The translations under genes were made by a program, and so were the position numbers. Below the pieces are notes generated by a model. The model saw nothing but the letters and a program-made list of their open reading frames with translations, did no database searches and was not told the origin of the DNA. From Propioniciclava sinopodophylli (GTDB lineage Bacteria > Actinomycetota > Actinomycetes > Propionibacteriales > Propionibacteriaceae), in assembly GCF_004324755.1 (NCBI RefSeq), contig NZ_SDMQ01000004.1, positions 1 to 64,000 on the forward strand: a stretch of 64,000 bases of DNA, written 5' to 3'. This document shows, in pieces, positions 1 to 64,000 of the stretch. Position 1 is the first letter of the stretch. The number at the start of each line of letters is the position of its first letter.

Positions 1-1
1 G

Positions 2-826
2 CAGCGCACCGCCGACGGCCTCATCGCCCTCGTTGCTGGTCGCGCTCCCAGGCCCGCCCGGTCCCCTGAGCCGGCCCGGTTCGGTGAACCCGCCGAAGGG
101 CACCGGGCCCCTGAGCGTGTCGAAGGGTCCAGCGCGCACTCGATGAGCTCAGCTACCCGACCTGGGTTCCCTGAGTCTGCGGAAGTGTCCTCGTCCCAGG
201 CCGGGGCTTCGGCAAGATTCGCCACCCGGACCGGCCCGCCTGGGAAGCCGACCGTGGTGGTCACCCTGTCCTACGACGACGTCCTGAACCGGGTCGAGCA
301 GGCCGGGGTGCTGGCCAGCGGCGAGCAGGTCACCGCCGGCGAACTGCGCCGGTTGGCGTGCGACGCCACCATCGTGCCGATCGTGCTCGGCTCGGCCAGC
401 CAGCCCCTCGACGTCGGCCGCGACCAACGCCTCGTCACCCCCGCCATCCGCAAAGCCCTCGAGGCCCGCGACAAGCGGTGTGCGTTCCCGGGCTGCCGGG
501 TGCCAGCCTCGGGGTGTGAAGCGCACCACATCCTCCCCTGGTGGCTGGGCGGCGAAACCGCCTTGGGCAACATGGTGATCCTGTGCCCCCACCACCACGG
601 CACCGTCGAACCCCACCGGTTCTTCGACCACAGCTCCCCACCCACCCGATGGACCGTCCACATCGCCCACGACGGACACCCCGTCTTCACCCCACCCACC
701 CGCGTAGGCCAACCCCGGCCCCACGCCCCTAGCGGCCTGCCCTACGCGGCGTTGGCCGGGCGGTCCTCGAAGGAGCGCACGAAGACCGGGACGTCCGGCG
801 TCGAGGCGGTTTGGTCGAACCGGTAG
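2..826 (+). CDS. HNH endonuclease domain protein (DUF222-type), 5' partial
   Basis: The frame is open from the window edge, so the N-terminal part is missing; an internal ATG at 143 is not the likely start. The C-terminal half holds an HNH nuclease domain: CAFPGC, then EAHHILPWWLGGET, then the N and LCPHHH of the metal-binding fold. This architecture is typical of the abundant actinobacterial DUF222/13E12-type proteins, whose role is mostly unknown although nuclease activity is expected. The segment between the edge and the HNH part is low-complexity Pro/Gly/Ala and contains a dispersed palindromic repeat. The last 28 or so codons run antisense into the convergent yaaA gene, so the tail is probably not conserved. 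Confidence 0.8.
   Translation, partial: QRTADGLIALVAGRAPRPARSPEPARFGEPAEGHRAPERVEGSSAHSMSSATRPGFPESAEVSSSQAGASARFATRTGPPGKPTVVVTLSYDDVLNRVEQAGVLASGEQVTAGELRRLACDATIVPIVLGSASQPLDVGRDQRLVTPAIRKALEARDKRCAFPGCRVPASGCEAHHILPWWLGGETALGNMVILCPHHHGTVEPHRFFDHSSPPTRWTVHIAHDGHPVFTPPTRVGQPRPHAPSGLPYAALAGRSSKERTKTGTSGVEAVWSNR
105..130. repeat. Dispersed actinobacterial palindromic repeat inside the HNH frame
   Basis: The element reads as CCCCTGAGCGTGTCGAAGGG flanked by GGG and TCC, an imperfect palindrome with a GGxCC(C)TGAGC...TCGAAGGGxCC core. A degenerate relative lies just upstream at about 60-100. The same core occurs inside hutU at 39040-39063. Here it falls in the variable linker of the DUF222-type protein and is translated. 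Confidence 0.6.
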
Positions 827-1545
827 CCCGCCTCATCGAAGCCGCGCAGGGCGCCCACCGTCCGAACGCGGTTGCGCACCATCCAGCCCGCCATCTCACC
901 GCGGGCCCGCTTGGCGAAGAACGACACGATCTTGCGGGTGCCGCGGGCGTCGGTGTCCTCGAAGCGGGGCGAGATGATGCGGGCCCCCAGCACGTCGGGA
1001 CGCACGGAGCGGAAGTACTCGTCCGAGGCGAGGTTGACCACGGCGTCCGCGCCGGGCGACTCCGCGAGGTCATCGCGCAGCACCTCCGAGATCCGGTGGC
1101 CCCACCACGCATACAGGTTCGCCCCCCGCTCGGTGCGAAGCTTGGTACCCATCTCCAGCCGGTAGGGCTGCATCAGATCCAGGGGCCGTAGCACGCCGTA
1201 CAGCCCCGACAGGATCCGCACCGTCTTCTGGGCCTCGGTGAAGTCCCGCTCGTCGAACCGCTCGGCGGCCGCCATGCCCTGGTAGACATCGCCGTCGAAC
1301 GCGAGCAACGCCTGCTTGGCGTTCTTCGTCGTGAACGGGGGCGCAAAGTCGGCGTACCGCTGCGCGTTGAGGGCGGCGAGCTCGTCCGAGATGTGCATGA
1401 GCGAGGCGAGGTCGGCGACCGAGCGCGTCCGCAACACCTCGATGAGCCCCTCGGACTCCTCCAGGAGGCGCGGCTCGGTGTGCTTGCGCGTGGTGGGCTT
1501 CGATTCGTAGTCCAGCGACTTGGCCGGGGACAGCAGCGTGATCAC
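742..1545 (-). CDS. yaaA: Peroxide stress protein YaaA (DUF328)
   Basis: This 267-aa cytoplasmic protein has the length and signatures of the YaaA/DUF328 family: the N-terminus MITLLSPAKSLDYES, the central ILSGLYGVLRPLDLMQPYR block and NLASDEYFRSV. In Escherichia coli YaaA limits oxidative DNA damage by lowering free intracellular iron during peroxide stress; that role is carried over by family only. The ATG at 1545 is the family-conserved start. Its 3' end overlaps the convergent HNH frame by 85 bases. No regulatory site was identified upstream. Confidence 0.93.
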   Translation of the reverse strand: MITLLSPAKSLDYESKPTTRKHTEPRLLEESEGLIEVLRTRSVADLASLMHISDELAALNAQRYADFAPPFTTKNAKQALLAFDGDVYQGMAAAERFDERDFTEAQKTVRILSGLYGVLRPLDLMQPYRLEMGTKLRTERGANLYAWWGHRISEVLRDDLAESPGADAVVNLASDEYFRSVRPDVLGARIISPRFEDTDARGTRKIVSFFAKRARGEMAGWMVRNRVRTVGALRGFDEAGYRFDQTASTPDVPVFVRSFEDRPANAA

Positions 1546-1622
1546 GCACCGAGGCTAGCCGAGGGCGTCCGCGCGGAAGCAGGGAGCGGCCACACTCGAC
1601 CCCTCCCCCCCCGGGCGGGAGT

Positions 1623-2384
1623 TCAGTCGGCCGACCGCGGCCAGGCGTTGCGCACGCACCCGCCGAGGTCGATGCTCTGCTGCATCATCACGGGAGCGAC
1701 GGCGCCCTCCCGGGGGCAGCCCACGTGGCCCTGCCCCAGGAAGTGCCCCACCTCGTGGTTGACGAGGTAGGCGCGGTAGTCGCCGAGGTCGTCGTAGGTG
1801 GGCGTCATGTACTTCCACCGGTCGGAGTTGAGCACGACCCGATCGCCCACCCGGCAGTTCCACTTCGACTCCACGTCGGCGGGCTTGCACAGCTCGTTCG
1901 TGGTGTCGGGCGAGGCCACGTAGATCGTGAGCTCGGCGTCGGCATCCGTCACGAGGCGGAACGTGCGCTTGCCGTACCCGGCCCAGCCGCGCTCGTCGTC
2001 GAAGACGGCCTGCACCTCGCGGGCCACCTCGTTGGCGTCCAGCTCGGTCGTGTCCTCCACCTGGAGGCGGTACGCCACCACGGCCGGCGCTTCGAGCGCG
2101 GGCTCGAGGGTGATCGTGTTGGTGAGGTACTGCCCCGACGGCTCGGTGTCGGAGGTCCACACCTCCTGGCGCGCGATCTCCGGGATGGAGGGCGTCGGGG
2201 AGGCCGTCGGCGCGGGCGCGAGCACGGTGCCGGGCGTGTACGCCTCGGGAGGCCGCTGGCTCATCCAGCCCCACAGCATGCCGAGCGCCGCGAGGATGGC
2301 CACGAACACCAGCCACCAGACCCGCGACGCCGGACGCCGTGGGCCGGAGCCGGCCCGCGCGTCGGGTCGTCTGGTCTCGGTCAC
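1623..2384 (-). CDS. DUF3152 membrane-anchored zinc-protease-like protein
   Basis: The 253-aa product starts at a GTG and has a basic N-terminus followed by one transmembrane segment (about residues 23-42), then a Pro/Thr-rich linker and an extracytoplasmic domain. The C-terminal part contains NHEVGHFLGQGH, an HExxH-like zinc motif with a third downstream His, followed by Cys-containing APVMMQQS, the arrangement of DUF3152 proteins of actinobacteria. A metalloprotease function is inferred from that motif (HEVGH, with the catalytic Glu present); it has not been shown for the family as far as I know. It stands alone, divergent from the ROK regulator. Confidence 0.85.
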   Translation of the reverse strand: MTETRRPDARAGSGPRRPASRVWWLVFVAILAALGMLWGWMSQRPPEAYTPGTVLAPAPTASPTPSIPEIARQEVWTSDTEPSGQYLTNTITLEPALEAPAVVAYRLQVEDTTELDANEVAREVQAVFDDERGWAGYGKRTFRLVTDADAELTIYVASPDTTNELCKPADVESKWNCRVGDRVVLNSDRWKYMTPTYDDLGDYRAYLVNHEVGHFLGQGHVGCPREGAVAPVMMQQSIDLGGCVRNAWPRSAD

Positions 2385-2575
2385 CCCTTCACCCTAGGCG
2401 ACGGCGACACCTGGGGCGCCCGCCACGCGCGTAGGGCTGATCTTCATTGACGTCTCGCTCTCTCCCGGCGCCGGGACCTCCACGGCGCCATTGATTCGCA
2501 TTACTTCCTTATTAACTTAGGTGGCGTCGATGCCCCAAAGCCGTGCCAGACTTGGGGAGACGAGAGGAGGGGCGC

Positions 2576-3847
2576 GTGGCCAAGGAGTTGCTGAAGCGTC
2601 CCGCCCTGCCGCCCTCGCCGGGCAGCATCCTGGGCGGACGCGTGGCCCAGGCGGAGATGCGGGCCGCGAACATGGGGCTGCTGCTGCGCCACCTGCGCGG
2701 CCACGGCGGGCGCTCGCGCGCCCAGCTCGCCAGCGAGACCGGCCTGTCGAAGGCCACCACGTCCAGCCTGATCGCCGACCTCGCCGCCCGCGGCCTGGTG
2801 CGCGAGGGCGAACTCGTCCGCGGCGGGTCGGTGGGCCGCCCCGGCCAGACCGTCACCCTCGACGGCGCCAATGTGACCGGCATCGGCCTCGAGCTGAGCG
2901 TCGACTACGCGGCCCTCACCGCCGTCTCGCTGGCCGGCACCGTCGTGCGCGAGTCGGTCGTCCCCCTGGACGTGGCCCACCTCGCCCTCGACGTCGTCTT
3001 CGACCGCGCGGCCGCCTACCTCACCCGGGCCGTCGACTCGCTGCGGGAGGCCGGCGCCCACGTCGTCGGCATCACGGTCGCCCCGCCCGGCATCATCGAC
3101 TACGACACCGGCACCCTGCGCTTCGCCCCCAACCTCGGCTGGCGCGGCGTCCCGCTGGTGGCCGAGCTGAGCGAGCGCCTCGGGCCGGAGGCCCCTCCGA
3201 TCCGGCTGGAGAACGACGCCAAGCTCGCCGCGGTGGCCGAGTTCGACCGCGTGGCACCCCAGGGCATCCGCGACCTGCTGTACCTGTCGGGCGAGGTCGG
3301 CATCGGCGCCGGCATCGTCGCCGACGGACGCCTCGTGCGCGGCTACTCCGGCTTCTCCGGCGAGGTGGGGCACCTGCCGCTCGACCCGACTCTGACGCCC
3401 TGCAACTGCGGACGCCGCGGGTGCTGGGAGACCATCGTCGGTCTGACCGCCTTCCTGCGCTTGGCCGCCGACCCCGGCGACAGCCTGCACGACCCCAAGC
3501 GCGCCCTGGAGGATCGCCTGCTGACGCTGGCCGACCGCGCCCGCGCGGGCGACGAGCGGACGCTGGTCGCCCTGGCCACCGTCACCGAGCGCCTCGCGCT
3601 GGGGCTGGGCATCCTCGTCGACGTGCTCAACCCGAAGATGATCGTGCTGGGCGGCTACTACGCGTTCTTCGGTGAGTTCATCCTGCCCCCCGTGCAGGCC
3701 GCGCTGGCCGAGCGCCGGCTCGACGAGGGCAGCGCGATCGTGCTTGCCACCTCGGAGTTGGGACTCATCTCGACCGCCCGCGGCGGGGCCCTGCTGGCGC
3801 TCGAGGACGTGTTCACCGACCCCACGGTGGTGGCGGGAGCCGATTGA
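2576..3847 (+). CDS. ROK family transcriptional regulator
   Basis: The protein has an N-terminal winged helix-turn-helix (about residues 30-85, LSKATTSSLIADLAARGLV) and a C-terminal ROK sugar-kinase fold with GVGIGAGIV-type phosphate loop (sequence GEVGIGAGIVADGRL) and the zinc motif CNCGRRGCWE. I chose the GTG at 2576 because a strong GAGAGGAGGGG ribosome site sits just before it; a GTG at 2543 lacks one. ROK regulators usually repress sugar-uptake operons and respond to a sugar or sugar phosphate. The adjacent remnants of a sugar-binding protein and galactokinase fit that role, so its original target may be gone. The upstream gap (2385-2575) has an AT-rich stretch at 2491-2520 (TTGATT ... 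AACTTA, 17 nt apart) that may be its promoter. Confidence 0.9.
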   Translation: MAKELLKRPALPPSPGSILGGRVAQAEMRAANMGLLLRHLRGHGGRSRAQLASETGLSKATTSSLIADLAARGLVREGELVRGGSVGRPGQTVTLDGANVTGIGLELSVDYAALTAVSLAGTVVRESVVPLDVAHLALDVVFDRAAAYLTRAVDSLREAGAHVVGITVAPPGIIDYDTGTLRFAPNLGWRGVPLVAELSERLGPEAPPIRLENDAKLAAVAEFDRVAPQGIRDLLYLSGEVGIGAGIVADGRLVRGYSGFSGEVGHLPLDPTLTPCNCGRRGCWETIVGLTAFLRLAADPGDSLHDPKRALEDRLLTLADRARAGDERTLVALATVTERLALGLGILVDVLNPKMIVLGGYYAFFGEFILPPVQAALAERRLDEGSAIVLATSELGLISTARGGALLALEDVFTDPTVVAGAD

Positions 3848-3982
3848 CCCCCGCGCCCAGACGGCCAATACTTCGTTCATTGTCCGAACTTTTGGGGATC
3901 CGTCCATGCCCGCCATCGGGGCGGCCATTACCTGCGCGACGGCCAGCCGCGCCGCAAACGGCTCCACCTCCGAGGCGGACTG

Positions 3983-4230
3983 GGACCCATCACCGCCAAG
4001 TTCAACGAGGAGCACCCGAACGTCAAGGTTGAGCTGCAGATCGCCGGCTGGGACGACTTCGCCACGACGGTGCAGTCCCGCATCCAGGCCAACGACCTGC
4101 CCGACATCCTGAACGACAACGCCTTCGCGTCGTCGTCCGAGGCGGGTCTCCTGATCCCGATCGACGAGCTGCTGAGCGCCGAGACGATCGCCAACATCGA
4201 GCCCGGCCTGCTCGCCAACGCCAAGGGCGC
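3983..4230 (+). pseudogene. Remnant of an ABC sugar-transporter solute-binding protein
   Basis: About 82 codons encode a recognisable N-terminal segment of a family 1 extracellular solute-binding protein: ITAKFNEEHPNVKVEL, WDDFATTVQSRIQANDLPDI and LIPIDELL. The signal peptide region is missing, and at about 4230 the sequence switches directly into galactokinase sequence in another frame. The upstream stretch 3848-3982 has an AT-rich patch at about 3866-3895 that may be the old promoter or ROK operator. It is a deletion remnant, not a functional gene. Confidence 0.75.
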
Positions 4231-5119
4231 GCCACCTGGCGGGTGCCGGGTCGCATCGAGGTGCTGGGCAAGCACACGGACTACGCCGGCGGCAACGTCC
4301 TGGTCTGCGCGGCTGCCCAGTCCGTCACCGCCACCGCCACCCCTCTCTGCCCCCCCCACGGCGCCGACAGCCCCGGCTTCGCCCGCCGACAGCCCCGGTT
4401 TGGTCCGCCGACAGCCCCGTCCGGGCCTCGTGGCGCGCTCCTCGGCGTTCGACGGCGAGGTCGTCATCGACGCCGACGGCGCCACCCCCCTGCCGCCCGG
4501 ACACTGGGGCCGCTACGTCGCCACCGCCTGGCACCGCCTGCGCGCCAACTTCGGCGAGCTACCTGCCGCCGAGCTGACCTTCTCCTCCGACCTGCCGCTC
4601 GCCGCCGGCATGAGCTCCTCCTCCGCCCTCGTCGTCGCCTCCGCGCTGGCCCTGGCCGACCTCGCCGGGCTGCGCGAGACCGAGCTGTGGGCGTCCGAAC
4701 TCGGCGACGATCGCCTGCGGTGGGCCACCTACCTTGCCGCCACGGAGAACGGCGTCACGTTCGCGGGCCTGCCCGGCAGCGCCGGCGTCGGCACCCGCGG
4801 CGGCTCCGAGGACCACACCGGCATGCTGTGCTCCCGCCCCGGGCAGCTCGGCCAGTTCGGGTTCGACCCCGTCGCGCGCCACCGCCACGTCGCACTGCCG
4901 TCCGGGATGGTGTTCGTCGTCGGCCTCAGCGGTGTCATCGCCGAGAAGACCGGCGCGGCGCAGGCCCAGTACAACCGCGCATCGGACGCCGGCGCGTTCG
5001 CGTCCGACTGGCTGGCGCGCCACCGCGCGGCCTTCCCGCACCGCGTCCAGGCGGACACGCTCGTGACGGACGCCGCGGCCGCTGCCCAGCGCGTCCAACG
5101 GCCGTACTTGCGCGGCTAG
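4231..5119 (+). pseudogene. galK: Galactokinase (GHMP kinase) pseudogene
   Basis: The N-terminal galactokinase motif RVPGRIEVLGKHTDYAGG lies in frame 1 from 4231, joined directly to the solute-binding-protein remnant. Around 4363-4425 three copies of a repeat of about 22 nt interrupt the frame. After that the kinase continues in frame 2 with the ATP-binding LPLAAGMSSSSALVVASALAL motif (glycine/serine loop) and stops at 5119 before the third GHMP motif. It is therefore truncated at both ends and frameshifted. Loss of galactose phosphorylation through this locus is expected; another galK elsewhere cannot be excluded. Confidence 0.85.
4363..4425 (+). repeat. Tandem repeat of about 22 nt (GCCGACAGCCCCGG type), 3 units, in galK remnant
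   Basis: Three units begin GCCGACAGCCCCGG at 4363, 4385 and 4407, the spacing being exactly 22 nt. The same family forms arrays at 23294-23352 (inverted) and 43455-43585. Here it interrupts galactokinase coding sequence, which shows that the repeat can arise or insert inside genes. Confidence 0.85.
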
Positions 5120-5128
5120 GGTGGTCGC

Positions 5129-6154
5129 GTGAGATTCCTCTTCCTCGGCGCGGGCGCCATCGGGACGTACGTGGGGGGTTCGCTCGCCTCGGCCGGGCAC
5201 GACGTGGCCTTCATCGAGCAGCCCCTCCCTGCCGCTGAGATCGCCCGCCACGGCCTCGTGGTGGAGTCGGTCTCCGGCAGGCGCGAGGTCCGCGACGTGA
5301 CGCTGTTCACCGACGCGCGCGAGGCCCTCGACGCCGGCGGTTGGGACATCGCGGTCTTCGCCCTGAAGTCCTTCGACACTGCCGAGGCGGTCGACCAACT
5401 CGTTGCGACCGCACGGCCGGTGCCGACGATCCTGTCGCTGCAGAACGGCGTCGACAACGAGCCGCTCATCGCCTCGCGGCTGGGCGCCGACCGCGTCATC
5501 GCGGGCACCGTGACCACCGCGATCGGCAAGCCCGGCGTGGGCCACGTCGTCGAGGAGAAGCACCGCGGCATCGGCATCGCGCACGGCCACGCGTTGTCGG
5601 CGCAGGTGGCGGACGCCCTCAACGACGCCCGGCTGGGGGCGCGGACGTTCCCGGCCGCCGGGCCGATGAAGTGGTCGAAACTGCTGACCAACCTGCAGGG
5701 CAGCGCGACGTCGGCGATCCTCGACCTGCCGGTCGGGGCCATCTTCTCCGACAAGCGGCTGCTCGCGGTGGAGACGGCGTCGCTGCGCGAGTGCATCGCG
5801 GTGATGCGGGCGCTGGGCCACGACCCGGTCGACCTGCCCGGGACGCCCGTCCGCGCGCTCGCGTGGGCCGTGGAGCGGCTGCCCCAGTCGGTGACGCGTC
5901 CGATCTTCACCCGCCTGCTCGGCGGCTCGCGCGGCGACAAGATGCCGTCGCTCCACATCGACCTGCACGCCGGACGCGGCCGCTCCGAGGTGGGACACCT
6001 CCATGGCGCCGTCGTCCGCCACGGGGCGTCGGTGGGCGTGCCGACGCCGGTGAACGCCGTGCTGACGTCGGTGCTGGAGGGCCTCACCCTCGGCACCGAG
6101 GACATCGAGTCCTTCCGGCGCCGTCCCGAGGCCCTGCTCGCCCGCCTGCCCTGA
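5129..6154 (+). CDS. Ketopantoate reductase family protein (ApbA/PanE-like)
   Basis: The 341-aa protein opens with a Rossmann NADP-binding loop (GAGAIGTYVGGSLASAGHDV) and keeps the family landmarks ALKSFDT, SLQNGVDNE and the KWSKLLTNLQGSAT segment that carries the catalytic Lys and Asn. Canonical PanE makes D-pantoate from ketopantoate for coenzyme A synthesis. This one is about 40 residues longer than typical PanE and the family contains many paralogues, so the substrate is uncertain. It starts at GTG 5129, ten bases after the galK remnant, and ends directly before a repeat array. Confidence 0.85.
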   Translation: MRFLFLGAGAIGTYVGGSLASAGHDVAFIEQPLPAAEIARHGLVVESVSGRREVRDVTLFTDAREALDAGGWDIAVFALKSFDTAEAVDQLVATARPVPTILSLQNGVDNEPLIASRLGADRVIAGTVTTAIGKPGVGHVVEEKHRGIGIAHGHALSAQVADALNDARLGARTFPAAGPMKWSKLLTNLQGSATSAILDLPVGAIFSDKRLLAVETASLRECIAVMRALGHDPVDLPGTPVRALAWAVERLPQSVTRPIFTRLLGGSRGDKMPSLHIDLHAGRGRSEVGHLHGAVVRHGASVGVPTPVNAVLTSVLEGLTLGTEDIESFRRRPEALLARLP

Positions 6155-6156
6155 CC

Positions 6157-6240
6157 GCCGAGGGCTTGGGTTCGATCCGCCGAGGGCTTGGGTTCGATCC
6201 GCCGAGGGCTTGGGTTCAGTCCGCCGAGGGCTTGCCTTCA
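6157..6240 (+). repeat. 22-nt tandem repeat array (GCCGAGGGCTTG type), 4 units
   Basis: Units start at 6157, 6179, 6201 and 6223, each opening GCCGAGGGCTTG; the first three continue GGTTC and differ at only a few positions, and the last is 18 nt. The array fills the space between the stop codons of two convergent genes, and its end covers the stop of the right-hand gene. Related arrays and hairpins occur at 19438, 39561 and 48338. Possible role: bidirectional transcription end or a self-spreading repeat. Confidence 0.9.
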
Positions 6241-7260
6241 GGCCGGGGCCACCATGCCGACCTGGGCGCGCATGGCGTCCATCGTCTCCATGATCGAGAC
6301 CGTCTCGTCCAGCCCCAGCAGCGGCGACTCGGTGGCGCCGTCAGCCACCAGCTGCGCCAGGTGGGACGCCTCGTAGCACAGCCCGAGGTGCCCCGGGATA
6401 CGCGGGGCCTCCGACTCGAACACCTCCCCGTCCCGGCCGATGAGGCGGACGACCTGCGGGGTGTAGAACGGCCCGGCGAGCTCGACCCGGGCGTCCGTGC
6501 CGCTGATGGACGCCCTGGTCGGCGTCCGCGCCGCGAGCGTCGTCGTCACCAGCGCCGTCGCCCCGGACGCGTACTCGAGCACAGCCGACACCTGGCGGTC
6601 CACCCCGGTCTCGGTGAGCGTGCCAGCCGCGGAAATGCGGGTGGGCGTCCCGAGCACGAAGGACGCGTACGACACGGGGTAGACGCCCAGGTCGAGCAGC
6701 GCCCCGCCTGCGAGCTCGGGCGCGAACAGCCGTGAGGACCGGTCGAACGCGAACCACTGCCCGTGGTCGGCGGTGAGGGTCTCGATGGCGCCGAGCGCCC
6801 CGTCTGCGAGCAACTGCCGGACGATGTCGGTGGCCGGCAGGTAGCGCGTCCACATGGCCTCGACGGCGGTGACGCCGGCCGCGCGGGCGTTGTCCACGAC
6901 CTCGCGCGCCTCGGCGGCGGTGCGCGTGAAGGCCTTCTCGACCAGCACGTGCTTGCCTGCCGCGATCGCGAGCAGGGCCTGCTCACGGTGGTGCGAGTGC
7001 GGGGAGGCGATGTAGACCGCGTCCACCTCGGGGTCAGCGACCAGCGCCTCGTAGGAGTCGTGCGCGCGCCCGATCCCGAACCGCTGCGCGAAGGACGCCC
7101 CGCGCTCGGCCGAGCGCGACCCCACCGCCACCACCCGCTGGCGGGTGAACCGCTGCAGGGCCTCGACCATGGTGGCCGCGATGCCGCCGGGGGCGAGGAT
7201 GCCCCAGTTCAGGGGCGGGGCGGCCAGAGGGTCGGGCGTGCGCGGGGACGGCAGGTTCAT
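6238..7260 (-). CDS. Gfo/Idh/MocA family oxidoreductase
   Basis: The 340-aa protein has the N-terminal NAD(P)-binding Rossmann domain (LNWGILAPGGIAATM) and a C-terminal alpha/beta domain with GGALLDLGVYPVSYASFVLG. The usual EKP motif appears as EKAFTRT, so the Pro is replaced by Ala. Similar proteins oxidise sugars, inositols or dihydrodiols with NAD(P); no substrate can be assigned. The gene stands alone and its stop codon is formed within the repeat array at 6157-6240. Confidence 0.9.
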   Translation of the reverse strand: MNLPSPRTPDPLAAPPLNWGILAPGGIAATMVEALQRFTRQRVVAVGSRSAERGASFAQRFGIGRAHDSYEALVADPEVDAVYIASPHSHHREQALLAIAAGKHVLVEKAFTRTAAEAREVVDNARAAGVTAVEAMWTRYLPATDIVRQLLADGALGAIETLTADHGQWFAFDRSSRLFAPELAGGALLDLGVYPVSYASFVLGTPTRISAAGTLTETGVDRQVSAVLEYASGATALVTTTLAARTPTRASISGTDARVELAGPFYTPQVVRLIGRDGEVFESEAPRIPGHLGLCYEASHLAQLVADGATESPLLGLDETVSIMETMDAMRAQVGMVAPA

Positions 7261-7283
7261 CGCCCCAGCATGGCACCGCCCGT

Positions 7284-7297
7284 GGGGAGTGCTCCCC
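7284..7297. promoter_or_regulatory. Perfect 14-bp palindrome GGGGAGTGCTCCCC, copy 1
   Basis: The palindrome lies in the 108-bp region between the divergent oxidoreductase (start 7260) and the secreted protein (start 7369). An identical copy stands upstream of the membrane protein gene at 21443-21456. A shared operator is possible but untested. Confidence 0.4.
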
Positions 7298-7368
7298 GTT
7301 GCGGCCCGGACGCGCCGGGCCTAGGTTCGAGGCGTCCCCACCCCGGACCCACCCCCAAGGAGAAACAG

Positions 7369-7824
7369 ATGACCGTTCGTTCCCGCCTGTCCAAGCTGGC
7401 CCTCGCCACCGCCGCCACGGCCGGCAGCCTCGCGCTGCTCGTCTCGTCGGCGACCCCGGCGGAGGCCGCCTTCAGCCGTTCGCCGTACGGCACCAGCGTC
7501 GGCACCTCGTGTTCGGGCAGCAAGACCACCTACAACTACCCGGGCGGCGCCCCGTTCGCGATCGAGGTGTACTACAGCACCGCCTCGGGCGGCACCAACT
7601 GCGTCAAGCTCATCAACAAGTCGGGCCGCTACGCCGACATGCGCGTGAAGCTCGAGGTGCCGGCCAACAACTACGCGTACGCGCAGGACGTCGGCTACTA
7701 CCGCTCCTACGCCGGCGCCGTGCGGGTGCACAACACCAACGGCAAGTGCATCAACGTCTGGAGCGACGTGGTCCAGAGCGGCAAGTACTACTCCCGCGAC
7801 CTCGTGCAGGTGCACTGCGGCTGA
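7369..7824 (+). CDS. Small secreted protein of unknown function
   Basis: I do not recognise the family. The 151-aa product has a classical signal peptide (basic start, hydrophobic core, SSATPAEAAF cleavage region near residue 33), leaving a mature domain of about 118 residues rich in Tyr, Ser, Gly and Asn with four Cys (in GTSCSG, GTNCVK, GKCINV and VHCG), compatible with two disulfides. An AAGGAGA ribosome site precedes the ATG at 7369. The mature part looks like a compact beta-rich extracellular domain, an impression and not an assignment. Confidence 0.8.
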   Translation: MTVRSRLSKLALATAATAGSLALLVSSATPAEAAFSRSPYGTSVGTSCSGSKTTYNYPGGAPFAIEVYYSTASGGTNCVKLINKSGRYADMRVKLEVPANNYAYAQDVGYYRSYAGAVRVHNTNGKCINVWSDVVQSGKYYSRDLVQVHCG

Positions 7825-7858
7825 GCCCGCCCACGGGGCGGGGCCGTAGGCTGCCTGC

Positions 7859-8239
7859 ATGACCGAGGTACCCGACGGCTCCGACCCCGTGGCTCTGGCC
7901 AACTGGCTCTTCGACCTCGCCCGCCAGGGCGACGCGGCCCGCCTGGCCGCCTACGTGGACGCCGGCGCCCCCGTCGACCTGACCGACGCCGAGGGCAACA
8001 CCCTGCTGATGCTGGCCGCCTACCACGACCAGCCCGCGACGGTCGCCGCCCTCGTCGAGCGCGGCGCCGACGTCGAGGCCCAGAACCGGCGCGGCCAGTC
8101 GCCGCTCGCCGGCGCGGTGTTCAAGCAGGCCGACGAGGTCGTCCGCGTGCTGCTGGAGGCGGGCGCCGACCCCGACGCCGGGACGCCCACCGCCCGTCAG
8201 ACCGCCCAGATGTTCGGACGCCCCGAGCTGTTCGGCTAG
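7859..8239 (+). CDS. Ankyrin repeat protein
   Basis: The 126-aa protein is almost entirely ankyrin repeats, about three to four units, for example DLTDAEGNTLLMLAAYHDQPA, then AQNRRGQSPLAGAVFKQADEVV and the ending DPDAGTPTARQTAQMFGR. No signal peptide or membrane segment is seen, so it is likely a cytoplasmic protein-binding module. Short ankyrin proteins of this type are frequent in actinobacteria, sometimes beside catalase genes; no such partner is present here. Its stop codon overlaps the stop of the convergent gene. Confidence 0.88.
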   Translation: MTEVPDGSDPVALANWLFDLARQGDAARLAAYVDAGAPVDLTDAEGNTLLMLAAYHDQPATVAALVERGADVEAQNRRGQSPLAGAVFKQADEVVRVLLEAGADPDAGTPTARQTAQMFGRPELFG

Positions 8240-8763
8240 CGCCCACCCGGCCCCAACCGCGGCATCAGGAAGCGCTCGATGCCGCCGAACAGCGCCGCGA
8301 ACGGCGCCAGCGACCCCGCCGCCACCCCGGCCCGGGCAGGCAGCACCCCGCGCGCCGCCAGCCGCGACCCGATGCGCGCGAACAACGCGATCGCCACGGG
8401 CACCGGCCGGATGAACAGCGTCACCTCGGCGATCAGCCCGTCGTCCCCCAGGCGTAGCCACTGGATCTCCTCCAGATTCCGCCCGCCCAGGGTGTTGGTC
8501 CCGTGGACGACCCAGTCGTCGCCGGCGCCGGTCACCGCCTCGATCTCGATGTCGGCCAGCAGGTCGAGGGCCGCGCCGAAGACCTGCGCGACGTCACGGC
8601 GTCCGACGAAGGTGAAGGCGTCGGTGAGCGGCGAGCGCAACACGGCGTGCGGGGAGAGTTGGGCCTCCATGGCGGGCAGCTCCAGCAGGCGGTCGGCCTC
8701 GACCCAGGCGGCGATGGCGGGCGGCATCTCGGGGGGTGTGCGCATACCGCCATCCTGCTCCAT
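8236..8763 (-). CDS. SnoaL/NTF2-like fold protein
   Basis: The N-terminal 110 or so residues match the nuclear-transport-factor-2/SnoaL pattern: an N-terminal helix (AAWVEADRLLELPAMEAQL), a segment with SPLTDAFTFVGRRDVAQVF, and beta strands ending LRLGDDGLIAEVTLFIRPV. The C-terminal tail is hydrophobic and may form a membrane-associated helix (PVAIALFARIG). Proteins of this fold are small-molecule isomerases, hydrolases or binding proteins; no function can be named. A second possible start lies at 8745 (MRTPPEMPP). Confidence 0.72.
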   Translation of the reverse strand: MEQDGGMRTPPEMPPAIAAWVEADRLLELPAMEAQLSPHAVLRSPLTDAFTFVGRRDVAQVFGAALDLLADIEIEAVTGAGDDWVVHGTNTLGGRNLEEIQWLRLGDDGLIAEVTLFIRPVPVAIALFARIGSRLAARGVLPARAGVAAGSLAPFAALFGGIERFLMPRLGPGGR

Positions 8764-8773
8764 GCGGCAGGGG

Positions 8774-9480
8774 TCAGGGCACCAACCACGTGATGATCAG
8801 CGACACGGTCAGGCCGGTCAGGCCCATCGCCAGCCCCGAGAAGGCGCCCTGGGTCTGTCCCTCCTGGAAGGCCCGCGACGTGCCCACGCCGTGCGAGGCC
8901 ACGCCCATCGCCAGCCCGCGCGCCCGCGGGTCGGTGACGCGCACCAGGTCGAGGATCTTGGGCCCGATCACCGCGCCCGCCAGCCCCGCGACCATCACGA
9001 ACAGCACCGCCAGCGGCGCGAGCCCGCCGATCTGCTCGGCCAGAGCCATCGCGATCGGGGTCGTGGCCGACTTCGGCGCCATGGACGCCGCGAGCTCCGT
9101 CGAGCCGCCCAGCCACAGCGTCACCCAGTAGCCGGAGATGATCGAGAAGAACGCTCCCACGAGCACGGCGCCGAGCACCATCGGCGCGGCCTCCTTCACG
9201 TGCGAGGCCTGCCGGTGCAGCGGCAGCGCCAGCGCGACGGTGGCCGGCCCGAGCAGGATCGTCAGGATGCTCGCCCGTTCGCGTACGCCGTGTAGTCGAT
9301 ACCGGCCACGACCAGCACGATGCTGATCACGGTCACGGTGATGAGCAGCGGGGTCAGCAGGGGGTGGCGCCCGGAGCGCTCCCACAGCTTGTCGGCGGCC
9401 CAGTACACGCCCACGGTCAGGGTGAGCGCGAGCAGCGGCGAGGTCGAGAGCCACTCCCACGTGGCGGTCAGGTTCTCCAT
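8774..9480 (-). pseudogene. lrgB: LrgB family membrane protein, frameshifted
   Basis: The two halves of a normal LrgB protein of about 235 aa lie in different frames. The N-terminal half runs from ATG 9480 through VVAGIDYTAYANG, and the rest resumes with SILTILLGPATVALALPLHRQ and ends at 8774. The break lies at about 9274, in a GGGC stretch where one extra G would restore the family sequence. LrgA/LrgB pairs are membrane proteins linked to control of murein hydrolase activity and, in some species, pyruvate uptake. Either the gene is newly inactivated or the base is a sequence error. It overlaps lrgA by one base (TGATG). Confidence 0.88.
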
Positions 9481-9839
9481 CACGCGACCTCCTCCTTCGG
9501 ACGCCGCGGGCGCAGCCAGACCGCCACCCAGGCCACGAGGATGAACGTCACCAGCCACGTGCCGAAGGACGCCACCGCCGCCGGGAACCACTGCGCGGCC
9601 ACCTGGGGGCCGTACGCCACGATGCCGACGGTGGTCGGGACGAACATGATCGGCAGGTAGCGCACCAGCACGTCGGCGGCCCGGACCGAGGGCGCGCCCT
9701 CGCGCGGGTGGTGCCAGCGCAACCACGAGAAGAACAGCACCATCCCGATCACCGGACCGGGGATGGGCAGGCCGGTCAGCCGGACGAACAGCTCCCCGAC
9801 CAGCTGGAACGCCAGGAGCAGCGCGAGACCTCCGATCAT
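9480..9839 (-). CDS. lrgA: LrgA/CidA family holin-like protein
   Basis: The 119-aa product has four hydrophobic segments and the family pattern MIGGLALLLAFQLVGELFV, LPIPGPVIGMVLFF and RYLPIMFVPTTVGIVAYG. It belongs in the cytoplasmic membrane. LrgA acts with LrgB, here encoded directly downstream with stop and start overlapping. If the lrgB frameshift is real, LrgA has lost its partner. No lytSR-like regulator is nearby. Confidence 0.9.
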   Translation of the reverse strand: MIGGLALLLAFQLVGELFVRLTGLPIPGPVIGMVLFFSWLRWHHPREGAPSVRAADVLVRYLPIMFVPTTVGIVAYGPQVAAQWFPAAVASFGTWLVTFILVAWVAVWLRPRRPKEEVA

Positions 9840-9924
9840 GGTCGCCAGTCTCGCACCCGTCGCCGCCCCGCCCCACCGGGGCCCACCACGGCGGACGTCG
9901 GACCCCCTCCGTACACTGCACGAC

Positions 9925-10662
9925 ATGACCGCGCTGGACGCCTCGTTCCTCGGCCTGCCCCTGCACCCGCTCGTCGTGCACCTCGTCGTGGTGGCGCTGC
10001 CGGTGGGCGCGCTGGCCACGGTGGCGTCCGTGGTGTCCCCGGCCGTGCGGTCCCGCTTCGGGCTGCTGTCTCTGGCCACCCTGACAGTCGGCGCCCTGGC
10101 GGCGATCGCCGCAAAGTTCTCGGGCGAGGCGCTCGCCGAGACGGTCACGCGCCCCGAGTCCCACGAGCGATTCGGCAACATCACGCTCATGGCCGGCCTC
10201 GTCACCGCCGCGTTGGCGTGGCTGTGGTGGTGGCTGGAGCGCCGCCGCGAGCAGGCGCCCCCGGGCACGAGCGGCTTCGCGGCGATGGCGGTCGGCGGGC
10301 TCGTCGCCACCGCCGCCCTGGCGGTCACCGGCCTGGCAGTCGCGACCGGGCACTCGGGCGCGCAGGCCACGTGGTCCAGCCTCCTGGCCGCCCCGGCCGC
10401 GGCAGGCGGCACGGCCGCGCCCGCGGCGTCCACGTTCACGATGGAGGAGGTGGCCTCGCACGACTCGGCCGAGTCCTGCTGGGCCGTGGTGGACGGCGGT
10501 GTCTACGACCTGACCCGCTGGGCCGGCCTCCACCCCGGCGGGTCGCAGCGCATCCTCGACCTGTGCGGGACCGACGCGACCGAGCGGTTCCAGGTGCAGC
10601 ACAGCCGGAACCCGCGCTCGAACGCCCAGCTCGACGGCCTGCGCATCGGGACGCTCGCCTGA
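9925..10662 (+). CDS. DUF2231 membrane protein fused to a cytochrome b5-like heme domain
   Basis: The first 160 or so residues are a DUF2231-type membrane domain with four hydrophobic helices (start MTALDASFLGLPLHPLVVHL). After an Ala-rich linker, residues about 170-245 form a cytochrome b5-like domain: FTMEEVASHDSAESCWAVV, VYDLTRWAGLHPGG with the heme-ligand His in HPGG, and a second candidate His in FQVQHSR. The protein is probably a membrane b-type cytochrome with a haem domain on one face, feeding or taking electrons; the partner is unknown. It stands alone, divergent from lrgAB. Confidence 0.85.
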   Translation: MTALDASFLGLPLHPLVVHLVVVALPVGALATVASVVSPAVRSRFGLLSLATLTVGALAAIAAKFSGEALAETVTRPESHERFGNITLMAGLVTAALAWLWWWLERRREQAPPGTSGFAAMAVGGLVATAALAVTGLAVATGHSGAQATWSSLLAAPAAAGGTAAPAASTFTMEEVASHDSAESCWAVVDGGVYDLTRWAGLHPGGSQRILDLCGTDATERFQVQHSRNPRSNAQLDGLRIGTLA

Positions 10663-10773
10663 GAATTCACCCATTTCACTTTTGACAGCGTCCGGCGCCC
10701 GACCTCCTCCCTTCCGGCGGCGAACCGCCACTGGTTTGCGTGCGGACACTCCCACACGTGGAGGGGGACCCAC

Positions 10774-12164
10774 ATGAAGACCAGTACCGCTGTTGCCCTT
10801 GTGGCGGCGTCCGCGCTGGCCATCGGGGGCGCGAGCCTGCCCGCCGTGGCCGCGCCCGACAAGAACATCGACATCAACGTGGCGCTGAAGGCCGACATCA
10901 CGCCGGCCGCGCTCAAGGCGCTCGGCGCGTACGGCAAGGTCACCGGCCAGCTGCCGCAGATCGACGCCGTCACCATGAAGGCGCGCAGCTCGGCGCTGCC
11001 GAAGATCCAGGCGCTCGACATCGTCGCCGCCGCCAACCCGGACGCCAAGCGCATCGGCAAGCCGGTGGTGCCCAGCGAGCTCGCCGACATGGCCACGGGC
11101 CGGAGCACCTACAGCCTCGACCAGATGGACGTCCGTGGCCCGCTCCCGCAGGGCCCGCGCCAGGTCCAGCAGACCGGTGACGGCGTCTACGTGGCGGTCC
11201 TCGACACCGGGCTGTTCTCGTCGTGGCGTTACTACTTCGGCGAGGACCGCATCGCCACCGAGTACGCGAAGTCGTTCGGCGGCGGGGGCGGGTCGAACGT
11301 CAGCGAGCAGCCCAACGAGTGGCAGACCGATACCCAAGGCCACGGCACCCACGTGACCAGCACCATCATCGGCTTCGACATGGGCGACGTGGCCGTCGAC
11401 GGCGTGGCACCGAAGGCCAAGATCATCCCGGTCAAGGTGCTCAACAACACGGCTCGGGAGCCTCCGCCACCGTCGCCGCCGGCATCACCTACGTCGCCGA
11501 CCTCAAGATGGGCCCGCTGAAGGGTTCCCCGGTCGTGATCAACATGTCGCTGGGCGGCTCCGAGCTGGACGCTGTCGAGAAGGCGGCGCTGGACTACGCG
11601 CTTGAGGCGGGCGTCCTGATCGTGGCATCCGCCGGCAACTCCGGCGAGGCCGGCATGGGATACCCCGGCGCGTACGCGCCGGTCGTCTCCGTCGCCGCCA
11701 CCGGCTGGACCGGCGAGTGGAAGCCTGACGCCAAGGGCAACCCGCGCACGTGGTGGTACGCGGGTGACGTCGCCGAGAAGCCCGGTGTGGTCGACGAGAC
11801 CTACATCGCTGACTTCAGCAGCCGCGAACTCCCGGGCCCGGACCTCGACGTGGCCGCCCCCGGCGCGTGGGTGCTGGGCGCCTACCAGGTGAACCAGGGC
11901 CAGCAGGCCTTCTACTACCTGGGCGGCACCTCGATGGCCGCGCCGCACGTGGCCGGCCTCGTCGCCCTGATGGCCGAGAAGGACCCGGGCCTGACCCAGA
12001 CCGAGACCGAGACGATCCTGGAGTCGACCGCCGTGGCGCTCGACGCCGGCTGCGCCGCCGTGCGCCCCGGCCCCGGTGCCGCCCCGGCCGAGGTCTGCTG
12101 GGGCGAGAACGCCACTGGCCACGGCCTCGTCAACGCCGTCGACGCCCTCGCCGCGCTCGACTGA
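10774..12164 (+). pseudogene. Secreted subtilisin-like serine protease (S8), frameshifted
   Basis: The reading frame opens at ATG 10774 with a signal peptide (TAVALVAASALAIGGASLPA, cleavage near PAVAA), then the catalytic Asp in VAVLDTGLFSS and His in QGHGTHVTS. At about 11450 the frame breaks: one missing base in ACGGC, probably a G, would join NNT to GSGASATVAAG. The second half has the oxyanion Asn in SAGNSG and the catalytic Ser in GGTSMAAPHVAG, ending at 12164. All catalytic residues are intact over about 464 codons. It is otherwise a typical extracellular subtilase with an N-terminal propeptide. Decay or sequence error cannot be separated here. Confidence 0.88.
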
Positions 12165-12184
12165 CCACACGGCAACAACCACCT

Positions 12185-12214
12185 GGAGGACCCCGGCGCA
12201 TGCCGGGGTCCTCC
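12185..12214 (+). terminator. Intrinsic-terminator-like hairpin after the subtilase
   Basis: A perfect 13-bp stem, GGAGGACCCCGGC with its complement, closes a GCAT loop 21 bases after the protease stop and just before glnS. The following bases are T-containing (TCGCTTCC), not a full U tract. It probably ends protease transcription. Confidence 0.7.
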
Positions 12215-12238
12215 TCGCTTCCGGATAGGCTCTCCCCC

Positions 12239-13903
12239 ATGACCGAAGCACCTGTGGGATCCGACTTCATCCGCGACACGATCCGTCGCGACAACGAGGC
12301 AGGGACCTACGGCGGCCGCGTCCAGACGCGTTTCCCACCTGAGCCGAACGGCTACCTCCACATCGGGCACGCGAAGGCGATCGTCACCGACTTCGGCATC
12401 GCCGAGGACTTCGACGGCGTCTGCAACCTGCGCCTGGACGACACCAACCCCGAGTCCGAGGACGTCGAGTACGTCGAGGAGATCAAGGCCGACATCGCCT
12501 GGCTGGGCTACACCCCCGGCGTCACGGTGCACGCGTCCGACTACTTCGAGCAGCTGTACGCGTGGGCCGAGTACCTCGTCGAGCAGGGCAAGGCGTACGT
12601 CGACGACCAGGACGCCGAGACGATCTCGGCGCAGAAGGGCGGCTTCGGCACCCCCGGGGTCGAGTCGCCCTACCGCGACCGCACGCCGGAGGAGAACCTC
12701 GACCTGCTGCGCCGGATGCGCGCAGGCGAGTTCCCCGACGGTGCCCGCGTCCTGCGCGCCAAGATCGACATGGCCAGCGACGAGATGTGGCTGCGCGACC
12801 CGGTCATGTACCGCATCCGCCACGCGCACCACCACAACACCGGTGACGCCTGGCCCATTTACCCCACCTACGACTGGGCGCACGGGCAGTCGGACGCCAT
12901 CGAGGGCGTCACGCACTCGCTCTGTTCCCTCGAGTTCGAGAGTCACCGCCCCCTGTACGACTGGTTCCTGGCCAACCTGCCGCTCGAGTCCGCCCCCCCG
13001 AAGCAGCGCGAGTTCGCCCGCCTCGAGCTGACCCACACGGTCACCTCGAAGCGCCGCCTGCGCAAGCTGGTCGAGGAAGGCGTCGTCGACGGCTGGGACG
13101 ACCCGCGCATGCCCACGCTGTCGGGCCTGAGGCGCCGCGGCTACCCGGCGTCGGCGATCCGCGCGTTCTGCGAGGCGACGGGCATCACCCGCACCAACTC
13201 CCGCAAGGCCATCGAGGAGCTGGAGAGCTTCGTCCGCCGCGACCTCAACGCCACCGCGCAGCGCCGCATGGCCGTCCTGCGCCCGCTCAGGCTGGTGCTG
13301 ACGAACTGGCCCGAGGGCCAGGTGGAGCACTTCGAGGTCGTCAACAACCCGGAGAACGCCGACGACGGCGTCCGGTCGGTCGCGTTCAGCGGCGAACTTT
13401 TCATCGAGGCGGACGACTTCGCCGAGGTGCCCCCGCCGAAGTTCTTCCGCCTGTCGCCCGGGCGCGAGGTGCGCCTGCGCGGGGCGTACTTCGTCACCGC
13501 CACCGACGTGGTGAAGGACGCCTCGGGTGCGGTCGTCCAGGTGAACGCCACCTATGACCCCGAGTCGCGGGGCGGCAACTCCCCTGACGGGCGCAAGGTG
13601 AAGTCGACGATGCACTGGGTCTCCGCCGAGCACGCCGTGGACGCCTCCGTCGCCCTCTACGACCGCCTGTTCACCGCCGAGGTGCCAGGCGCCGCCACGG
13701 GCGAGGCGCTGGACGACCTCAACCCCGCCAGCCGCGAGATTGTGGACGCCAAGGTCGAGGCCGCCCTGGCCGAGACGAAGCCCGGCGAGGTCGTCCAGTT
13801 CGAGCGCCTGGGCTACTTCGCCGCCGACCCCCGCGAGCCGATGCTGTTCCACCGCACGGTGGGCCTGCGCGACGAGTGGGCGGCCGCCCAGAAGCGGGGT
13901 TGA
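12239..13903 (+). CDS. glnS: Glutaminyl-tRNA synthetase
   Basis: The 554-aa cytoplasmic enzyme charges tRNA-Gln with glutamine using ATP. It has the class I signatures: PPEPNGYLHIGHAKAI with HIGH, the substrate loop NLRLDDTNPESEDVEYV, and the KMSKR equivalent VTSKRRLRKLV, followed by the anticodon-binding beta barrels (residues about 340-550). Length matches GlnRS rather than GluRS, and the RLDDTNP motif is GlnRS-like. Many actinobacteria make Gln-tRNA by the GatCAB amidation route instead, so a GlnRS here is a useful lineage marker. Start ATG 12239 lies 25 bases after a hairpin. Confidence 0.95.
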   Translation: MTEAPVGSDFIRDTIRRDNEAGTYGGRVQTRFPPEPNGYLHIGHAKAIVTDFGIAEDFDGVCNLRLDDTNPESEDVEYVEEIKADIAWLGYTPGVTVHASDYFEQLYAWAEYLVEQGKAYVDDQDAETISAQKGGFGTPGVESPYRDRTPEENLDLLRRMRAGEFPDGARVLRAKIDMASDEMWLRDPVMYRIRHAHHHNTGDAWPIYPTYDWAHGQSDAIEGVTHSLCSLEFESHRPLYDWFLANLPLESAPPKQREFARLELTHTVTSKRRLRKLVEEGVVDGWDDPRMPTLSGLRRRGYPASAIRAFCEATGITRTNSRKAIEELESFVRRDLNATAQRRMAVLRPLRLVLTNWPEGQVEHFEVVNNPENADDGVRSVAFSGELFIEADDFAEVPPPKFFRLSPGREVRLRGAYFVTATDVVKDASGAVVQVNATYDPESRGGNSPDGRKVKSTMHWVSAEHAVDASVALYDRLFTAEVPGAATGEALDDLNPASREIVDAKVEAALAETKPGEVVQFERLGYFAADPREPMLFHRTVGLRDEWAAAQKRG

Positions 13904-13945
13904 TGGTGAACCCGTGCTCCACGGGTTCCGCGCTACACTGACTCC

Positions 13946-14185
13946 ATGGCGAACCTGACGATCTCGGTCGACGAGTCCGTGCTGCGCCGTGCCCGGATCC
14001 GGGCGCTCCAGCGCAACGAGTCCGTCAACCGCCACCTGGCGGAAACCTTGGAGCGCTACGCCGACGGTTCGGACCAGAGCGCCGTCGAGGAGGTCATCAG
14101 TCTGGCCCGGACGCTGCGTACCGGCCGTACCGCCCACGCCGGCGAGGGGCGCGGCTGGACCCGCGACGAGTTGCACCGTGGCTAG
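13946..14185 (+). CDS. Antitoxin of a VapBC-type module
   Basis: The 79-aa protein starts with a ribbon-helix-helix-like DNA-binding segment (NLTISVDESVLRRARIRALQ, RNESVNRHLAETLERYA) and ends in a flexible charged tail likely to bind the toxin. It overlaps the PIN toxin gene by eight bases, the usual coupling of VapB to VapC. As antitoxin it should neutralise the RNase and repress its own operon together with it. The upstream gap of 42 bases holds the promoter; no clear boxes are called. Confidence 0.85.
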   Translation: MANLTISVDESVLRRARIRALQRNESVNRHLAETLERYADGSDQSAVEEVISLARTLRTGRTAHAGEGRGWTRDELHRG

Positions 14186-14585
14186 GGTCTTCGTCGACAC
14201 CAACGTGCTGGCCTACCTGTTCGATGACCGCGACGCGACCAAGCAGGCTCGAGCCGAGGAGGCGCTGCGCCGGGGCGACAACCTGGTGATCAGCACCCAA
14301 GTGCTCCTCGAGCTCTACTCCGTCCTGACCCGGAAGCTCTCGCCACCGCTGACGGCCGAGGAGGGCCACCAGGTGCTGGCCGGACTGCGGCGCTGGGAGG
14401 TGCTCGGCGCAGACGCCGACCTGGTGCTCACCGCGGCGCGCACGGCGTCCGAGCACCAGCTCTCGATTTGGGACGCCATGGTCGTGGAAGCGGCTCGACT
14501 CGGCGGCTGCACCGAGTTGTGGACGGAAGACCTGCAGACCGGAGCCGAGATCCGCGGCGTCCGAATCGTCAACCCGCTCGCCTGA
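14178..14585 (+). CDS. PIN-domain RNase toxin (VapC-like)
   Basis: The 135-aa protein is a complete PIN domain: Asp in VFVDTNVLAYLFDD, Glu in STQVLLELYSVL, Asp in SIWDAMVVEAA and Asp in LWTEDLQTG make the acidic metal-binding quartet. VapC toxins cut specific tRNAs or rRNA when released from the antitoxin. The start is the GTG at 14178, inside the antitoxin frame. All catalytic residues are present, so the module looks functional. Confidence 0.9.
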   Translation: MARVFVDTNVLAYLFDDRDATKQARAEEALRRGDNLVISTQVLLELYSVLTRKLSPPLTAEEGHQVLAGLRRWEVLGADADLVLTAARTASEHQLSIWDAMVVEAARLGGCTELWTEDLQTGAEIRGVRIVNPLA

Positions 14586-14629
14586 CCGGTTGCTTCCGGC
14601 TTGAAGCAAAGACCCTAGGATGGGCGACC

Positions 14630-15826
14630 GTGGCCCCGACCCTGCGCACGGCACGCACCGGCATCTCGCTGTTCTTCTTCACCAACGGCGCGCTGTTCGC
14701 CGGCATGTTGCCGCGCTATCCGGAGATCAAGGCGGCCTTCGAGATCTCCAACACCCAATTCGGCTTCATGGTCGCCATCGGACCGGTGGCGTCCATGCTG
14801 GCCTCGACGCTGCCCGCCCCGCTCATCCGCCGGTTCGGCGCCCAGCACGTGGCGTTGGGCGGCACGATCGTCATGGCCGCGGCGATCGCCCTGGCGGGCG
14901 TGGCCCCCGCCACCGGCCTGTTCGCCCTGTTCGCGGCGGCCCTGGCGGTCGCCGGCTTCTCCGACGCGATCGTCGACGCCGCCCAGAACGTGCACGGCGT
15001 GAAGGTCGAGGACGCCTACGGCAAGACGATCATCAACTCCCTGCACGCGTTCTGGAGCCTGGGCTCGACCACCGGCGGGGCCATCGGCGCCGCGGCGGCG
15101 GCGCTCGCGGTGCCCCTCGGCGTTCACCTGGGCGTGATGAGCGTGGTCATGGTCGGCGTCGCGGCGCTGGCCACCTGGCTGGGCCGCATTCCCGGGCACC
15201 GCGACCACGAGGAGGGCGACGCCGACGTCGCAACGGCCGTCGACCCCGCCCCCACCAAGCTGCCCAAGGGCGCCTGGGGGCTGGTGCTGCCGATGGTCGC
15301 CCTGGCCGTGGCCGGTGCGCTCGCCGAGGACGTCGCAGCGAACTGGTCCGCCCTCTACCTGGTGCAGGTGGTCGGGGTGACCGTCGGCGTGGGCGGCCTG
15401 GGCTACGCCGTCATGCTGGGCGCTCAGTTCGTGGGCCGCCTCCTGGGCGACCCCGCCACCGACAGGTGGGGCCCGGTCCGCGTCATCCAGGTCGGCGGCG
15501 CCATGATCGCGCTCGGTGGCGCGCTGGTGGTGTTCGTGCCGACGGTGTGGACCGTCATGCTCGGCTACGCGCTGGCCGGCTACGGCTGCGCGACGATCGT
15601 CCCAGCCGCCTACGCGGCCGCGGGACGCCTGCCGGGCCTGCCCGAGGGAGCCGGCATCACGCTGGTGAGCTGGCTGATGCGCATCGCGTTCCTGGCCACC
15701 TCCCCGCTCATCGGGTCGGTCGCCGACCTGACGAACCTGCGTGTCAGCCTGGGCGTCCTCATGCTCGGCGGCCTGACGGTGATCGCGCTGGCGGGAGTGG
15801 TCCGGCCCGTCGACGACGACTCCTGA
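14630..15826 (+). CDS. MFS transporter
   Basis: The 398-aa protein has twelve predicted membrane helices in two halves separated by a charged loop (GHRDHEEGDADVATAVDP). Features such as FFFTNGALFAGMLPRYPEIK and the GRLLGDPATDRWGPVRVI loop after helix 8 resemble YbjJ/fucose-permease-like MFS members. Substrate is unknown. I placed the start at GTG 14630. It is transcribed alone after the toxin gene. Confidence 0.85.
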   Translation: MAPTLRTARTGISLFFFTNGALFAGMLPRYPEIKAAFEISNTQFGFMVAIGPVASMLASTLPAPLIRRFGAQHVALGGTIVMAAAIALAGVAPATGLFALFAAALAVAGFSDAIVDAAQNVHGVKVEDAYGKTIINSLHAFWSLGSTTGGAIGAAAAALAVPLGVHLGVMSVVMVGVAALATWLGRIPGHRDHEEGDADVATAVDPAPTKLPKGAWGLVLPMVALAVAGALAEDVAANWSALYLVQVVGVTVGVGGLGYAVMLGAQFVGRLLGDPATDRWGPVRVIQVGGAMIALGGALVVFVPTVWTVMLGYALAGYGCATIVPAAYAAAGRLPGLPEGAGITLVSWLMRIAFLATSPLIGSVADLTNLRVSLGVLMLGGLTVIALAGVVRPVDDDS

Positions 15827-15959
15827 GCCCACAAGGGGCGACGCTGAGCCGTTCCGGACGCTGGACGCCTCGGCACCGAAGAGCCATCACACCCTGCTAG
15901 CTTGCAGTCACCATCGACGCGCCGGCTCCACCCCCGGCCCAGGCTGCAAGGACACCGCC

Positions 15960-17510
15960 ATGCCCCGCAACCCGTTGCGCGCCGCGCTGCGCGCCGCCGT
16001 CCCCCTGATCGCCCTCGGCTTGGCCACCACCGGTTGCTCGGCCACCAACTCCCCCATCCCGTTCCTCAACCCCGGCACGTCCGGCCTGGACGCGGTCAAG
16101 CAGTCCACCGTCCAGGTCCTGGCCGACGGCGAGATCCGCAGCTTCGAGGGCTCCCAGTCCTTCCACGGCTCGGGGTCGGGATTCATCCTCGACCGCGACG
16201 GCCACATCGTCACGAACAACCACGTCGTCACCGGCGCCGGCGCGCTGCGCGTCCGCATCGGCGGCAACGCCGACGAGTACCCCGCGAAGATCGTCGGGGT
16301 CAACGAGTGCAGCGACCTGGCCGTGATCCAGCTCACCGAGAGCGTGGACGCCCCGGCCCTGGGCTGGTCCGATCGGACGCCCAACCCGCCGATGGGCGTG
16401 TACGCAGCGGGCTACCCGCTCGGCGACCCTGAGTTCACGATGACCAAGGGGATCGTGTCCAAGGCCTCGGCCGCCGGCGACACCAGCTGGGCATCGATCC
16501 GCCGCGCGATCGAGCACGACGCGTCCATCCAACCCGGCAACTCGGGTGGGCCGCTGGTCGACGAGGCCGGGCGCGTCCTGGGCGTGAACTACGCCACGGG
16601 GAACCCCGGCACGGGCACGTCGCAGTTCTTCGCGATCTCCGCCGCAGACGCCCAGCCGCTGGTCGAAACCCTCATGGGCGGCGACGAGCACTCGATCGGC
16701 GTCAACGGCAATGCGATCCGCGATGACGCCAACGGGCTGGCCGGCGTCTGGGTCGCGGGGGTCGCCGCGGGCAAGTCGGCCGCGAAAGCCGGCCTCAAGC
16801 CCGGCGACGTCATCACCCACCTCAACGGCGTCGCGCTGACCTCGGGCACCTACAAGGAGTACTGCTCGGTCCTGCGCAGCAACGACATCGACGACGCGAT
16901 GGCCGTGCGTGTGCTCCGCCTCGACACCAAGGAGGTGCTCGAGGGGGAGATCAACGGTCGCGAGCTGCAGCCGGTGTTCTCCTTCGAGAACAAGCTGCAG
17001 GGCCAAGTCGCGGACTCCGGCCCGTCGGCCGGTGTCGAGACGACCGAGGTCGTCGACGACACGGGCGCGATGTCCATGCTCCTCCCGACATCGTGGTCCG
17101 ACCGCAACACCGCGCCGCAGGACCTGCTGGGCATCGGGCGTCCGATGCCGTCGATCACGGCGTCCACGAACATCGCACAGCTGGACAACAACGCCGCGCC
17201 GGGCATCATGGCGGTCTACTTCACCGCTGTCGGCTCGTTCACCGCCGACCAGCTGATCGACTCGATGGTCCAAGGCGTGGGGGCCGACTGCAAGGAGACC
17301 CTGCGCGACAACTTCGACAACAACGTCGTCCAGGGTCGCTACGCGGCGGTGGAGTGCAACGGCGGCGCGACCGGCACCCTGGTCGGCATCCTGCTGGTCG
17401 CGTCCTCGGACACCGACCCCAACTCCATCCTCGTCGGCGCCGCGGCGGCGCTCACCGATGGTGACCTTCGCGCCATCGACACGGCCCTGTCGAGCTTCAC
17501 GCTGAAGTAG
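15960..17510 (+). CDS. Exported HtrA/DegP-type serine protease with PDZ domain
   Basis: The 516-aa product begins with a signal sequence ending LATTGCSA, close to a lipobox with Cys26, so it may be a lipoprotein. The trypsin-like domain (residues about 50-235) has His in TNNHVV, Asp in CSDLAVI and Ser in PGNSGGPLV. A PDZ domain follows (about 245-340, AKAGLKPGDVITHLNGVAL). The final 180 residues form an extra domain of unknown role with two Cys. Likely function is quality control or processing of exported proteins at the membrane. Confidence 0.9.
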   Translation: MPRNPLRAALRAAVPLIALGLATTGCSATNSPIPFLNPGTSGLDAVKQSTVQVLADGEIRSFEGSQSFHGSGSGFILDRDGHIVTNNHVVTGAGALRVRIGGNADEYPAKIVGVNECSDLAVIQLTESVDAPALGWSDRTPNPPMGVYAAGYPLGDPEFTMTKGIVSKASAAGDTSWASIRRAIEHDASIQPGNSGGPLVDEAGRVLGVNYATGNPGTGTSQFFAISAADAQPLVETLMGGDEHSIGVNGNAIRDDANGLAGVWVAGVAAGKSAAKAGLKPGDVITHLNGVALTSGTYKEYCSVLRSNDIDDAMAVRVLRLDTKEVLEGEINGRELQPVFSFENKLQGQVADSGPSAGVETTEVVDDTGAMSMLLPTSWSDRNTAPQDLLGIGRPMPSITASTNIAQLDNNAAPGIMAVYFTAVGSFTADQLIDSMVQGVGADCKETLRDNFDNNVVQGRYAAVECNGGATGTLVGILLVASSDTDPNSILVGAAAALTDGDLRAIDTALSSFTLK

Positions 17511-17578
17511 TTCCCAGACCGCCGTCCCGGCCCCCCAATGGGTCATGCCGCGCACACGGGGCCGGACGGCGGGTCGCC

Positions 17579-17885
17579 TCAGTCGGAGACGTCCGCGCGG
17601 CTCGCCCCCAACCCGCAGTCGATGCGCCGGGCGATGCGGACGGCGTCCAGACGCAGATCGCGGAACATGCCTGAGATCGGGTTGGTGAACCCCGTGAACC
17701 AGAGCCCGGGCAAGGCCGGACGCCCCCCGTGCGCCGTGGGCAGCCCCCGCTCGCCGAGCACCCCGAGGTGCCCCGCGAGCGGTTCCAGGCCCGCCCGGTA
17801 GCCGGTCGCGAGCAGGATGACGTCGGGGCGCACCCGCCGGCCGCCGGCCAGCACCACGTCGTCGCCCTCGAAGCGGCGCGCCGCC
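17579..17885 (-). pseudogene. C-terminal remnant of a flavin-containing monooxygenase
   Basis: About 100 codons match the C-terminal end of FAD/NADPH-dependent monooxygenases: RPDVILLATGYRAGLEPL (the ATGY motif) and PGLWFTGFTNPISGMFRDL. The FAD- and NADP-binding parts are missing; upstream the sequence passes directly into an SDR fragment. It has no start codon of its own and is a deletion remnant. Confidence 0.75.
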
Positions 17886-17887
17886 CA

Positions 17888-18166
17888 GGCTCGAGAGCTC
17901 GCGCCATCGCCGCCGCGGCCACGACGGCCTGCTTGGTGACGGTGTAGGGCAGCTGGCGGGGCGCGACCATCAGGCCCGCCAGCGAGCCGGTGTTGAGGAT
18001 CGTCCCGCTGCCCTGCCGGGTCATCACCGCGTAGGCGGCCTGCGACCCGTGCACGACGCCGAGCAGGTTAACGTCGAGGGCGCGGCGCCAGTGGCCCTCG
18101 TCGTACTCGCCGAAGGGCCCGTTCAGCAGGATGCCGGCGTTGTTGACCATGCAGTCCAGGCGTTGT
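17888..18166 (-). pseudogene. Internal fragment of a short-chain dehydrogenase (SDR)
   Basis: The fragment covers the middle of an SDR: VNNAGILLNGPFGEY, ALDVNLLGVVHGSQ, the Ser of LNTGSLAG and the YTVTK catalytic Tyr-Lys pair. The N-terminal cofactor-binding TGxxxGIG segment and the C-terminal part are absent. It is joined at its 3' side to the monooxygenase remnant in another frame. The two ends suggest successive deletions. Confidence 0.75.
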
Positions 18167-18193
18167 GGGGGGCGAAGGGTGGGCGGCCCATGG

Positions 18194-18660
18194 TCACTCC
18201 GAGACGTCCGCGACCTCGGCGCCGAGCGCAGCCAGCGCCGCGTCGGCGTCGACGGTGATGCCGACCCCGTGGGCGCCCCCGCCCATCGAGATGCGACGGC
18301 CCGCGACGGCGGCGTCGGCGATGACCGGCCACGCGTCGACCCGAAGGGGGTGATGGTGCCGCGCTCGTAGCCGGTGGCCTCGCGCGCGGTGGCCGCGTCG
18401 GGCATCGACAGCCGGCTCACGCCGAGCAGCGCCCGCAGCTTGGGCCAGCTGAACTCGCGGTCGCCCGGGACGAGCACGAACACGTAGTCGTCGTCGGCCC
18501 GGCGGACCACGATCGTCTTGACCAGGTCGCGCGGCTGGATGCCGCGCGCGGCGGCGGCCTCCTCCAACGAGTTCACGCGTCCGTGGCGGGTGACCTCGTG
18601 GTCGAGCCTGAGGGCGGTGACGGCCTCGATGGCCGGCGTGGTGGCGTCGGTGGCACTCAT
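18194..18660 (-). pseudogene. YbaK/EbsC family aminoacyl-tRNA deacylase, frameshifted
   Basis: Both halves of a YbaK-type editing protein of about 155 aa are present. The first runs from ATG 18660 through DLVKTIVVRRADDDYVFVLV and GTITPFGST; the second, in another frame, reads AWPVIADAAVAGRRISMGGG to the stop at 18194. One missing base near 18335 explains the break. YbaK proteins hydrolyse mischarged tRNAs such as Cys-tRNA-Pro. The remnants downstream suggest a decaying neighbourhood, but the single break could also be a sequence error. Confidence 0.82.
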
Positions 18661-18678
18661 GCGGGCAACCTACAACCC

Positions 18679-19032
18679 ATGACGGTCATCGACGACTACC
18701 TCGCGGAGCACTCCGGCCCCCACCGCGAGCACATGGACGCCCTCCGCGCGATCATCACGCGCCTGGCCCCCGACGCGACCCAGGCGCTGGCGTGGGGGAT
18801 GCCGACGTGGAAGCTCAACGGCAACCTCGTCCACATCGCGGCCGGCAAGCACCACGTGGGGCTCTACCCGGGCGGCGAGGGCGTCGAGTTCGTGCGCGAC
18901 GAGCTCGTCGAACTCGGCCTGAAGTTCAGCAAAGGCGCCATCCAGCTGCCCGTGGACCGGCCGGTCCCGGTCGAGCTGGTCGAGCGGCTGGTCGCGTTCC
19001 GCGTGGCCCAGCAGGAGGCGAAGGGGCGATGA
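18679..19032 (+). CDS. DUF1801 protein (YdhG-like)
   Basis: The 117-aa cytoplasmic protein has the DUF1801 pattern: an N-terminal helix (MTVIDDYLAEHSGPHREHMD), LAPDATQALAWGMPTWKLNG, and HVGLYPGGEGV followed by FSKGAIQLPVDRPVP. Family members include YdhG, proposed as an iron chaperone in Bacillus; the function in actinobacteria is open. It overlaps the next gene by four bases (ATGA), so the two are co-translated. Confidence 0.88.
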   Translation: MTVIDDYLAEHSGPHREHMDALRAIITRLAPDATQALAWGMPTWKLNGNLVHIAAGKHHVGLYPGGEGVEFVRDELVELGLKFSKGAIQLPVDRPVPVELVERLVAFRVAQQEAKGR

Positions 19033-19430
19033 CCCACCCGCTGATGTTCGACGCCGACGACCCGATCCTCGCCTCGCTGCGCGAGCTCGCGCTGTCGTTC
19101 CCCGGGGCGCAGGAGAAGGTGAGCCACGGGCGTCCGGTGTGGTTCACGCAGAACCATTTCGCCTCGTTCGGGGGTCACGTGAAGGGCTCCCATGGCGACA
19201 CCTCACTCGCCCGGGCGCTGCTGTTCAAGCCGGACGCCGACCACCGCGACCTGCTGCTCGGCGACGAGCGGTTCGTCGTGCCCGCCTACGTCGGCCCGTT
19301 CGGCTGGCTGGCGATCGCCCTCGACACCTGGGAACCGAGCTGGGACGAGGTGCTCGTCCTGCTCGACGAGTCGTTCCGCATGACCGCCCCGCCCAAGCTG
19401 GTGAAGGAGCTGGATTCCCGTGCGGGCTGA
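19029..19430 (+). CDS. MmcQ/YjbR family protein
   Basis: The 133-aa protein matches the MmcQ/YjbR fold (CyaY-like, putative DNA-binding): LALSFPGAQEKVSHGRPVWF, a middle strand KPDADHRDLLL and the end AIALDTWEPSWDEVLVLLDESF. It overlaps the DUF1801 gene start-to-stop, and the two small proteins probably form one transcription unit. The exact role is not known. A 13-bp hairpin follows the stop. Confidence 0.88.
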   Translation: MTHPLMFDADDPILASLRELALSFPGAQEKVSHGRPVWFTQNHFASFGGHVKGSHGDTSLARALLFKPDADHRDLLLGDERFVVPAYVGPFGWLAIALDTWEPSWDEVLVLLDESFRMTAPPKLVKELDSRAG

Positions 19431-19437
19431 CCGCGCC

Positions 19438-19475
19438 GAGGGCTCTACTTAGACCGTCATCAAAGTAGAGCCCTC
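19438..19475. terminator. 13-bp perfect hairpin, likely terminator, GCCGAGGGCT repeat family
   Basis: GAGGGCTCTACTT pairs perfectly with AAGTAGAGCCCTC across an 11-base loop. It begins eight bases after the MmcQ gene stop. The CCGAGGGCT outer sequence equals the head of the 22-nt repeat family. Function as a transcription end is inferred from position and stem strength. Confidence 0.6.
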
Positions 19476-19522
19476 GACGTGATCCCTCGATAAGTGTCGT
19501 CGGGGCGTGCCAGAGTGACGTC

Positions 19523-21388
19523 ATGGCGAAAGCACCCCGTACGACCTTGACGTTCCTCGGTGCCGCGAGCACGGTGACGGGCTCGAAGTACCTCCTCCAG
19601 GTGGGCGATCGGCGGCTGCTGGTCGACTCGGGCATGTTCCAGGGCGAGAAGAAGTGGCGCGAGATGAACTGGGAGCCGTTCCCTGTCGACCCGGCGTCCC
19701 TCTCCGACATCGTGCTCACCCACGCGCACATGGACCACGTGGGCTACCTACCCGCCCTCACCAAGGGCGGGTTCGACGGGCCAATCTGGTGCACCGAGGG
19801 CACCCGCCAGCTCGCCGAGATCGTGCTGCGCGACTCGGCCCACCTGCAGGAGCAGGAGGCGCAGGACGCCAACGAGCAGGGCTACTCCAAGCACGACCCG
19901 GCGCTGCCGCTCTACACGACCGAGGACGTGGAGGCCATGCTCGGCCAGTTCGTCACCCTGGAGTACGACACCGACTTCGAGCTCACCGGCAACGAGCGCC
20001 CGGGCTTCACCGCCAAGCCCGAAGAGCTGGTGACCATCCACCTCACGCGCGCGGGCCACATCCTCGGCTCCGCCTCGGTCAACCTCTGGACGCCGTCGGC
20101 GTCGGTCCTCTTCTCGGGCGACCTGGGCCGCAAGGACCACCCGGTGCTCAAGCCCCGCGAGGTGCCCGGCGGTGCGCCGTTCGTGCTGGTCGAGTCGACC
20201 TACGGCGACCGCGAGCACCCCGAGCCCGCGAACCTGCCCCACGAGGGCTTCGCCGACGTGATCCGCCGCACGATGGCGCGCGGCGGCTCGGTGGTGATCC
20301 CGGCGTTCGCGATCGACCGCACCGAGATCATCCTCAAGACGATCTCCGACATGGAGCGCGAGGGCCGCATCCCCGACGTGCCGGTGTACGTGAACTCGCC
20401 GATGGGCGTCCGGGCCCTGCGGGTCTACCAGACGCTGACCGACGAGCTGCGCGACGACCTCCACCCCGAGGACTTCGTGAAGATCCCCGACCTGACCGCG
20501 GTCGAGACCGCCGACGACTCCAAGAAGCTCACCGGGGATGGCGGCCACGGCCCGGCCGTCATCATCTCGAGCGCGGGCATGGCGACCGGCGGCCGCGTGC
20601 TGCACCACCTCGAGAAGATGCTGCCCGACCCGAAGAACGCCGTGATCCTGACCGGCTACCAGGGCGTCGGCACGCGCGGGCGCCAGCTGTCCGAGGGCGC
20701 GACGCAGATCAAGATCCGCGGCAAGTACATCCCGGTGAAGGCCGAGGTCTACCACGACCGAGAGTTCTCGGTGCACGCCGACTGCTCCGACCTGCTCGAC
20801 TGGCTCCGCGAGCTCGACCCGCAGCCGCAGGAGGTCTTCTGCGTCCACGGCGAGGAGGACGCCTCGAAGGCGTTCGCCGCGCGCATCCAGTCCGACCTCG
20901 GCCTCAACGCGGTCGTGCCGCGCCACGGCGAGGTCGTGCTGCTCGACACCGACGGGGTGGAGCCGCACGTCGGCACCGGCCAGAAGAAGGCGGCCCCCGC
21001 GCCACGGCCCAAGCGGACGCCCGCCGGGCCGGCCACGCGGCGTCCGGTCTCTGCTGCCCCGACGGCCGCCGTCGGCGACCTGCCCGCGGGCAAGCTCGCC
21101 TACCGGCTGGTCACGGGCGAGCCCGCGGCCGCGTTCGACCAGGAGGTGAGCGCCGCGCTCGGCGAGGGCTACACGCTGGCCGGGTCGCCGACGCTGGCGT
21201 TCTCGGGCGAGAAGGTCATCGCCGGCCAGGCCCTGGTGTGGTCGGGGCGGGTCCCGGCCGCGGCGCCGGCAGCGCCCGCATCCCAAGCCGTCGCCGTGAC
21301 CGCCGAGACCGGCGAGCCGGCCGACGGGGCCGATCCCGACGGCACGACGCGCGTGGACCGGCCCGAGCCGGTGGGCCAGGAGGACTGA
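19523..21388 (+). CDS. Beta-CASP metallo-beta-lactamase fold hydrolase with DUF1737 tail
   Basis: Residues about 1-460 form a metallo-beta-lactamase/beta-CASP nuclease: the zinc motif THAHMDHVGYLP, GHILGSASV, LFSGDLGR, the beta-CASP segment with SAGMATGGRVLHHL, and FSVHADCSDL near the end. Such enzymes act as RNA-processing nucleases or related hydrolases in the cytoplasm. After a Pro/Ala/Lys linker, residues about 530-580 match DUF1737 (YRLVTGEPAAAFDQEVSAAL, FSGEKVIAGQALVW), normally a small stand-alone domain. The rest of the tail is low complexity. The 621-aa length is well above the core family because of this tail. Confidence 0.87.
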   Translation: MAKAPRTTLTFLGAASTVTGSKYLLQVGDRRLLVDSGMFQGEKKWREMNWEPFPVDPASLSDIVLTHAHMDHVGYLPALTKGGFDGPIWCTEGTRQLAEIVLRDSAHLQEQEAQDANEQGYSKHDPALPLYTTEDVEAMLGQFVTLEYDTDFELTGNERPGFTAKPEELVTIHLTRAGHILGSASVNLWTPSASVLFSGDLGRKDHPVLKPREVPGGAPFVLVESTYGDREHPEPANLPHEGFADVIRRTMARGGSVVIPAFAIDRTEIILKTISDMEREGRIPDVPVYVNSPMGVRALRVYQTLTDELRDDLHPEDFVKIPDLTAVETADDSKKLTGDGGHGPAVIISSAGMATGGRVLHHLEKMLPDPKNAVILTGYQGVGTRGRQLSEGATQIKIRGKYIPVKAEVYHDREFSVHADCSDLLDWLRELDPQPQEVFCVHGEEDASKAFAARIQSDLGLNAVVPRHGEVVLLDTDGVEPHVGTGQKKAAPAPRPKRTPAGPATRRPVSAAPTAAVGDLPAGKLAYRLVTGEPAAAFDQEVSAALGEGYTLAGSPTLAFSGEKVIAGQALVWSGRVPAAAPAAPASQAVAVTAETGEPADGADPDGTTRVDRPEPVGQED

Positions 21389-21442
21389 CCGGTCGGGTTG
21401 GGCGTCTGGGCCGTGCCCGGGCGCCCGGCACCCGCGTCCCGA

Positions 21443-21456
21443 GGGGAGTGCTCCCC
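21443..21456. promoter_or_regulatory. Perfect 14-bp palindrome GGGGAGTGCTCCCC, copy 2
   Basis: Identical to the copy at 7284-7297. It stands 37 bases before the ATG of the membrane protein gene at 21493. Position fits an operator or a short leader hairpin. Confidence 0.4.
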
Positions 21457-21492
21457 ACCCGAACCGTCGGTCGGGAGCGTTAGGGTCGTGCC

Positions 21493-22566
21493 ATGACTTG
21501 GACCACCCCCTCAGTCCCGGCCGCTGGCGGCCACGCCCTGCTCCCCCACGGCCCGCTCACCCTCGGCGACATCGTCGGCGGCGCGTGGCGCGTCTACAAG
21601 GCCCGGTTCGGGCTCTTCCTGAAGCTCCTGCTGATGCCGTTCCTGATCATGTTCGGCGCCACCCTGGTCTTCGGCCTCGTCATCGCGGCGATGGTGCTGG
21701 CCGACCCGCGCGGCGGGCAGCAGGCCACCCCGGCCGTCATCGGCCTGGGCATCCTCTTCTACATCGCCATGCTGGCGATCTCGCTGCTGGTGTACGTCTA
21801 CCAGGGTCGCACGGTGATCGGGGGCATCGACCTGGCCACCGGGCGGGCCAACCCGACCAGCGCCAACCTCGCCGAGCGCACGCGCGGCATGCTCGGCCGC
21901 GTCTTCATCCTGATGCTGATCGCCTTCGCCGCGAGCATCGTCCTGGTCGTGGCGCTCATCGCGGTGATGGTGCCGATCGGCATGGCCGCCGACTCCGACA
22001 GCGGCAGCGCCAACGGCGCGAGCATCCTGCTCGGGTTCGTGTTCCTGACCGCGGTGTACGTGGGCGCGATCTGGCTCATGATCAAGGTCGTCTACACGAT
22101 CCCGGCCATGGCCGAGGAGGGGCTCGACGCGATCCCCTCGATCAAGCGGTCGTTCCAGCTCACCAAGGGTGCGTTCTGGAAGACGTTCGGCTACCAGCTC
22201 GTGCTCGGCCTCATCGGCATGGCGCTGTTCCTGGTGCCCTACTTCGTGATGATGGGGGCGGCCTTCGCCCTGGCCCAGTCGCAGGGGCAGAACTCCGCGG
22301 CCGCGCTGACCGGCATGGGCTTCGCGCTGCTCGTCCTGTACGCCGTGCTGCTGCTGTACGTGCCCTACCAGTACATCTTCACCGGTCTGATGTACCTGAG
22401 CCGCACCCGTGAGCGCGGCGAGGTCCGCTCGGTGTGGGGTGCGGGCGCCAACGGCCAGAACCCGCCGTACGGCCAGCAGGGCTACCCGCAGCAGGGCTAC
22501 CCGCAGCAGGGCTACCCGCAGCAGGGCTACCCGCAGCAGGGCCCGGGCTCAACCCCGCAGGGCTGA
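21493..22566 (+). CDS. Multi-pass membrane protein with GYPQQ repeats
   Basis: The 357-aa protein has about six membrane helices (for example LLMPFLIMFGATLVFGLVIA and LILGIL-like segments around residues 80-100, 140-165, 180-205, 240-265, 275-300) and a cytoplasmic N-terminus containing LTLGDIVGGAWRVYKARFGLF. This opening is typical of DUF975/glycerophosphodiesterase-membrane-domain-type proteins of actinobacteria. The C-terminal tail holds four GYPQQ repeats. Function unknown. Its last 18 bases overlap the convergent MarR gene. Confidence 0.82.
   Translation: MTWTTPSVPAAGGHALLPHGPLTLGDIVGGAWRVYKARFGLFLKLLLMPFLIMFGATLVFGLVIAAMVLADPRGGQQATPAVIGLGILFYIAMLAISLLVYVYQGRTVIGGIDLATGRANPTSANLAERTRGMLGRVFILMLIAFAASIVLVVALIAVMVPIGMAADSDSGSANGASILLGFVFLTAVYVGAIWLMIKVVYTIPAMAEEGLDAIPSIKRSFQLTKGAFWKTFGYQLVLGLIGMALFLVPYFVMMGAAFALAQSQGQNSAAALTGMGFALLVLYAVLLLYVPYQYIFTGLMYLSRTRERGEVRSVWGAGANGQNPPYGQQGYPQQGYPQQGYPQQGYPQQGPGSTPQG
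22480..22539 (+). repeat. 15-bp coding tandem repeat, 4 copies (GYPQQ)
   Basis: Four exact or near-exact copies of GGCTACCCGCAGCAG encode the pentapeptide GYPQQ at the C-terminus of the membrane protein. The high identity suggests recent expansion and possible length variation between strains. Confidence 0.9.
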
Positions 22567-22983
22567 CGGCTTCTTCACGTCGAGGATCTTCGCGGCACGT
22601 GCCAGCAGCTTGACGAGCTTCTCGGCCTCCTTGGGGCCGAGTTGCTCGGCAAGCGCATCCTCGACGCGCGTGGCCGCGGCCTGCTCGAGGCGCGCCCGTT
22701 CCCTCGGGGCCAGGTCGGCCCAGCGGGATCGGGCGTCCTTCGGGTTCTTTTCCCACTTGATCGCGCCCCGCTCGGTGAGCTTCGCCAAGGTCGACGAGAC
22801 GTGGGACTGGGCGAACCCCGTCCGCTGGGTGATCTCCCGCACGGCGCTGCGGCCGTTCAGCAGAAGGTCGTCCAGGATGGCCAGCTCGCCCGGAGTGGTG
22901 CCCTTCTCGGCGTCCGCGTGGGTCAGGTCCCCGGCCAGGCCGGAGAGGCGGCGCCCGAGTTGGTGCAGGGTGGCGGCTCTCAT
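22549..22983 (-). CDS. MarR family transcriptional regulator
   Basis: The 144-aa protein has a MarR winged helix (NGRSAVREITQRTGFAQSHV, STLAKLTERGAIKWEKNPKD) flanked by dimerisation helices. I prefer the ATG at 22983 because a TATACT -10 box lies seven bases before it, which suggests a leaderless message; an upstream ATG at 23001 would fall inside the operator palindrome at 22999-23026. The divergent 71-aa protein gene is the likely co-regulated target together with itself. The ligand is unknown. Confidence 0.87.
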   Translation of the reverse strand: MRAATLHQLGRRLSGLAGDLTHADAEKGTTPGELAILDDLLLNGRSAVREITQRTGFAQSHVSSTLAKLTERGAIKWEKNPKDARSRWADLAPRERARLEQAAATRVEDALAEQLGPKEAEKLVKLLARAAKILDVKKPSALRG

Positions 22984-22998
22984 GGAGCCAAGTATATC

Positions 22999-23032
22999 CA
23001 TCGTTGCCGATCCATCGCCAACGATGTAAAGT
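22999..23032. promoter_or_regulatory. MarR operator palindrome and divergent promoters
   Basis: The 28-bp palindrome at 22999-23026 has arms CATCGTTG and CAACGATG with matching inner CGAT/ATCG; 24 of 28 positions are symmetric. Embedded in it is a rightward promoter, TTGCCG (23004-23009) and TAAAGT (23027-23032) with 17-bp spacing. Leftward, GATATA or TATACT follows TTGGCG at 17 or 19 bp. A repressor bound here would block both genes. Confidence 0.65.
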
Positions 23033-23077
23033 TGGGCGTCGCACGCACCACACCCCGACCTAGGAGCGCACCACACC

Positions 23078-23293
23078 ATGGGCCGCTACGACCTGACCAC
23101 CACCAAGGTGGGCCAACTGCTCGACGACCCGGCCGCCGTCGCCGTCCTCGAACGCCGCTACCCCGGCCTCACCAGCCAGCCGATGGTGTCCATGCTGAAG
23201 GGCATGGTCGCCCAGAAGGCGCTCCGGATGGCCGCCGGGTACGTCAGCGACGCCGAGGTGGCCGAGGTGCGCGCCGAGCTCGAGAGCCTCTGA
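23078..23293 (+). CDS. Small helical protein, unknown function
   Basis: This 71-aa protein (YDLTTTKVGQLLDDPAAVAV start, KGMVAQKALRMAAGYV middle) resembles the short helical modules found at the ends of some secreted glycoside hydrolases and esterases, and loosely DUF1858-like helical domains. As a separate protein its role is unclear. An AGGAG ribosome site lies at 23061-23065 before ATG 23078. Its promoter lies within the MarR operator, so MarR control is likely. Confidence 0.65.
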   Translation: MGRYDLTTTKVGQLLDDPAAVAVLERRYPGLTSQPMVSMLKGMVAQKALRMAAGYVSDAEVAEVRAELESL

Positions 23294-23352
23294 GCCGGGG
23301 GCTGTCGGCAGACCACGCTGGGGCTGTGGGCGCACGACCCGGGGCCGTCGGC
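23294..23352 (-). repeat. Tandem repeat of 21-22 nt (GCCGACAGCCCC type), 3 degenerate units
   Basis: Read on the minus strand the units begin GCCGACGGCCCCGGG, GCCCACAGCCCC and GCCGACAGCCCC at 21-22-nt spacing. The array fills most of the gap between the 71-aa gene and the isomerase gene. Same family as 4363-4425 and 43455-43585. Confidence 0.75.
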
Positions 23353-23367
23353 GGTGGCTAGGCTGGC

Positions 23368-24171
23368 GTGGTGTTGACCCTCACCGGATTCACCGACGAG
23401 GCGCTGACGACATTCCCCAGCCAGGCGCGGATGGCGTCCGAAGCCGGGTTGACCCACGTGGAGTTGCGGCGCGTCGGCGTCCGGCCCACACCGATCCTCA
23501 AGGCGTCACCCCGCACGGTCGATGACGCCGAGCGCGCGCTGGCCCAACACGGTCTGAAGGTCTCGTGCATCGCCACCGGCATCGGCAAAGCTCCCGTGGA
23601 CGCCCCGCTCGGCCCCCAGGTCGAGGCCGTCAAGCGCGCCGCCTCGCTCGCCCACCGCTTCGGGACGCCGTGGGTGCGCACCTTCTCCTGGCACACCGCC
23701 ACCCCGAACGCTGACCGCCCCCGCGTCCTCCGACAGCTCACCACCCTCGCCACCACGGCCGAGGCCGAGGGCGTGCGGCTCGTGCACGAGAACGAGAAGG
23801 GCGTCTATGGCGACACCCCCACCCGATGCCTGGAGCTGGCTACCGAGTGCGGCATCCGCCTGATCTTCGACCCGGCGAACTTCGTGCAGTGCGGCGTCCG
23901 CCCCGCCGAGGAGGCGTGGCCGCTGTTGGGCGATCACGTCGCCTACGCCCACGCCAAGGACGCCCGCGCCGACACACGCCGCGTCGTCCCGGTCGGCGAG
24001 GGCGACGGCCAGTGGCCGGCGCTGGTCGCCGAACTGAAGAAGGCCGACTGGTCGGGGTTCGTCTCGCTCGAACCCCACCTGGGACTTGGCGGACGCGGCG
24101 GCCCCATCACCCCGCGCCGCTGGGTGCGGGCACTGAACGCCCTCCGCCGCACGCTCGCCACCGCGACGTAG
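23368..24171 (+). CDS. Sugar phosphate isomerase/epimerase family TIM-barrel protein
   Basis: The 267-aa protein is an AP-endonuclease-2-type TIM barrel. Family marks are VELRRVGVRP near the start, VRLVHENEKGVYGDTPTR with a metal-ligand Glu, LIFDPANFVQCG with an Asp, YAHAKDARAD with His and Asp, and FVSLEPHLG with the last Glu. Such enzymes isomerise or epimerise sugars and inositols or dehydrate keto-inositols; the substrate cannot be named. Start is one of two adjacent GTG codons (23368 or 23371). Confidence 0.85.
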   Translation: MVLTLTGFTDEALTTFPSQARMASEAGLTHVELRRVGVRPTPILKASPRTVDDAERALAQHGLKVSCIATGIGKAPVDAPLGPQVEAVKRAASLAHRFGTPWVRTFSWHTATPNADRPRVLRQLTTLATTAEAEGVRLVHENEKGVYGDTPTRCLELATECGIRLIFDPANFVQCGVRPAEEAWPLLGDHVAYAHAKDARADTRRVVPVGEGDGQWPALVAELKKADWSGFVSLEPHLGLGGRGGPITPRRWVRALNALRRTLATAT

Positions 24172-24217
24172 TGGGACCGACCGGGCGCGCCCGACCCCCG
24201 GTGGGAGGATGCAACCC

Positions 24218-25396
24218 ATGACGTTCAGGTTCCCGGTGAGCTCACGGTTCGGCGACGAGCCGGCCGATCCGGTCGGCGACCTCTTCTCGGTGCTCAGCCG
24301 CGGCGACATCATCAGCTTCGCCGGCGGCATCCCGGACGGGGCGCTGTTCGACGTCGACCCGATCCGGGACAGCTTCGAGTTCGTGCTGGGCCGCCACGCC
24401 CGGCGCGCGCTTCAGTACGGCGCCACCCCGGGCGAGCCGGAGCTGCGGGCCGCGGCCGCCGCCCTCGTCTCGCGCCACCTGCCCACGGCCCCCGAGGACA
24501 TCCTCGTCACGTCCGGCTCCCAGGAGGGCATCTACCTGTCGGCCCAGGCGCTGCTCTCCCCCGGCGACGTCGTGCTGGTCGAGGAGCCGACCTACCTCGC
24601 CGCCGTCCAGGCGTTCTCGCTCAACGGCGCCAAGCTGGTTGGCGTCGCCGCGGACGCGGAGGGCATGCTGCCCGAGGCCCTCGACGAGGCGATCGCCGAG
24701 CACGCCCCGCGGTTCGTCTACCTGATCCCGACCTTCGCCAACCCGTCCGGCAAGACCATGGGCCGCCGTCGCCGCGAGGCGATCGCCGAGATCCTCCTGC
24801 GTGCGCAGGTGGCCCTCGTCGAGGACGACCCGTACGGACAGCTGCGCTTCTCGGGCGAGCCCGTGCCGCCGATCGCCTCGCTGCCCGGCATGGCCGAGCA
24901 GACGATCCTGCTCAACTCGATGTCGAAGGTGATGGCGCCGGGCCTGCGCATCGGCTGGATGCGCGTGCAGGGCCCGCTCAAGCAGATCCTCGGCATCGCG
25001 AAGTCGGCCGTCACCCTGCAATCGCCGGCGCTGAACCAGCTCGCGATCGCGCACTACCTGACCCACCACGACCTGGACGCCCACATTGCCCGCGTCGTCG
25101 GCCCCTACCGCGAGCGCCGCGACGCCCTGCACGCCGGGCTGCTGGCGATACTGCCCGCAACGGCGACGGTCACGCGCCCCGACGGCGGCATGTTCTGCTG
25201 GGTGACGCTCGGCGATGACACCGACACCGCCCGCCTGCTGCCGGTGGCCGTCGAGGAGGGCGTCGCCTTCGTGCCCGGCTGGAGCTTCTACGCCAGCGAC
25301 CCCGACCGCTCCACGATGCGGCTCAGCTACGCGACGAACTCCCCCGACACCATCGCCGAGGGCTTGGGCCGCCTCGCGGCCGCTCTGGGGCGCTGA
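24218..25396 (+). CDS. Class I/II PLP-dependent aminotransferase
   Basis: The protein (392 aa from ATG 24218) is a fold-type I aminotransferase: LQYGATPGEPELRAAAAALV, TSGSQEGIYLSAQALLSPGD, FVYLIPTFANPSGKTMGRRR and the PLP-binding Lys in LNSMSKVMAPGLRIGWM. The pattern resembles 2-aminoadipate/aromatic/branched-chain aminotransferases related to MocR without the DNA-binding domain. I prefer 24218 to ATG 24209 because the GGGAGG ribosome site sits too close to the earlier codon. It transfers an amino group to a 2-oxoacid; the substrate is open. Confidence 0.88.
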   Translation: MTFRFPVSSRFGDEPADPVGDLFSVLSRGDIISFAGGIPDGALFDVDPIRDSFEFVLGRHARRALQYGATPGEPELRAAAAALVSRHLPTAPEDILVTSGSQEGIYLSAQALLSPGDVVLVEEPTYLAAVQAFSLNGAKLVGVAADAEGMLPEALDEAIAEHAPRFVYLIPTFANPSGKTMGRRRREAIAEILLRAQVALVEDDPYGQLRFSGEPVPPIASLPGMAEQTILLNSMSKVMAPGLRIGWMRVQGPLKQILGIAKSAVTLQSPALNQLAIAHYLTHHDLDAHIARVVGPYRERRDALHAGLLAILPATATVTRPDGGMFCWVTLGDDTDTARLLPVAVEEGVAFVPGWSFYASDPDRSTMRLSYATNSPDTIAEGLGRLAAALGR

Positions 25397-25490
25397 GTCA
25401 GGCCGGAGGCACGGGGCAGGCCATACCCGAGGGGGTATCAGTTGCCACCGGGGATTGGACGCACGCCCTCCCCGGGTGTGCAATCGGGCC

Positions 25491-26000
25491 ATGGACTTCC
25501 TTGTCGACCTCGGTGACGTGTGCGTCGCACGGGCCACGCGCGAGCACATCTCTGCGATCGAGCGGCTGCTGGCCGACGATCCCACCTCCCCTCAGCACGT
25601 CGCCACGACCAACCTGGTCAGCGACGACATGCTCGGCGAGGGCCCCCAGGGCGCCGACCTCGAGGAGGCGTTCGCCCGCATCGACGCCGACCCTAACCAG
25701 GACCTGTTCGTCGTCCTCGATGACGGTGACCGCGCCATCGGCACCATGCAGCTCTCGCTGCTGCCGACCATGGCGCGCGGCGGCGGCATCCGGGGCGTCG
25801 TCACCGGGGCCCGCATCCGGGCCGGCGCCGACAGCATCATCATCGCCCGCCGTGTGGTCGGCTGGCTGGCCGAGCACGCGCGCGAGCGCGGCGCGCGCGT
25901 CCTCATCATCATCACCGACAAGAACCGCGCGCACATCCACGGCTTCTACACCACGATGGGCTTCCGCCAGAGCCACGAGGGGCTCGTCCTGCCCCTGTGA
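25491..26000 (+). CDS. GNAT family N-acetyltransferase
   Basis: The 169-aa protein has the GNAT acetyl-CoA fold: VARATREHISAIERLL at the start, FVVLDDGDRAIGTMQLSLLP, the beta4 strand and pyrophosphate loop GARIRAGADSIIIARRVVGWL (a departure from the classic R/QxxGxG/A), and NRAHIHGFYTTMGFRQSHEG at the end. It acetylates an unknown amine or protein. Monocistronic; it ends twelve bases before the convergent aldo/keto reductase gene. Confidence 0.85.
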   Translation: MDFLVDLGDVCVARATREHISAIERLLADDPTSPQHVATTNLVSDDMLGEGPQGADLEEAFARIDADPNQDLFVVLDDGDRAIGTMQLSLLPTMARGGGIRGVVTGARIRAGADSIIIARRVVGWLAEHARERGARVLIIITDKNRAHIHGFYTTMGFRQSHEGLVLPL

Positions 26001-26011
26001 GGGCCCCGGTC

Positions 26012-28461
<2,450 letters not shown>

Positions 28462-28556
28462 TCACGTCCTCACGGTAAGCCGAGAACGCCGACGGGCGCA
28501 ACCCCCCGCGTGGGGTGTTGCCACCCCTTGCGTCGGGGTCCCTCCGCGCGGGCTGA

Positions 28557-28592
28557 GGGCCCTGAGGTGCGCGCGAAGCGAGCCTCGAAGGG
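28557..28592. repeat. Dispersed element CCTGAGGTGCGAGC family, copy 1
   Basis: The sequence CCTGAGGTGCGCGCGAAGCG followed by AGCCTCGAAGGG is an imperfect palindrome. Further copies are at 33902-33939, 49131-49168 (inverted) and 51572-51603. All are between genes. Confidence 0.75.
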
Positions 28593-28608
28593 CTGGCACC
28601 GCACAGAC

Positions 28609-28666
28609 GCACCCCGAAAGTGAATCTGCACCTGCTCCAGCGGGTGCGGATGCACTTTCGAGGTGC
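28609..28666. repeat. Imperfect 24-bp inverted repeat
   Basis: Arms 28609-28632 and 28643-28666 match at 21 of 24 positions (core CGAAAGTG / CACTTTCG) around a ten-base loop. The element lies between the RAT leader and the TetR promoter, possibly a terminator or a mobile palindrome. The rest of 28443-28753 holds no gene that I can recognise. Confidence 0.7.
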
Positions 28667-28753
28667 ATCGACGCGAAAGACCACCACCCCACGAACCGTT
28701 GGCGTCCGGCGACCCGACGTTGCGGGTGGTCTCGACAGGCTCGCCCAACCGGG

Positions 28754-28803
28754 TTGACGACGGCGCCATCCGGCGTACACTTCGAACTGACTGACGGTCA
28801 GTC
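28754..28803 (+). promoter_or_regulatory. Promoter and operator of the TetR-efflux operon
   Basis: TTGACG (28754-28759) and TACACT (28776-28781) are 16 bp apart. The palindrome GACTGAC-G-GTCAGTC at 28789-28803 covers the expected transcription start, typical of a TetR autorepressor site. Confidence 0.75.
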
Positions 28804-28817
28804 GGATGAGGTGGACC

Positions 28818-29564
28818 ATGGCACGCAGGGTTTCCAAGCGTCCCGACGTCCGGCGTGACGAGATGATGGACGCCGCGCTCCGGCTCTGCATCGACGTCGG
28901 CTACGAGCGCCTGTCCATCGACCAGGTGACGCAGGCGGTCGGGGTGGCGAAGGGCACGTTCTACTACCACTTCCCCTCCAGGACCGCCCTGCTGCTGGCG
29001 CTCGTCGACCGCTGGGTGGACGAGCTCTTCGAAGGACTCGAGGCACGGGCGCCCCACCTGGAGGGCACCGGAGCGGAGCGCTTCCGCCAGCTCATGCAGC
29101 TGTCGGCCCAGTGGAAGCTGGCCCGCGTCGACTCGGCGCTGGCGTCCATCCCGCTGCTCTACAAGCCGGAGAACCTCGAACTGCGCCACAGGCTCTTCGA
29201 CTCATGGACCGCCCGCATGCGCCACCTGTTCCTGCCGCTGGTCGAGATGGGGCACGACGACGGCAGCCTGGCCGTCGACGATCCGGGAGCGACGGTCGAC
29301 GTCGTGCTGGCGATGATGGTCGACGGGTCGGCCCGCCTGACCGACCGCGCGTTCGCCGCCGACACCGAGGACGAGTACCTCCAGCTCCTCACGACCGGCC
29401 TGCCCGCGCTGATGACCGCCACCGAGCGGGTGCTGGGCGCCGCGCCCGACACGTTCGCGATCCCCGGCGACTTCACCGAGACCTACCGCGCCATGCGCGG
29501 CCCCTTCCTCGCCGCCCTCGGCCGCGACCCGGCCGACTCACCCCACCCCACCCAGGAGGACTGA
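28818..29564 (+). CDS. TetR family transcriptional regulator
   Basis: The 248-aa protein has a TetR helix-turn-helix at residues about 12-58 (DEMMDAALRLCIDVGYERLS, VAKGTFYYHFPSRTALLLAL) and a larger ligand-binding domain. I chose ATG 28818 with the GAGGTGG ribosome site; ATG 28806 is also possible. The next gene starts one base after its stop, so it heads the export operon and probably represses it through the GACTGAC palindrome. The inducer is likely a transported compound. Confidence 0.9.
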   Translation: MARRVSKRPDVRRDEMMDAALRLCIDVGYERLSIDQVTQAVGVAKGTFYYHFPSRTALLLALVDRWVDELFEGLEARAPHLEGTGAERFRQLMQLSAQWKLARVDSALASIPLLYKPENLELRHRLFDSWTARMRHLFLPLVEMGHDDGSLAVDDPGATVDVVLAMMVDGSARLTDRAFAADTEDEYLQLLTTGLPALMTATERVLGAAPDTFAIPGDFTETYRAMRGPFLAALGRDPADSPHPTQED

Positions 29565-29565
29565 C

Positions 29566-30606
29566 ATGACCAGGCGTCGCGTCATCGCCATTGCGGTCGT
29601 CGCCGCGCTCGCCCTCGCCCTCGGCGGCGGCTGGTGGTACTCCAAGCAGGCCGCGCGCACGACGGTCGCCACGGCCACGGCGTCCACCCAGCCGCTTGTC
29701 GTCACGGTGAACGCCAAGGGGACCATCACCCCGGACGCCCAGGCGTCCGTCACCGCCCCCGTCGCCGGGACGCTGGGGTCCGTCGCCGTCACCGACGGGC
29801 AGTTTGTCGAGGCCGGGCAGGTGCTCGGCGCGATGGACGCAGCACCGCTCGACCGGGCCGTCGCGCAGGCCGAGGCACAGTACGCGGCCGCCCGCGCGAT
29901 GCCGACGGGATCCGACCGGTTGAACCGCTCCCGCGACGCGGCCACCCACGCCGCCCAGCTCGCCCTCGACCAGGCCCGCGCCGACCGGGAGCGCGCCGAG
30001 CTGACGGCCCCCGTGGCGGGCACGGTGCAGTTCACGTCGCTCTCGCTGGCGCCCGGCCTGCCGGCGCTCTTCACCACCGCGGCGGGCGTCGCTGTCACCG
30101 AGGGCATGACCCTGTTCTCCATCGTCGACCCGGCCTCGCTGCGCTTCGAAGCTCAGGTCGACGAGTCCGACATCGCGGGCGTCGCGGTGGACATGCCGGC
30201 CAGCGTCCACCTGGACGCCTTCGCCGGCACCGCGTTCACGGGCACCGTCGAGTCGGTGCGCCCGGTCGCGGTGACCACCTCGACCGGCGGCGTCGCGTTC
30301 CGCACCGTCATCCGCGTGGACCACGCCGGCAAGGCCCTGATGAACGGCATGACCGGCGACGCCGACATCGCCACCGCCGCGATCCCGGATGCCCTCGTGG
30401 TGCCCGTCCAGGCCGTCGTGGCGGACGGCTCGAAGCGCTACGTCTGGGTCGTCGACGGCGACACGGTTCGCCGCGCCGACGTCAGCGTGGGGCCGTCCAC
30501 CGACACGCTCACCCAGGTCACCGCAGGGTTGGACGCCGGCGTCCGGGTCGCCACGACCAACCTCTCCGACCTCACCGAGGGGGCGAGGGTCCATGCCACC
30601 CCCTGA
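29566..30606 (+). CDS. Periplasmic-adaptor-like (MacA/HlyD family) protein
   Basis: The 346-aa protein has one N-terminal membrane anchor (IAIAVVAALALALGGGWWYS), a biotinyl-lipoyl-like split domain (SVTAPVAGTLGSVAVTDGQF and AELTAPVAGTVQFTSL), a short helical hairpin between, and beta-barrel and membrane-proximal domains. In Gram-positive bacteria such MacA-like proteins work with MacB-type ABC transporters to export peptides or drugs. It lies between the TetR regulator and the ATPase, overlapping the latter by 14 bases. Confidence 0.9.
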   Translation: MTRRRVIAIAVVAALALALGGGWWYSKQAARTTVATATASTQPLVVTVNAKGTITPDAQASVTAPVAGTLGSVAVTDGQFVEAGQVLGAMDAAPLDRAVAQAEAQYAAARAMPTGSDRLNRSRDAATHAAQLALDQARADRERAELTAPVAGTVQFTSLSLAPGLPALFTTAAGVAVTEGMTLFSIVDPASLRFEAQVDESDIAGVAVDMPASVHLDAFAGTAFTGTVESVRPVAVTTSTGGVAFRTVIRVDHAGKALMNGMTGDADIATAAIPDALVVPVQAVVADGSKRYVWVVDGDTVRRADVSVGPSTDTLTQVTAGLDAGVRVATTNLSDLTEGARVHATP

Positions 30607-31345
30607 CACCATCGAGCGCCCCATCGTCGAGACCGTCGAACTCGTCAAGACCTACGGCATCGAGCCCAACCCCGTGCACGCGCTGGCGGGTGTCAGCCTG
30701 AGGGTGCGCCCGGGCCAGTTCGTCGCGGTGATGGGACCCTCGGGCTGCGGCAAGTCGACGCTGCTCAACCTCATCGGCGGCCTCGACACCCCCACTGCGG
30801 GGCGCGTCGCCATCGACGGCATCGACATCGCAAGCCTTCCCGACGACGACCTCACGACCCTGCGCCGGCGTCGGCTGGGCTTCGTGTTCCAGTTCTTCAA
30901 CCTCATCCCCGTGCTGGACGCCACGGAGAACGCCGCGCTCCCCCTCACCCTCGACGGGGCGCCGGACGCCGCGGCGCGCGCGCAGACGTGGCTGCGCCAG
31001 GTGGGCCTCGGTGACCGGCTCACCCACCGGCCCGACCAGCTCTCCGGTGGCCAGCAGCAGCGGGTCGCGGTGGCTCGCGCCCTGGCGACCGACCCGGCGC
31101 TGGTGCTGGCCGACGAGCCGACGGGCAACCTCGACTCGGCCTCGGGCACCGAGATCGCCGAGCTGCTCGCGACCGTGGCGTCCGAGTGGGGACGCGCGGT
31201 GCTGATGGTGACCCACGACCCGCGGATCGCGTCCTACGCCGACCGGCTCGTGCTGATGCGCGACGGCCGCATCGTCGACGACCTGGCCCTCGACGGGCGC
31301 CGCGAGGCCGCCCGCGACGCCATGGACCGCGCCGGGATGCTCTGA
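30593..31345 (+). CDS. ABC transporter ATP-binding protein (MacB/LolD type)
   Basis: The 250-aa ATPase has Walker [11 protein letters not shown]-loop [18 protein letters not shown], signature [15 protein letters not shown], Walker [17 protein letters not shown] and the H-loop VTHD. The [10 protein letters not shown]-like Q-loop is typical of the MacB/LolD group that pairs with FtsX-like permeases. It energises the exporter encoded with the adaptor and permease. Start ATG 30593 lies inside the adaptor gene. Confidence 0.93.
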
Positions 31346-31351
31346 TCCGCC

Positions 31352-33901
31352 ATGACCCGCCGCACGCGCACCCCGTGGGCCACGTCGATCGACCTGGCCT
31401 GGCGCTACCTGCGCGGCCGCGGCCTGCGCTCGGCGCTCACCACGCTCGCGGTGGCTCTCGGCGTCATGCTCGTGTTCGGGCTCAACGGCATCTCCCCGGC
31501 CCTGATGGAGGCGTTCACCAAGTCGATGATGTCGGCGGCCGGGCGCATCGACGTCACGGTCGGCAGCGCGTTCCGCCAACCCATCGAGGTCGACGTGCTC
31601 GACACCGTGCTCCGCACGCCCGGCATTGCCGCGGCCTCCGGCGAGGTGCAACGGCCCGCCCCGCTCACCTCCCGCGCCGGATTGTCGGACGCCCCCGCCA
31701 TGATCAACGTCGTCGGCATCGACCCGGGCCCGGCCGCCCGGGTCCGCGACCTGCCCGTGGAACAGGGCCGCGCGCTGGCGTCCGGTGACGGCGACGTCGC
31801 CGTGCTGTCGTCCGACCTGGCCGAACGCCTCGCGGTGCGGGTCGGCGACGAACTGACACTGCCGAGCGCGTCCGGCACGACGCGGTTGACGATCGTCGGG
31901 CTGTTGTCGACCCCGACCGTGCCGGGCCAGGAGCAGCTGTACGTGCCGCTGGCGTCCGCGCAGCGCCTGTTCTCGCTGGGCGACCGGCTGACGGTGGTCG
32001 AGGCGTCGCTGGCCCCGGGAGCCGACCGCGCGACGGTCGAGGACGCCCTCCGCCGCCAGCTGGGTGACCGCTACACCGTGGGCGGGCTGAGCTCGAACGG
32101 GTCGTTGGTCGCGAGCATGGAGGTCGCCCAGTACGCGTTCACCCTGTTCGGGGTGTTCGCGCTGGCCACGGCGGGGTTCATCATCGCCAACTCCTTCCGG
32201 ACGGTGATCGCCGAGCGGCGCCGCGACATCGGCATGCTGCGCGCCATCGGGACGCCTCGGAGGGTGATCCGCCGGATGTTCCTGGCCGAGTCGCTCCTCC
32301 AGGGCGTGCTCGGCACCGCGCTCGGGCTGGTGCTGGGCTGGCTGCTCGCGGCCGGCGCGTTCGCCGCGATGCGCCCGATCGTGTCCCAGTACATGCGCAT
32401 GCAGATTGGCCCGCCCGTCTTCGAACCCTGGACGTGGGCGCTCGCCATCGGCCTCGGGCTGCTCGTCACGGTGCTCGCGGCGGTGCTGCCCGCGCGCACG
32501 GCGTCCCGCATCGCGCCGCTGGAGGCCATGCGCCCGCCGGTCGCCGAAGTGCACCAGGCGGTGGCCGGACGCCGTGCGCTGGGGGGGGCCGCGCTGGTCA
32601 TGGTGTCGGTGTTCCTGCTCGCCTCGCGCGTGCCGACCTGGATGGCGGTCGGGTCGGTGGTGTTCCTGGTCGCGATCGCGCTGGTCACCCCCGCGGTCGT
32701 GAACCCGCTGGCGTCCGCGTTCGGGTCGGTCGTCGAACTGCTGTTCGCCCGCGAGGGCGCGCTGGCCCGCTCGAACCTGCAGCGCAACCCGGCCCGCTCC
32801 GCGGCGACGGTGACGGCAGTGATGCTGGGCCTGGCCTCGATCGTGGCGATGCTGACGGTGGTGGCGTCCATCTTCAGCGGGTTCATGGGCTACATCGACC
32901 GCTCCATGGGCTCGGACTACCTGGTCATCCCCGGCTCGATCGTGCTGCAGGAGGGCAACGTCGCGGCCGGACCGCGGCTGGGCGCCGAACTGCGGGCCGT
33001 GCCCGGGGTGGCGTCCGTCGCGTCGCTGCGTGTGGCGAACGGCCGCCTCGACGGCCACGACGTGCAGGTGATCGGCATCGACCCGGTCGAGTACCCGAGG
33101 GTCGCCTCGCTGGAGTGGAACGGGTCATCGTCGGATGCGGCGTTCGGCCAGCTCGCTCAAGGCCGGTGGCTGATCGCCAACGGCATCTTCGCGTCGCAGG
33201 CGGGCCTGCGGACCGGCCAGGCCGTGACGCTGGAGACCCCGAACGAGCGCCGCACCTACGTGGTGGCCGCGGTCGGGAGCGACTACCTGAACGCCAAGCT
33301 GTCGACGATCTACGTCTCCCAGGACGTGCTGGCGCGCGACTTCGCGACCACCACCGACCTGATGTTCCTGCTCAACCTGGCCCCCGGCGCGGACGCCTCC
33401 GCCGCCGACCGCGCAGTGGCCAAGGTCGTGGACGACTACCCGGCGTTCACCCTGCACTCCACGCAGGAGTGGCGCGCCGAGCAACAGGCCACCTTCAACG
33501 GGACACTCGGCATCTTCTACGGCCTCATCGCCGTGCTGGCCCTGCCGTCGCTGCTCGCGCTGATGAACACGCTGGCCATCTCGGTGCTGGCGCGCACCCG
33601 CGAGATCGGCATGCTGCGGGCGGTGGGCGCCACCCGGCGCCAGATCCGCCGCATGGTCATGGCCGAGTCGATCCTGCTCACCCTGATCGGCATCGCCTTC
33701 GGCGTGGTTTCGGGGCTGTGGCTCGGCTACGCGCTGGTGGTGGCGATGTCGAACGTCGGCTGGGAGATGCCGTGGTCCTTCCCGTTCGACGGCGTGGTCG
33801 TCACCATCGCCGTCGGACTGGTCTTCGGCGTGCTGGCGTCGGTGGCGCCCGCCCGTTCGGCCGCTCGTCTCGACGTGGTGGACGCCCTCCACCACGAGTG
33901 A
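31352..33901 (+). CDS. ABC transporter permease, FtsX/MacB type
   Basis: The 849-aa membrane protein contains two FtsX permease units. Each has an extracellular MacB-core-like domain and a helix bundle; the repeated RRRDIGMLRAIGTPRRVIRRM and TREIGMLRAVGATRRQIRRM segments mark the cytoplasmic ends. It begins with the helix LRSALTTLAVALGVMLVFGL. It starts six bases after the ATPase gene and completes the TetR-MacA-MacB operon. Substrate could be an antimicrobial peptide, lipid or drug. Confidence 0.92.
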   Translation: MTRRTRTPWATSIDLAWRYLRGRGLRSALTTLAVALGVMLVFGLNGISPALMEAFTKSMMSAAGRIDVTVGSAFRQPIEVDVLDTVLRTPGIAAASGEVQRPAPLTSRAGLSDAPAMINVVGIDPGPAARVRDLPVEQGRALASGDGDVAVLSSDLAERLAVRVGDELTLPSASGTTRLTIVGLLSTPTVPGQEQLYVPLASAQRLFSLGDRLTVVEASLAPGADRATVEDALRRQLGDRYTVGGLSSNGSLVASMEVAQYAFTLFGVFALATAGFIIANSFRTVIAERRRDIGMLRAIGTPRRVIRRMFLAESLLQGVLGTALGLVLGWLLAAGAFAAMRPIVSQYMRMQIGPPVFEPWTWALAIGLGLLVTVLAAVLPARTASRIAPLEAMRPPVAEVHQAVAGRRALGGAALVMVSVFLLASRVPTWMAVGSVVFLVAIALVTPAVVNPLASAFGSVVELLFAREGALARSNLQRNPARSAATVTAVMLGLASIVAMLTVVASIFSGFMGYIDRSMGSDYLVIPGSIVLQEGNVAAGPRLGAELRAVPGVASVASLRVANGRLDGHDVQVIGIDPVEYPRVASLEWNGSSSDAAFGQLAQGRWLIANGIFASQAGLRTGQAVTLETPNERRTYVVAAVGSDYLNAKLSTIYVSQDVLARDFATTTDLMFLLNLAPGADASAADRAVAKVVDDYPAFTLHSTQEWRAEQQATFNGTLGIFYGLIAVLALPSLLALMNTLAISVLARTREIGMLRAVGATRRQIRRMVMAESILLTLIGIAFGVVSGLWLGYALVVAMSNVGWEMPWSFPFDGVVVTIAVGLVFGVLASVAPARSAARLDVVDALHHE

Positions 33902-33939
33902 GGCCCCTGAGGTGCGAGCGCCAGCGAGCCTGTAAGGCC
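33902..33939. repeat. Dispersed element CCTGAGGTGCGAGC family, copy 2
   Basis: GGCCCCTGAGGTGCGAGCG followed by CCAGCGAGCCTGTAAGGCC is a diverged copy between the convergent permease and cupin genes. Confidence 0.65.
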
Positions 33940-33948
33940 GCCCCGGCG

Positions 33949-34404
33949 TCAGCTGCCGGGCTGTACCGTCCAGGCCGGCGGCTCGTCGTTGCCCGACTCC
34001 TCGTCGGCCTCGGACTCGGCGAAGGTCTTGTGGATCTTGCCGGCCGCGTGGTGCGACGGGGCGTAGATCGCGTACAGCCGCATGGGCTTCTTGCCGGTGT
34101 TGATCACGTCGTGCCACGTGCCGGCGGGGACGAAGATGCACCAGCCGTCGGAAACCTCCTCCGTGAAGGTGACCTCCTCGGCGTTGGGGCCCATGCGGAC
34201 GTGCCCCTCGCCCGCGTCCAGGCGCAGGAACTGGTCGGTCTCGGGGTGCACCTCGAGACCGATCGACTGCCCCGGCTCGATGGACATCAGGGTCAGCTGC
34301 AGGTACTTGCCGGTCCACGCCACCTGGCGGTAGACCTCGTTCTCCCCCGTGGCCTTCTCGAGGTCGAACGAGTTGGGCTTGGGGCCGACGTCGGTGATCT
34401 TCAC
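33949..34404 (-). CDS. Cupin domain protein
   Basis: The 151-aa protein is a single-domain cupin: motif 1 SIGLEVHPETDQFLRLDAGE (His and Glu-type ligands) and motif 2 VPAGTWHDVINTGKKPMRLY with its His. It starts at GTG 34404 behind a GAAGGAG ribosome site. Small cupins bind metal and act as isomerases, oxygenases or sensors. The C-terminus (AIYAPSHHAAGKIHKTFAES) resembles a widespread group of mannose-6-phosphate-isomerase-like cupins. Function is open. Confidence 0.87.
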   Translation of the reverse strand: MKITDVGPKPNSFDLEKATGENEVYRQVAWTGKYLQLTLMSIEPGQSIGLEVHPETDQFLRLDAGEGHVRMGPNAEEVTFTEEVSDGWCIFVPAGTWHDVINTGKKPMRLYAIYAPSHHAAGKIHKTFAESEADEESGNDEPPAWTVQPGS

Positions 34405-34471
34405 TGTTGTTCTCCTTCGACGAGGTTCGCCCCCGACCCTAGCAACCGGCCCCCTCCGCGCCCATGGGTGT

Positions 34472-34548
34472 GCATTTCCATGGGGCGCTCCATTGCATCA
34501 GCGCGGCGTGTCGCCCCGATCCATCATGGACACGCCGCATGGAAATGC
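34472..34548. repeat. Nested inverted repeats upstream of the CtlX gene
   Basis: Outer arms GCATTTCCATG (34472-34482) and CATGGAAATGC (34538-34548) are perfect; inside them GGCGTGTC and GACACGCC form a second stem. The structure ends 13 bases before the GTG at 34562. It may be an RNA leader structure or a mobile palindrome. Confidence 0.6.
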
Positions 34549-34561
34549 CCACGATGGGGGC

Positions 34562-35485
34562 GTGCGTCACCAGATCCAGGCACCGTCGGCCGTCGTGATG
34601 GTCCGCCCCCACCACTTCACGCCCAACCCGGAGACGGCGGCGGACAACGCCTTCCAGCTTCCCCGCCCGGAGATCAGCGCCGACGCGTTCGAGGCGCGCG
34701 CGCTGCGCGAGGTGGACGCGGTCGCCCGCACGCTCATGGAGCACGGCGTCCGCGTGCACGTCTTCGACGACCTCGGACGCGATACGCCCGACTCGGTGTT
34801 CCCGAACAACTGGTTCTCCACGCACCACGGCGGCCGCATCGTCATGTACCCCATGGCCGCCCCGAGCCGGCGCGGCGAGCGGCGCGCGGACATCATCGAG
34901 CTGCTCAAGCGCGAGTACCGCGTGCAGGAGGTCGTTGACTACTCGGGGCTGGAGCCAGACGGGCTGTTCCTCGAGGGGACGGGCGCGATGATCCTCGACC
35001 ACCTCGAGCGGGTGGCCTACGTGGGGGCGTCGCAGCGCGCGGACCCGATCATCCTCGAACGGTTCTGCACCCACGTCGGCTACGAGCCCATGGTCTTCGC
35101 CAACCGCGACCCCGAGGGCCACGCGATCTATCACACGAACGTGATCATGAGCATCGGCACCGAGTTCGCCCTGCTCTGCACGGAGATCATGACGGACACC
35201 GCCCGCCGCGACGAGATCGTCGCCCGCCTGACCCACTCGGGACGCGATGTCATCGCCATCTCGTGGCAGCAGGTGACCGAGTTCGCCGGCAACGGGATGG
35301 AGCTGACCGGCACCTCGGGGAGGCTGTTCGCCTGCTCGGCACGCGCGGCGGCGTCCTACACGCCCGAGCAGCGCGCCCGCATCGAGGCATCAGCCACGAT
35401 CGTGCCGATCGACGTTCCCACGATCGAGCTCGCGGGCGGTTCGGTGCGCTGCATGCTGGCGGGGATCCACCTCTCGCGGCGCTGA
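34562..35485 (+). CDS. Arginine-deiminase-superfamily hydrolase, CtlX type
   Basis: The 307-aa protein matches the citrulline-utilisation hydrolase CtlX group of the guanidino-modifying superfamily: VMVRPHHFTPNPETAADNAF, PDSVFPNNWFSTHHGGRIVM, FLEGTGAMILDH, HTNVIMSIG with the catalytic His, and the C-terminal nucleophile Cys in GGSVRCMLAGIHL. It hydrolyses a guanidino or ureido compound. The start is taken as GTG 34562 behind GATGGGGG. The neighbouring hut genes suggest a shared amino-acid degradation role, but it is not part of their operon. Confidence 0.85.
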   Translation: MRHQIQAPSAVVMVRPHHFTPNPETAADNAFQLPRPEISADAFEARALREVDAVARTLMEHGVRVHVFDDLGRDTPDSVFPNNWFSTHHGGRIVMYPMAAPSRRGERRADIIELLKREYRVQEVVDYSGLEPDGLFLEGTGAMILDHLERVAYVGASQRADPIILERFCTHVGYEPMVFANRDPEGHAIYHTNVIMSIGTEFALLCTEIMTDTARRDEIVARLTHSGRDVIAISWQQVTEFAGNGMELTGTSGRLFACSARAAASYTPEQRARIEASATIVPIDVPTIELAGGSVRCMLAGIHLSRR

Positions 35486-35787
35486 CGTGGTAACCGAAGG
35501 TTCTTCTCGCGCCCCCGACCAAGACGTCCCTGCGTGCCGCGACCCTCGGCATCGCTGCCCTTGCGGCAGCCCCGTGCCGAGCTGACGCGTGTCGTAGCGC
35601 CATGTGGACCACACATGGTTGAGCCCGCGCCGCGTCACCCCTAGTCAGCGAGATACGCTCTAGGCGAGGCATCGTGGGTTGTGGTCGAGATGGCGCTACG
35701 CCGACGGCAACCCTCGACAGGGACCTCCTCGGGAGCACCCTCGAGCGACCCGACCACGAGGAGCCACAGGGGACGCCCCGAGGCCCG
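35486..35787. other. 302-bp gap without recognised gene
   Basis: No convincing reading frame is seen. It holds a hairpin at 35545-35581 (CTCGGCA and GCTGCC arms with an internal loop), which may end transcription of the CtlX gene, and an inverted repeat with arms 35593-35613 and 35680-35700 that match at 19 of 21 positions. The latter could be the ends of a tiny inserted element. Confidence 0.5.
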
Positions 35788-36696
35788 TTAGGCGCGCACG
35801 GCCAGGTCGATGAGCCGCGCCGCCGTGCGTGCGGTGCGTCCGTCGACGTCGAAGGACGGATTGAGCTCGGCGACCTCCAGCAGGCCGAGGGTGCCCGAGC
35901 CGACCACGGCCCGGACAACCGCCCGGACACAATCCAGCCCGATCCCGAACCCGGCCGGCGCGCTCACTCCGGGCGCAACGGACGCCGGCAGCGCGTCCAG
36001 GTCGAGCGTGAGGTGCACGCTGTCGACGCGGGCCACGAACTCCTCGGCGAAGGCACCCGCGGTGGCGGGCGTGCAGTCCTCGTCGAGCAGGACCTCGACG
36101 CCCAGCCGCTCGGCGGCGTCGAACAGCACCCGGGTGTTGTTGGCCCGAGAGATCCCGGCGACGGCGTAGGCGAGATCCCGGCCAGCGGACGCCTCATCGG
36201 CGGCCATCTGGGCGAAGGGCGTCCCGGACGTGGCGCGGTCGGACGCGCGCAGGTCGAAGTGGGCGTCCACGTTGAGGACGCCCCAGCCCGGGCGCCCGGC
36301 CCAACCGAGGTACGAGCCGTAGGCCACGGCGTGCCCACCGCCCAGCACGACGGGCAAGCCACCCGCATCGAGGATGGCGCCGACCACGGCGCCGAGGCGG
36401 GCCTGCCCGCCCTCCAGATCCGAGTCAACCACCACGTCGCCCGCGTCGAACACCGGACGGCCGGGATCGCCGAGCGAGGCCAACGCACCCCGCAGCGCAG
36501 CGGGACCGGCAGCAGCCCCGACTCGGCCCCCGTTGCGGCGGACACCCTCGTCGGAGGCGAACCCCACCATGACCACCCCTCCCGCCGGCAACGTCGAGCC
36601 CGGCACCCAACCCCGCACCACGGAGTGCCACCGGGCGTGCTCGGGCCCGGGGCCGTCGTCGCGCCCCGTCCACGGCACGAACAGACGGTCAGCCAC
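35788..36696 (-). CDS. hutG: Formimidoylglutamase (HutG)
   Basis: The 302-aa arginase-fold enzyme hydrolyses N-formimidoyl-L-glutamate to glutamate and formamide, the last step of histidine use. Manganese-ligand motifs are present: [21 protein letters not shown] and [16 protein letters not shown]. It starts at 36696, eight bases inside the end of hutI, and is the last gene of the hutU-hutI-hutG operon. The operon position separates it from agmatinase or arginase. Confidence 0.93.
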
Positions 36697-37852
36697 GGCG
36701 TCCGTCCTTGAGCACGTCCCGCACGAGCGGCACCCCGGGGCGGTAGGCCAGGTGCAGGTACGAGGGGGCGTCCAGCACGGCGAGGTCGGCGCGGGCGCCG
36801 ATGCCGAGGTGGCCGACGTCGTCCAGCCGCAGGGCTCGCGCCCCGCCGGCGGTCACCGACCAGAGCGCCTCGGCCGGGGTCATCCGCAGCTCGCGGACGG
36901 CCAGCGCCACCACGAGCGGCAGCGACGTCGTGTACGAGGTGCCGGGGTTGCAGTCGGCGCCGAGCGCGACCGTGACGCCGGCGTCCAGCAGGCGGCGGGC
37001 GTCCGGGTAGGGGCCGCGCGTGGAGAAGTCGGCCGAGGGCAGCAGGGTGGCCACGGTGTCCGAGCCCGCCAGTGCCGCGACGTCGGCGTCCGTCAGGTGC
37101 ACGCAGTGGTCGACCGAGGCCGCGCCCAGCTCGACGCCCAGCCGGACGCCCCCGCCGGCGGTCAGCTGGTTGGCGTGCACGCGGACGCCCAGCCCGGCCT
37201 GCTTGCCCGCCAACAGAACAGCCCTCGACTGATCGACGTCGAAGGCCCCGCGCTCGCAGAACACGTCGATCCAGCGGGCCGAGGGGGCCGCGGCGGGGAT
37301 CAGCTCCTCGACCACGAGCCGCACGTAGTCGTCGGCGCGTCCCTCGAACTCGGGCGGGACGACGTGCGCCGCGAGCAGGGTCGCCTCGTCGGTGTGGGCG
37401 GAGGCGATGCGCACGGAGCGCTCCTCGTCGCGGACGGTCTGCCCGTAGCCGGACTTCACCTCGAGGGTCGTCGTGCCCTGCCGCCGGTACTCGTCGGCCA
37501 GGCGGATGAGGTTGGCCGTCAGGTCGCGGTCGGTGGCGTGCCGGGTGGCGGCCAGCGTCGCGCGGATGCCGCCTGCGGCATAGGGCTCGCCGGCCATGCG
37601 GGCGGCGAACTCCTCGGCGCGGTCGCCGGCGAAGACCAGGTGGCTGTGCGACTCCACGAACCCCGGGATGACCGCCGCCCCGCCCACGTCCAGCACGTCG
37701 TCGCACGGCTGCGCGCGCGTGCGCGGGCCGACCCACGCGACTCGCCCGTCGGTGACGACGACCGCAGCGTCGCGGATCAGGCCGAGGGGCCCCTCACCCG
37801 TCGTCGGGTCGTTGGTGACGAGTTCGCCGATGCGGTCGACCAGGAGCGCCAT
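36689..37852 (-). CDS. hutI: Imidazolonepropionase (HutI)
   Basis: The 387-aa amidohydrolase opens imidazolone-5-propionate to formimidoylglutamate, the third step of the pathway. Seen are the metal motif [30 protein letters not shown], His in [21 protein letters not shown], and the Asp in [11 protein letters not shown]. It starts at ATG 37852 within the stop of hutU (TGATG), which shows translational coupling. It is the usual length for the family. Confidence 0.95.
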
Positions 37853-39525
37853 CACTCCTCCATCATCGGGATCCGCACGCCCCGCTCGCGCGCGACGTCG
37901 CGGGCGTGCTCGTAGCCGGCGTCGACGTGGCGCATGACGCCGGTGCCGGGGTCGTTGGTGAGCACCCGCTGGAGCTTCTGCGCGGCCAGTTCCGAACCGT
38001 CCGCCACGCACACCTGTCCGGCGTGGATCGAGCGTCCGATGCCGACGCCGCCGCCGTGGTGGATCGACACCCAGGACGCCCCGGAGGCGGTGTTGAGCAG
38101 CGCGTTCAGCAGCGGCCAGTCGGCCACGGCGTCCGTGCCGTCGGCCATCGCCTCGGTCTCGCGGTAGGGCGAGGCGACCGAGCCGGAGTCGAGGTGGTCG
38201 CGTCCGATCGCGATCGGCCCGATCTCACCGTTCGCGACCATCTCGTTGAACCTCAGGCCGGCGCGGTGGCGTTCGCCGTAGCCGAGCCAGCAGATGCGCG
38301 CGGGCAGCCCCTGGAAGTGGACGCGCTCGCCCGCCAGGGTGATCCAGCGGCGGAGGTGCTCGTTCTCGGGGAACAGTTCGAGGATCGCGGCGTCCGTCTT
38401 CGCGATGTCCTCGGGGTCGCCCGACAGCGCGGCCCAGCGGAACGGCCCCTTGCCCTCCTCGAACAGCGGCCGGATGTAGGCCGGCACGAAGCCGGGGAAC
38501 GCGAACGCGTTCTCCAGCCCGCCCTTGCGCGCCTCGTCGCGGATGGAGTTGCCGTAGTCGAACACCTCGGCTCCGGCGTCGGCGAAGCCGATCATCGCCT
38601 CGACGTGCCTGGCCATGGACGCCTGCGCCGCGGCCGTGAAGCCGGCCGGGTCGTCGGACGCGTGGCGCTTCATGTCTTCGAAGGGGACGCCGACGGGCAG
38701 GTACTGCAGGGGGTCGTGCGCGGAGGTCTGGTCGGTGACGACGTCGACGGTGATGTCGCCGGCGCGGTGGCGCTCCAGCAGCGCCGGGACGACCTCGGCC
38801 GCGTTGCCGAGCAGGCCGATCGACAGGGGCGTCCGTGACGCCTTGGCTTCGTTCGCGAGCGCGATCGCGTGGTCGAGGTCGTCGGCGCGCACGTCGAGGT
38901 AGCGGTGCTCCAGGCGGCGCTCGATGCGCGAGTCGTCGCACTCGACGCAGAGCGCGACTCCCTCGTTCATGGTCACCGCGAGCGGCTGGGCGCCACCCAT
39001 GCCGCCGAGGCCGGCGGTGAGGGTGATGGTCCCGGCCAGGGTCCCTGAGCCTGTCGGAGGGCCGAAGCGCTTGCGCGCCACCGCACCGAACGTCTCGTAC
39101 GTGCCCTGGAGGATGCCCTGGGTGCCGATGTAGATCCACGACCCGGCGGTCATCTGGCCGTACATCATCAGGCCGGCCCGCTCGAGCTCGCGGAAGTGCT
39201 CCCAGGTGGCCCAGTCGCCGACGAGGTTGGAGTTGGCGATGAGGACGCGCGGCGCCCACTCGTGCGTCCTGAACACCCCCACCGGCTTGCCGGACTGGAC
39301 CAGCAATGTCTCGTCGGCGTCCAGCGTTTCCAGGGTGCGGACGATCGCGTCGTAGGCCTCCCACGAGCGCGCGGCCTTGCCGGAGCCCCCGTACACGACG
39401 AGCTGCTCGGGGTGCTCGGCGACCTCGGGGTCGAGGTTGTTCATCAGCATCCGCAGGGCGCCCTCCTGCTGCCAGCCGCGGGTGTTGAGGTCGAGGCCCC
39501 GAGGGGCGCGGATCGTCTTCGCCAT
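37852..39525 (-). CDS. hutU: Urocanate hydratase (HutU)
   Basis: The 557-aa NAD-dependent cytoplasmic enzyme hydrates urocanate to imidazolonepropionate. Recognisable parts are [38 protein letters not shown], the NAD-binding [18 protein letters not shown] and [20 protein letters not shown] with the catalytic region. I chose ATG 39525; the open frame upstream to 39636 is repeat sequence. Unusual: residues about 155-162 (GPPTGSGT) are encoded by a dispersed palindromic repeat, an apparent in-frame insertion before [13 protein letters not shown]. The enzyme could still work since the insertion sits before the conserved NAD loop. Confidence 0.95.
39040..39063 (-). repeat. Dispersed palindromic repeat inserted in hutU
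   Basis: On the coding strand the sequence GGCCCTCCGACAGGCTCAGG plus GACC matches the common actinobacterial intergenic palindrome core (CCCTTCGACAGGCTCAGGG) with one change. It keeps the hutU frame. Confidence 0.75.
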
Positions 39526-39560
39526 GGCCCCAGATTCGCCTGCGCGGGACCACGCGTCTC

Positions 39561-39608
39561 CCTCCGCCGAGGGCTTGTCTCGGATTTCAGACAAGCCCTC
39601 GGCGGAGG
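39561..39608. promoter_or_regulatory. Perfect 20-bp hairpin between hutU and hutH
   Basis: CCTCCGCCGAGGGCTTGTCT (39561-39580) pairs perfectly with 39589-39608 around an eight-base loop. The core is the GCCGAGGGCTTG head of the 22-nt repeat family. It occupies the middle of the 119-bp divergent promoter region. A second small palindrome, GGGGAC/GTCCCC, sits at 39629-39644 directly before the hutH ATG. Confidence 0.8.
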
Positions 39609-39644
39609 GGGTGCGGGCGTCACCGGTCGGGGACACTCGTCCCC

Positions 39645-41192
39645 ATGCTTGAGGTGTTGGTGGGAACAGGACCGGTCAGCTTCGAGGACGTCGTCGCCGT
39701 GGCACGGCACGACGCGCGCGTCACCGTCGCGGCCGAGGCGCTGGACGCCGTGGCCGCCACCCGGCGCCACATCGAGAAACTCGCCGCCGCCGACCGCCCC
39801 GTCTACGGCGTCTCGACGGGCTTCGGGGCGCTGGCGACCCAGCACATCCCGTCCGAGAAGCGGGCGCAGTTGCAGGTGTCGCTGATCCGCTCGCACGCGG
39901 CCGGCTCGGGCGCCGAGGTGGAGCGCGAAGTCGTCCGGGCGATGATGCTGCTGCGGTTGTCCACGCTGGCGAGCGGTCGCACGGGCGTCCGGCCGGTCGT
40001 CGTGGAGACCTACGCCGCCCTGCTGAACGCGGGCATCACCCCGGTCGTGCACGAGTACGGCTCGCTCGGCTGCTCGGGCGACCTGGCGCCGCTGGCGCAC
40101 TGCGCGCTCGCCGCCATGGGCGAGGGCGAGGTGCGGGACGCCGCGGGCGTGCGTCGCCCTGGCGCCGAAGTGTTGGCCGAGGCCGGGATCGAACCGCTGG
40201 TGCTCGCCGAGAAGGAGGGACTGGCGCTCATCAACGGCACCGACGGCATGCTGGGCCAGCTGGTGCTGGCGTGTCACGACCTCGGCGTCCTGCTGGCGAC
40301 GACCGACGTGATCGCCGCCCTGTCCGTCGAGGGGCTGATGGGCACCGACCGCGTCTTCGCCGAGGACCTGCACGCCATGCGACCCCACCCCGGGCAGGGG
40401 CTGTCGGCGGCGACGATGCGCGCGGTGCTGGACGGGTCACCGATCGTGGCACGGCACCGCGACGATCCCGACTGCCCGATCGTCCAGGACGCCTACTCGC
40501 TGCGCTGCGCACCCCAGGTCACCGGCGCCGCCCGGGACACCCTGGTGCACGCCATGCTGGTCGCCCAGCGGGAGCTGGCCTCGGTGATCGACAACCCCGT
40601 CGTCACGCCCGACGGGCGCGTCGAGTCGAACGGCAACTTCCACGGCGCACCGGTCGCCTACGTGCTGGACTTCCTGGCCATCGCGGTCGCCGACGTCGCC
40701 TCCATGTCGGAGCGCCGCACCGACCGGTTCCTCGACCCCAAGCGCAACCACGGGCTGCCGCCGTTCCTCGCCGACGACCCCGGCGTCGACTCCGGCCACA
40801 TGATCCTGCAGTACATGCAGGCCGGCGTGGTCGCCGAGCTGAAGCGCCTGGCCGTGCCGGCGTCGGCGGACTCGATCCCCAGCTCGGCGATGCAGGAAGA
40901 CCACGTGTCGCTGGGCTGGCACGCCGCCCGCAAGCTGCGCCGCTCGCTCGACGGGCTCGCGCGCGTGCTGGCCGGCGAGGCCCTGACCGCCGCCCGGGCG
41001 CTCGACCTGCGCGGGCTCGGTTCGGCCCCGGCCACGGCGGCGGTGGTGTCGCGGATCCGCGAGGTGGTCCAGGGCCCGGGCACCGACCGATTCCTGTCGC
41101 CGGAGATCGAGGCAGCGTTCGCGCTGGTCTCCTCGGGCGCCCTGGTGGACGCCGCGGCGTCCGTCACCGGCCCCCTCCCGCCGCGCCCCTGA
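39645..41192 (+). CDS. hutH: Histidine ammonia-lyase (HutH)
   Basis: The 515-aa enzyme removes ammonia from L-histidine to give urocanate, the first step of the pathway. The self-made MIO cofactor comes from residues 143-145, here Cys-Ser-Gly in [19 protein letters not shown] instead of the more common Ala-Ser-Gly, a variant I recall from other actinobacterial HALs. Other marks are [15 protein letters not shown] and [16 protein letters not shown]. It is divergent from hutUIG, with a 20-bp hairpin between. No strong ribosome site precedes the ATG, so the message may be leaderless. Confidence 0.95.
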
Positions 41193-41214
41193 CCGCGAAA
41201 AGCTCCAGGGGGCG

Positions 41215-41988
41215 TCAGCCACCCAGACGGCGGGACACCTCGGCGGCGCCGGCCAGCAGGCCGGCCACGATGGGTTCCGAATCCCGCGCGGGGACGTGGG
41301 CCCGCCACGTGCAGCTCAGCGCCGCGACGGGCTGGGCGTGCAGGTCGAACACCGCCGCTCCCACCGAGCGGAGCCCGGGCGTGACGAGCTCGACCTCCTC
41401 CGACCAGCCCCGCTCGCGCTCGGGGGCAAGCTCGGCGAGCAGGTCGGCCAGCCCGCGCGGCCCACGTCCCGTGCGCGACACGAAGTCACCCGGACGCGTG
41501 TACAACGCCCGCACGGTGGCGTCCGCCAACCGCGCCAGGATCGCCCGCCCGGTCGCCGTCAGGTGCGCCGGCAGCAGCACCCCGACGGCCGTCACGAGCG
41601 ACGGCTCATCCCCCGAGGCGGCAACGGGCCCCTCCTTCACCAGGTAGAGCGTCAACGGCCCCCGCAGGATCCCCAGGTGCACCGTGACCCACAACTCCGC
41701 AGCCAAACCCCGCATCACTGGGCGCGCCAGCCGCTCCAACCCCTCGTGCGGCGTGTACGCGCTGGTGAGCCCGTACGCCCCGGCCCCCAACACCCAGCCC
41801 CGCGACTCCGGCACGTGCAGCGCGAACCCCCGCTCGGCCAGCACCGTCAGGATGTGATACGTCGACGACCGCGGCAGCCCGAGGTCCCGCGCGATGGCGG
41901 ACGCGCCCACCGGGCCGGCCTGCCGCGACAGGTGCGTCAAGATGTCCAGCGCCCGCCCGACCGCCGGCGACGCGCTCGAACCGGCCAC
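41215..41988 (-). CDS. IclR family regulator
   Basis: The 257-aa protein has an N-terminal winged helix (AVGRALDILTHLSRQAGPVG, IARDLGLPRSSTYHILTVL) and a C-terminal IclR ligand-binding domain (HLTATGRAILARL). It converges on hutH with a 22-bp gap. IclR proteins often control hut genes in actinobacteria-like clusters, so it is the best candidate regulator of this locus; that is inference from position. Ligand may be urocanate or another pathway intermediate. Confidence 0.87.
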   Translation of the reverse strand: MAGSSASPAVGRALDILTHLSRQAGPVGASAIARDLGLPRSSTYHILTVLAERGFALHVPESRGWVLGAGAYGLTSAYTPHEGLERLARPVMRGLAAELWVTVHLGILRGPLTLYLVKEGPVAASGDEPSLVTAVGVLLPAHLTATGRAILARLADATVRALYTRPGDFVSRTGRGPRGLADLLAELAPERERGWSEEVELVTPGLRSVGAAVFDLHAQPVAALSCTWRAHVPARDSEPIVAGLLAGAAEVSRRLGG

Positions 41989-42006
41989 GGCGTCCCGACC
42001 GACCCG

Positions 42007-43425
42007 TCAGCGCATCAGCGCGTGACGCAGCGCGTCCGCCAGGGTGCCCTGGGCGAACCAGAACCCCGACTCCGACAGCTTCTGCGACGCCACCCTTTGG
42101 TCGGTGTCGATCATCTGGTCGTAGCCGTCGGCGCCGAGCAGCAGCTTGGGGCCGATGCTCGGCGTCGGCACCGCCGCCGGCCGGTGCAGGACGCGTCCGA
42201 GCGTCGTCGCGAACTCCTGGTTCGTGACCGGACGCGGCGCGACCAGGTTCGTCGGGCCCTCCACCACATCAGTGAGGATCGTGTGCAGGTAGGCGCGGAC
42301 GGTGTCGTCCAGCCCGATCCAGCTCATCCAAGCGTTCGGGGCGCCGAGGCGTCCGCCCAACCCCACCGAGAACAGCGGCACCTGCGGCGCGAGCGCTCCC
42401 CCGCCCTCGCTGAGCACGATGCCGGTGCGCAACTGCGCCACCCGGACGCCCGCGTCCGCCGCCGGCTGCGCGGCGGCCTCCCACGCGCGGACGACGCCGG
42501 CCAACAAGTCCTGGCCGGGGTCGGACGCCTCGGTCAACAGCTCGCCCGGACGCCGTGCGCCGTAGTACCCGATCGCCGACGCCTGCACGAGCGCGGGCAC
42601 CCTCGCCGCGGCGACGGCGGACGCCAGCGTGTTCGTCGCGTCCAGTCGCGACGCCAGCACCTTCTCCTTGTGCGCCCGCGTGAACCGCCCGGCGATCGAC
42701 TCCCCGGACAGGTTGACCACCGCGTCCGCCCCCTCGAGGGCGGCGACGTCGAGGCGGCGTTGCGCCGGGTCCCAGCGCACGGCGTCCGGCTGGCCCTTGG
42801 CCGACCCGCGCACGAGCCGCGTCACGGTGTGGCCGCCGGTGGTGAGGAGGGCGCACAACTGCGTGCCGATCAGGCCGGACGCCCCCGCCACGACCACGCG
42901 GCGGGGTGGCGCCGCGAGGCGCGTGTGCAGGTCGAGGTCGTCGCGGAGCTGGCGCTCGCGGAACGCGAAGAGCCCGTCGAGCTGCATCTCGACGAGGGCC
43001 TGGTCGATGCCTCCCGGGATGCTGACGGGGAGCGCCCACGTGACGCGGTCGGTGATGATCGTCGAGCCCCCGGGGCCGTCGGTGAACGTGTGCTCGTGGC
43101 GCCAGGACCTGAACGGCTCGCTCACCTGCTCGTCGACGAACCGCTCGTTCGCGACGAACTCCACGTGCCGCACCAACCACCGGAGGCCGATCGGCGCCCC
43201 CTTGCGCATCCCACGCCGGGGGACGTGCGGCAGCAGCCCAGCGACCAGCGGGTGACTGATCAGCAGCTCGGTCTCGGACCCCACCTCGATGCCGTTGGTC
43301 AGCGGCTTGAGGGCGGTGGCCATCCCGGGAGGGCTCAGCCGGGCGAACGCGCCCGGCCGGGTGTGCCAGGCGAACACGGTCGCGCGCGGGTACGGGTACC
43401 GGCTCACACGCTCGAAGACGGGCAT
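42007..43425 (-). CDS. TIGR01777-type epimerase fused to an SRPBCC domain
   Basis: The 472-aa protein has an N-terminal SRPBCC/START-like domain (residues about 1-155) and a C-terminal NAD(P)-binding extended-SDR domain of the TIGR01777/YfcH type starting at VVAGASGLIGTQLCALLTTG, with the characteristic VVNLSGESIAGRFT and ending helices. The fusion is common in actinobacteria. The substrate is unknown; in related plant proteins the epimerase part affects cell division or plastid function. It lies divergent from the MarR-MFS pair across a repeat array. Confidence 0.87.
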   Translation of the reverse strand: MPVFERVSRYPYPRATVFAWHTRPGAFARLSPPGMATALKPLTNGIEVGSETELLISHPLVAGLLPHVPRRGMRKGAPIGLRWLVRHVEFVANERFVDEQVSEPFRSWRHEHTFTDGPGGSTIITDRVTWALPVSIPGGIDQALVEMQLDGLFAFRERQLRDDLDLHTRLAAPPRRVVVAGASGLIGTQLCALLTTGGHTVTRLVRGSAKGQPDAVRWDPAQRRLDVAALEGADAVVNLSGESIAGRFTRAHKEKVLASRLDATNTLASAVAAARVPALVQASAIGYYGARRPGELLTEASDPGQDLLAGVVRAWEAAAQPAADAGVRVAQLRTGIVLSEGGGALAPQVPLFSVGLGGRLGAPNAWMSWIGLDDTVRAYLHTILTDVVEGPTNLVAPRPVTNQEFATTLGRVLHRPAAVPTPSIGPKLLLGADGYDQMIDTDQRVASQKLSESGFWFAQGTLADALRHALMR

Positions 43426-43454
43426 GTCCCCACCCTATGTGCCGGTAGTTGTGC

Positions 43455-43585
43455 GCGACAGCCCCGGGTTTGTGTGCCGAGAGCCCCGGCGTTGGGCGCC
43501 GAGAGCCCCGGGTTTGTGTGCCGACAGCCCCGGGTTTGTGTGCCCAGAGCCCCGGGTTTGTGTGCCGAGAGCCCGACCTTTCGAG
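43455..43585 (+). repeat. 22-nt tandem repeat array (GCCGACAGCCCCGG type), 6 units
   Basis: Units start at 43455, 43476, 43498, 43520, 43542 and 43564; the consensus begins GCCGASAGCCCCGGGTTTG and unit length is 21-22 nt. It occupies the region between divergent genes, upstream of a TIGR01777 gene. No spacer sequence separates the units, so this is not CRISPR. The last unit merges into TTTCGAGGCTC, part of another repeat. Confidence 0.9.
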
Positions 43586-43670
43586 GCTCACTGCGGCCAC
43601 GGTTCACGGACCGATGGCAACCAGGACAACGAATTTGATTAGCACAGGTAATGAGCTAGCCTAACCAATC

Positions 43671-44096
43671 GTGCCTGATCGTGATTCCCTCCAGACCCTC
43701 GCCAGTGATGTCCGCCTGGCGTGCCAGCACGTGAGCCGTCGGGTGCGGTACGACAACTGCCACGAGATCCCGCCGCACCAGTTCAGCGTGCTGGCCAAGC
43801 TCTCCAACGGCGCCAAGACCCCCGGCGAGCTCGCTCGCATCGAGGAGGTCAGCGCCCCCAGCATGACCCGCACCGTCAATGGACTCGTCGAGCAGGGCCT
43901 CGTCGCCCGCAGCGCCGACCCCAACGACGGACGCCGCCAGCACCTCGAGCTGACCCCGTCCGGCCGCGAGATGATCGAGCGCACCCGCGCCTCCCGCGAC
44001 GACTGGATGGTGCAGCGCCTCCAGGGCCTCTCCACCGACGAGCTCCGCGTCCTGCGCGAGGCGACCGACATCCTGCAGCGGGTGATCCACGTATGA
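43671..44096 (+). CDS. MarR family regulator of an MFS exporter
   Basis: The 141-aa winged-helix protein (LSNGAKTPGELARIEEVSAP, SMTRTVNGLVEQGLV, DPNDGRRQHLELTPSG) starts at GTG 43671 and overlaps the MFS gene by four bases (ATGA). Upstream, TTGATT (43635-43640) and TAGCCT (43657-43662), 16 bp apart, are a plausible promoter giving a nearly leaderless message; the same AT-rich stretch is the likely operator. It probably represses the transporter until a drug or metabolite binds. Confidence 0.9.
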   Translation: MPDRDSLQTLASDVRLACQHVSRRVRYDNCHEIPPHQFSVLAKLSNGAKTPGELARIEEVSAPSMTRTVNGLVEQGLVARSADPNDGRRQHLELTPSGREMIERTRASRDDWMVQRLQGLSTDELRVLREATDILQRVIHV

Positions 44097-45397
44097 GCAC
44101 CTCCACGAGCGCCCCCGCGCGGACGTCCACGTTCGCGTCCCTCAAGGTGCGCAACTACAAGCTCTTCTTCTACGGCGGACTGCTGTCCAACACCGGCACC
44201 TGGATGGGCCGCGTCGCCCAGACCTGGCTCGTCCTCACGATCCTGACCGACAACTCCGCCACCGCCGTCGGCTACCTCGCCGCGCTGCAGTTCCTGCCCA
44301 TGGCGCTGCTCGGCCCGTGGGGCGGCGCGGTCGCCGACCGGTTCCCCAAGCGCACCATCCTCATCTGGACGCAGGTCTTCCTCTTCATCAACGCCGGCAT
44401 CCTCGCGCTGCTGGTCCTCACGAACACGACCGAGTTGTGGCACGTGTACGCGCTGGCCCTGATGCTGGGTGCGATCTCCGCGGTCGACAACCCGACCCGG
44501 CAGGCGTTCGCGTCCGAGATGGTCGGGCCGGACCTGCTCCCCAACGCGGTCGGCCTCAACTCGGCGTCCTTCAACGGCGCCCGCCTCGTCGGGCCCGCGC
44601 TGGCCGGCGTCCTCATCGCCCTGTGGGGGGTCGGCCCCGCGATGGTCATCAACGCGGTCAGCTTCCTGCCGGTGATCATCGCTCTCGTCGCGATGAACCC
44701 CGCCGAACTCACCCCGGCTCCCCTGCGGCGCGGACGCGGTGCGGTGCGCGAGGGCCTCCGGTACGTGGCCGGACGCCCCGATATCCAGCTGATCATGTTC
44801 ATCGTGTTCATGCTGGGCACCTTCGGGATGAACTTCCAGATCACCAACGCCCTCATGGCCACCGAGGTCTACGACGTCGGGGCGGATGCCTACGGCGCCC
44901 TCGGGTCGATCATGGCGATCGGGTCGCTGTCGGCGGCGCTGATGGCGGCGCGCCGGCCCAGACCGCGCCTCAGCATGCTGCTGGGGGCGCTGGGCGGGTT
45001 CGCCGTCTCCACGACGCTGCTGGCCCTGGCGCCCACCTACCTGACGTTCGCGATCATGCTGGTGCCCGTCGGCCTCACGGCCCTCACCGTGATGACCACC
45101 GCGAACGCGTCGGTGCAGCTCACCACCGAGCCCGCCGTGCGCGGCCGGGTGATGGCGCTCTACATGACGATCTTCCTCGGCGGGACGCCGCTGGGCTCCC
45201 CCGTCATCGGTTGGATCGGGGACGCCTGGGGCGCCCGTTGGACGCTCCTCATCGGCGGCATCGCCACCGGCATCGCCTTCGCCGTCGGCATGTTCTACGC
45301 CCTCCGCAACAACGACTGGCGCCTGCCGTCGTGGCGCGAGCTGCGCGGCTACCCCGACCCCGTGCCGCTGGATGCCGACGAGGCCCCGGCGCGCTGA
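44093..45397 (+). CDS. MFS exporter (EntS/MFS_3 type)
   Basis: The 434-aa membrane protein has twelve helices and MFS_3 marks: FASLKVRNYKLFFYGGLLSN at the start, GGAVADRFPKRTILI after helix 2, and VDNPTRQAFASEMVGPDLLP typical of EntS-like exporters. Translation is coupled to the MarR regulator. Likely exports a drug, siderophore or other small compound; the substrate is open. Confidence 0.9.
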   Translation: MSTSTSAPARTSTFASLKVRNYKLFFYGGLLSNTGTWMGRVAQTWLVLTILTDNSATAVGYLAALQFLPMALLGPWGGAVADRFPKRTILIWTQVFLFINAGILALLVLTNTTELWHVYALALMLGAISAVDNPTRQAFASEMVGPDLLPNAVGLNSASFNGARLVGPALAGVLIALWGVGPAMVINAVSFLPVIIALVAMNPAELTPAPLRRGRGAVREGLRYVAGRPDIQLIMFIVFMLGTFGMNFQITNALMATEVYDVGADAYGALGSIMAIGSLSAALMAARRPRPRLSMLLGALGGFAVSTTLLALAPTYLTFAIMLVPVGLTALTVMTTANASVQLTTEPAVRGRVMALYMTIFLGGTPLGSPVIGWIGDAWGARWTLLIGGIATGIAFAVGMFYALRNNDWRLPSWRELRGYPDPVPLDADEAPAR

Positions 45398-45414
45398 CAT
45401 GTCCGCCCGTGGCC

Positions 45415-46305
45415 TCACCTGAGGCCGCGGCACAGCGCAGCTCGGGCCGTGACGACAGCCCGGATGGTCTCCTTCACCCGCTCCTCGGTGGCGAAGATGC
45501 TAACCGCGTCGAACCGCACCACCTGCCACCCCATGGCGGCCAGCCGAGCGTCATGGGCCCGGTCTGCCACGAAGGCCGCCCGGGTTCCGTGGAACTCCCA
45601 ACCGTCCACCTCGAAGGCGAGCATGAGGTCGGGCAGCGCGTAGTCGAGGAAGCGGATGGTTCCGTCGGGCAGCGCGATCCGGTAGTTGGTGTGGTGCCGG
45701 TACGGCAGGTCGAGTTCGCGGTTGTAACGCTGGAAGTACCGCTCGGCCTCGGACCATGGCTCGTCACGGGAGTCCTCGAGGAGCTGCCGCCTCAGGATGT
45801 CGCCCCTGCGGCGCGGCAGGCCGGCGAAGACATCCTGTAGTTGGGTCAGGGTGACCGCTCGGCGCCGGAGCGCCTCGTCGATCACTGAACCTCCCAGCGA
45901 GGGCAGAAGGTCGAGCACTGTCAGCGGTGCCTCCGTGAATCTCACGTCACCGCGATCCACCGTGAGGTCGATGGGGATGCTCCGCCGACACCAGGTGATG
46001 CCGTCACCATCGGGGCGCCTGCCCGACGCCGCAAGTTCAACCGTGCTCGCAGCCCGTTGGGGCCACCACCCCAAGGTGGCGGCGGCATCACCGACCACGA
46101 TGGCGTTCGGGTCATAGAGGACTGCCGCACGGATGCGGGTGATGAGGTCGAGCTCAGCCCCCGATGCCCGGTAGATCCCCGGCAACACGGGAGAGATCGC
46201 GCCGCGCCGCAACGCTCGATCAAGCGCTCGGCTCAGCGACGGGTGCTCCCGGCGAACGATCAAACCGTCACGGGCGCGCAACGCCCGTCTCCATGCATGC
46301 TCCAC
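45415..46305 (-). CDS. AbiEi-like N-terminus with DUF559/Vsr-like endonuclease C-terminus
   Basis: The 296-aa protein joins an AbiEi-antitoxin-like winged-helix N-terminal region (RALRRGAISPVLPGIYRAS) to a C-terminal DUF559/restriction-like nuclease domain with Glu in PWSEAERYF, FLDYALPDLMLAFEVDGWEF (Asp and Glu-x-Asp core) and AAMGWQVVRFD. This architecture is frequent in actinobacteria. No AbiEii toxin gene is adjacent. It may be a stand-alone nuclease or a degenerate antitoxin relative; function unknown. Confidence 0.75.
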   Translation of the reverse strand: MEHAWRRALRARDGLIVRREHPSLSRALDRALRRGAISPVLPGIYRASGAELDLITRIRAAVLYDPNAIVVGDAAATLGWWPQRAASTVELAASGRRPDGDGITWCRRSIPIDLTVDRGDVRFTEAPLTVLDLLPSLGGSVIDEALRRRAVTLTQLQDVFAGLPRRRGDILRRQLLEDSRDEPWSEAERYFQRYNRELDLPYRHHTNYRIALPDGTIRFLDYALPDLMLAFEVDGWEFHGTRAAFVADRAHDARLAAMGWQVVRFDAVSIFATEERVKETIRAVVTARAALCRGLR

Positions 46306-46343
46306 GCCTAGACAAGTAGGCGGCGCTTGTCACGGCCCATGAT

Positions 46344-46442
46344 CGAAGTGACGGTCAACCGCCTCTCAGCAGGCTTCAGGTGTGCACGTACCGCTCAAGG
46401 AGGCGCCGCGACCCCGATCGAGAGGCGGTTGACCGTCACTTC
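46344..46442. repeat. Perfect 23-bp inverted repeat with 53-bp centre
   Basis: Arms 46344-46366 (starting GAAGTGACGGTCAACCG) and 46420-46442 are exact reverse complements. It lies in the 172-bp gap between two minus-strand genes. It could fold into a long hairpin RNA or be the ends of a very small non-autonomous element. Confidence 0.85.
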
Positions 46443-46477
46443 TGGCCGAGCCCCTGTACCCCCACGCACCACTGCCC

Positions 46478-48238
46478 TCAGACGCGCCCGTGCCAGGCAC
46501 GGATCATCGTGATGCGCGCCTCGACCTGGTCGGTCGTCGCGGCCGCGAGCGAAGGGCCCCCGCACTGGCGCCGCAGTTCGGCGTGCACGTGGCTGTGGGG
46601 CATCCCCTTCACGCGCGCGTACTGCGACACGAGCATGTTCAACTCCTTGCGCCGCGTCTCCAACGCCCGATGCAGCGACACCTCCGCCGGGACCTTCTCC
46701 CGCCGCTCCACCCGCTCGTGACGCCGCACCTGGCGCGCCTGGCGCTCGCGCAGCAGGTGGGAGATCTGGTCGGGTTCCAGCAGCCCGGGCAGCCCGAGGT
46801 ACTCGGCCTCGTCGTCCGAAGTCGGCACGGCGTGCATCCCGAACTGCTGCGACTCGAACAGTACGTGGTCGAACGTCGCCGCCGAGTCGAGCGCCTCAAA
46901 CGACCCCAGCAGGTCATCGGACGCCCCCTCAGCGCGGTTCGCCCGCTCCAGGATCGCCTCCGCCTCGGCCCAGACGTCGACCTCGGGCGCCCCCGGCTTC
47001 CTTCCGAGCACGTGGTCACGCTGCCGCTCCAGGGACGACGCGTGCGCCAGCACGATCGGCACCGTCGGCAGGAACACGGTCGCCACCTCCCCGCGGCGCC
47101 GCGTCCGCACGAAGCGCCCGACGGCCTGGGCGAAGAACAGCGGCGTGGACGTCGCTGTCGCGTAGACCCCGACCGCCAGACGTGGCACGTCCACGCCCTC
47201 CGAGACCATCCGGACCGCCACCATCCAGCGGTCCTCGGACCCGGAGAACTCCTCGATGCGCGCGGAGGCCCCCGCGTCGTCCGAGAGCACGACGGTCGGC
47301 TTCACCCCCGTCATCGACTCGAGCACCCGTGCGTAGGCGCGTGCGTTGGTCTGGTTGGTGGCGATGACGAGGCCGCCGGCGTCCGGCACGTGGCGGCGCA
47401 CCTCGCTCAGCCGCTTGTCGGCCGCGCGCAGCACGGCGCCGATCCACTCACCCTTGGGGTCGAGGGCCGTGCGCCACGCCTGGGATGTGATGTCCTTCGT
47501 GGTCACCTCGCCGAGGTTCGTGGCCATCTCGTCGCCCGACTTGGTGCGCCACCGCATGGGGCCGCCGTAGTTCATGAACACCACCGGCCGGACGACGTGG
47601 TCGCGCAGCGCCTCGGCGTACCCGTACGTGTAGTCGGCCCGCGACACGAGCGAGCCGCCGGGTAGCTGTTCGTAGGTCACGAACGGGATCGGGTTGTCGT
47701 CCGAGCGGAAAGGCGTTCCGGTCAGCGCCAGCCGCCGCGTCGCGTACTGGAACGCCTCGCGCACCGACTCACCCCAGGCCAGCGCGTCGCCCGCGTGGTG
47801 CACCTCGTCGAGGATCACCAGGGTGTCCATGTTGGCCGTCATCGTCTGGTGGTGCAGCATCGCCGCCGCGACGCCCGCGTACGTGACGGCCACCCCGTCA
47901 AACTGCCGCGAGCGCCCGCGCTTGCGCCCGCCGGTGCCCGGGTCGAGCTGGACGCCGACCTTCGCCGCGGCGTCCGCCCACTGCACCTTGAGGTGCTCGG
48001 TCGGGGCGACCACGACCACGCGGCGGACGGTGCGCGAGTGCAGCAGTTCGACGGCGATGCGGAGCGCGAAGGTCGTCTTGCCGGCGCCGGGGGTCGCGAC
48101 GGCGAGGAAGTCACGGGGAGCCTTGGCCATGTAGAGGTCGAGGGCCTCCTGCTGCCAGGCGCGGAGCTTCGTGGCGGTGCCCCACGGCGCGCGCTGCGGG
48201 AACGCCGGGCCGAGCCGGTCGAACGCAGATTGGCTCAT
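46478..48238 (-). CDS. SF2 DEAD/DEAH-type helicase
   Basis: The 586-aa protein has motif I ATPGAGKTTFAL, motif II LDEVHHAGD, motif III LTGTPFRSDD and motif VI FAQAVGRFVRTRRRG, followed by a charged C-terminal part of about 190 residues. RecA-like domains 1 and 2 are complete. Such proteins unwind or remodel nucleic acids; many actinobacteria carry this stand-alone type. I placed the start at ATG 48238 (MSQSAFDRLGPAF) because the upstream open frame is repeat sequence. Confidence 0.88.
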   Translation of the reverse strand: MSQSAFDRLGPAFPQRAPWGTATKLRAWQQEALDLYMAKAPRDFLAVATPGAGKTTFALRIAVELLHSRTVRRVVVVAPTEHLKVQWADAAAKVGVQLDPGTGGRKRGRSRQFDGVAVTYAGVAAAMLHHQTMTANMDTLVILDEVHHAGDALAWGESVREAFQYATRRLALTGTPFRSDDNPIPFVTYEQLPGGSLVSRADYTYGYAEALRDHVVRPVVFMNYGGPMRWRTKSGDEMATNLGEVTTKDITSQAWRTALDPKGEWIGAVLRAADKRLSEVRRHVPDAGGLVIATNQTNARAYARVLESMTGVKPTVVLSDDAGASARIEEFSGSEDRWMVAVRMVSEGVDVPRLAVGVYATATSTPLFFAQAVGRFVRTRRRGEVATVFLPTVPIVLAHASSLERQRDHVLGRKPGAPEVDVWAEAEAILERANRAEGASDDLLGSFEALDSAATFDHVLFESQQFGMHAVPTSDDEAEYLGLPGLLEPDQISHLLRERQARQVRRHERVERREKVPAEVSLHRALETRRKELNMLVSQYARVKGMPHSHVHAELRRQCGGPSLAAATTDQVEARITMIRAWHGRV

Positions 48239-48337
48239 GCGCGCGCGGGCCTGGCGGGGGCGTTCGGGGAAGGCATAGGTCCCCGACCATAGCTCGCAGG
48301 CAAGGGAACGGGTCAAACACCGGGCGAGGCGTGTCCC

Positions 48338-48577
48338 GCCGAGGGCTTGGGTTGCGGACGCCGAGGGCTTGGGTTCGATCCGCCGAGGGCTTGTCTTCCG
48401 GACGCCGAGGGCTTGCCTTCGAACGGGTGGACAGCGGACCGCGCCCAGCGAACACAAGCCCTCGGCGTCCTGAACCGGAGCCCTCGGCGCACCGGAGCGG
48501 AGCCCTCGGCGTCCTGAACCGGAGCCCTCGGCGCACCGGAGCGGAGCCCTCGGCGTCCTGGAGCGGAGCCCTCGGCG
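48338..48577. repeat. Large inverted array of 22-nt repeats (GCCGAGGGCTTG type)
   Basis: Four rightward units start at 48338, 48360, 48382 and 48404 (GCCGAGGGCTTG heads). After a 29-bp spacer about six leftward units run from 48454 to 48577 (AGCCCTCGGCG tails, spaced exactly 22 nt). The two halves can pair to form a giant hairpin. It lies between the NUDIX stop and the helicase start. Confidence 0.9.
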
Positions 48578-48579
48578 GA

Positions 48580-49044
48580 TCAGCCGACCAGCTTCTCCAG
48601 CGAGTCCAGCAGGGGGACCTGGCCCAGCGTCAACTTGGAGCGGGCCTCCTCGACGGAGAACCAGTCGGCCCGGTCAACCTCAGGATAGGTCTGGAACCGC
48701 CCCGACTTGCGCGGCCACTCCACCTCGAAGGTGTTGCTCGTCACGAACGCCAGGTCGGCGGGCGCCTCGACCGCGTACCCCCGCACCCGCTTGCCCGAGC
48801 TCAGCCGCACCTCGCCGAGGTCGATCAACTCACCCTCGGGGGGCGTGCACCCGACCTCCTCGGCGAACTCGCGCAGGGCGGCGTCCTGGGGTGTCTCCTC
48901 GCCGGGGATGTACATGCCCTTCGCCAATGACCACCCGCCCGCGTCGCGGTGCCCCCAGAACGGGCCGCCCATGTGCACGATGAACACGCGCAAGGTGCCA
49001 TCCACACGGGTGTATGGCAGCAGTCCGGCGCTGTGTAGGGGCAT
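48580..49044 (-). CDS. NUDIX hydrolase
   Basis: The 154-aa enzyme has a complete NUDIX box GEETPQDAALREFAEEVG after SAGLLPYTRVDGTLRVFIVH. The FWGHRDAGGWSLAKGMYIPG part resembles a diadenosine-polyphosphate or nucleotide-triphosphate hydrolase subgroup. It cleaves a nucleoside diphosphate linked to another group; the substrate is unknown. The stop abuts the repeat array, and a dispersed element lies upstream. Confidence 0.9.
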   Translation of the reverse strand: MPLHSAGLLPYTRVDGTLRVFIVHMGGPFWGHRDAGGWSLAKGMYIPGEETPQDAALREFAEEVGCTPPEGELIDLGEVRLSSGKRVRGYAVEAPADLAFVTSNTFEVEWPRKSGRFQTYPEVDRADWFSVEEARSKLTLGQVPLLDSLEKLVG

Positions 49045-49130
49045 GGACCCATCGTGCCGCGCCTGTCCAAGAACGTCCACGACCAGCGTGTCCGGCTTGG
49101 TGGGGTGGCGTGTCGTGAGGGCTTGTCGTC

Positions 49131-49168
49131 GGCCCTTCGAGGCTCGCTTCGCTCGCGCCTCAGGGACC
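49131..49168. repeat. Dispersed element CCTGAGGTGCGAGC family, copy 3 (inverted)
   Basis: GGCCCTTCGAGGCTCGCTTC followed by GCTCGCGCCTCAGGGACC; a partial extra arm follows at 49172-49195. It lies between the divergent NUDIX and DUF5302 genes. Confidence 0.75.
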
Positions 49169-49232
49169 CCAGTCGCCCGCACCTCAGAGACCTCCCATGG
49201 ACGCGAGCGCACCGGGGTGGAAAGGTAGGCAC

Positions 49233-49418
49233 ATGAGCGAAGCCAAGGATGCCGACAAGGTCATCGACCCCAAGGAGCAGATGAAGGCCGCCCTCGAGGC
49301 GAAGAAGAACGCCGCGCACGCGAACACCCAGGGCGCCCAGGGCGGGCCCAAGGCGTCCGGCGGGCCGCACGGCCAGCAGGGAGGGAAGCGCACGTTCCGG
49401 CGCAAGGCCGGGGGCTGA
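49233..49418 (+). CDS. DUF5302 small basic protein
   Basis: This 61-aa protein (DPKEQMKAALEAKKNAAH, then a Gly/Gln-rich middle and the basic end RTFRRKAGG) matches the actinobacterial DUF5302 pattern. It is probably cytoplasmic and partly disordered; function unknown. It ends six bases before ald and may be co-transcribed with it. Confidence 0.8.
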   Translation: MSEAKDADKVIDPKEQMKAALEAKKNAAHANTQGAQGGPKASGGPHGQQGGKRTFRRKAGG

Positions 49419-49424
49419 TCGGCC

Positions 49425-50531
49425 GTGCGCGTCTCGATCCCCAAGGAGACGAAGGTCCACGAGTACCGTGTCGCCATCACGCCGGTTGGTGTGCACGACC
49501 TGGTCGAGGCTGGCCACGAGGTGCTGGTCGAGTCCGGTGCGGGCGCAGGCTCGGCCATCCAGGATGCCGACTACGAGGCCGTTGGCGCCCGGATCGTTGA
49601 CACGGACGCCGCGTGGTCGGGTGACCTCGTCCTCAAGGTGAAGGAGCCGACCGACCAAGAGTTCGGACGCCTGCGCGACGACATGGTGCTGTTCACCTAC
49701 CTGCACCTCGCCCCGGACCGTCCCTTGACCGAGGCGCTCCTCAACGCGGGCACGACCGCGGTCGCGTACGAGACCGTCCGCCTCCCCAACGGGCAGCTGC
49801 CGCTGCTGTACCCGATGTCGGAGGTGGCGGGTTGCCTGGCGCCGCAGGTGGGCGCGAACGCGCTCCTGCGCGCCCACGGAGGCCGCGGCGTCCTGATGGG
49901 CGGGGTCGCAGGGGTGCCCAGCGCGAAGGTCGTCGTGCTCGGCGGCGGCATCGCGGGGCAGAACGCGACCAGCGTCGCCCTCGGCATGGGCGCGGACGTC
50001 ACCGTGCTCGACACCGACCTCAACAAGCTCCGCGACATCATGTGGAAGTTCGACGACAAGGTCGACACCCTCGTGTCGTCGACCCTGACCGTCCGCGAGC
50101 AGGTGCTGGCGGCGGATCTCGTGATCGGCACCGTGCTCGTCCCCGGCGCCCGGACGCCCAAGCTCGTCACCAACGACATGGTCGCCCAGATGAAGCCGGG
50201 CGCCGTGCTCGTCGACGTCGCGGTCGATCAGGGCGGCTGCTTCGAGGACTCCCACCCGACCACGCACGACGACCCCACGTTCACGGTGCACGACACGATC
50301 TTCTACTGCGTCGCGAACATGCCGGGCGCCGTGCCGACCACGTCCACCCAGGCGCTGACGAACTCCACCCTGCCGTACGTCCGCCGCATCGCGAACGAGG
50401 GCTGGGCGGACGCCGCGGCCGCCGACCCCGCGCTCGCCGAGGGCCTGAACACCATCGGCGGACGCCTCGCCCACCCCGGCGTGATCGAAGCGTTCCCGGA
50501 CCTACCCGCCGTCTCACCCCAGGAGGACTGA
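49425..50531 (+). CDS. ald: Alanine dehydrogenase
   Basis: The 368-aa enzyme interconverts L-alanine and pyruvate plus ammonia with NAD. Present are [19 protein letters not shown], the catalytic Lys in LVLKVKEP and His in FTYLHLAPD, the NAD-binding [20 protein letters not shown], and the C-terminal [20 protein letters not shown]. It starts at GTG 49425. The nitronate monooxygenase gene follows after one base, so both are probably one transcript. Confidence 0.95.
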
Positions 50532-50532
50532 C

Positions 50533-51561
50533 ATGGTCTCGCCCGCTGACCTCGCCGTGCCCGTCGTGGCCGCCCCGATGGCTGGCGGGCCCTCCACCCC
50601 GGCGCTGGTCGCTGCGGTGACGGACGCCGGGGGCCTCGGCTTCCTCGCCGCGGGCAACCAGACGGTGGACGCGGTACGCGACCAGATCGCCGTGACCCGC
50701 ACCCTCACCAGCGGCGCGTTCGGCGCGAACCTCTTCGTGCCCGAGCTTCGCGAGGACGACGCGTCCCACCGCGAGATCAAGCGCGTCGAGGCGTACCGCG
50801 CGTCGCTGGCCGCGTGGGCCGACGAGTTCGGCGTCGAGCTACCGCTCCCCCACCCCGACGACGACGCCTGGGACGCCAAGCTCGACCTCCTCGAGGCCGA
50901 CCCCGTCGCGGTGGTGTCGTTCACGTTCGGCATCCCGTCCTCGAAGGTCGTCCACCGCCTGCAGCGGGTCGGCACGTCGGTGTGGGCGTCTGTCACCTCG
51001 GTCGCGGACGCCGTGGTCGCGGCCTCGAGCGGGGTGGACGCCCTCGTCGTGCAGGGCACGCAAGCGGGCGGGCATCGTGCGACGAGCCACTGCATCGATA
51101 TGCCCAACGAGGCGAGCACGATCGCCCTGGTTGCCGCGGTGCGCTGGGTGGTCGACCTGCCGGTCATCGCCGCCGGCGGCGTCATGGACTCCGACGGGCT
51201 TCACGACGCGATCATGGCCGGCGCGACCGCCGTCCAGTGCGGCACGGCGTTCCTGCTCACGCCGGAGGCGGGCACGTCCGCGGTGGTGCGTGCGGCGCTG
51301 GTCGACGACGTGTTCACCGAGACCGTCGTGACTCGTTCGTTTACCGGACGCCTCGCGCGCGGCCTGGCCAACCGCTGGACGACCGAGTTCCCGGACGCCC
51401 CGGCGTTCTACCCCGCCGTCCACCAGGTCACGTCCCCGTTGCGCGCCGCGGCGGCCGAGGCCGGGGACGCCCAGCGCGTCCACCTGTGGGCCGGCACCGG
51501 CTGGCGGCAGGCTCGCGCCGAACCGGCCGCCGACGTGGTGCGTTTCCTCGCGGGTCCCTGA
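50533..51561 (+). CDS. Nitronate monooxygenase family flavoprotein
   Basis: The 342-aa FMN TIM-barrel protein has VVAAPMAGGPSTPALVAAV, GGLGFLAAGN, VVQGTQAGGHRAT with the active-site His, and VIAAGGVMDSDGLHDAIMAG for FMN phosphate binding. Family members oxidise nitronates such as propionate-3-nitronate; some act as enoyl reductases. It starts one base after the ald stop. Confidence 0.9.
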   Translation: MVSPADLAVPVVAAPMAGGPSTPALVAAVTDAGGLGFLAAGNQTVDAVRDQIAVTRTLTSGAFGANLFVPELREDDASHREIKRVEAYRASLAAWADEFGVELPLPHPDDDAWDAKLDLLEADPVAVVSFTFGIPSSKVVHRLQRVGTSVWASVTSVADAVVAASSGVDALVVQGTQAGGHRATSHCIDMPNEASTIALVAAVRWVVDLPVIAAGGVMDSDGLHDAIMAGATAVQCGTAFLLTPEAGTSAVVRAALVDDVFTETVVTRSFTGRLARGLANRWTTEFPDAPAFYPAVHQVTSPLRAAAAEAGDAQRVHLWAGTGWRQARAEPAADVVRFLAGP

Positions 51562-51571
51562 GGCGACGCGA

Positions 51572-51603
51572 GGTCCCTGAGGTGCGAGCGAAGCGAGCCT
51601 CGA
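51572..51603. repeat. Dispersed element CCTGAGGTGCGAGC family, copy 4
   Basis: GGTCCCTGAGGTGCGAGCG followed by AAGCGAGCCTCGA, between the monooxygenase gene and the convergent SRPBCC gene. An extra partial GGTCCCTGAGG lies 20 bases upstream. Confidence 0.75.
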
Positions 51604-51620
51604 CGACGACGCCCGTCATG

Positions 51621-52079
51621 TCAGATGTGCGCGGCGGCCACGATGTTGCGCAGGACGGTGGGCAGGCCCCGGGTGAAGGAGCGGCCGACGATGCGGTCCC
51701 AGAGCTTGGCGAGGGGGCCGGTGATGGTGGCGGTGTGGGTGAGCACCCAGGCGTCCGGCTCGACCTCGGCGAGGGGCTCGTGGAGGTCGGGGTCGTCGGC
51801 GGGACGCTCAAGGGTGTGCTCGAAGGTGAGCTGGGCGAGCGGCAGCCTGGTCTCGAGGACGAAGCGCATCGCGCCTCGGTCGACCTCGACGAGCTTGAAG
51901 GGGGTCTTGAAGCCGCCGCGGGGCTGGATCCAGCCGGTGGCGCCCTTGGCGAGCGGGCCGTTCAGCCGCGCCTTGACCAGGTCGGGGTCGTCGACGGGCC
52001 AGTGCTCGACGTCGGTCCAGCGCTCCCAGACGGCCGCCGGGTCGACGGCAGCGGTGACGCTGCGGCTGTGGACACCCAT
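51621..52079 (-). CDS. SRPBCC family protein
   Basis: The 152-aa protein follows the polyketide-cyclase/START pattern: HSRSVTAAVDPAAVWERWTD, VEHWPVDDPDLV, strands around WIQPRGGFKTPFKLVEV, and a long C-terminal helix (LAKLWDRIVGRSFTRGLPTV). It should bind a hydrophobic small molecule. No partner is evident; function unknown. Confidence 0.83.
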   Translation of the reverse strand: MGVHSRSVTAAVDPAAVWERWTDVEHWPVDDPDLVKARLNGPLAKGATGWIQPRGGFKTPFKLVEVDRGAMRFVLETRLPLAQLTFEHTLERPADDPDLHEPLAEVEPDAWVLTHTATITGPLAKLWDRIVGRSFTRGLPTVLRNIVAAAHI

Positions 52080-52169
52080 GTTGCAAACCCCCCTTGTGAC
52101 GGCTCCATTGTGGGCCCCCACGCAAGGGCGGGGGCATGGGCGTCCAGATCGGTGGGCCAGAATGGCCGC

Positions 52170-52964
52170 ATGACGGCTCACCCGCGCAAGATGGTTTTCC
52201 TCGACGTCGACGGCACGTACCTGGCCGGCGACAGCGTCCCGCCCAGTGCTGCGGACGCCGTGCGCGCGGCCCGGGCGAACGGTCACCTCGTGCTGCTGTG
52301 CACCGGCCGAGCCCTCGTGCAGATCTACCCGTGGATCCGCGAGGCCGGGTTCGACGGGATCATCGCCGCCGCCGGAGGCATGGTGATGGTGGGCGAGGAG
52401 GTGCTGGCGTCGCGGGCGTTCGCGCCCGAGCTGGTCGACCGCGCCACGACTTGGCTGGACGAGCGCGGCATCGCGTACTGGCTCGAGACGGACGCCGCCC
52501 TGCACGCAAGCGCGTCCCTGGAGAGGCTGCTGGAGGACGTCCCGCCGCAGCCCTACCTGGCGATCCCCTTCGAGCCGGTGGGGTCAGAGCGCGGCGAGGT
52601 GCGCAAGATCATCCTGATCGGGTCGGACACCCCCCTGGACGAGACCCGCGCCCATTTCGCCGGTGACCTGGACATCATCGGCGCCACGATCCCCGCCCTC
52701 GGGGACAACATGGGCGAGCTGGCGCTGACGGGCGTCCACAAGGCGACGGGCATCGAGATAGCCGCCCGCCACGCCGGCGTCGACCGCGCGGACACCATCG
52801 GCTTCGGCGACGGCACCAACGACCTGGAGATGCTCGCTTGGTGCGGCGTCGGTGTCGCGATGGGCGACGCCGCGGACGTCGTCAAGGACGCCGCCGACCT
52901 GGTCGTCGCGTCGGCCGCCGACGGCGGGATCGCGGAGGGGTTCGCGAAGCTCGGCCTGATCTGA
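52170..52964 (+). CDS. HAD-superfamily Cof-type phosphatase
   Basis: The 264-aa protein has motif I VFLDVDGTYLAGD, a type IIB cap domain and motif IV FGDGTNDLEMLAWCGVGVAM, the complete GDxxND form. It is a paralogue of the 27032-27886 gene. A phosphatase for sugar phosphates or cofactors is expected. It stands alone, divergent from the SRPBCC gene. Confidence 0.9.
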   Translation: MTAHPRKMVFLDVDGTYLAGDSVPPSAADAVRAARANGHLVLLCTGRALVQIYPWIREAGFDGIIAAAGGMVMVGEEVLASRAFAPELVDRATTWLDERGIAYWLETDAALHASASLERLLEDVPPQPYLAIPFEPVGSERGEVRKIILIGSDTPLDETRAHFAGDLDIIGATIPALGDNMGELALTGVHKATGIEIAARHAGVDRADTIGFGDGTNDLEMLAWCGVGVAMGDAADVVKDAADLVVASAADGGIAEGFAKLGLI

Positions 52965-52980
52965 GGCCTGCGCCGCCGGG

Positions 52981-54018
52981 TCAGGGGCGCGTGGAGAGCG
53001 TGAGCGTGGCGTGCGCGAGGGCGTCCGCCATGAGCTCGAGGACATCCGCGTCGATGGCGTCCGTGCGGTCGCAGGCGAGGTGGTAGCAGGGGTCGGCGGG
53101 GGCGTCCGGGGTGCCACCGTGGCGGACGGCCTCGCCGCGCGACTTGTCCTCGCCGGCGCCCGTGTAGAGGCCGCCGACGGGGATGCCCGCCTCCGCGAAC
53201 GGCAGGTGGTCGCTGCCCTCGAAGAACACGATCTCGGGTGGGGTGCCCTGCGCGGTGAGGTAGTCGACCAGCAGATCTTCGATCACCTCGGACCCGTCCG
53301 CCCAGCCCTCGCCGTCGCCGTACACGGACGGGACGGCGTTGGGGGAGCCGACCATGTCGAGGTTGAGGTAGGCGGCGGTGCGCTGCGGGTCAGCGAGCTC
53401 GCGGACGTAGTGGTGGGACCCGTACAGGCCGTCCTCCTCGCCGCTCCAGAACGCGAAGCGGACGCGGTGGGTGGGCTGCACGCCGAGCGCGGCGAACTGC
53501 CGGGCGGTCTCGAGGGCCGCGGCCACCCCGGTGGCGTTGTCGTTGATGCCGGGACCGCCAGCCACCCCGTCGAGGTGCGCCCCGATGACGATGGTGCCGT
53601 CCTCGGAGCCGGCGGTGTCGGCGAGCAGGTTGGCCGTCGTAACGCGCTCCGTCGCCCCGTCCGGGGTCTGCCGCTTGTAGGAGAACTCCTGGCGCTGGGT
53701 GGTGTAGCCGGCCTCCTTGAGCTGCGCCTCTACGTAGTCGATGGACGCCTCGAACCCCGGCTTGCCCGCCTGCCGGTTGCCGCCGTTGGAGTCGGCTGCG
53801 GCTTGGAGCGCCTGGAGGTGTCCGAGCAGGTTCCCGCGCGTGACGGCCTCGGTCAGGCTCGCGGGTTCAACGGTGGCGGACGCGTTGGGTCCGGCTTGGG
53901 TGGTCGGTGCGGTCGGTGCCTGTTGGGTTGCCGTCGGGAGGATGCCGCACGCGGACAACACGATCGCGGACGCCGTCGCCACGGCGCTCGTGGCGAGACG
54001 CCCGGTGCGGTTGGTCAT
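52981..54018 (-). CDS. M28 family zinc aminopeptidase, lipoprotein
   Basis: The 345-aa exported enzyme has a lipoprotein signal (ATASAIVLSACG, lipobox LSAC) followed by a Thr/Pro/Ala linker. M28 zinc ligands and catalytic residues are seen in VIGAHLDGVAGGPGINDNAT, FAFWSGEEDGLYGSHHYV, YLNLDMVGS and the late His of PCYHLACDRTD. Such peptidases release N-terminal amino acids at the cell surface. Its start lies 291 bp from the IS21 left end. Confidence 0.9.
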   Translation of the reverse strand: MTNRTGRLATSAVATASAIVLSACGILPTATQQAPTAPTTQAGPNASATVEPASLTEAVTRGNLLGHLQALQAAADSNGGNRQAGKPGFEASIDYVEAQLKEAGYTTQRQEFSYKRQTPDGATERVTTANLLADTAGSEDGTIVIGAHLDGVAGGPGINDNATGVAAALETARQFAALGVQPTHRVRFAFWSGEEDGLYGSHHYVRELADPQRTAAYLNLDMVGSPNAVPSVYGDGEGWADGSEVIEDLLVDYLTAQGTPPEIVFFEGSDHLPFAEAGIPVGGLYTGAGEDKSRGEAVRHGGTPDAPADPCYHLACDRTDAIDADVLELMADALAHATLTLSTRP

Positions 54019-54094
54019 CCTGCGAACGTACCCGACTGGCCAATCTGGGCGGCTAATCGGAGGCCGTTGCCATCGCCCCCCCCTGGCTGGTGCC

Positions 54095-54331
54095 ATGGGC
54101 ATGATCTGGGTGGCATACCGCCGGGACCGGCTGTATGCGGACGTGCTCCTCGCCAACCCTGTCTTGATCGACGACCTGCTGGAATTCGACGACGAGGAAC
54201 CGATAGCCGCGAAGATCGCAAGCCACCTGGCCGTACTCGACACGGCAGCGCTGCGCGCACGATTCGACCCCGCCGCGATGAGTCGGGCAGACGGCTGTCC
54301 GTCGGGCATGTCAACGCCGACCGAATTTTGA
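54095..54331 (+). pseudogene. DUF1877-like protein truncated by IS21
   Basis: The first 72 or so codons (MGMIWVAYRRDRLYADVLLA, LRARFDPAAMSRADG) resemble the N-terminal half of DUF1877/YfbM proteins. The frame then runs into the IS21 left end and stops at TGA 54329-54331, so the C-terminal half is missing. The assignment rests on a short motif and is tentative. Confidence 0.5.
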
Positions 54332-54365
54332 CCCCTTTCTGCCGAACAAAAACTGACCCCCCTCG
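54309..54365. repeat. IS21 left-end terminal repeats
   Basis: Outer repeat 54309-54335 (TGTCAACGCCGACCGAATTT then TGACCCC) and inner repeat 54341-54365 (GCCGAACAAAAACTGACCCC then CCTCG). The outer copy matches the right outer end at 20 of 27 positions. Confidence 0.8.
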
Positions 54366-54385
54366 TTTGATGGTTGTTGTTGGTT

Positions 54386-55150
54386 CTACTTGTTGGGGCG
54401 CCGGTGTCCGCGGGTGCGGTAGGAGTCGCCGTCGAGCCCGATGACGTGGGCATGGTGGATGAGCCGGTCTATGGTGGCGGCGGCGACTATGACGTCGCCG
54501 AGGGTCTCTCCCCAGCGGCTGAAGGGCAGGTTCGAGGTCACGATCACCGAGCCGGTCTCGTAGCGGGACGCGATGAGTTGGAAGAACAACGCCGACGCGG
54601 TGGTGTCGAAGGGCAGGTAGCCGACCTCATCGATGATCAGCATCCGGTAGCGCTTGAGGCGTCGCAGCTCGCGTTCCAGACAGCCTGCGGCGTGCGCTGC
54701 GGCGAGGCGGTTGATCCAGCCGGTGGCCGAGTCGAACAAGACCGGGTGGGACGCTTCGGCGGCTTTCATGCCCAACGCGATCGCCAAGTGGGCCTTGCCC
54801 GTCCCCGGTGGCCCGAGCAGGACCACGTTGTCACGTTTCGCGATGAACGTCGTGGTGGCCAAGTGCGCGATCAGGTCACGGGACGCGGCCGGGACGTGGT
54901 CGAAGGTGAAGTCCTCCATCGTCTTGATCGTGGGGAAGTGCGCGGCGGCGATCCGCAGCCGGGTTCCGTTCGCGGTCCGGGAGGCGACCTGACGGCGCAG
55001 GACGGCCACCAGGTACTCCTCGTGGGACCAGCCGGCGTCGCGGGCCTGGTCGCCGAGGGTGGCGAACGTTTCAGCGATCACGGGGGTCTTCAGTTCCCGG
55101 GCCAGGAACGTGACCTCACCAGCGAGGTCACGAGTGAACGTGGTGCTCAT
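54386..55150 (-). CDS. istB: IS21 helper ATPase IstB
   Basis: The 254-aa AAA+ ATPase assists the IstA transposase. It shows Walker B IIDEVGYLPFD, sensor region VIVTSNLPFSRWGE and the C-terminal RTRGHRRPNK. The Walker A motif reads GPPGTGKAHLAIAL, with Ala in place of the usual Thr after the Lys, a change that may weaken nucleotide handling. It overlaps istA by four bases. It is otherwise a full-length member. Confidence 0.93.
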   Translation of the reverse strand: MSTTFTRDLAGEVTFLARELKTPVIAETFATLGDQARDAGWSHEEYLVAVLRRQVASRTANGTRLRIAAAHFPTIKTMEDFTFDHVPAASRDLIAHLATTTFIAKRDNVVLLGPPGTGKAHLAIALGMKAAEASHPVLFDSATGWINRLAAAHAAGCLERELRRLKRYRMLIIDEVGYLPFDTTASALFFQLIASRYETGSVIVTSNLPFSRWGETLGDVIVAAATIDRLIHHAHVIGLDGDSYRTRGHRRPNK

Positions 55151-56409
55151 CGGGCCACCGCCCCCACGTCGGTGTCCATACCCAGACGGGTCAGGTCGAA
55201 CATGTCGTCGTAGACGCTCAAGGGTCGCTGCCCGACCTGCTCCCCAGTCATCCAGGCGGTGGGCCTGCCCGCCGTCCGCTGGGTCCGGTAGGCCGTCCGC
55301 AGGCTCTTCGCGGTGGCCACGTGGACAGGGTCGGTGATCGTACGACGGGAGTCCCAGCAGCGGGCGTGGCCGGCGACCTGCTGCCCAGCGCAGGTGACCC
55401 TCACGGTGGTCAGGTCGTAGTGGACCTCGACGAACCGGCCGATCACAGTGGGGTCGACCGAGTAGTCGGTGCCGGCGACCCGCACGTAGTAGTCCCGACC
55501 CAACCGCACCCGTTCTGACCAGCCGATCCGCGGCGGCACCGGCGGCAACGCGGACATCGCCGTCACCTCAGCCTCGAGCCGATCGACGGGCCGGGCGCCC
55601 GTGCGCCGCAACAGCCGCTGGTTCGCTCGCGGTAGCCATCCCTCGAGCTGGGTGTTGAAATCAGCCGGTGAGCTGAACTCCCTACCCGGAAGGAACGACG
55701 TCTGCAAGAACCCGTTCGCCCGCTCCACCACGCCCTTGGCCTCAGGATCCCGGGGACGGGTCTGGTAGATCCGGGTCCCCAACGTGCCCGCGAACGCACG
55801 CGCCCCCACCGTGAGCCGCTGGTGCTGCCCGATCCCGGCCTCGTTGTCCCACACCAGCATCCGCGGTACCCCACCGAAACTGCCCGCCAACAGCTGCCAC
55901 ATGCCCGTCAGCAGATCGCTGGTCTGCCGGGTGGGCAGCAACACCGCGGCGATGAACCCCGACCAAGCGGCCACCATCGTCAACACCGGCGGCACCACCA
56001 GCACTTCAGGAGCGACCGGGATCACCTTGGGTGGGAACCACAAGTCGCATTGCACGATGTCGCCCGGCTGGTACTCGGTACGGTCGGCCGGATCGGCATG
56101 CAAATAGAACGGCCGCAGCTCGGCGACCTTCGCCCGCAAAACCGACGCCGAATGCTCCCACCCGATCCGCTCCGCGATCACCGTGGCCGGCATGTCCGGC
56201 GTCGCCGCCAACAACGCCCGGATCTGCGGCTCGACATCGTCGACCAACGACCCCGACGCCTTGCGTTCGTACTTGGGTGGGCCATCGGAGGCCAACGCGG
56301 CCCGCACCGTGTTACGAGCCACCCCCAACTGGCGGGCGATCGCCTTGATAGCCATCCCCTCCGACTTGTGCAGCCGTCGAATCTCGGCCCAATCCTCCAC
56401 ACTAATCAC
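55147..56409 (-). CDS. istA: IS21 transposase IstA
   Basis: The 420-aa DDE transposase has an N-terminal helix-turn-helix (ISVEDWAEIRRLHKSEGMAI, IARQLGVARNTVRAALA), then the RNase H core with Asp in QCDLWFPP, Asp in LVWDNEAGIG and Glu in GVVERANGFLQ, and a beta-barrel C-terminal part. I chose GTG 56409 because family members start MISVEDWAEI; an upstream TTG at 56436 is less likely. No break is seen. Confidence 0.93.
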   Translation of the reverse strand: MISVEDWAEIRRLHKSEGMAIKAIARQLGVARNTVRAALASDGPPKYERKASGSLVDDVEPQIRALLAATPDMPATVIAERIGWEHSASVLRAKVAELRPFYLHADPADRTEYQPGDIVQCDLWFPPKVIPVAPEVLVVPPVLTMVAAWSGFIAAVLLPTRQTSDLLTGMWQLLAGSFGGVPRMLVWDNEAGIGQHQRLTVGARAFAGTLGTRIYQTRPRDPEAKGVVERANGFLQTSFLPGREFSSPADFNTQLEGWLPRANQRLLRRTGARPVDRLEAEVTAMSALPPVPPRIGWSERVRLGRDYYVRVAGTDYSVDPTVIGRFVEVHYDLTTVRVTCAGQQVAGHARCWDSRRTITDPVHVATAKSLRTAYRTQRTAGRPTAWMTGEQVGQRPLSVYDDMFDLTRLGMDTDVGAVAR

Positions 56410-56423
56410 TCCCTCACTCTGTC

Positions 56424-56480
56424 CGAGGGGGGTCAAATTTCACTCGGCGCCACGGGGTCAGTATTCACTCGGCATCGACA
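56424..56480. repeat. IS21 right-end terminal repeats
   Basis: Inner repeat 56424-56448 and outer repeat 56454-56480, read inward from the right as TGTCGATGCCGAGTGAATAC then TGACCCC. They mirror the left end. Confidence 0.8.
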
Positions 56481-56769
56481 GGCCCTTGCCCGGCTTCTTG
56501 TTGTCTCCGTAGTAGGTGAAGTCACCGGTCGACGGATCAAGTTCGTCTGGCCAGTCGAGGTCCTCCCCCGACGTATAGAGAACCACCAAGCGCACGGTCC
56601 GCTGTCCGACGCTCCCCCTAAACCTGAAGCCGCCTTGGTTACCGACCGGGACGAGCCTGTTGATGGGGTCGTCGCCCGTGTTGCCCGCGCGTCCACCCCG
56701 ATACGTCCGGTCAACGACCAGATCAGCGTGCGGTAGGTCCCCGAACTCGACTACGGGCGCCATGGTCAC
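56458..56769 (-). pseudogene. N-terminal part of a putative restriction endonuclease, cut by IS21
   Basis: About 98 codons remain: APVVEFGDLPHADLVVDRTY, GNTGDDPINRLVPVGNQGGF, RLVVLYTSGEDLDWPDELDP and FTYYGDNKKPGKGL. I associate this pattern with the N-terminal domain of AspBHI-like, modification-dependent restriction endonucleases, from memory and without a search. The frame ends in the IS21 right end, so the nuclease part is lost. It starts at GTG 56769 overlapping the Vsr stop (GTGA), or at ATG 56763. Confidence 0.6.
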
Positions 56770-57224
56770 AGCATCCCAGAACCGGGTTTGGGGCTACCAA
56801 GACTCGGCTCCGCCAGGGCGCTTCGAACCATTTCCACAGCCTGAGCCGGCTCAACATGCTCCCAGATGCGGAGGACCCTCCAGCCCTCCTCGCGAAGCTT
56901 CGCATCGGTATCACGGTCTCGGGCCTCGTTGGTGGCCCTCTTCCAATCCCACCAGGAGGAGTTCCTCGCTGGAGGTTTGCGGTGCTCAGGGCAGCCGTGC
57001 CAGAAGCACCCGTCAATCAAGACCGCGAGCTTCTGACGCGGGAAGGCGACGTCGATGCGCCTCCGGGGAGCCCCCGGCATTGGGTACTCGACGCGATACC
57101 TCAGCCCCGAGGCATGCAGTGCTCGGCGGACGGCGAGCTCGGGAGCCGTATCGCGCCGCGCGAGCTGCGAGAACTTGGCGTGGACTGACGCGGTCGCGGC
57201 CTCGCGAGCTGGCTCACGAGTCAT
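56766..57224 (-). CDS. vsr: Vsr-family very short patch repair endonuclease
   Basis: The 152-aa protein matches Vsr: RRDTAPELAVRRALHASGLR, RRIDVAFPRQKLAVLIDGCF with the catalytic Asp, FWHGCPEHRKPPARNSSWW with zinc ligands, and GWRVLRIWEH. Vsr nicks T:G mismatches left by deamination of 5-methylcytosine, so a cytosine-C5 methyltransferase is usually nearby; none is in the window and it may lie just beyond 64000. I placed the start at ATG 57224, overlapping the 1772-aa gene by 11 bases. Confidence 0.92.
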   Translation of the reverse strand: MTREPAREAATASVHAKFSQLARRDTAPELAVRRALHASGLRYRVEYPMPGAPRRRIDVAFPRQKLAVLIDGCFWHGCPEHRKPPARNSSWWDWKRATNEARDRDTDAKLREEGWRVLRIWEHVEPAQAVEMVRSALAEPSLGSPKPGSGML

Positions 57225-60200
57225 CTCGAACAAGTTCGTAGAACGGCGTCGCACGGATAACCCGCCCGGGTTCATCAAGTCCCTTGTAGAGGGCGTAGTG
57301 AACCTCAAGGGAACCTACTGAATCAGCCACCCGTTCACTCACCCGAATGCCAACCTTGTCCAGATCCCGCTCATTCACCGAAGGAACCTTGTGCACGAAC
57401 CAGGTGAGCAGGGGCTCCGACCAGTCGTTCTTGCGGGTCCTGAAGTGGGACAGGAACTGGGACGACAGGATGACTCCGACTCCGTACTCACGCCCTTGGA
57501 GGAGCAGGTTCATGAGTACCTCGAAGTCATAACGCAGGATGTTGACAGCCTCATCAACCAAGAGGAACGAGTTCAGACGACGGAGTTGGGGCGATGCCCC
57601 TTCGAAAGGCCACTTCCGCTGCCGCGTCATATACCCGTAGTACTCATTGAGGAAGAGCGCCACCAACGAGTTCTTGCCATCCTGATCGTTGCCCAACTCA
57701 TTGACGGCCAGCACCACTACTGAGTCGCCGAGCAACTCGTCGAGTGACTGGGTCGGACCACGCCCATCAATGAAGATGTGGCGCATTACGAAGTTCGAGA
57801 GTATAGAAGTCACGGAGTCCGGTCGTCCGTCCTCGCGGTACCGCTCCAGTACAGAACTCAGCGTCGGGGCTTCGCCGGCCCGCTCCCGATACAGATCGAG
57901 GATCGTCGTGGTGAGCCGCTCTTTCTGGACCGGACCCACCCCGGCATAGATCCTCCCGAGGACGTCACAGAACTCGACAGCCACCTCGTATGCCGCGCGC
58001 TCGGAGTACTCGCCACGAATCGCCAGGGGGTTCAGCGGAATGTCTTCGGGGTGCAGAACCCGTCCTCCCACCGCCTCTAGGAACTCAGGGTCCTGAAAGT
58101 CCCTCTTGTAGTCGAAGATCAGGAAGCTCAAGGGGTTCGGCTGGTTCGCCTTGGCTTGGCGGCGCAATTGATAGACCAACGCCTTCAAGAGCTGCGTCTT
58201 GCCCGTGCCGAGATCTCCCGCCACCCCGATGTTCATCTGGTTGAGCCGGGTGTTGGACGGCCACAGAGATGGCCGATCTTGACCAAGTGATCCTCGGTAG
58301 TCACCGAGATCGAACTTGATACCCGACCCACGGAGCGTGTCGGCGAGCGGAGACTGGGCCAACGCAACGTTCGCTGCCGCATCCCCCGAGGGAACGACAA
58401 CTGGCTCCTGAGCCCGTTCGGAGGGCTCCAGAGTCGTGCCCGAGTCCACAGGCGTTACGTGCACTTGGTCCTCGAGGGGGACCTCGCGCGTTGCCCACTC
58501 GACGACCTTCGCCCACTGCGCGATCACCTCGTGGTCGGTTTGCTCCGACACGGCCTGGAAGACCAGGCGCGGGCGCGCAATCAGGCATCCGTAGTTCTCT
58601 GCTGCCGCTTCCACGTCCGTGTGCACATGGAAACCCGGTTGGACGTCATCGCCGTGCTGGAAGTAGACAACCACGGGGCTACCGACCTGCAGGGCTGACT
58701 CGCCACGGACGAGGGATTGCAGGACTTCGGTACTAGTAGGCGCCAGGTCACCATGGGTCTCGTCGCTCAGGCGAAGTCCACTCTCGATCAGGGTTGCGAA
58801 CGCGTTATCCCAAAGATCCGCATCGGTTGTGCCATCGATCAACTTGCGGCGCTCCAGTGCCTGCTTGAGCGACTGCACGGTGGCTGCCACTTGGCCGACT
58901 GCCTCGCGCGTTGCCGCGCCGGGCTGAGGGAGGGCGTGGCTATCGGCCGCACCGGCACCGTAGAACTTGATCTCGATCGGCACGAGCACCACAGATTGCC
59001 GCCGGATCCGCGCCAGTAACACGTCCGCCCGCTTGGAAGCGTTCCCGGCCGGGCTGCCACCCATCGCTTCGAGGAACGTGTCGCACGCGTCCAGAGGGAG
59101 TGCAATGTCGACTGCATCCCGCGTCTGTGCCGCATCCAGCAACTCGTAGGTCAAGTAGAAACCGAGCGCTCCTGACTCGTGTGTGTCGCCCCGCGTGAAC
59201 AACGACGACAGTCCGAGCCCGCGGGTCCCCAGTCTCTCGAGGACCCGATGCGACAGAAGCCCGAGTTGTTCATCATCGACAGCCGTGATGCTCCGTAGCT
59301 TGTCCAGGAGGTTGCGCTCAAGGGCAGGCGCTACGCGAGCGACGGTCACGTAGGGCCTCCGTTCGATGTGACCGCCCTGACCACCTTTACCTCCTTGAAG
59401 GTAAGGCGGACGCCATTCCCAGAGGAGACGTTTCGTCCCCGCCGTCGGCGCCTGCTCGACCAACAGTGCCCCAAGCGCACCCGGGCTCAGAAAGGCTTCT
59501 CCCGACACAGTCCAATCAGCCTCGGTGTCCACGAGGTAGCTCTGAGCCAGTCGAATCGCCAGGTCGGACGACTCGGGAGTCGATTCCAGCGCGTGGAGGG
59601 CAGCGTCGAAGCTGGCCCAGCCAGTCGGCGCCAGGGTCGTCGAGGAGGACGCCTCACTGTCTGCCACGAGTTCTGCCGTCGAGAAGCGCCGGAGTGGGAT
59701 CTTGCCGGCAACCTGTTCGCTCTTGAGCCGGGCCTCCTTGGCACGGATCTGCGCACCCGAGTCCTGCAGCAGCCGGATGTTGCTCCGGAGATTGCTTCCG
59801 AGCTTTGGCCGATATCGGGACCACGTCACGACCGAGCTACCGCCGTCGACGAGTTTGGTTAGCTCATCTCGGGGGAGGTCACCTGCTCGGTGCAGGGAGT
59901 CGAGCACCCGCACTCCTTGGAGCCGCCCCTGCCCGGTCCACGAACGGATGGTGGCCAGCACCGCTGTATCGACCTCGGCCAGCCGCGGAGAATCCGCTGA
60001 GGCCGAGAGGTCGATCGTAAGGCTGGGCACATGAGGATGCGCCCGTCGGAAGTCACGCAGGGCCGCCTCCGCCGCCGAAGCGGTAAGCCCACTGGGGGAG
60101 GAGCCGGGAGCCGGCTGCCCCATGATTCGCTCAGGGCTGGCGAGTGCCTGCCCCTGATTAGTCGAGACCGGGACCATCAGGGACCAAGCAGCAAAGATCT

Positions 60201-62532
60201 CCCCCGGACCAGAGTCGCTCGGGATTGCCAAGACCTTCCCGCTCGGAGTCGGCGACGGCCCGATCAGAGGGAAGGCCCATCCCTCAACGACACCAACGAG
60301 ACCCAGTGCTTCCTGAGATGCATCTTCGAGGGTGGCCTCTGTGGCCGCCAACCAAGCGAGCCGAACGGGGTGAAGCGGGCTCACGAGAACCGCGGTGCAG
60401 TTAGCCCCATCCCACACGCTGATGCTGAAGGGGAAGCATGCCCAGAACCGGTGGAAGTTGTTCTTCCCCGACGCAAGCTCGACCAGTTCGGAGTACGACT
60501 GTAGGTACTCGTCGAGAACTCCGGAGTCCTCGTCGAACAAGGAGCGCCAAGCCACCTTGCTCGGCCACCTGGCCGGGTCGCCCAGCCGCTGGAGAATCGC
60601 AGCAGCTGCCTTGGTGAACCGCTTGGCTTCGTCGGAGGACGCGAGGCTAGCGCTCACTGAGAGCCCCGTCTGAGCAGCCCAGTGCCCAGCGAATCCGTTC
60701 GGGGCAATCACCCGGTGGTCACCATGGACATTGAGGGCGTGGTCACTCAATTCGTCCCCTTCAGCGGGGAGGATGCAGTGGCCTAGCGCTCCGAGCAGAG
60801 CCTCGGGCTCACGGCTGGCAATGAACTCCTCGTAGATCCCCCGCACCATCCGCCTTGCAGGCTCGGGCGCTCGTCCTCGGAAGTAGGGCTCGGAGAACGG
60901 TGCAGCAGCAAGCGGGGTCTCATAGCGAGGGTCGCCCTCCGGACTGAGCAGTTGCAAGGTCGCATCGCCAATGCTCACCGTGGCGGACGCCTGGGCAGGA
61001 CACTCGGCGTAGGAGAATCCCACGCGCCCCGGGAGTGGCAACAGGCCCAGTTCCTCCGACGAGGACTCGCCTCCCCAGACAAGGACCAAATGCGGCAAGT
61101 CGGCGAGGTTGTGCGTGAACACCGTCTCTTCCTCGTCGACCCTTTCAGGCCCGCAGTACTTGGCGGGGCTGAGGGCACCCCCAGCACGCCGTGGGAACAC
61201 CAAGGCCCCCAGAGGTGAGGGGAGCAAGGTCAACGCGGCCTGGGCTCGCGAATTCACTCGCCCAAGGAGGTCTGGGTCCCGCGTGGCATCAAGGCTCAAC
61301 GTGACACGAATCGGCTTGATGCTGGCTCGCGGCTTAACCTCGACGTATCCGCGTACCATCGCGCGGTTTCCTCGAATCCGCGTCTCCAGCTTGCGGAACT
61401 TGGCGTATGCCGGCTTCGAGACGAGCTCTATGTCAATCGACTCATCGGGCCTCAACGCCTCCACGACTACACCAACCCAGAACTCCTGCGACGTCCACAT
61501 CTCCTCGCCGTCCAAGAGCGACAGCGGCGCCGGGCTGCCAGGGCCGGCCAGTTCAAGCTCCTCCCCGTCGATGGATTCCAGGTGGAGCGGCTCCTTGCTG
61601 GTCTCAGGAGCCTCGAACAACGAACGATGCATGTGGGACCACGCTGTCATCGCCTTGGGAGACCCCGTAACCGCCATCTGCAAGGCACGGAAGACGCTTC
61701 CCTCGCGAATGACGTTTTCGTCGAACTCGGCCCAATCGATCTCCTCCCACTTTGCTGACGGGTCCGCGACGGCGACGTGGGCCATCGTCACCTCGATCTG
61801 GGTGCTGTCTACCCACCAGTCCTCGGTCGCCTTCACGAACTGCCCAGGTGCCGTCGTAGCGCCCCATTTCTTGGTGACCTCGGGTTGCGGCAGACCGAAT
61901 GCAGTCCACACCCACCGGTCAAAGGCCTCTTCGAAGGACTCCTTGCCTGGGCTTACCTCGGCGGCCCGTAGGACGCCGATCAAGGTCGCGATGGCCAAGT
62001 CCACGTGCTTGTACCAGATGGAGTTCCACGACTCCGTTATGTCTGCACTCTTCTCGTAGATCGACGCAACGACGTCAAGTGCGAGCGTCAACGAAGCAGC
62101 AGAGGTTTGCCAGCTGCCTTGTTCAATCACCGTCGACAACTCGGCCTGGATCAGGTTCAGGAGGGCCTCGCCTAGTCGAGCCAACGGGAGGAGTTGGGAC
62201 TGCTGACGAGGGAACCCCGGCCCCACGGCCTGCCTGTAGGAACCATCAAACGAAGCGAGATCGACCCCGTTCCCGCCAACACAAGCGAGGCGGTCACCCT
62301 TCCGGTACTGAATCGCATTCGTTCGGGAAACCCGCGGCAGGCGGTTATCGGAGAGGTCCTCCTCTTCCGAGATGAGGATCGCGTAAGGCGGCGACGCGGG
62401 CCGCTCTTGATTGGCGGCGCACACGATGGACTCGGCGAACGAGCGCTCCAGATCACTGGGCAGTTGCACCACCAAGAGTCCGCTCTGACCAGCGCATACT
62501 TGCGCGATTGCCTGTGCGACGTAGGAGGCCAT
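57214..62532 (-). CDS. Giant 1772-aa defence-type protein: PD-(D/E)XK-like motif plus HerA/FtsK ATPase
   Basis: The C-terminal 350 residues are a HerA/FtsK-type ATPase: Walker A GDLGTGKT (1439-1446), Walker B-like FLIFDYKRDF (1470-1479), LLVDEAVNIL with Asp1660-Glu1661, and the sensor VILSSQFLSHF. Residues about 1170-1192 read ADVLL, then PIEIKFYG, the D...ExK pattern of PD-(D/E)XK nucleases (Asp1170, Glu1187, Lys1189). The first 1100 residues are unassigned but contain a VSPLHPVRLAWL block near 720. Size, ATPase type and a medium-size partner upstream recall the DptH subunit of phosphorothioation-dependent restriction, a hypothesis only. It starts two bases after the 472-aa gene and overlaps vsr, so one operon is likely. 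Codon use is less GC-biased than in flanking housekeeping genes, suggesting transfer. Confidence 0.8.
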   Translation of the reverse strand: MASYVAQAIAQVCAGQSGLLVVQLPSDLERSFAESIVCAANQERPASPPYAILISEEEDLSDNRLPRVSRTNAIQYRKGDRLACVGGNGVDLASFDGSYRQAVGPGFPRQQSQLLPLARLGEALLNLIQAELSTVIEQGSWQTSAASLTLALDVVASIYEKSADITESWNSIWYKHVDLAIATLIGVLRAAEVSPGKESFEEAFDRWVWTAFGLPQPEVTKKWGATTAPGQFVKATEDWWVDSTQIEVTMAHVAVADPSAKWEEIDWAEFDENVIREGSVFRALQMAVTGSPKAMTAWSHMHRSLFEAPETSKEPLHLESIDGEELELAGPGSPAPLSLLDGEEMWTSQEFWVGVVVEALRPDESIDIELVSKPAYAKFRKLETRIRGNRAMVRGYVEVKPRASIKPIRVTLSLDATRDPDLLGRVNSRAQAALTLLPSPLGALVFPRRAGGALSPAKYCGPERVDEEETVFTHNLADLPHLVLVWGGESSSEELGLLPLPGRVGFSYAECPAQASATVSIGDATLQLLSPEGDPRYETPLAAAPFSEPYFRGRAPEPARRMVRGIYEEFIASREPEALLGALGHCILPAEGDELSDHALNVHGDHRVIAPNGFAGHWAAQTGLSVSASLASSDEAKRFTKAAAAILQRLGDPARWPSKVAWRSLFDEDSGVLDEYLQSYSELVELASGKNNFHRFWACFPFSISVWDGANCTAVLVSPLHPVRLAWLAATEATLEDASQEALGLVGVVEGWAFPLIGPSPTPSGKVLAIPSDSGPGEIFAAWSLMVPVSTNQGQALASPERIMGQPAPGSSPSGLTASAAEAALRDFRRAHPHVPSLTIDLSASADSPRLAEVDTAVLATIRSWTGQGRLQGVRVLDSLHRAGDLPRDELTKLVDGGSSVVTWSRYRPKLGSNLRSNIRLLQDSGAQIRAKEARLKSEQVAGKIPLRRFSTAELVADSEASSSTTLAPTGWASFDAALHALESTPESSDLAIRLAQSYLVDTEADWTVSGEAFLSPGALGALLVEQAPTAGTKRLLWEWRPPYLQGGKGGQGGHIERRPYVTVARVAPALERNLLDKLRSITAVDDEQLGLLSHRVLERLGTRGLGLSSLFTRGDTHESGALGFYLTYELLDAAQTRDAVDIALPLDACDTFLEAMGGSPAGNASKRADVLLARIRRQSVVLVPIEIKFYGAGAADSHALPQPGAATREAVGQVAATVQSLKQALERRKLIDGTTDADLWDNAFATLIESGLRLSDETHGDLAPTSTEVLQSLVRGESALQVGSPVVVYFQHGDDVQPGFHVHTDVEAAAENYGCLIARPRLVFQAVSEQTDHEVIAQWAKVVEWATREVPLEDQVHVTPVDSGTTLEPSERAQEPVVVPSGDAAANVALAQSPLADTLRGSGIKFDLGDYRGSLGQDRPSLWPSNTRLNQMNIGVAGDLGTGKTQLLKALVYQLRRQAKANQPNPLSFLIFDYKRDFQDPEFLEAVGGRVLHPEDIPLNPLAIRGEYSERAAYEVAVEFCDVLGRIYAGVGPVQKERLTTTILDLYRERAGEAPTLSSVLERYREDGRPDSVTSILSNFVMRHIFIDGRGPTQSLDELLGDSVVVLAVNELGNDQDGKNSLVALFLNEYYGYMTRQRKWPFEGASPQLRRLNSFLLVDEAVNILRYDFEVLMNLLLQGREYGVGVILSSQFLSHFRTRKNDWSEPLLTWFVHKVPSVNERDLDKVGIRVSERVADSVGSLEVHYALYKGLDEPGRVIRATPFYELVRDDS

Positions 62533-62534
62533 GA

Positions 62535-63953
62535 CTACTCCCCTTCCCCAAATGGGCTAGCCACTCGGACCCCATGGTCCGCATCGGCACTTCCTCGTGC
62601 GAGACCCGCCGACTCAAGCAGCCGGACCAGTTCCGAGACAGGCGGCCGCAGCCCCAGCCGGGCCAACTCCTCAACGATCCTGCCCACATGGTTGGACGCG
62701 CCCGGCGCGGGCGCGGCAAGGCCCGCCACCATGGCAACCCATTCAGTCCCCGGGTCTAGCAGGGTGACATTGGTGCCACGCGGAACCAAGAGCCCATAGT
62801 GGTCAGACTGGTCGCGTCGAACGAGGGCGTAGAACACAGTTTCGTAGACGTTCTTCAAGGCGCTCGGGCGCGAGCTCTCGGACAGCGCGGCCTTGGCCTC
62901 ATTGAGGAATGCCGGGTTCGAGGCCCAGCCCCGGCCGGAGGGGTCGCCTTCAACCACGGCCCAGCGGGCCATGACGTTTCGAAGCCGCCCTCCCTCATCG
63001 ATTCTGCGCCTCATAGCTGGCCTGACGCTGCGCGAGCTCGGTGGGAGATAGGCGGCCGGCCAAGGGAGCAACTCCGGTTGACCCATATCCAAGGCATCCG
63101 CCAGTGTCCTGCTGCTGAGGATGCCCTGGAGGACGGACCGGTACCTCTCCGCCTCCCACAGGAATCCAAACGCCAAACCCATACGCAGGGTGGTGGTTGC
63201 CCAGTCGATCCAGACGCGCGGCGGGAGAGCGTCAACCCATTCGTTGCTGGTCAGCTTCACCCACGAGTCATGCAACCAGCCGAAGGGCGAATTGGGATAG
63301 GCCCCACGAAGGGAGTCAACCTCAGCTCTGGCGACCTGAGGGCGTTCACGATACTCCCCATAGAGTTCCACGAAAGCCGCATCCACGCGCGCGAGGACGG
63401 AGTCGGTGTCTACTCTCCGGCTTGCGGCGGATAGCCAGCGGGAAGCCATCGTGGGGCCGTCGCTTTCAGAGGACGGGGAGCCCATTGCGAACATCGCTTC
63501 CAAGATGGCTGCGTAGTTCACCGGATTGGCAAGCCCCGTCATACCCGTCGTGTCTTGGAGGAGCGCCAGGGCTGGGGTCATGGGACTTGCCGCCTGAACC
63601 TTGGCCCGAGTGGGCCGAACACCGGCGATGCTGTTGAGGAATGCCTTCGGTACGACGTTGCCTTCGAGTTCGTGGCTGATACCAGCTTCGGTGAGGGCGT
63701 CGCCGAACTTGACCAAGGCGTCACCAGTCGGCCGAGTTTCCTCACCCTTTGTCTTGGTGGAGGTCCGGTCAACCACTTGGTACTTGCGCCCTGCCGAAGT
63801 GCGAACGTCGGCGTACTCGAGGACTTCCCATGCGAGCGCCGAGATCAGTGTCTCTGCAGAAGGGACGTACTGAGGTCGGTTGAGGGGGAGAACCAGCGGG
63901 ACAGCGTTCAACGTCGGCTCCTCAGTCGGTTTCGACAGAAATCTGGTCGTCAC
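62535..63953 (-). CDS. Unrecognised 472-aa partner protein of the giant ATPase
   Basis: I do not recognise the family. The protein starts at GTG 63953, overlaps the end of the upstream partial gene by 32 bases and ends two bases before the 1772-aa gene, so it belongs to the same operon. It has no signal peptide or clear membrane segment. Visible features are an N-terminal LNAVPLVLPLNRPQYVPSAE, a mostly helical middle rich in Trp (FGWLHDSWVKLTSNEWVDAL) and a C-terminal helical part (GRIVEELARLGLRPPVSELV). A DptG-like role is conceivable from gene order alone. Confidence 0.8.
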   Translation of the reverse strand: MTTRFLSKPTEEPTLNAVPLVLPLNRPQYVPSAETLISALAWEVLEYADVRTSAGRKYQVVDRTSTKTKGEETRPTGDALVKFGDALTEAGISHELEGNVVPKAFLNSIAGVRPTRAKVQAASPMTPALALLQDTTGMTGLANPVNYAAILEAMFAMGSPSSESDGPTMASRWLSAASRRVDTDSVLARVDAAFVELYGEYRERPQVARAEVDSLRGAYPNSPFGWLHDSWVKLTSNEWVDALPPRVWIDWATTTLRMGLAFGFLWEAERYRSVLQGILSSRTLADALDMGQPELLPWPAAYLPPSSRSVRPAMRRRIDEGGRLRNVMARWAVVEGDPSGRGWASNPAFLNEAKAALSESSRPSALKNVYETVFYALVRRDQSDHYGLLVPRGTNVTLLDPGTEWVAMVAGLAAPAPGASNHVGRIVEELARLGLRPPVSELVRLLESAGLARGSADADHGVRVASPFGEGE

Positions 63954-64000
63954 GCATCCCGTGCTCGACCGCCAGCGGGGGGTTCTGCGCCAGCCTGCTA
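63922..64000 (-). CDS. C-terminal end of an upstream operon gene, partial
   Basis: Twenty-five codons from the window edge read SRLAQNPPLAVEHGMRDDQ then ISVETD and a TGA at 63924-63922. The overlap with the next start is typical of this operon. Too little is present to name the protein. Confidence 0.5.
   Translation of the reverse strand, partial: SRLAQNPPLAVEHGMRDDQISVETD

Follow-up and report, generated by a model that had tools for sequence, protein, structure and literature searches.

DndFGH has been viewed either as a sulfur reader working with DndBCDE or as a system that stands alone. DndG has a triple wHTH fold, and the N-terminal half of DndH holds an inactive SWI2/SNF2 domain, an HTH, two beta-sandwiches, TRDs and an inactive adenine methyltransferase fold. 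In class 2 DISARM (drmMII), a cytosine methyltransferase accompanies a multi-gene ATP-dependent restriction part. According to passages of PMC11662687, phosphorothioate (PT) marks repress ATP hydrolysis by DndFGH, and therefore translocation-coupled nicking as well, and in the absence of PT DndFGH harms the cell. The accessible text of PMC8092258 describes SspFGH as having a Walker A motif in F, an FtsK-like C-terminus in H and an adjoining modification module. The CxC-DndE (Pbe-like) systems are presented, in the accessible part of PMC10853773, as Dnd-related systems with a cytosine methylase in place of PT.

Near the end of a 64,000-nucleotide stretch of Propioniciclava sinopodophylli DNA (the window) lies an operon that extends beyond the window's last base (64000). 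Its three-gene set resembles the DndFGH (DptFGH) part of DndBCDE-DndFGH systems in the identical F-G-H order, in the DndG-like fold predicted for G and in the PD-(D/E)XK and HerA/FtsK elements recognized in H. It differs in that no dnd modification genes were seen beside it (0/70 loci of this kind) and in having a linked cytosine-5 methyltransferase, in many loci accompanied by vsr or a MIG-like glycosylase. The cassette is probably a variant of DndFGH-type defence that is tied to cytosine methylation and not to sulfur.

Other systems were compared. SspBCD-SspFGH shares the Walker A motif in F, the FtsK-like C-terminus of H and the modification module alongside, but its mark is single-strand PT; no Ssp model was among the PADLOC matches of the window's F, G and H at E up to 1, and an SspFGH assignment is not supported by these scans. 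CxC-DndE likewise is a Dnd-related system with a cytosine methylase instead of PT, but there the methylase joins a DndDE/CxC ABC-ATPase core, whereas here it joins FGH, and dndB, C, D and E were not detected in the 70 loci. As in class 2 DISARM, a cytosine methyltransferase is paired with a putative ATP-dependent restriction part made up of several genes, and among the best 25 of the methyltransferase's 63 PADLOC matches the DrmMII model (E 3.1e-37) ranked below those of type II and Druantia methyltransferases; the window's F, G, H and Vsr had no drm match in PADLOC, and DISARM is not supported. MADS was rejected, as H matched mad8 (4.4e-17) far more weakly than DndH (7.6e-61), and no mad model was matched by F, G or Vsr, nor by the methyltransferase among the best 25 of its 63 matches.

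Relation of F, G and H to DndFGH

H (57214..62532, minus strand) is a frame of 1772 amino acids free of internal stops, with a C-terminal HerA/FtsK ATPase and a PD-(D/E)XK-type nuclease motif N-terminal to it. The ATPase domain (residues 1420-1768; 57229..58275, minus strand) matched the solved DptH structure 7ES4 by phmmer (E 2.1e-48), and residues 1424-1767 matched the PADLOC DndH model (E 7.6e-61). Alignment of H with canonical DptH by hhalign gave E 7.6e-58 over 730 columns, which bears out the first-pass annotation's suggestion that H is DptH-like. The annotation had also raised a profile match of the whole protein to a known system; this was obtained for the C-terminal half of H but not for the protein as a whole, since residues 1-450 had no detectable profile similarity to canonical DptH and residues 450-1000 had a weak match (E 4.8e-4). 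By profile, H is DptH/DndH-like over its nuclease and ATPase part.

The catalytic residues were assessed in the 79 H sequences that are 1500 amino acids or longer, including those of the window and of G281. The Walker A motif GDLGTGKT (residues 1439-1446; 58195..58218, minus strand) and the Walker B-type acidic pair D1660-E1661 (57550..57555, minus strand) are where the first-pass annotation had placed them, and K1445, D1660, E1661 and Q1692, the last probably the sensor Gln of the HerA/FtsK ATPase, are each identical in 79/79. The proposed nuclease motif, which the annotation had read as Asp1170...Glu1187-x-Lys1189, also held: it lies at 58966..59025 on the minus strand (D1170...P1185-x-E1187-x-K1189), and D1170, E1187, K1189 and Q1214, the latter 25 residues C-terminal to K1189, are each identical in all 79, with P1185 kept in 77. 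Profile alignment to the canonical DptH nuclease region (E 7.8e-6) placed D over D and PIEIK over PVEVK, and the reversed-sequence control gave E 0.66. AlphaFold modelling of residues 221-1420 put the motif on two consecutive strands, 1171-1177 and 1180-1191, and Q1214 on the helix that comes next (1206-1231). The best 50 of 893 Foldseek matches to this model included no restriction enzyme and were mostly immunoglobulin-like beta-sandwiches with a few methyltransferases. The putative nuclease assignment comes from sequence, profile alignment and predicted secondary structure, with the fold unconfirmed by Foldseek.

H starts 2 bases downstream of G, a spacing already reported in the first-pass annotation, which had called this 472-residue product unrecognized; it is in fact recognizable as DndG-like. 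The G gene occupies 62535..63953 on the minus strand (472 amino acids from the given start), and its open frame reaches contig base 64034, outside the window. With the AlphaFold model of G (pLDDT 89.6), the top Foldseek match in the PDB was DndG (7EXX; probability 1.00, E 5.4e-3, TM 0.41/0.43), and the other 49 among the matches listed had a best probability of 0.21. The overall rmsd to 7EXX was 10.8, so the domain packing may differ from that of DndG. Alignment to canonical DptG by hhalign (E 4.5e-4) covered the C-terminal 79 columns. These data point to a DndG-type fold for the modelled G protein.

The 3' end of F, a DndF-like P-loop protein of 639 amino acids, occupies 63922..64000 on the minus strand, and the whole gene spans contig positions 63922-65841. 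F aligned with canonical DptF at E 1.8e-6 by hhalign. Walker A and NRG motifs are each present in 75/77 sequences, and a [N/Q]DA[T/S] element reads ND in 2/6 and QD in 4/6. These motifs resemble those of DndF, which the available part of PMC10853773 describes as a derived P-loop kinase with a Walker A, a strand 2 that ends in ND, an Asn in Walker B, a large helical lid and an alpha+beta domain. The six off-diagonal hhalign comparisons among F, G and H and canonical DptF, DptG and DptH gave 0.011 to 0.89. F, G and H are relatives of DndF, DndG and DndH in identical gene order.

Linkage to a cytosine methyltransferase and to mismatch repair genes

The divergent cytosine-5 methyltransferase gene lies wholly beyond the window end (contig 65972-67273, plus strand). 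Its product matched PF00145 (E 5.7e-54) and is the sole PF00145 match in the window's genome; a PPCQG motif was found in 71/76 cassette methyltransferases. On the other side of the operon, vsr (56766..57224, minus strand) encodes a Vsr-family endonuclease that matched TIGR00632 (E 3.8e-28; 98.2 bits, cut-off 97.85) and 1CW0 (E 5e-13). The vsr frame opens at 57308, and the likelier start is the ATG at 57224, which would give an 11-base overlap with H; the frame overlap noted in the first-pass annotation was confirmed.

A scan of genome contigs with one protein as query found no relative, and an alignment-based scan found 81, of which 80 were kept. Because methyltransferase-linked members, together with two peptide patterns, were used as seeds, the survey samples this clade by design. 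Neighbourhood counts are based on the 70 loci with recognized F, G and H; the other 10, without a matched F or G, were L021, L024, L026, L032, L037, L038, L042, L073, L086 and L091. Among these, L021 carries a methyltransferase, L037 vsr and L086 a glycosylase, L038 has a different architecture and L032 a broken H. L026 and L091 are F-G-H-like trios inside the clade in whose available sequence no methyltransferase was seen, and they stand outside the 70 because the G profile failed to match. Searches with H turned up few copies, in 1/197 genomes of the same family and 2/396 of the phylum, the window's own genome included in both.

A cytosine-5 methyltransferase was present in 70/70 loci and within 1.5 kb in 69, the exception being L087, where it lies 7.9 kb from H. 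The vsr gene was present in 45/70, and single-sequence searches found dndB, dndC, dndD or dndE in 0/70. Chance adjacency of methyltransferase and vsr was rejected on these counts. In seven control loci with canonical or other HerA genes on plasmids, blastp with two cassette methyltransferases, the window's Vsr and DndB-E as queries detected dndBCDE in 3/7 and neither methyltransferase nor Vsr in any, the upstream side of L093 being nearly unseen. An ATPase tree of the 79 H sequences and 8 others placed 75 methyltransferase-linked rows on one side of a branch and 8 canonical or conjugative-element rows opposite, with support of 97/97. Clade members from several phyla retain the link to a cytosine methyltransferase, and phosphorothioation genes are not beside it; loci L008 and L009, for example, belong to Sinorhizobium fredii GR64 and Shinella oryzae. 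The first-pass annotation had regarded consistent co-occurrence with vsr and a methyltransferase but no dnd or ssp genes as support for a new system, and had placed Vsr in a methylation-linked locus; as far as the methyltransferase, vsr and dnd genes are concerned, this is the arrangement we found. Its view of Vsr as a part of the system holds in that the gene is frequent but not in that it is fixed, as 25 of the 70 loci do without it.

A type II restriction-modification system would have one separate endonuclease that cuts at the site of its methyltransferase; here the FGH trio is what stays linked to the methyltransferase, and the largest other neighbourhood gene family is a MIG-like mismatch glycosylase (10 loci). 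The glycosylase occurs in 10/25 vsr-less loci versus 0/45 vsr-bearing loci (Fisher p 8e-6). For the one member tried the best PDB match was 1KEA, and the nearest NCBIfam name was mutY, far under cut-off. The ten include L087, whose glycosylase frame is truncated where the locus ends and overlaps the methyltransferase of that locus. The remaining 15 vsr-less loci also lack the glycosylase, and 4 of these end at most 1.2 kb from the cassette. Tblastn matches to the L087 glycosylase in vsr-less loci, apparently methyltransferase sequence read in antisense, were set aside, as were short matches to the L076 Vsr located on the end of H.

Methyltransferase divergence follows that of FGH only partly: across 74 loci the Spearman correlation was 0.61-0.64, compared with 0.94-0.95 within FGH.

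A probable methylation-braked defence and its alternatives

We favour, at a probability of roughly two in three, a defence resembling restriction-modification: 5-methylcytosine, and not phosphorothioate, would keep a DndFGH-type translocating nuclease off self DNA, with Vsr or the MIG-like enzyme repairing deaminated methylcytosine. H would be the motor-nuclease subunit of a mobile cassette that unites F, G and H with a cytosine-5 methyltransferase and, in many loci, a mismatch-repair enzyme. F, G and H may assemble like DndFGH; a single obligate complex is uncertain even there, since restriction was not fully abolished by single dndF, dndG or dndH deletions in the accessible part of PMC12707154. 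The ATPase of H would translocate DNA and its PD-(D/E)XK domain would nick or cut it. The linked methyltransferase would place 5-methylcytosine, which the complex may read via G or the DNA-binding parts of H. This mark would act as a brake on FGH, halting its ATP-driven travel along self DNA and leaving unmethylated incoming DNA as the sole target. Carrying a cytosine-methylating enzyme instead of sulfur marking, the cassette probably spares methylated self and attacks unmethylated invaders. The T:G mismatches arising from methylcytosine deamination would be repaired by Vsr or, in other lineages, by the MIG-like glycosylase.

The alternative that survives best, though we consider it improbable, is that FGH is type IV-like or abortive and responds to foreign modification, or to self-methylation being lost when a phage attacks the methyltransferase, and not to a mere lack of methyl marks on invading DNA. 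DndF has been proposed as a modified-nucleotide sensor in the available text of PMC10853773, and near-identical FGH sets occur with quite different methyltransferases (L072 and L051 share 91% identity in H and 34% in the methyltransferase; L061 and L063, and L010 and L084, are further such pairs), a pattern consistent with a general sensing of methylation. However, the mode reported for DndFGH and SspFGH in the accessible portions of PMC11662687 and PMC8092258 is restriction of unmodified DNA, and the linked methyltransferase is retained in every one of the 70 loci.

It is less probable still that Vsr is the nicking effector of the cassette and not a repair enzyme. PADLOC labels its Vsr model a type II nicking endonuclease, and the available part of PMC12907096 reports that in Caulobacter cells without a cytosine methyltransferase the DNA damage response requires a Vsr-like protein. 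The window's Vsr also has Asp before GCFWH, where most cassette copies have His (43 His, 3 Asp and 2 Asn in 51 copies, with 3 lacking the motif). Against such an effector role, the mismatch glycosylase is confined to vsr-less loci, and these two unrelated enzymes have T:G repair as their common role.

That FGH depends on phosphorothioation made elsewhere in the genome, with the methyltransferase and Vsr as mere neighbours, is very improbable: F, G and H are related to DndFGH, and dndBCDE adjoins DptFGH in 3/7 control loci, but the window's own genome had no DndC match, DndC was over cut-off in 1 of the 49 host genomes searched from among the 70 (any match in 2), the methyltransferase is almost always within 1.5 kb, and with dnd genes at 0/70 loci a phosphorothioation-dependent (Dpt) system was rejected.

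Significance for DndFGH-type systems

Searches of open-access PMC literature, at the level of titles and abstract openings among the papers listed, yielded no description of an FGH-cytosine methyltransferase-Vsr cassette. The window's F and G matched no Pfam or NCBIfam model above cut-off, and in the two members tried (the window and L007) F and G matched no PADLOC model, PADLOC recognizing H only; such systems are thus probably undercounted in defence surveys.

A broader proposal, which could equally prove right or wrong, is that the cassette represents a widespread class in which a DndFGH-type translocating nuclease recognizes 5-methylcytosine as the sign of self, the methyltransferase is exchangeable while FGH stays nearly unchanged, and Vsr or the MIG-like glycosylase is an interchangeable built-in third module. 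The alternation of Vsr and glycosylase shows how, in nature, one repair slot beside a methyltransferase can be occupied by either of two unrelated enzymes. A deep clade linked to cytosine methylation would account for self/non-self discrimination by FGH without sulfur, and would open this question to direct laboratory testing with a cassette of about 10.5-11 kb. If the broader proposal is true, FGH would be a "modification-braked motor" of a general kind, able to pair with sulfur marks or with methyl marks.

A DndFGH-like operon on a probable island

At 57214-62532 on the minus strand lies an intact gene whose motifs stand at the residues claimed by the first-pass annotation, which had offered a DptH-like product as one reading. 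This resemblance of the 1772-aa protein, here called H, is supported by matches of residues 1420-1768 to the solved DptH ATPase 7ES4 (E 2.1e-48) and to PADLOC DndH (E 7.6e-61). The operon continues beyond the window's end at base 64000 of the 201,503-base contig (genome 3.07 Mb). DndG-like G forms an open frame at 62535-64034 (472 aa from a start at 63953), DndF-like F lies at 63922-65841 (639 aa), both on the minus strand, and a cytosine-5 methyltransferase gene (433 aa) lies on the plus strand at 65972-67273, 130 bases from F. The vsr frame (56766-57308, minus) adjoins two frames at 54386-56436 (minus) that by eye resemble an IS21-type istB/istA transposase pair. G+C is 69-75% across most of the window (2-kb blocks); in 1-kb blocks of the contig it is 61-67% at 56-68 kb versus 68-74% at 68-76 kb. 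Because of this low G+C and the IS21-type-looking pair at its edge, the region is probably an acquired island.

In the putative nuclease region of H, D1170, E1187, K1189 and Q1214 are identical in 79/79 aligned sequences and P1185 in 77/79. A profile of this region matched canonical DptH at E 7.8e-6 (reversed control, 0.66), with D1170 placed on D and PIEIK on PVEVK. For residues 221-1420, AlphaFold (40 sequences; pLDDT 82, pTM 0.75) places the motif on two strands in succession and Q1214 on the helix after them, a layout as expected for PD-(D/E)XK. Foldseek left this fold unconfirmed, with beta-sandwich matches filling the 50 places listed.

The model of G (pLDDT 89.6) has DndG 7EXX as its best PDB match (E 5.4e-3, probability 1.00), the next-best probability among the matches listed being 0.21. 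F carries a Walker A GGPGxGK[S/T], an [N/Q]DA[T/S] element and CxNRG, motifs close to those of DndF in the available text of PMC10853773. In profile-profile comparisons with a small canonical DptFGH set (five F, four G, four H), each protein matched its counterpart: F at 1.8e-6, G at 4.5e-4 in its C-terminal part and H at 7.6e-58 over 730 columns, versus 0.011 for the best off-diagonal pairing. These data show that F, G and H are homologs of DndFGH.

Linkage to a cytosine methyltransferase

Before the scan, relatives had already turned up at four plasmid loci and in one further genome (G281) from the window's class; in one of these earlier finds, L010, H is split over two frames and vsr is absent alongside. 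The H alignment, run against a collection of 84,980 species genomes, picked up 80 loci, in 70 of which F, G and H were recognised. A cytosine-5 methyltransferase was present in all 70 (within 1.5 kb in 69), vsr in 45, and dndB, C, D or E in none by single-sequence search; because methyltransferase-linked members served as seeds for the scan, these counts describe this clade, not all DndH relatives. Within it they bear out the methylation-linked setting with Vsr that had been suspected from the sequence. The commonest order was methyltransferase-F-G-H-vsr on one strand (35/70); in 13/70 the methyltransferase was downstream and inverted and vsr was absent. Judged by their record titles, the hosts belong to Actinomycetota, Pseudomonadota, Myxococcota, Planctomycetota, Verrucomicrobiota and Bacteroidota. 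All five cassette profiles also matched, in the commonest order, an IMG/VR contig classed as viral (L100; 21 of 45 kb covered), a sign of either mobility or a misclassified island.

By blastp, seven canonical or other HerA plasmid control loci contained neither the cassette methyltransferase nor Vsr, and three of the seven had dndBCDE. The cassette methyltransferase is the single PF00145 match in the window's genome, where no DndC was detected; among the 49 of 70 host genomes searched, DndC scored above cut-off in one and below it in one more. In the ATPase-domain tree, a branch with 97/97 support split 75 methyltransferase-linked rows from eight canonical or conjugative-element rows. Four loci whose covered sequence contains no methyltransferase (L026, L038, L073, L091) fall on the side of the 75. 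L026 and L091, from Bryobacterales, hold F-G-H-like trios, and the L091 F protein (1284 aa) includes a DruA/DUF4338 domain and weakly resembles SspF.

Over 74 loci, divergence of F, G and H was tightly correlated (Spearman 0.94-0.95), versus 0.61-0.64 between the methyltransferase and FGH. H was at least 60% but the methyltransferase less than 45% identical in 61 of 2701 pairs, many including L072. In the extreme pair, L072/L051, H is 91% identical (F, G and H range over 91-92%) and the methyltransferase 34%, and its position shifts from upstream to downstream. Either the swapped methyltransferases have a target in common, or 5-methylcytosine in general is what FGH reads.

Vsr or a glycosylase as third module

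An HhH-GPD glycosylase adjoins H or the methyltransferase in 10/25 vsr-less loci versus 0/45 vsr-bearing ones (Fisher p 8e-6). Four members matched Pfam HhH-GPD; the nearest NCBIfam model was mutY, under its cut-off. For the sole member searched against PDB, from L052, 1KEA was the best match (E 2.9e-32) and outranked MutY structures; 1KEA is itself a possible G-T mismatch repair enzyme. Tyr and Asp positions that we take to be the catalytic residues of MIG are kept in 10/10 copies extending that far. Marinobacter L080 has the glycosylase while L076 and L079, next to it in the tree, carry vsr, which looks like direct replacement. Fifteen vsr-less loci had neither enzyme, four of them ending within 1.2 kb of the cassette. 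The alternation of two unrelated enzymes, both able to act on T:G mismatches, speaks for repair of deaminated methylcytosine as the job of the third module, and hence for activity of the linked, predicted methyltransferase. The window's predicted Vsr has Asp where 43/51 cassette copies have His, so its own activity should not be assumed.

Related systems and a possible mechanism

Among the papers listed by searches of an open-access PMC library, none described this cassette. PMC10853773 reports that DndFGH frequently occurs uncoupled from DndABCDE and describes cytosine methylases as joining CxC-DndE systems, whereas in the window's cassette the methylase joins FGH; no pairing of these methylases with FGH was found in the available text, and 'Vsr' is absent from the main text. 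The Dnd-cytosine methylase remark recurs in the available part of a 2026 BREX-diversity paper.

In L038 (Akkermansiaceae bacterium UBA5020), a 1812-aa open frame at 3669-9107 (plus) joins a Cas10/Cmr2 N-terminus (Cmr2_N E 2.6e-22; PADLOC Cas10 E 3.3e-49, residues 7-326) to a DndH nuclease-ATPase end (DndH E 7.7e-71, with one model covering residues 1188-1809), beside a Cas1 gene at 2422-3462 (minus; E 4.6e-81). This is a possible CRISPR type III-DndH chimera, the alternative being a join artefact of the metagenome assembly. A Priestia megaterium plasmid (L095) carries dptF, dptG and an H-like gene; next to them are a Dam-type methyltransferase and a restriction enzyme of the AlwI family, and the 25 kb covered show no dnd genes. 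Two Vibrio plasmids with conjugation genes (L012, L094) encode DptH-like ATPase domains in large proteins adjoining mobI and group with Vibrio L093 and L098 in the ATPase tree.

PMC11662687 describes DndFGH as a complex that nicks DNA as it translocates; its ATPase is repressed by phosphorothioate, and it harms its host when phosphorothioate is absent. In the available text of a review (PMC12707154), single dndF, dndG or dndH deletions do not fully end restriction. FGH of the cassette may assemble, translocate, cut and sense methylation in defence. On the strength of homology, we infer that it would be the same machine as DndFGH, with 5-methylcytosine as its brake.
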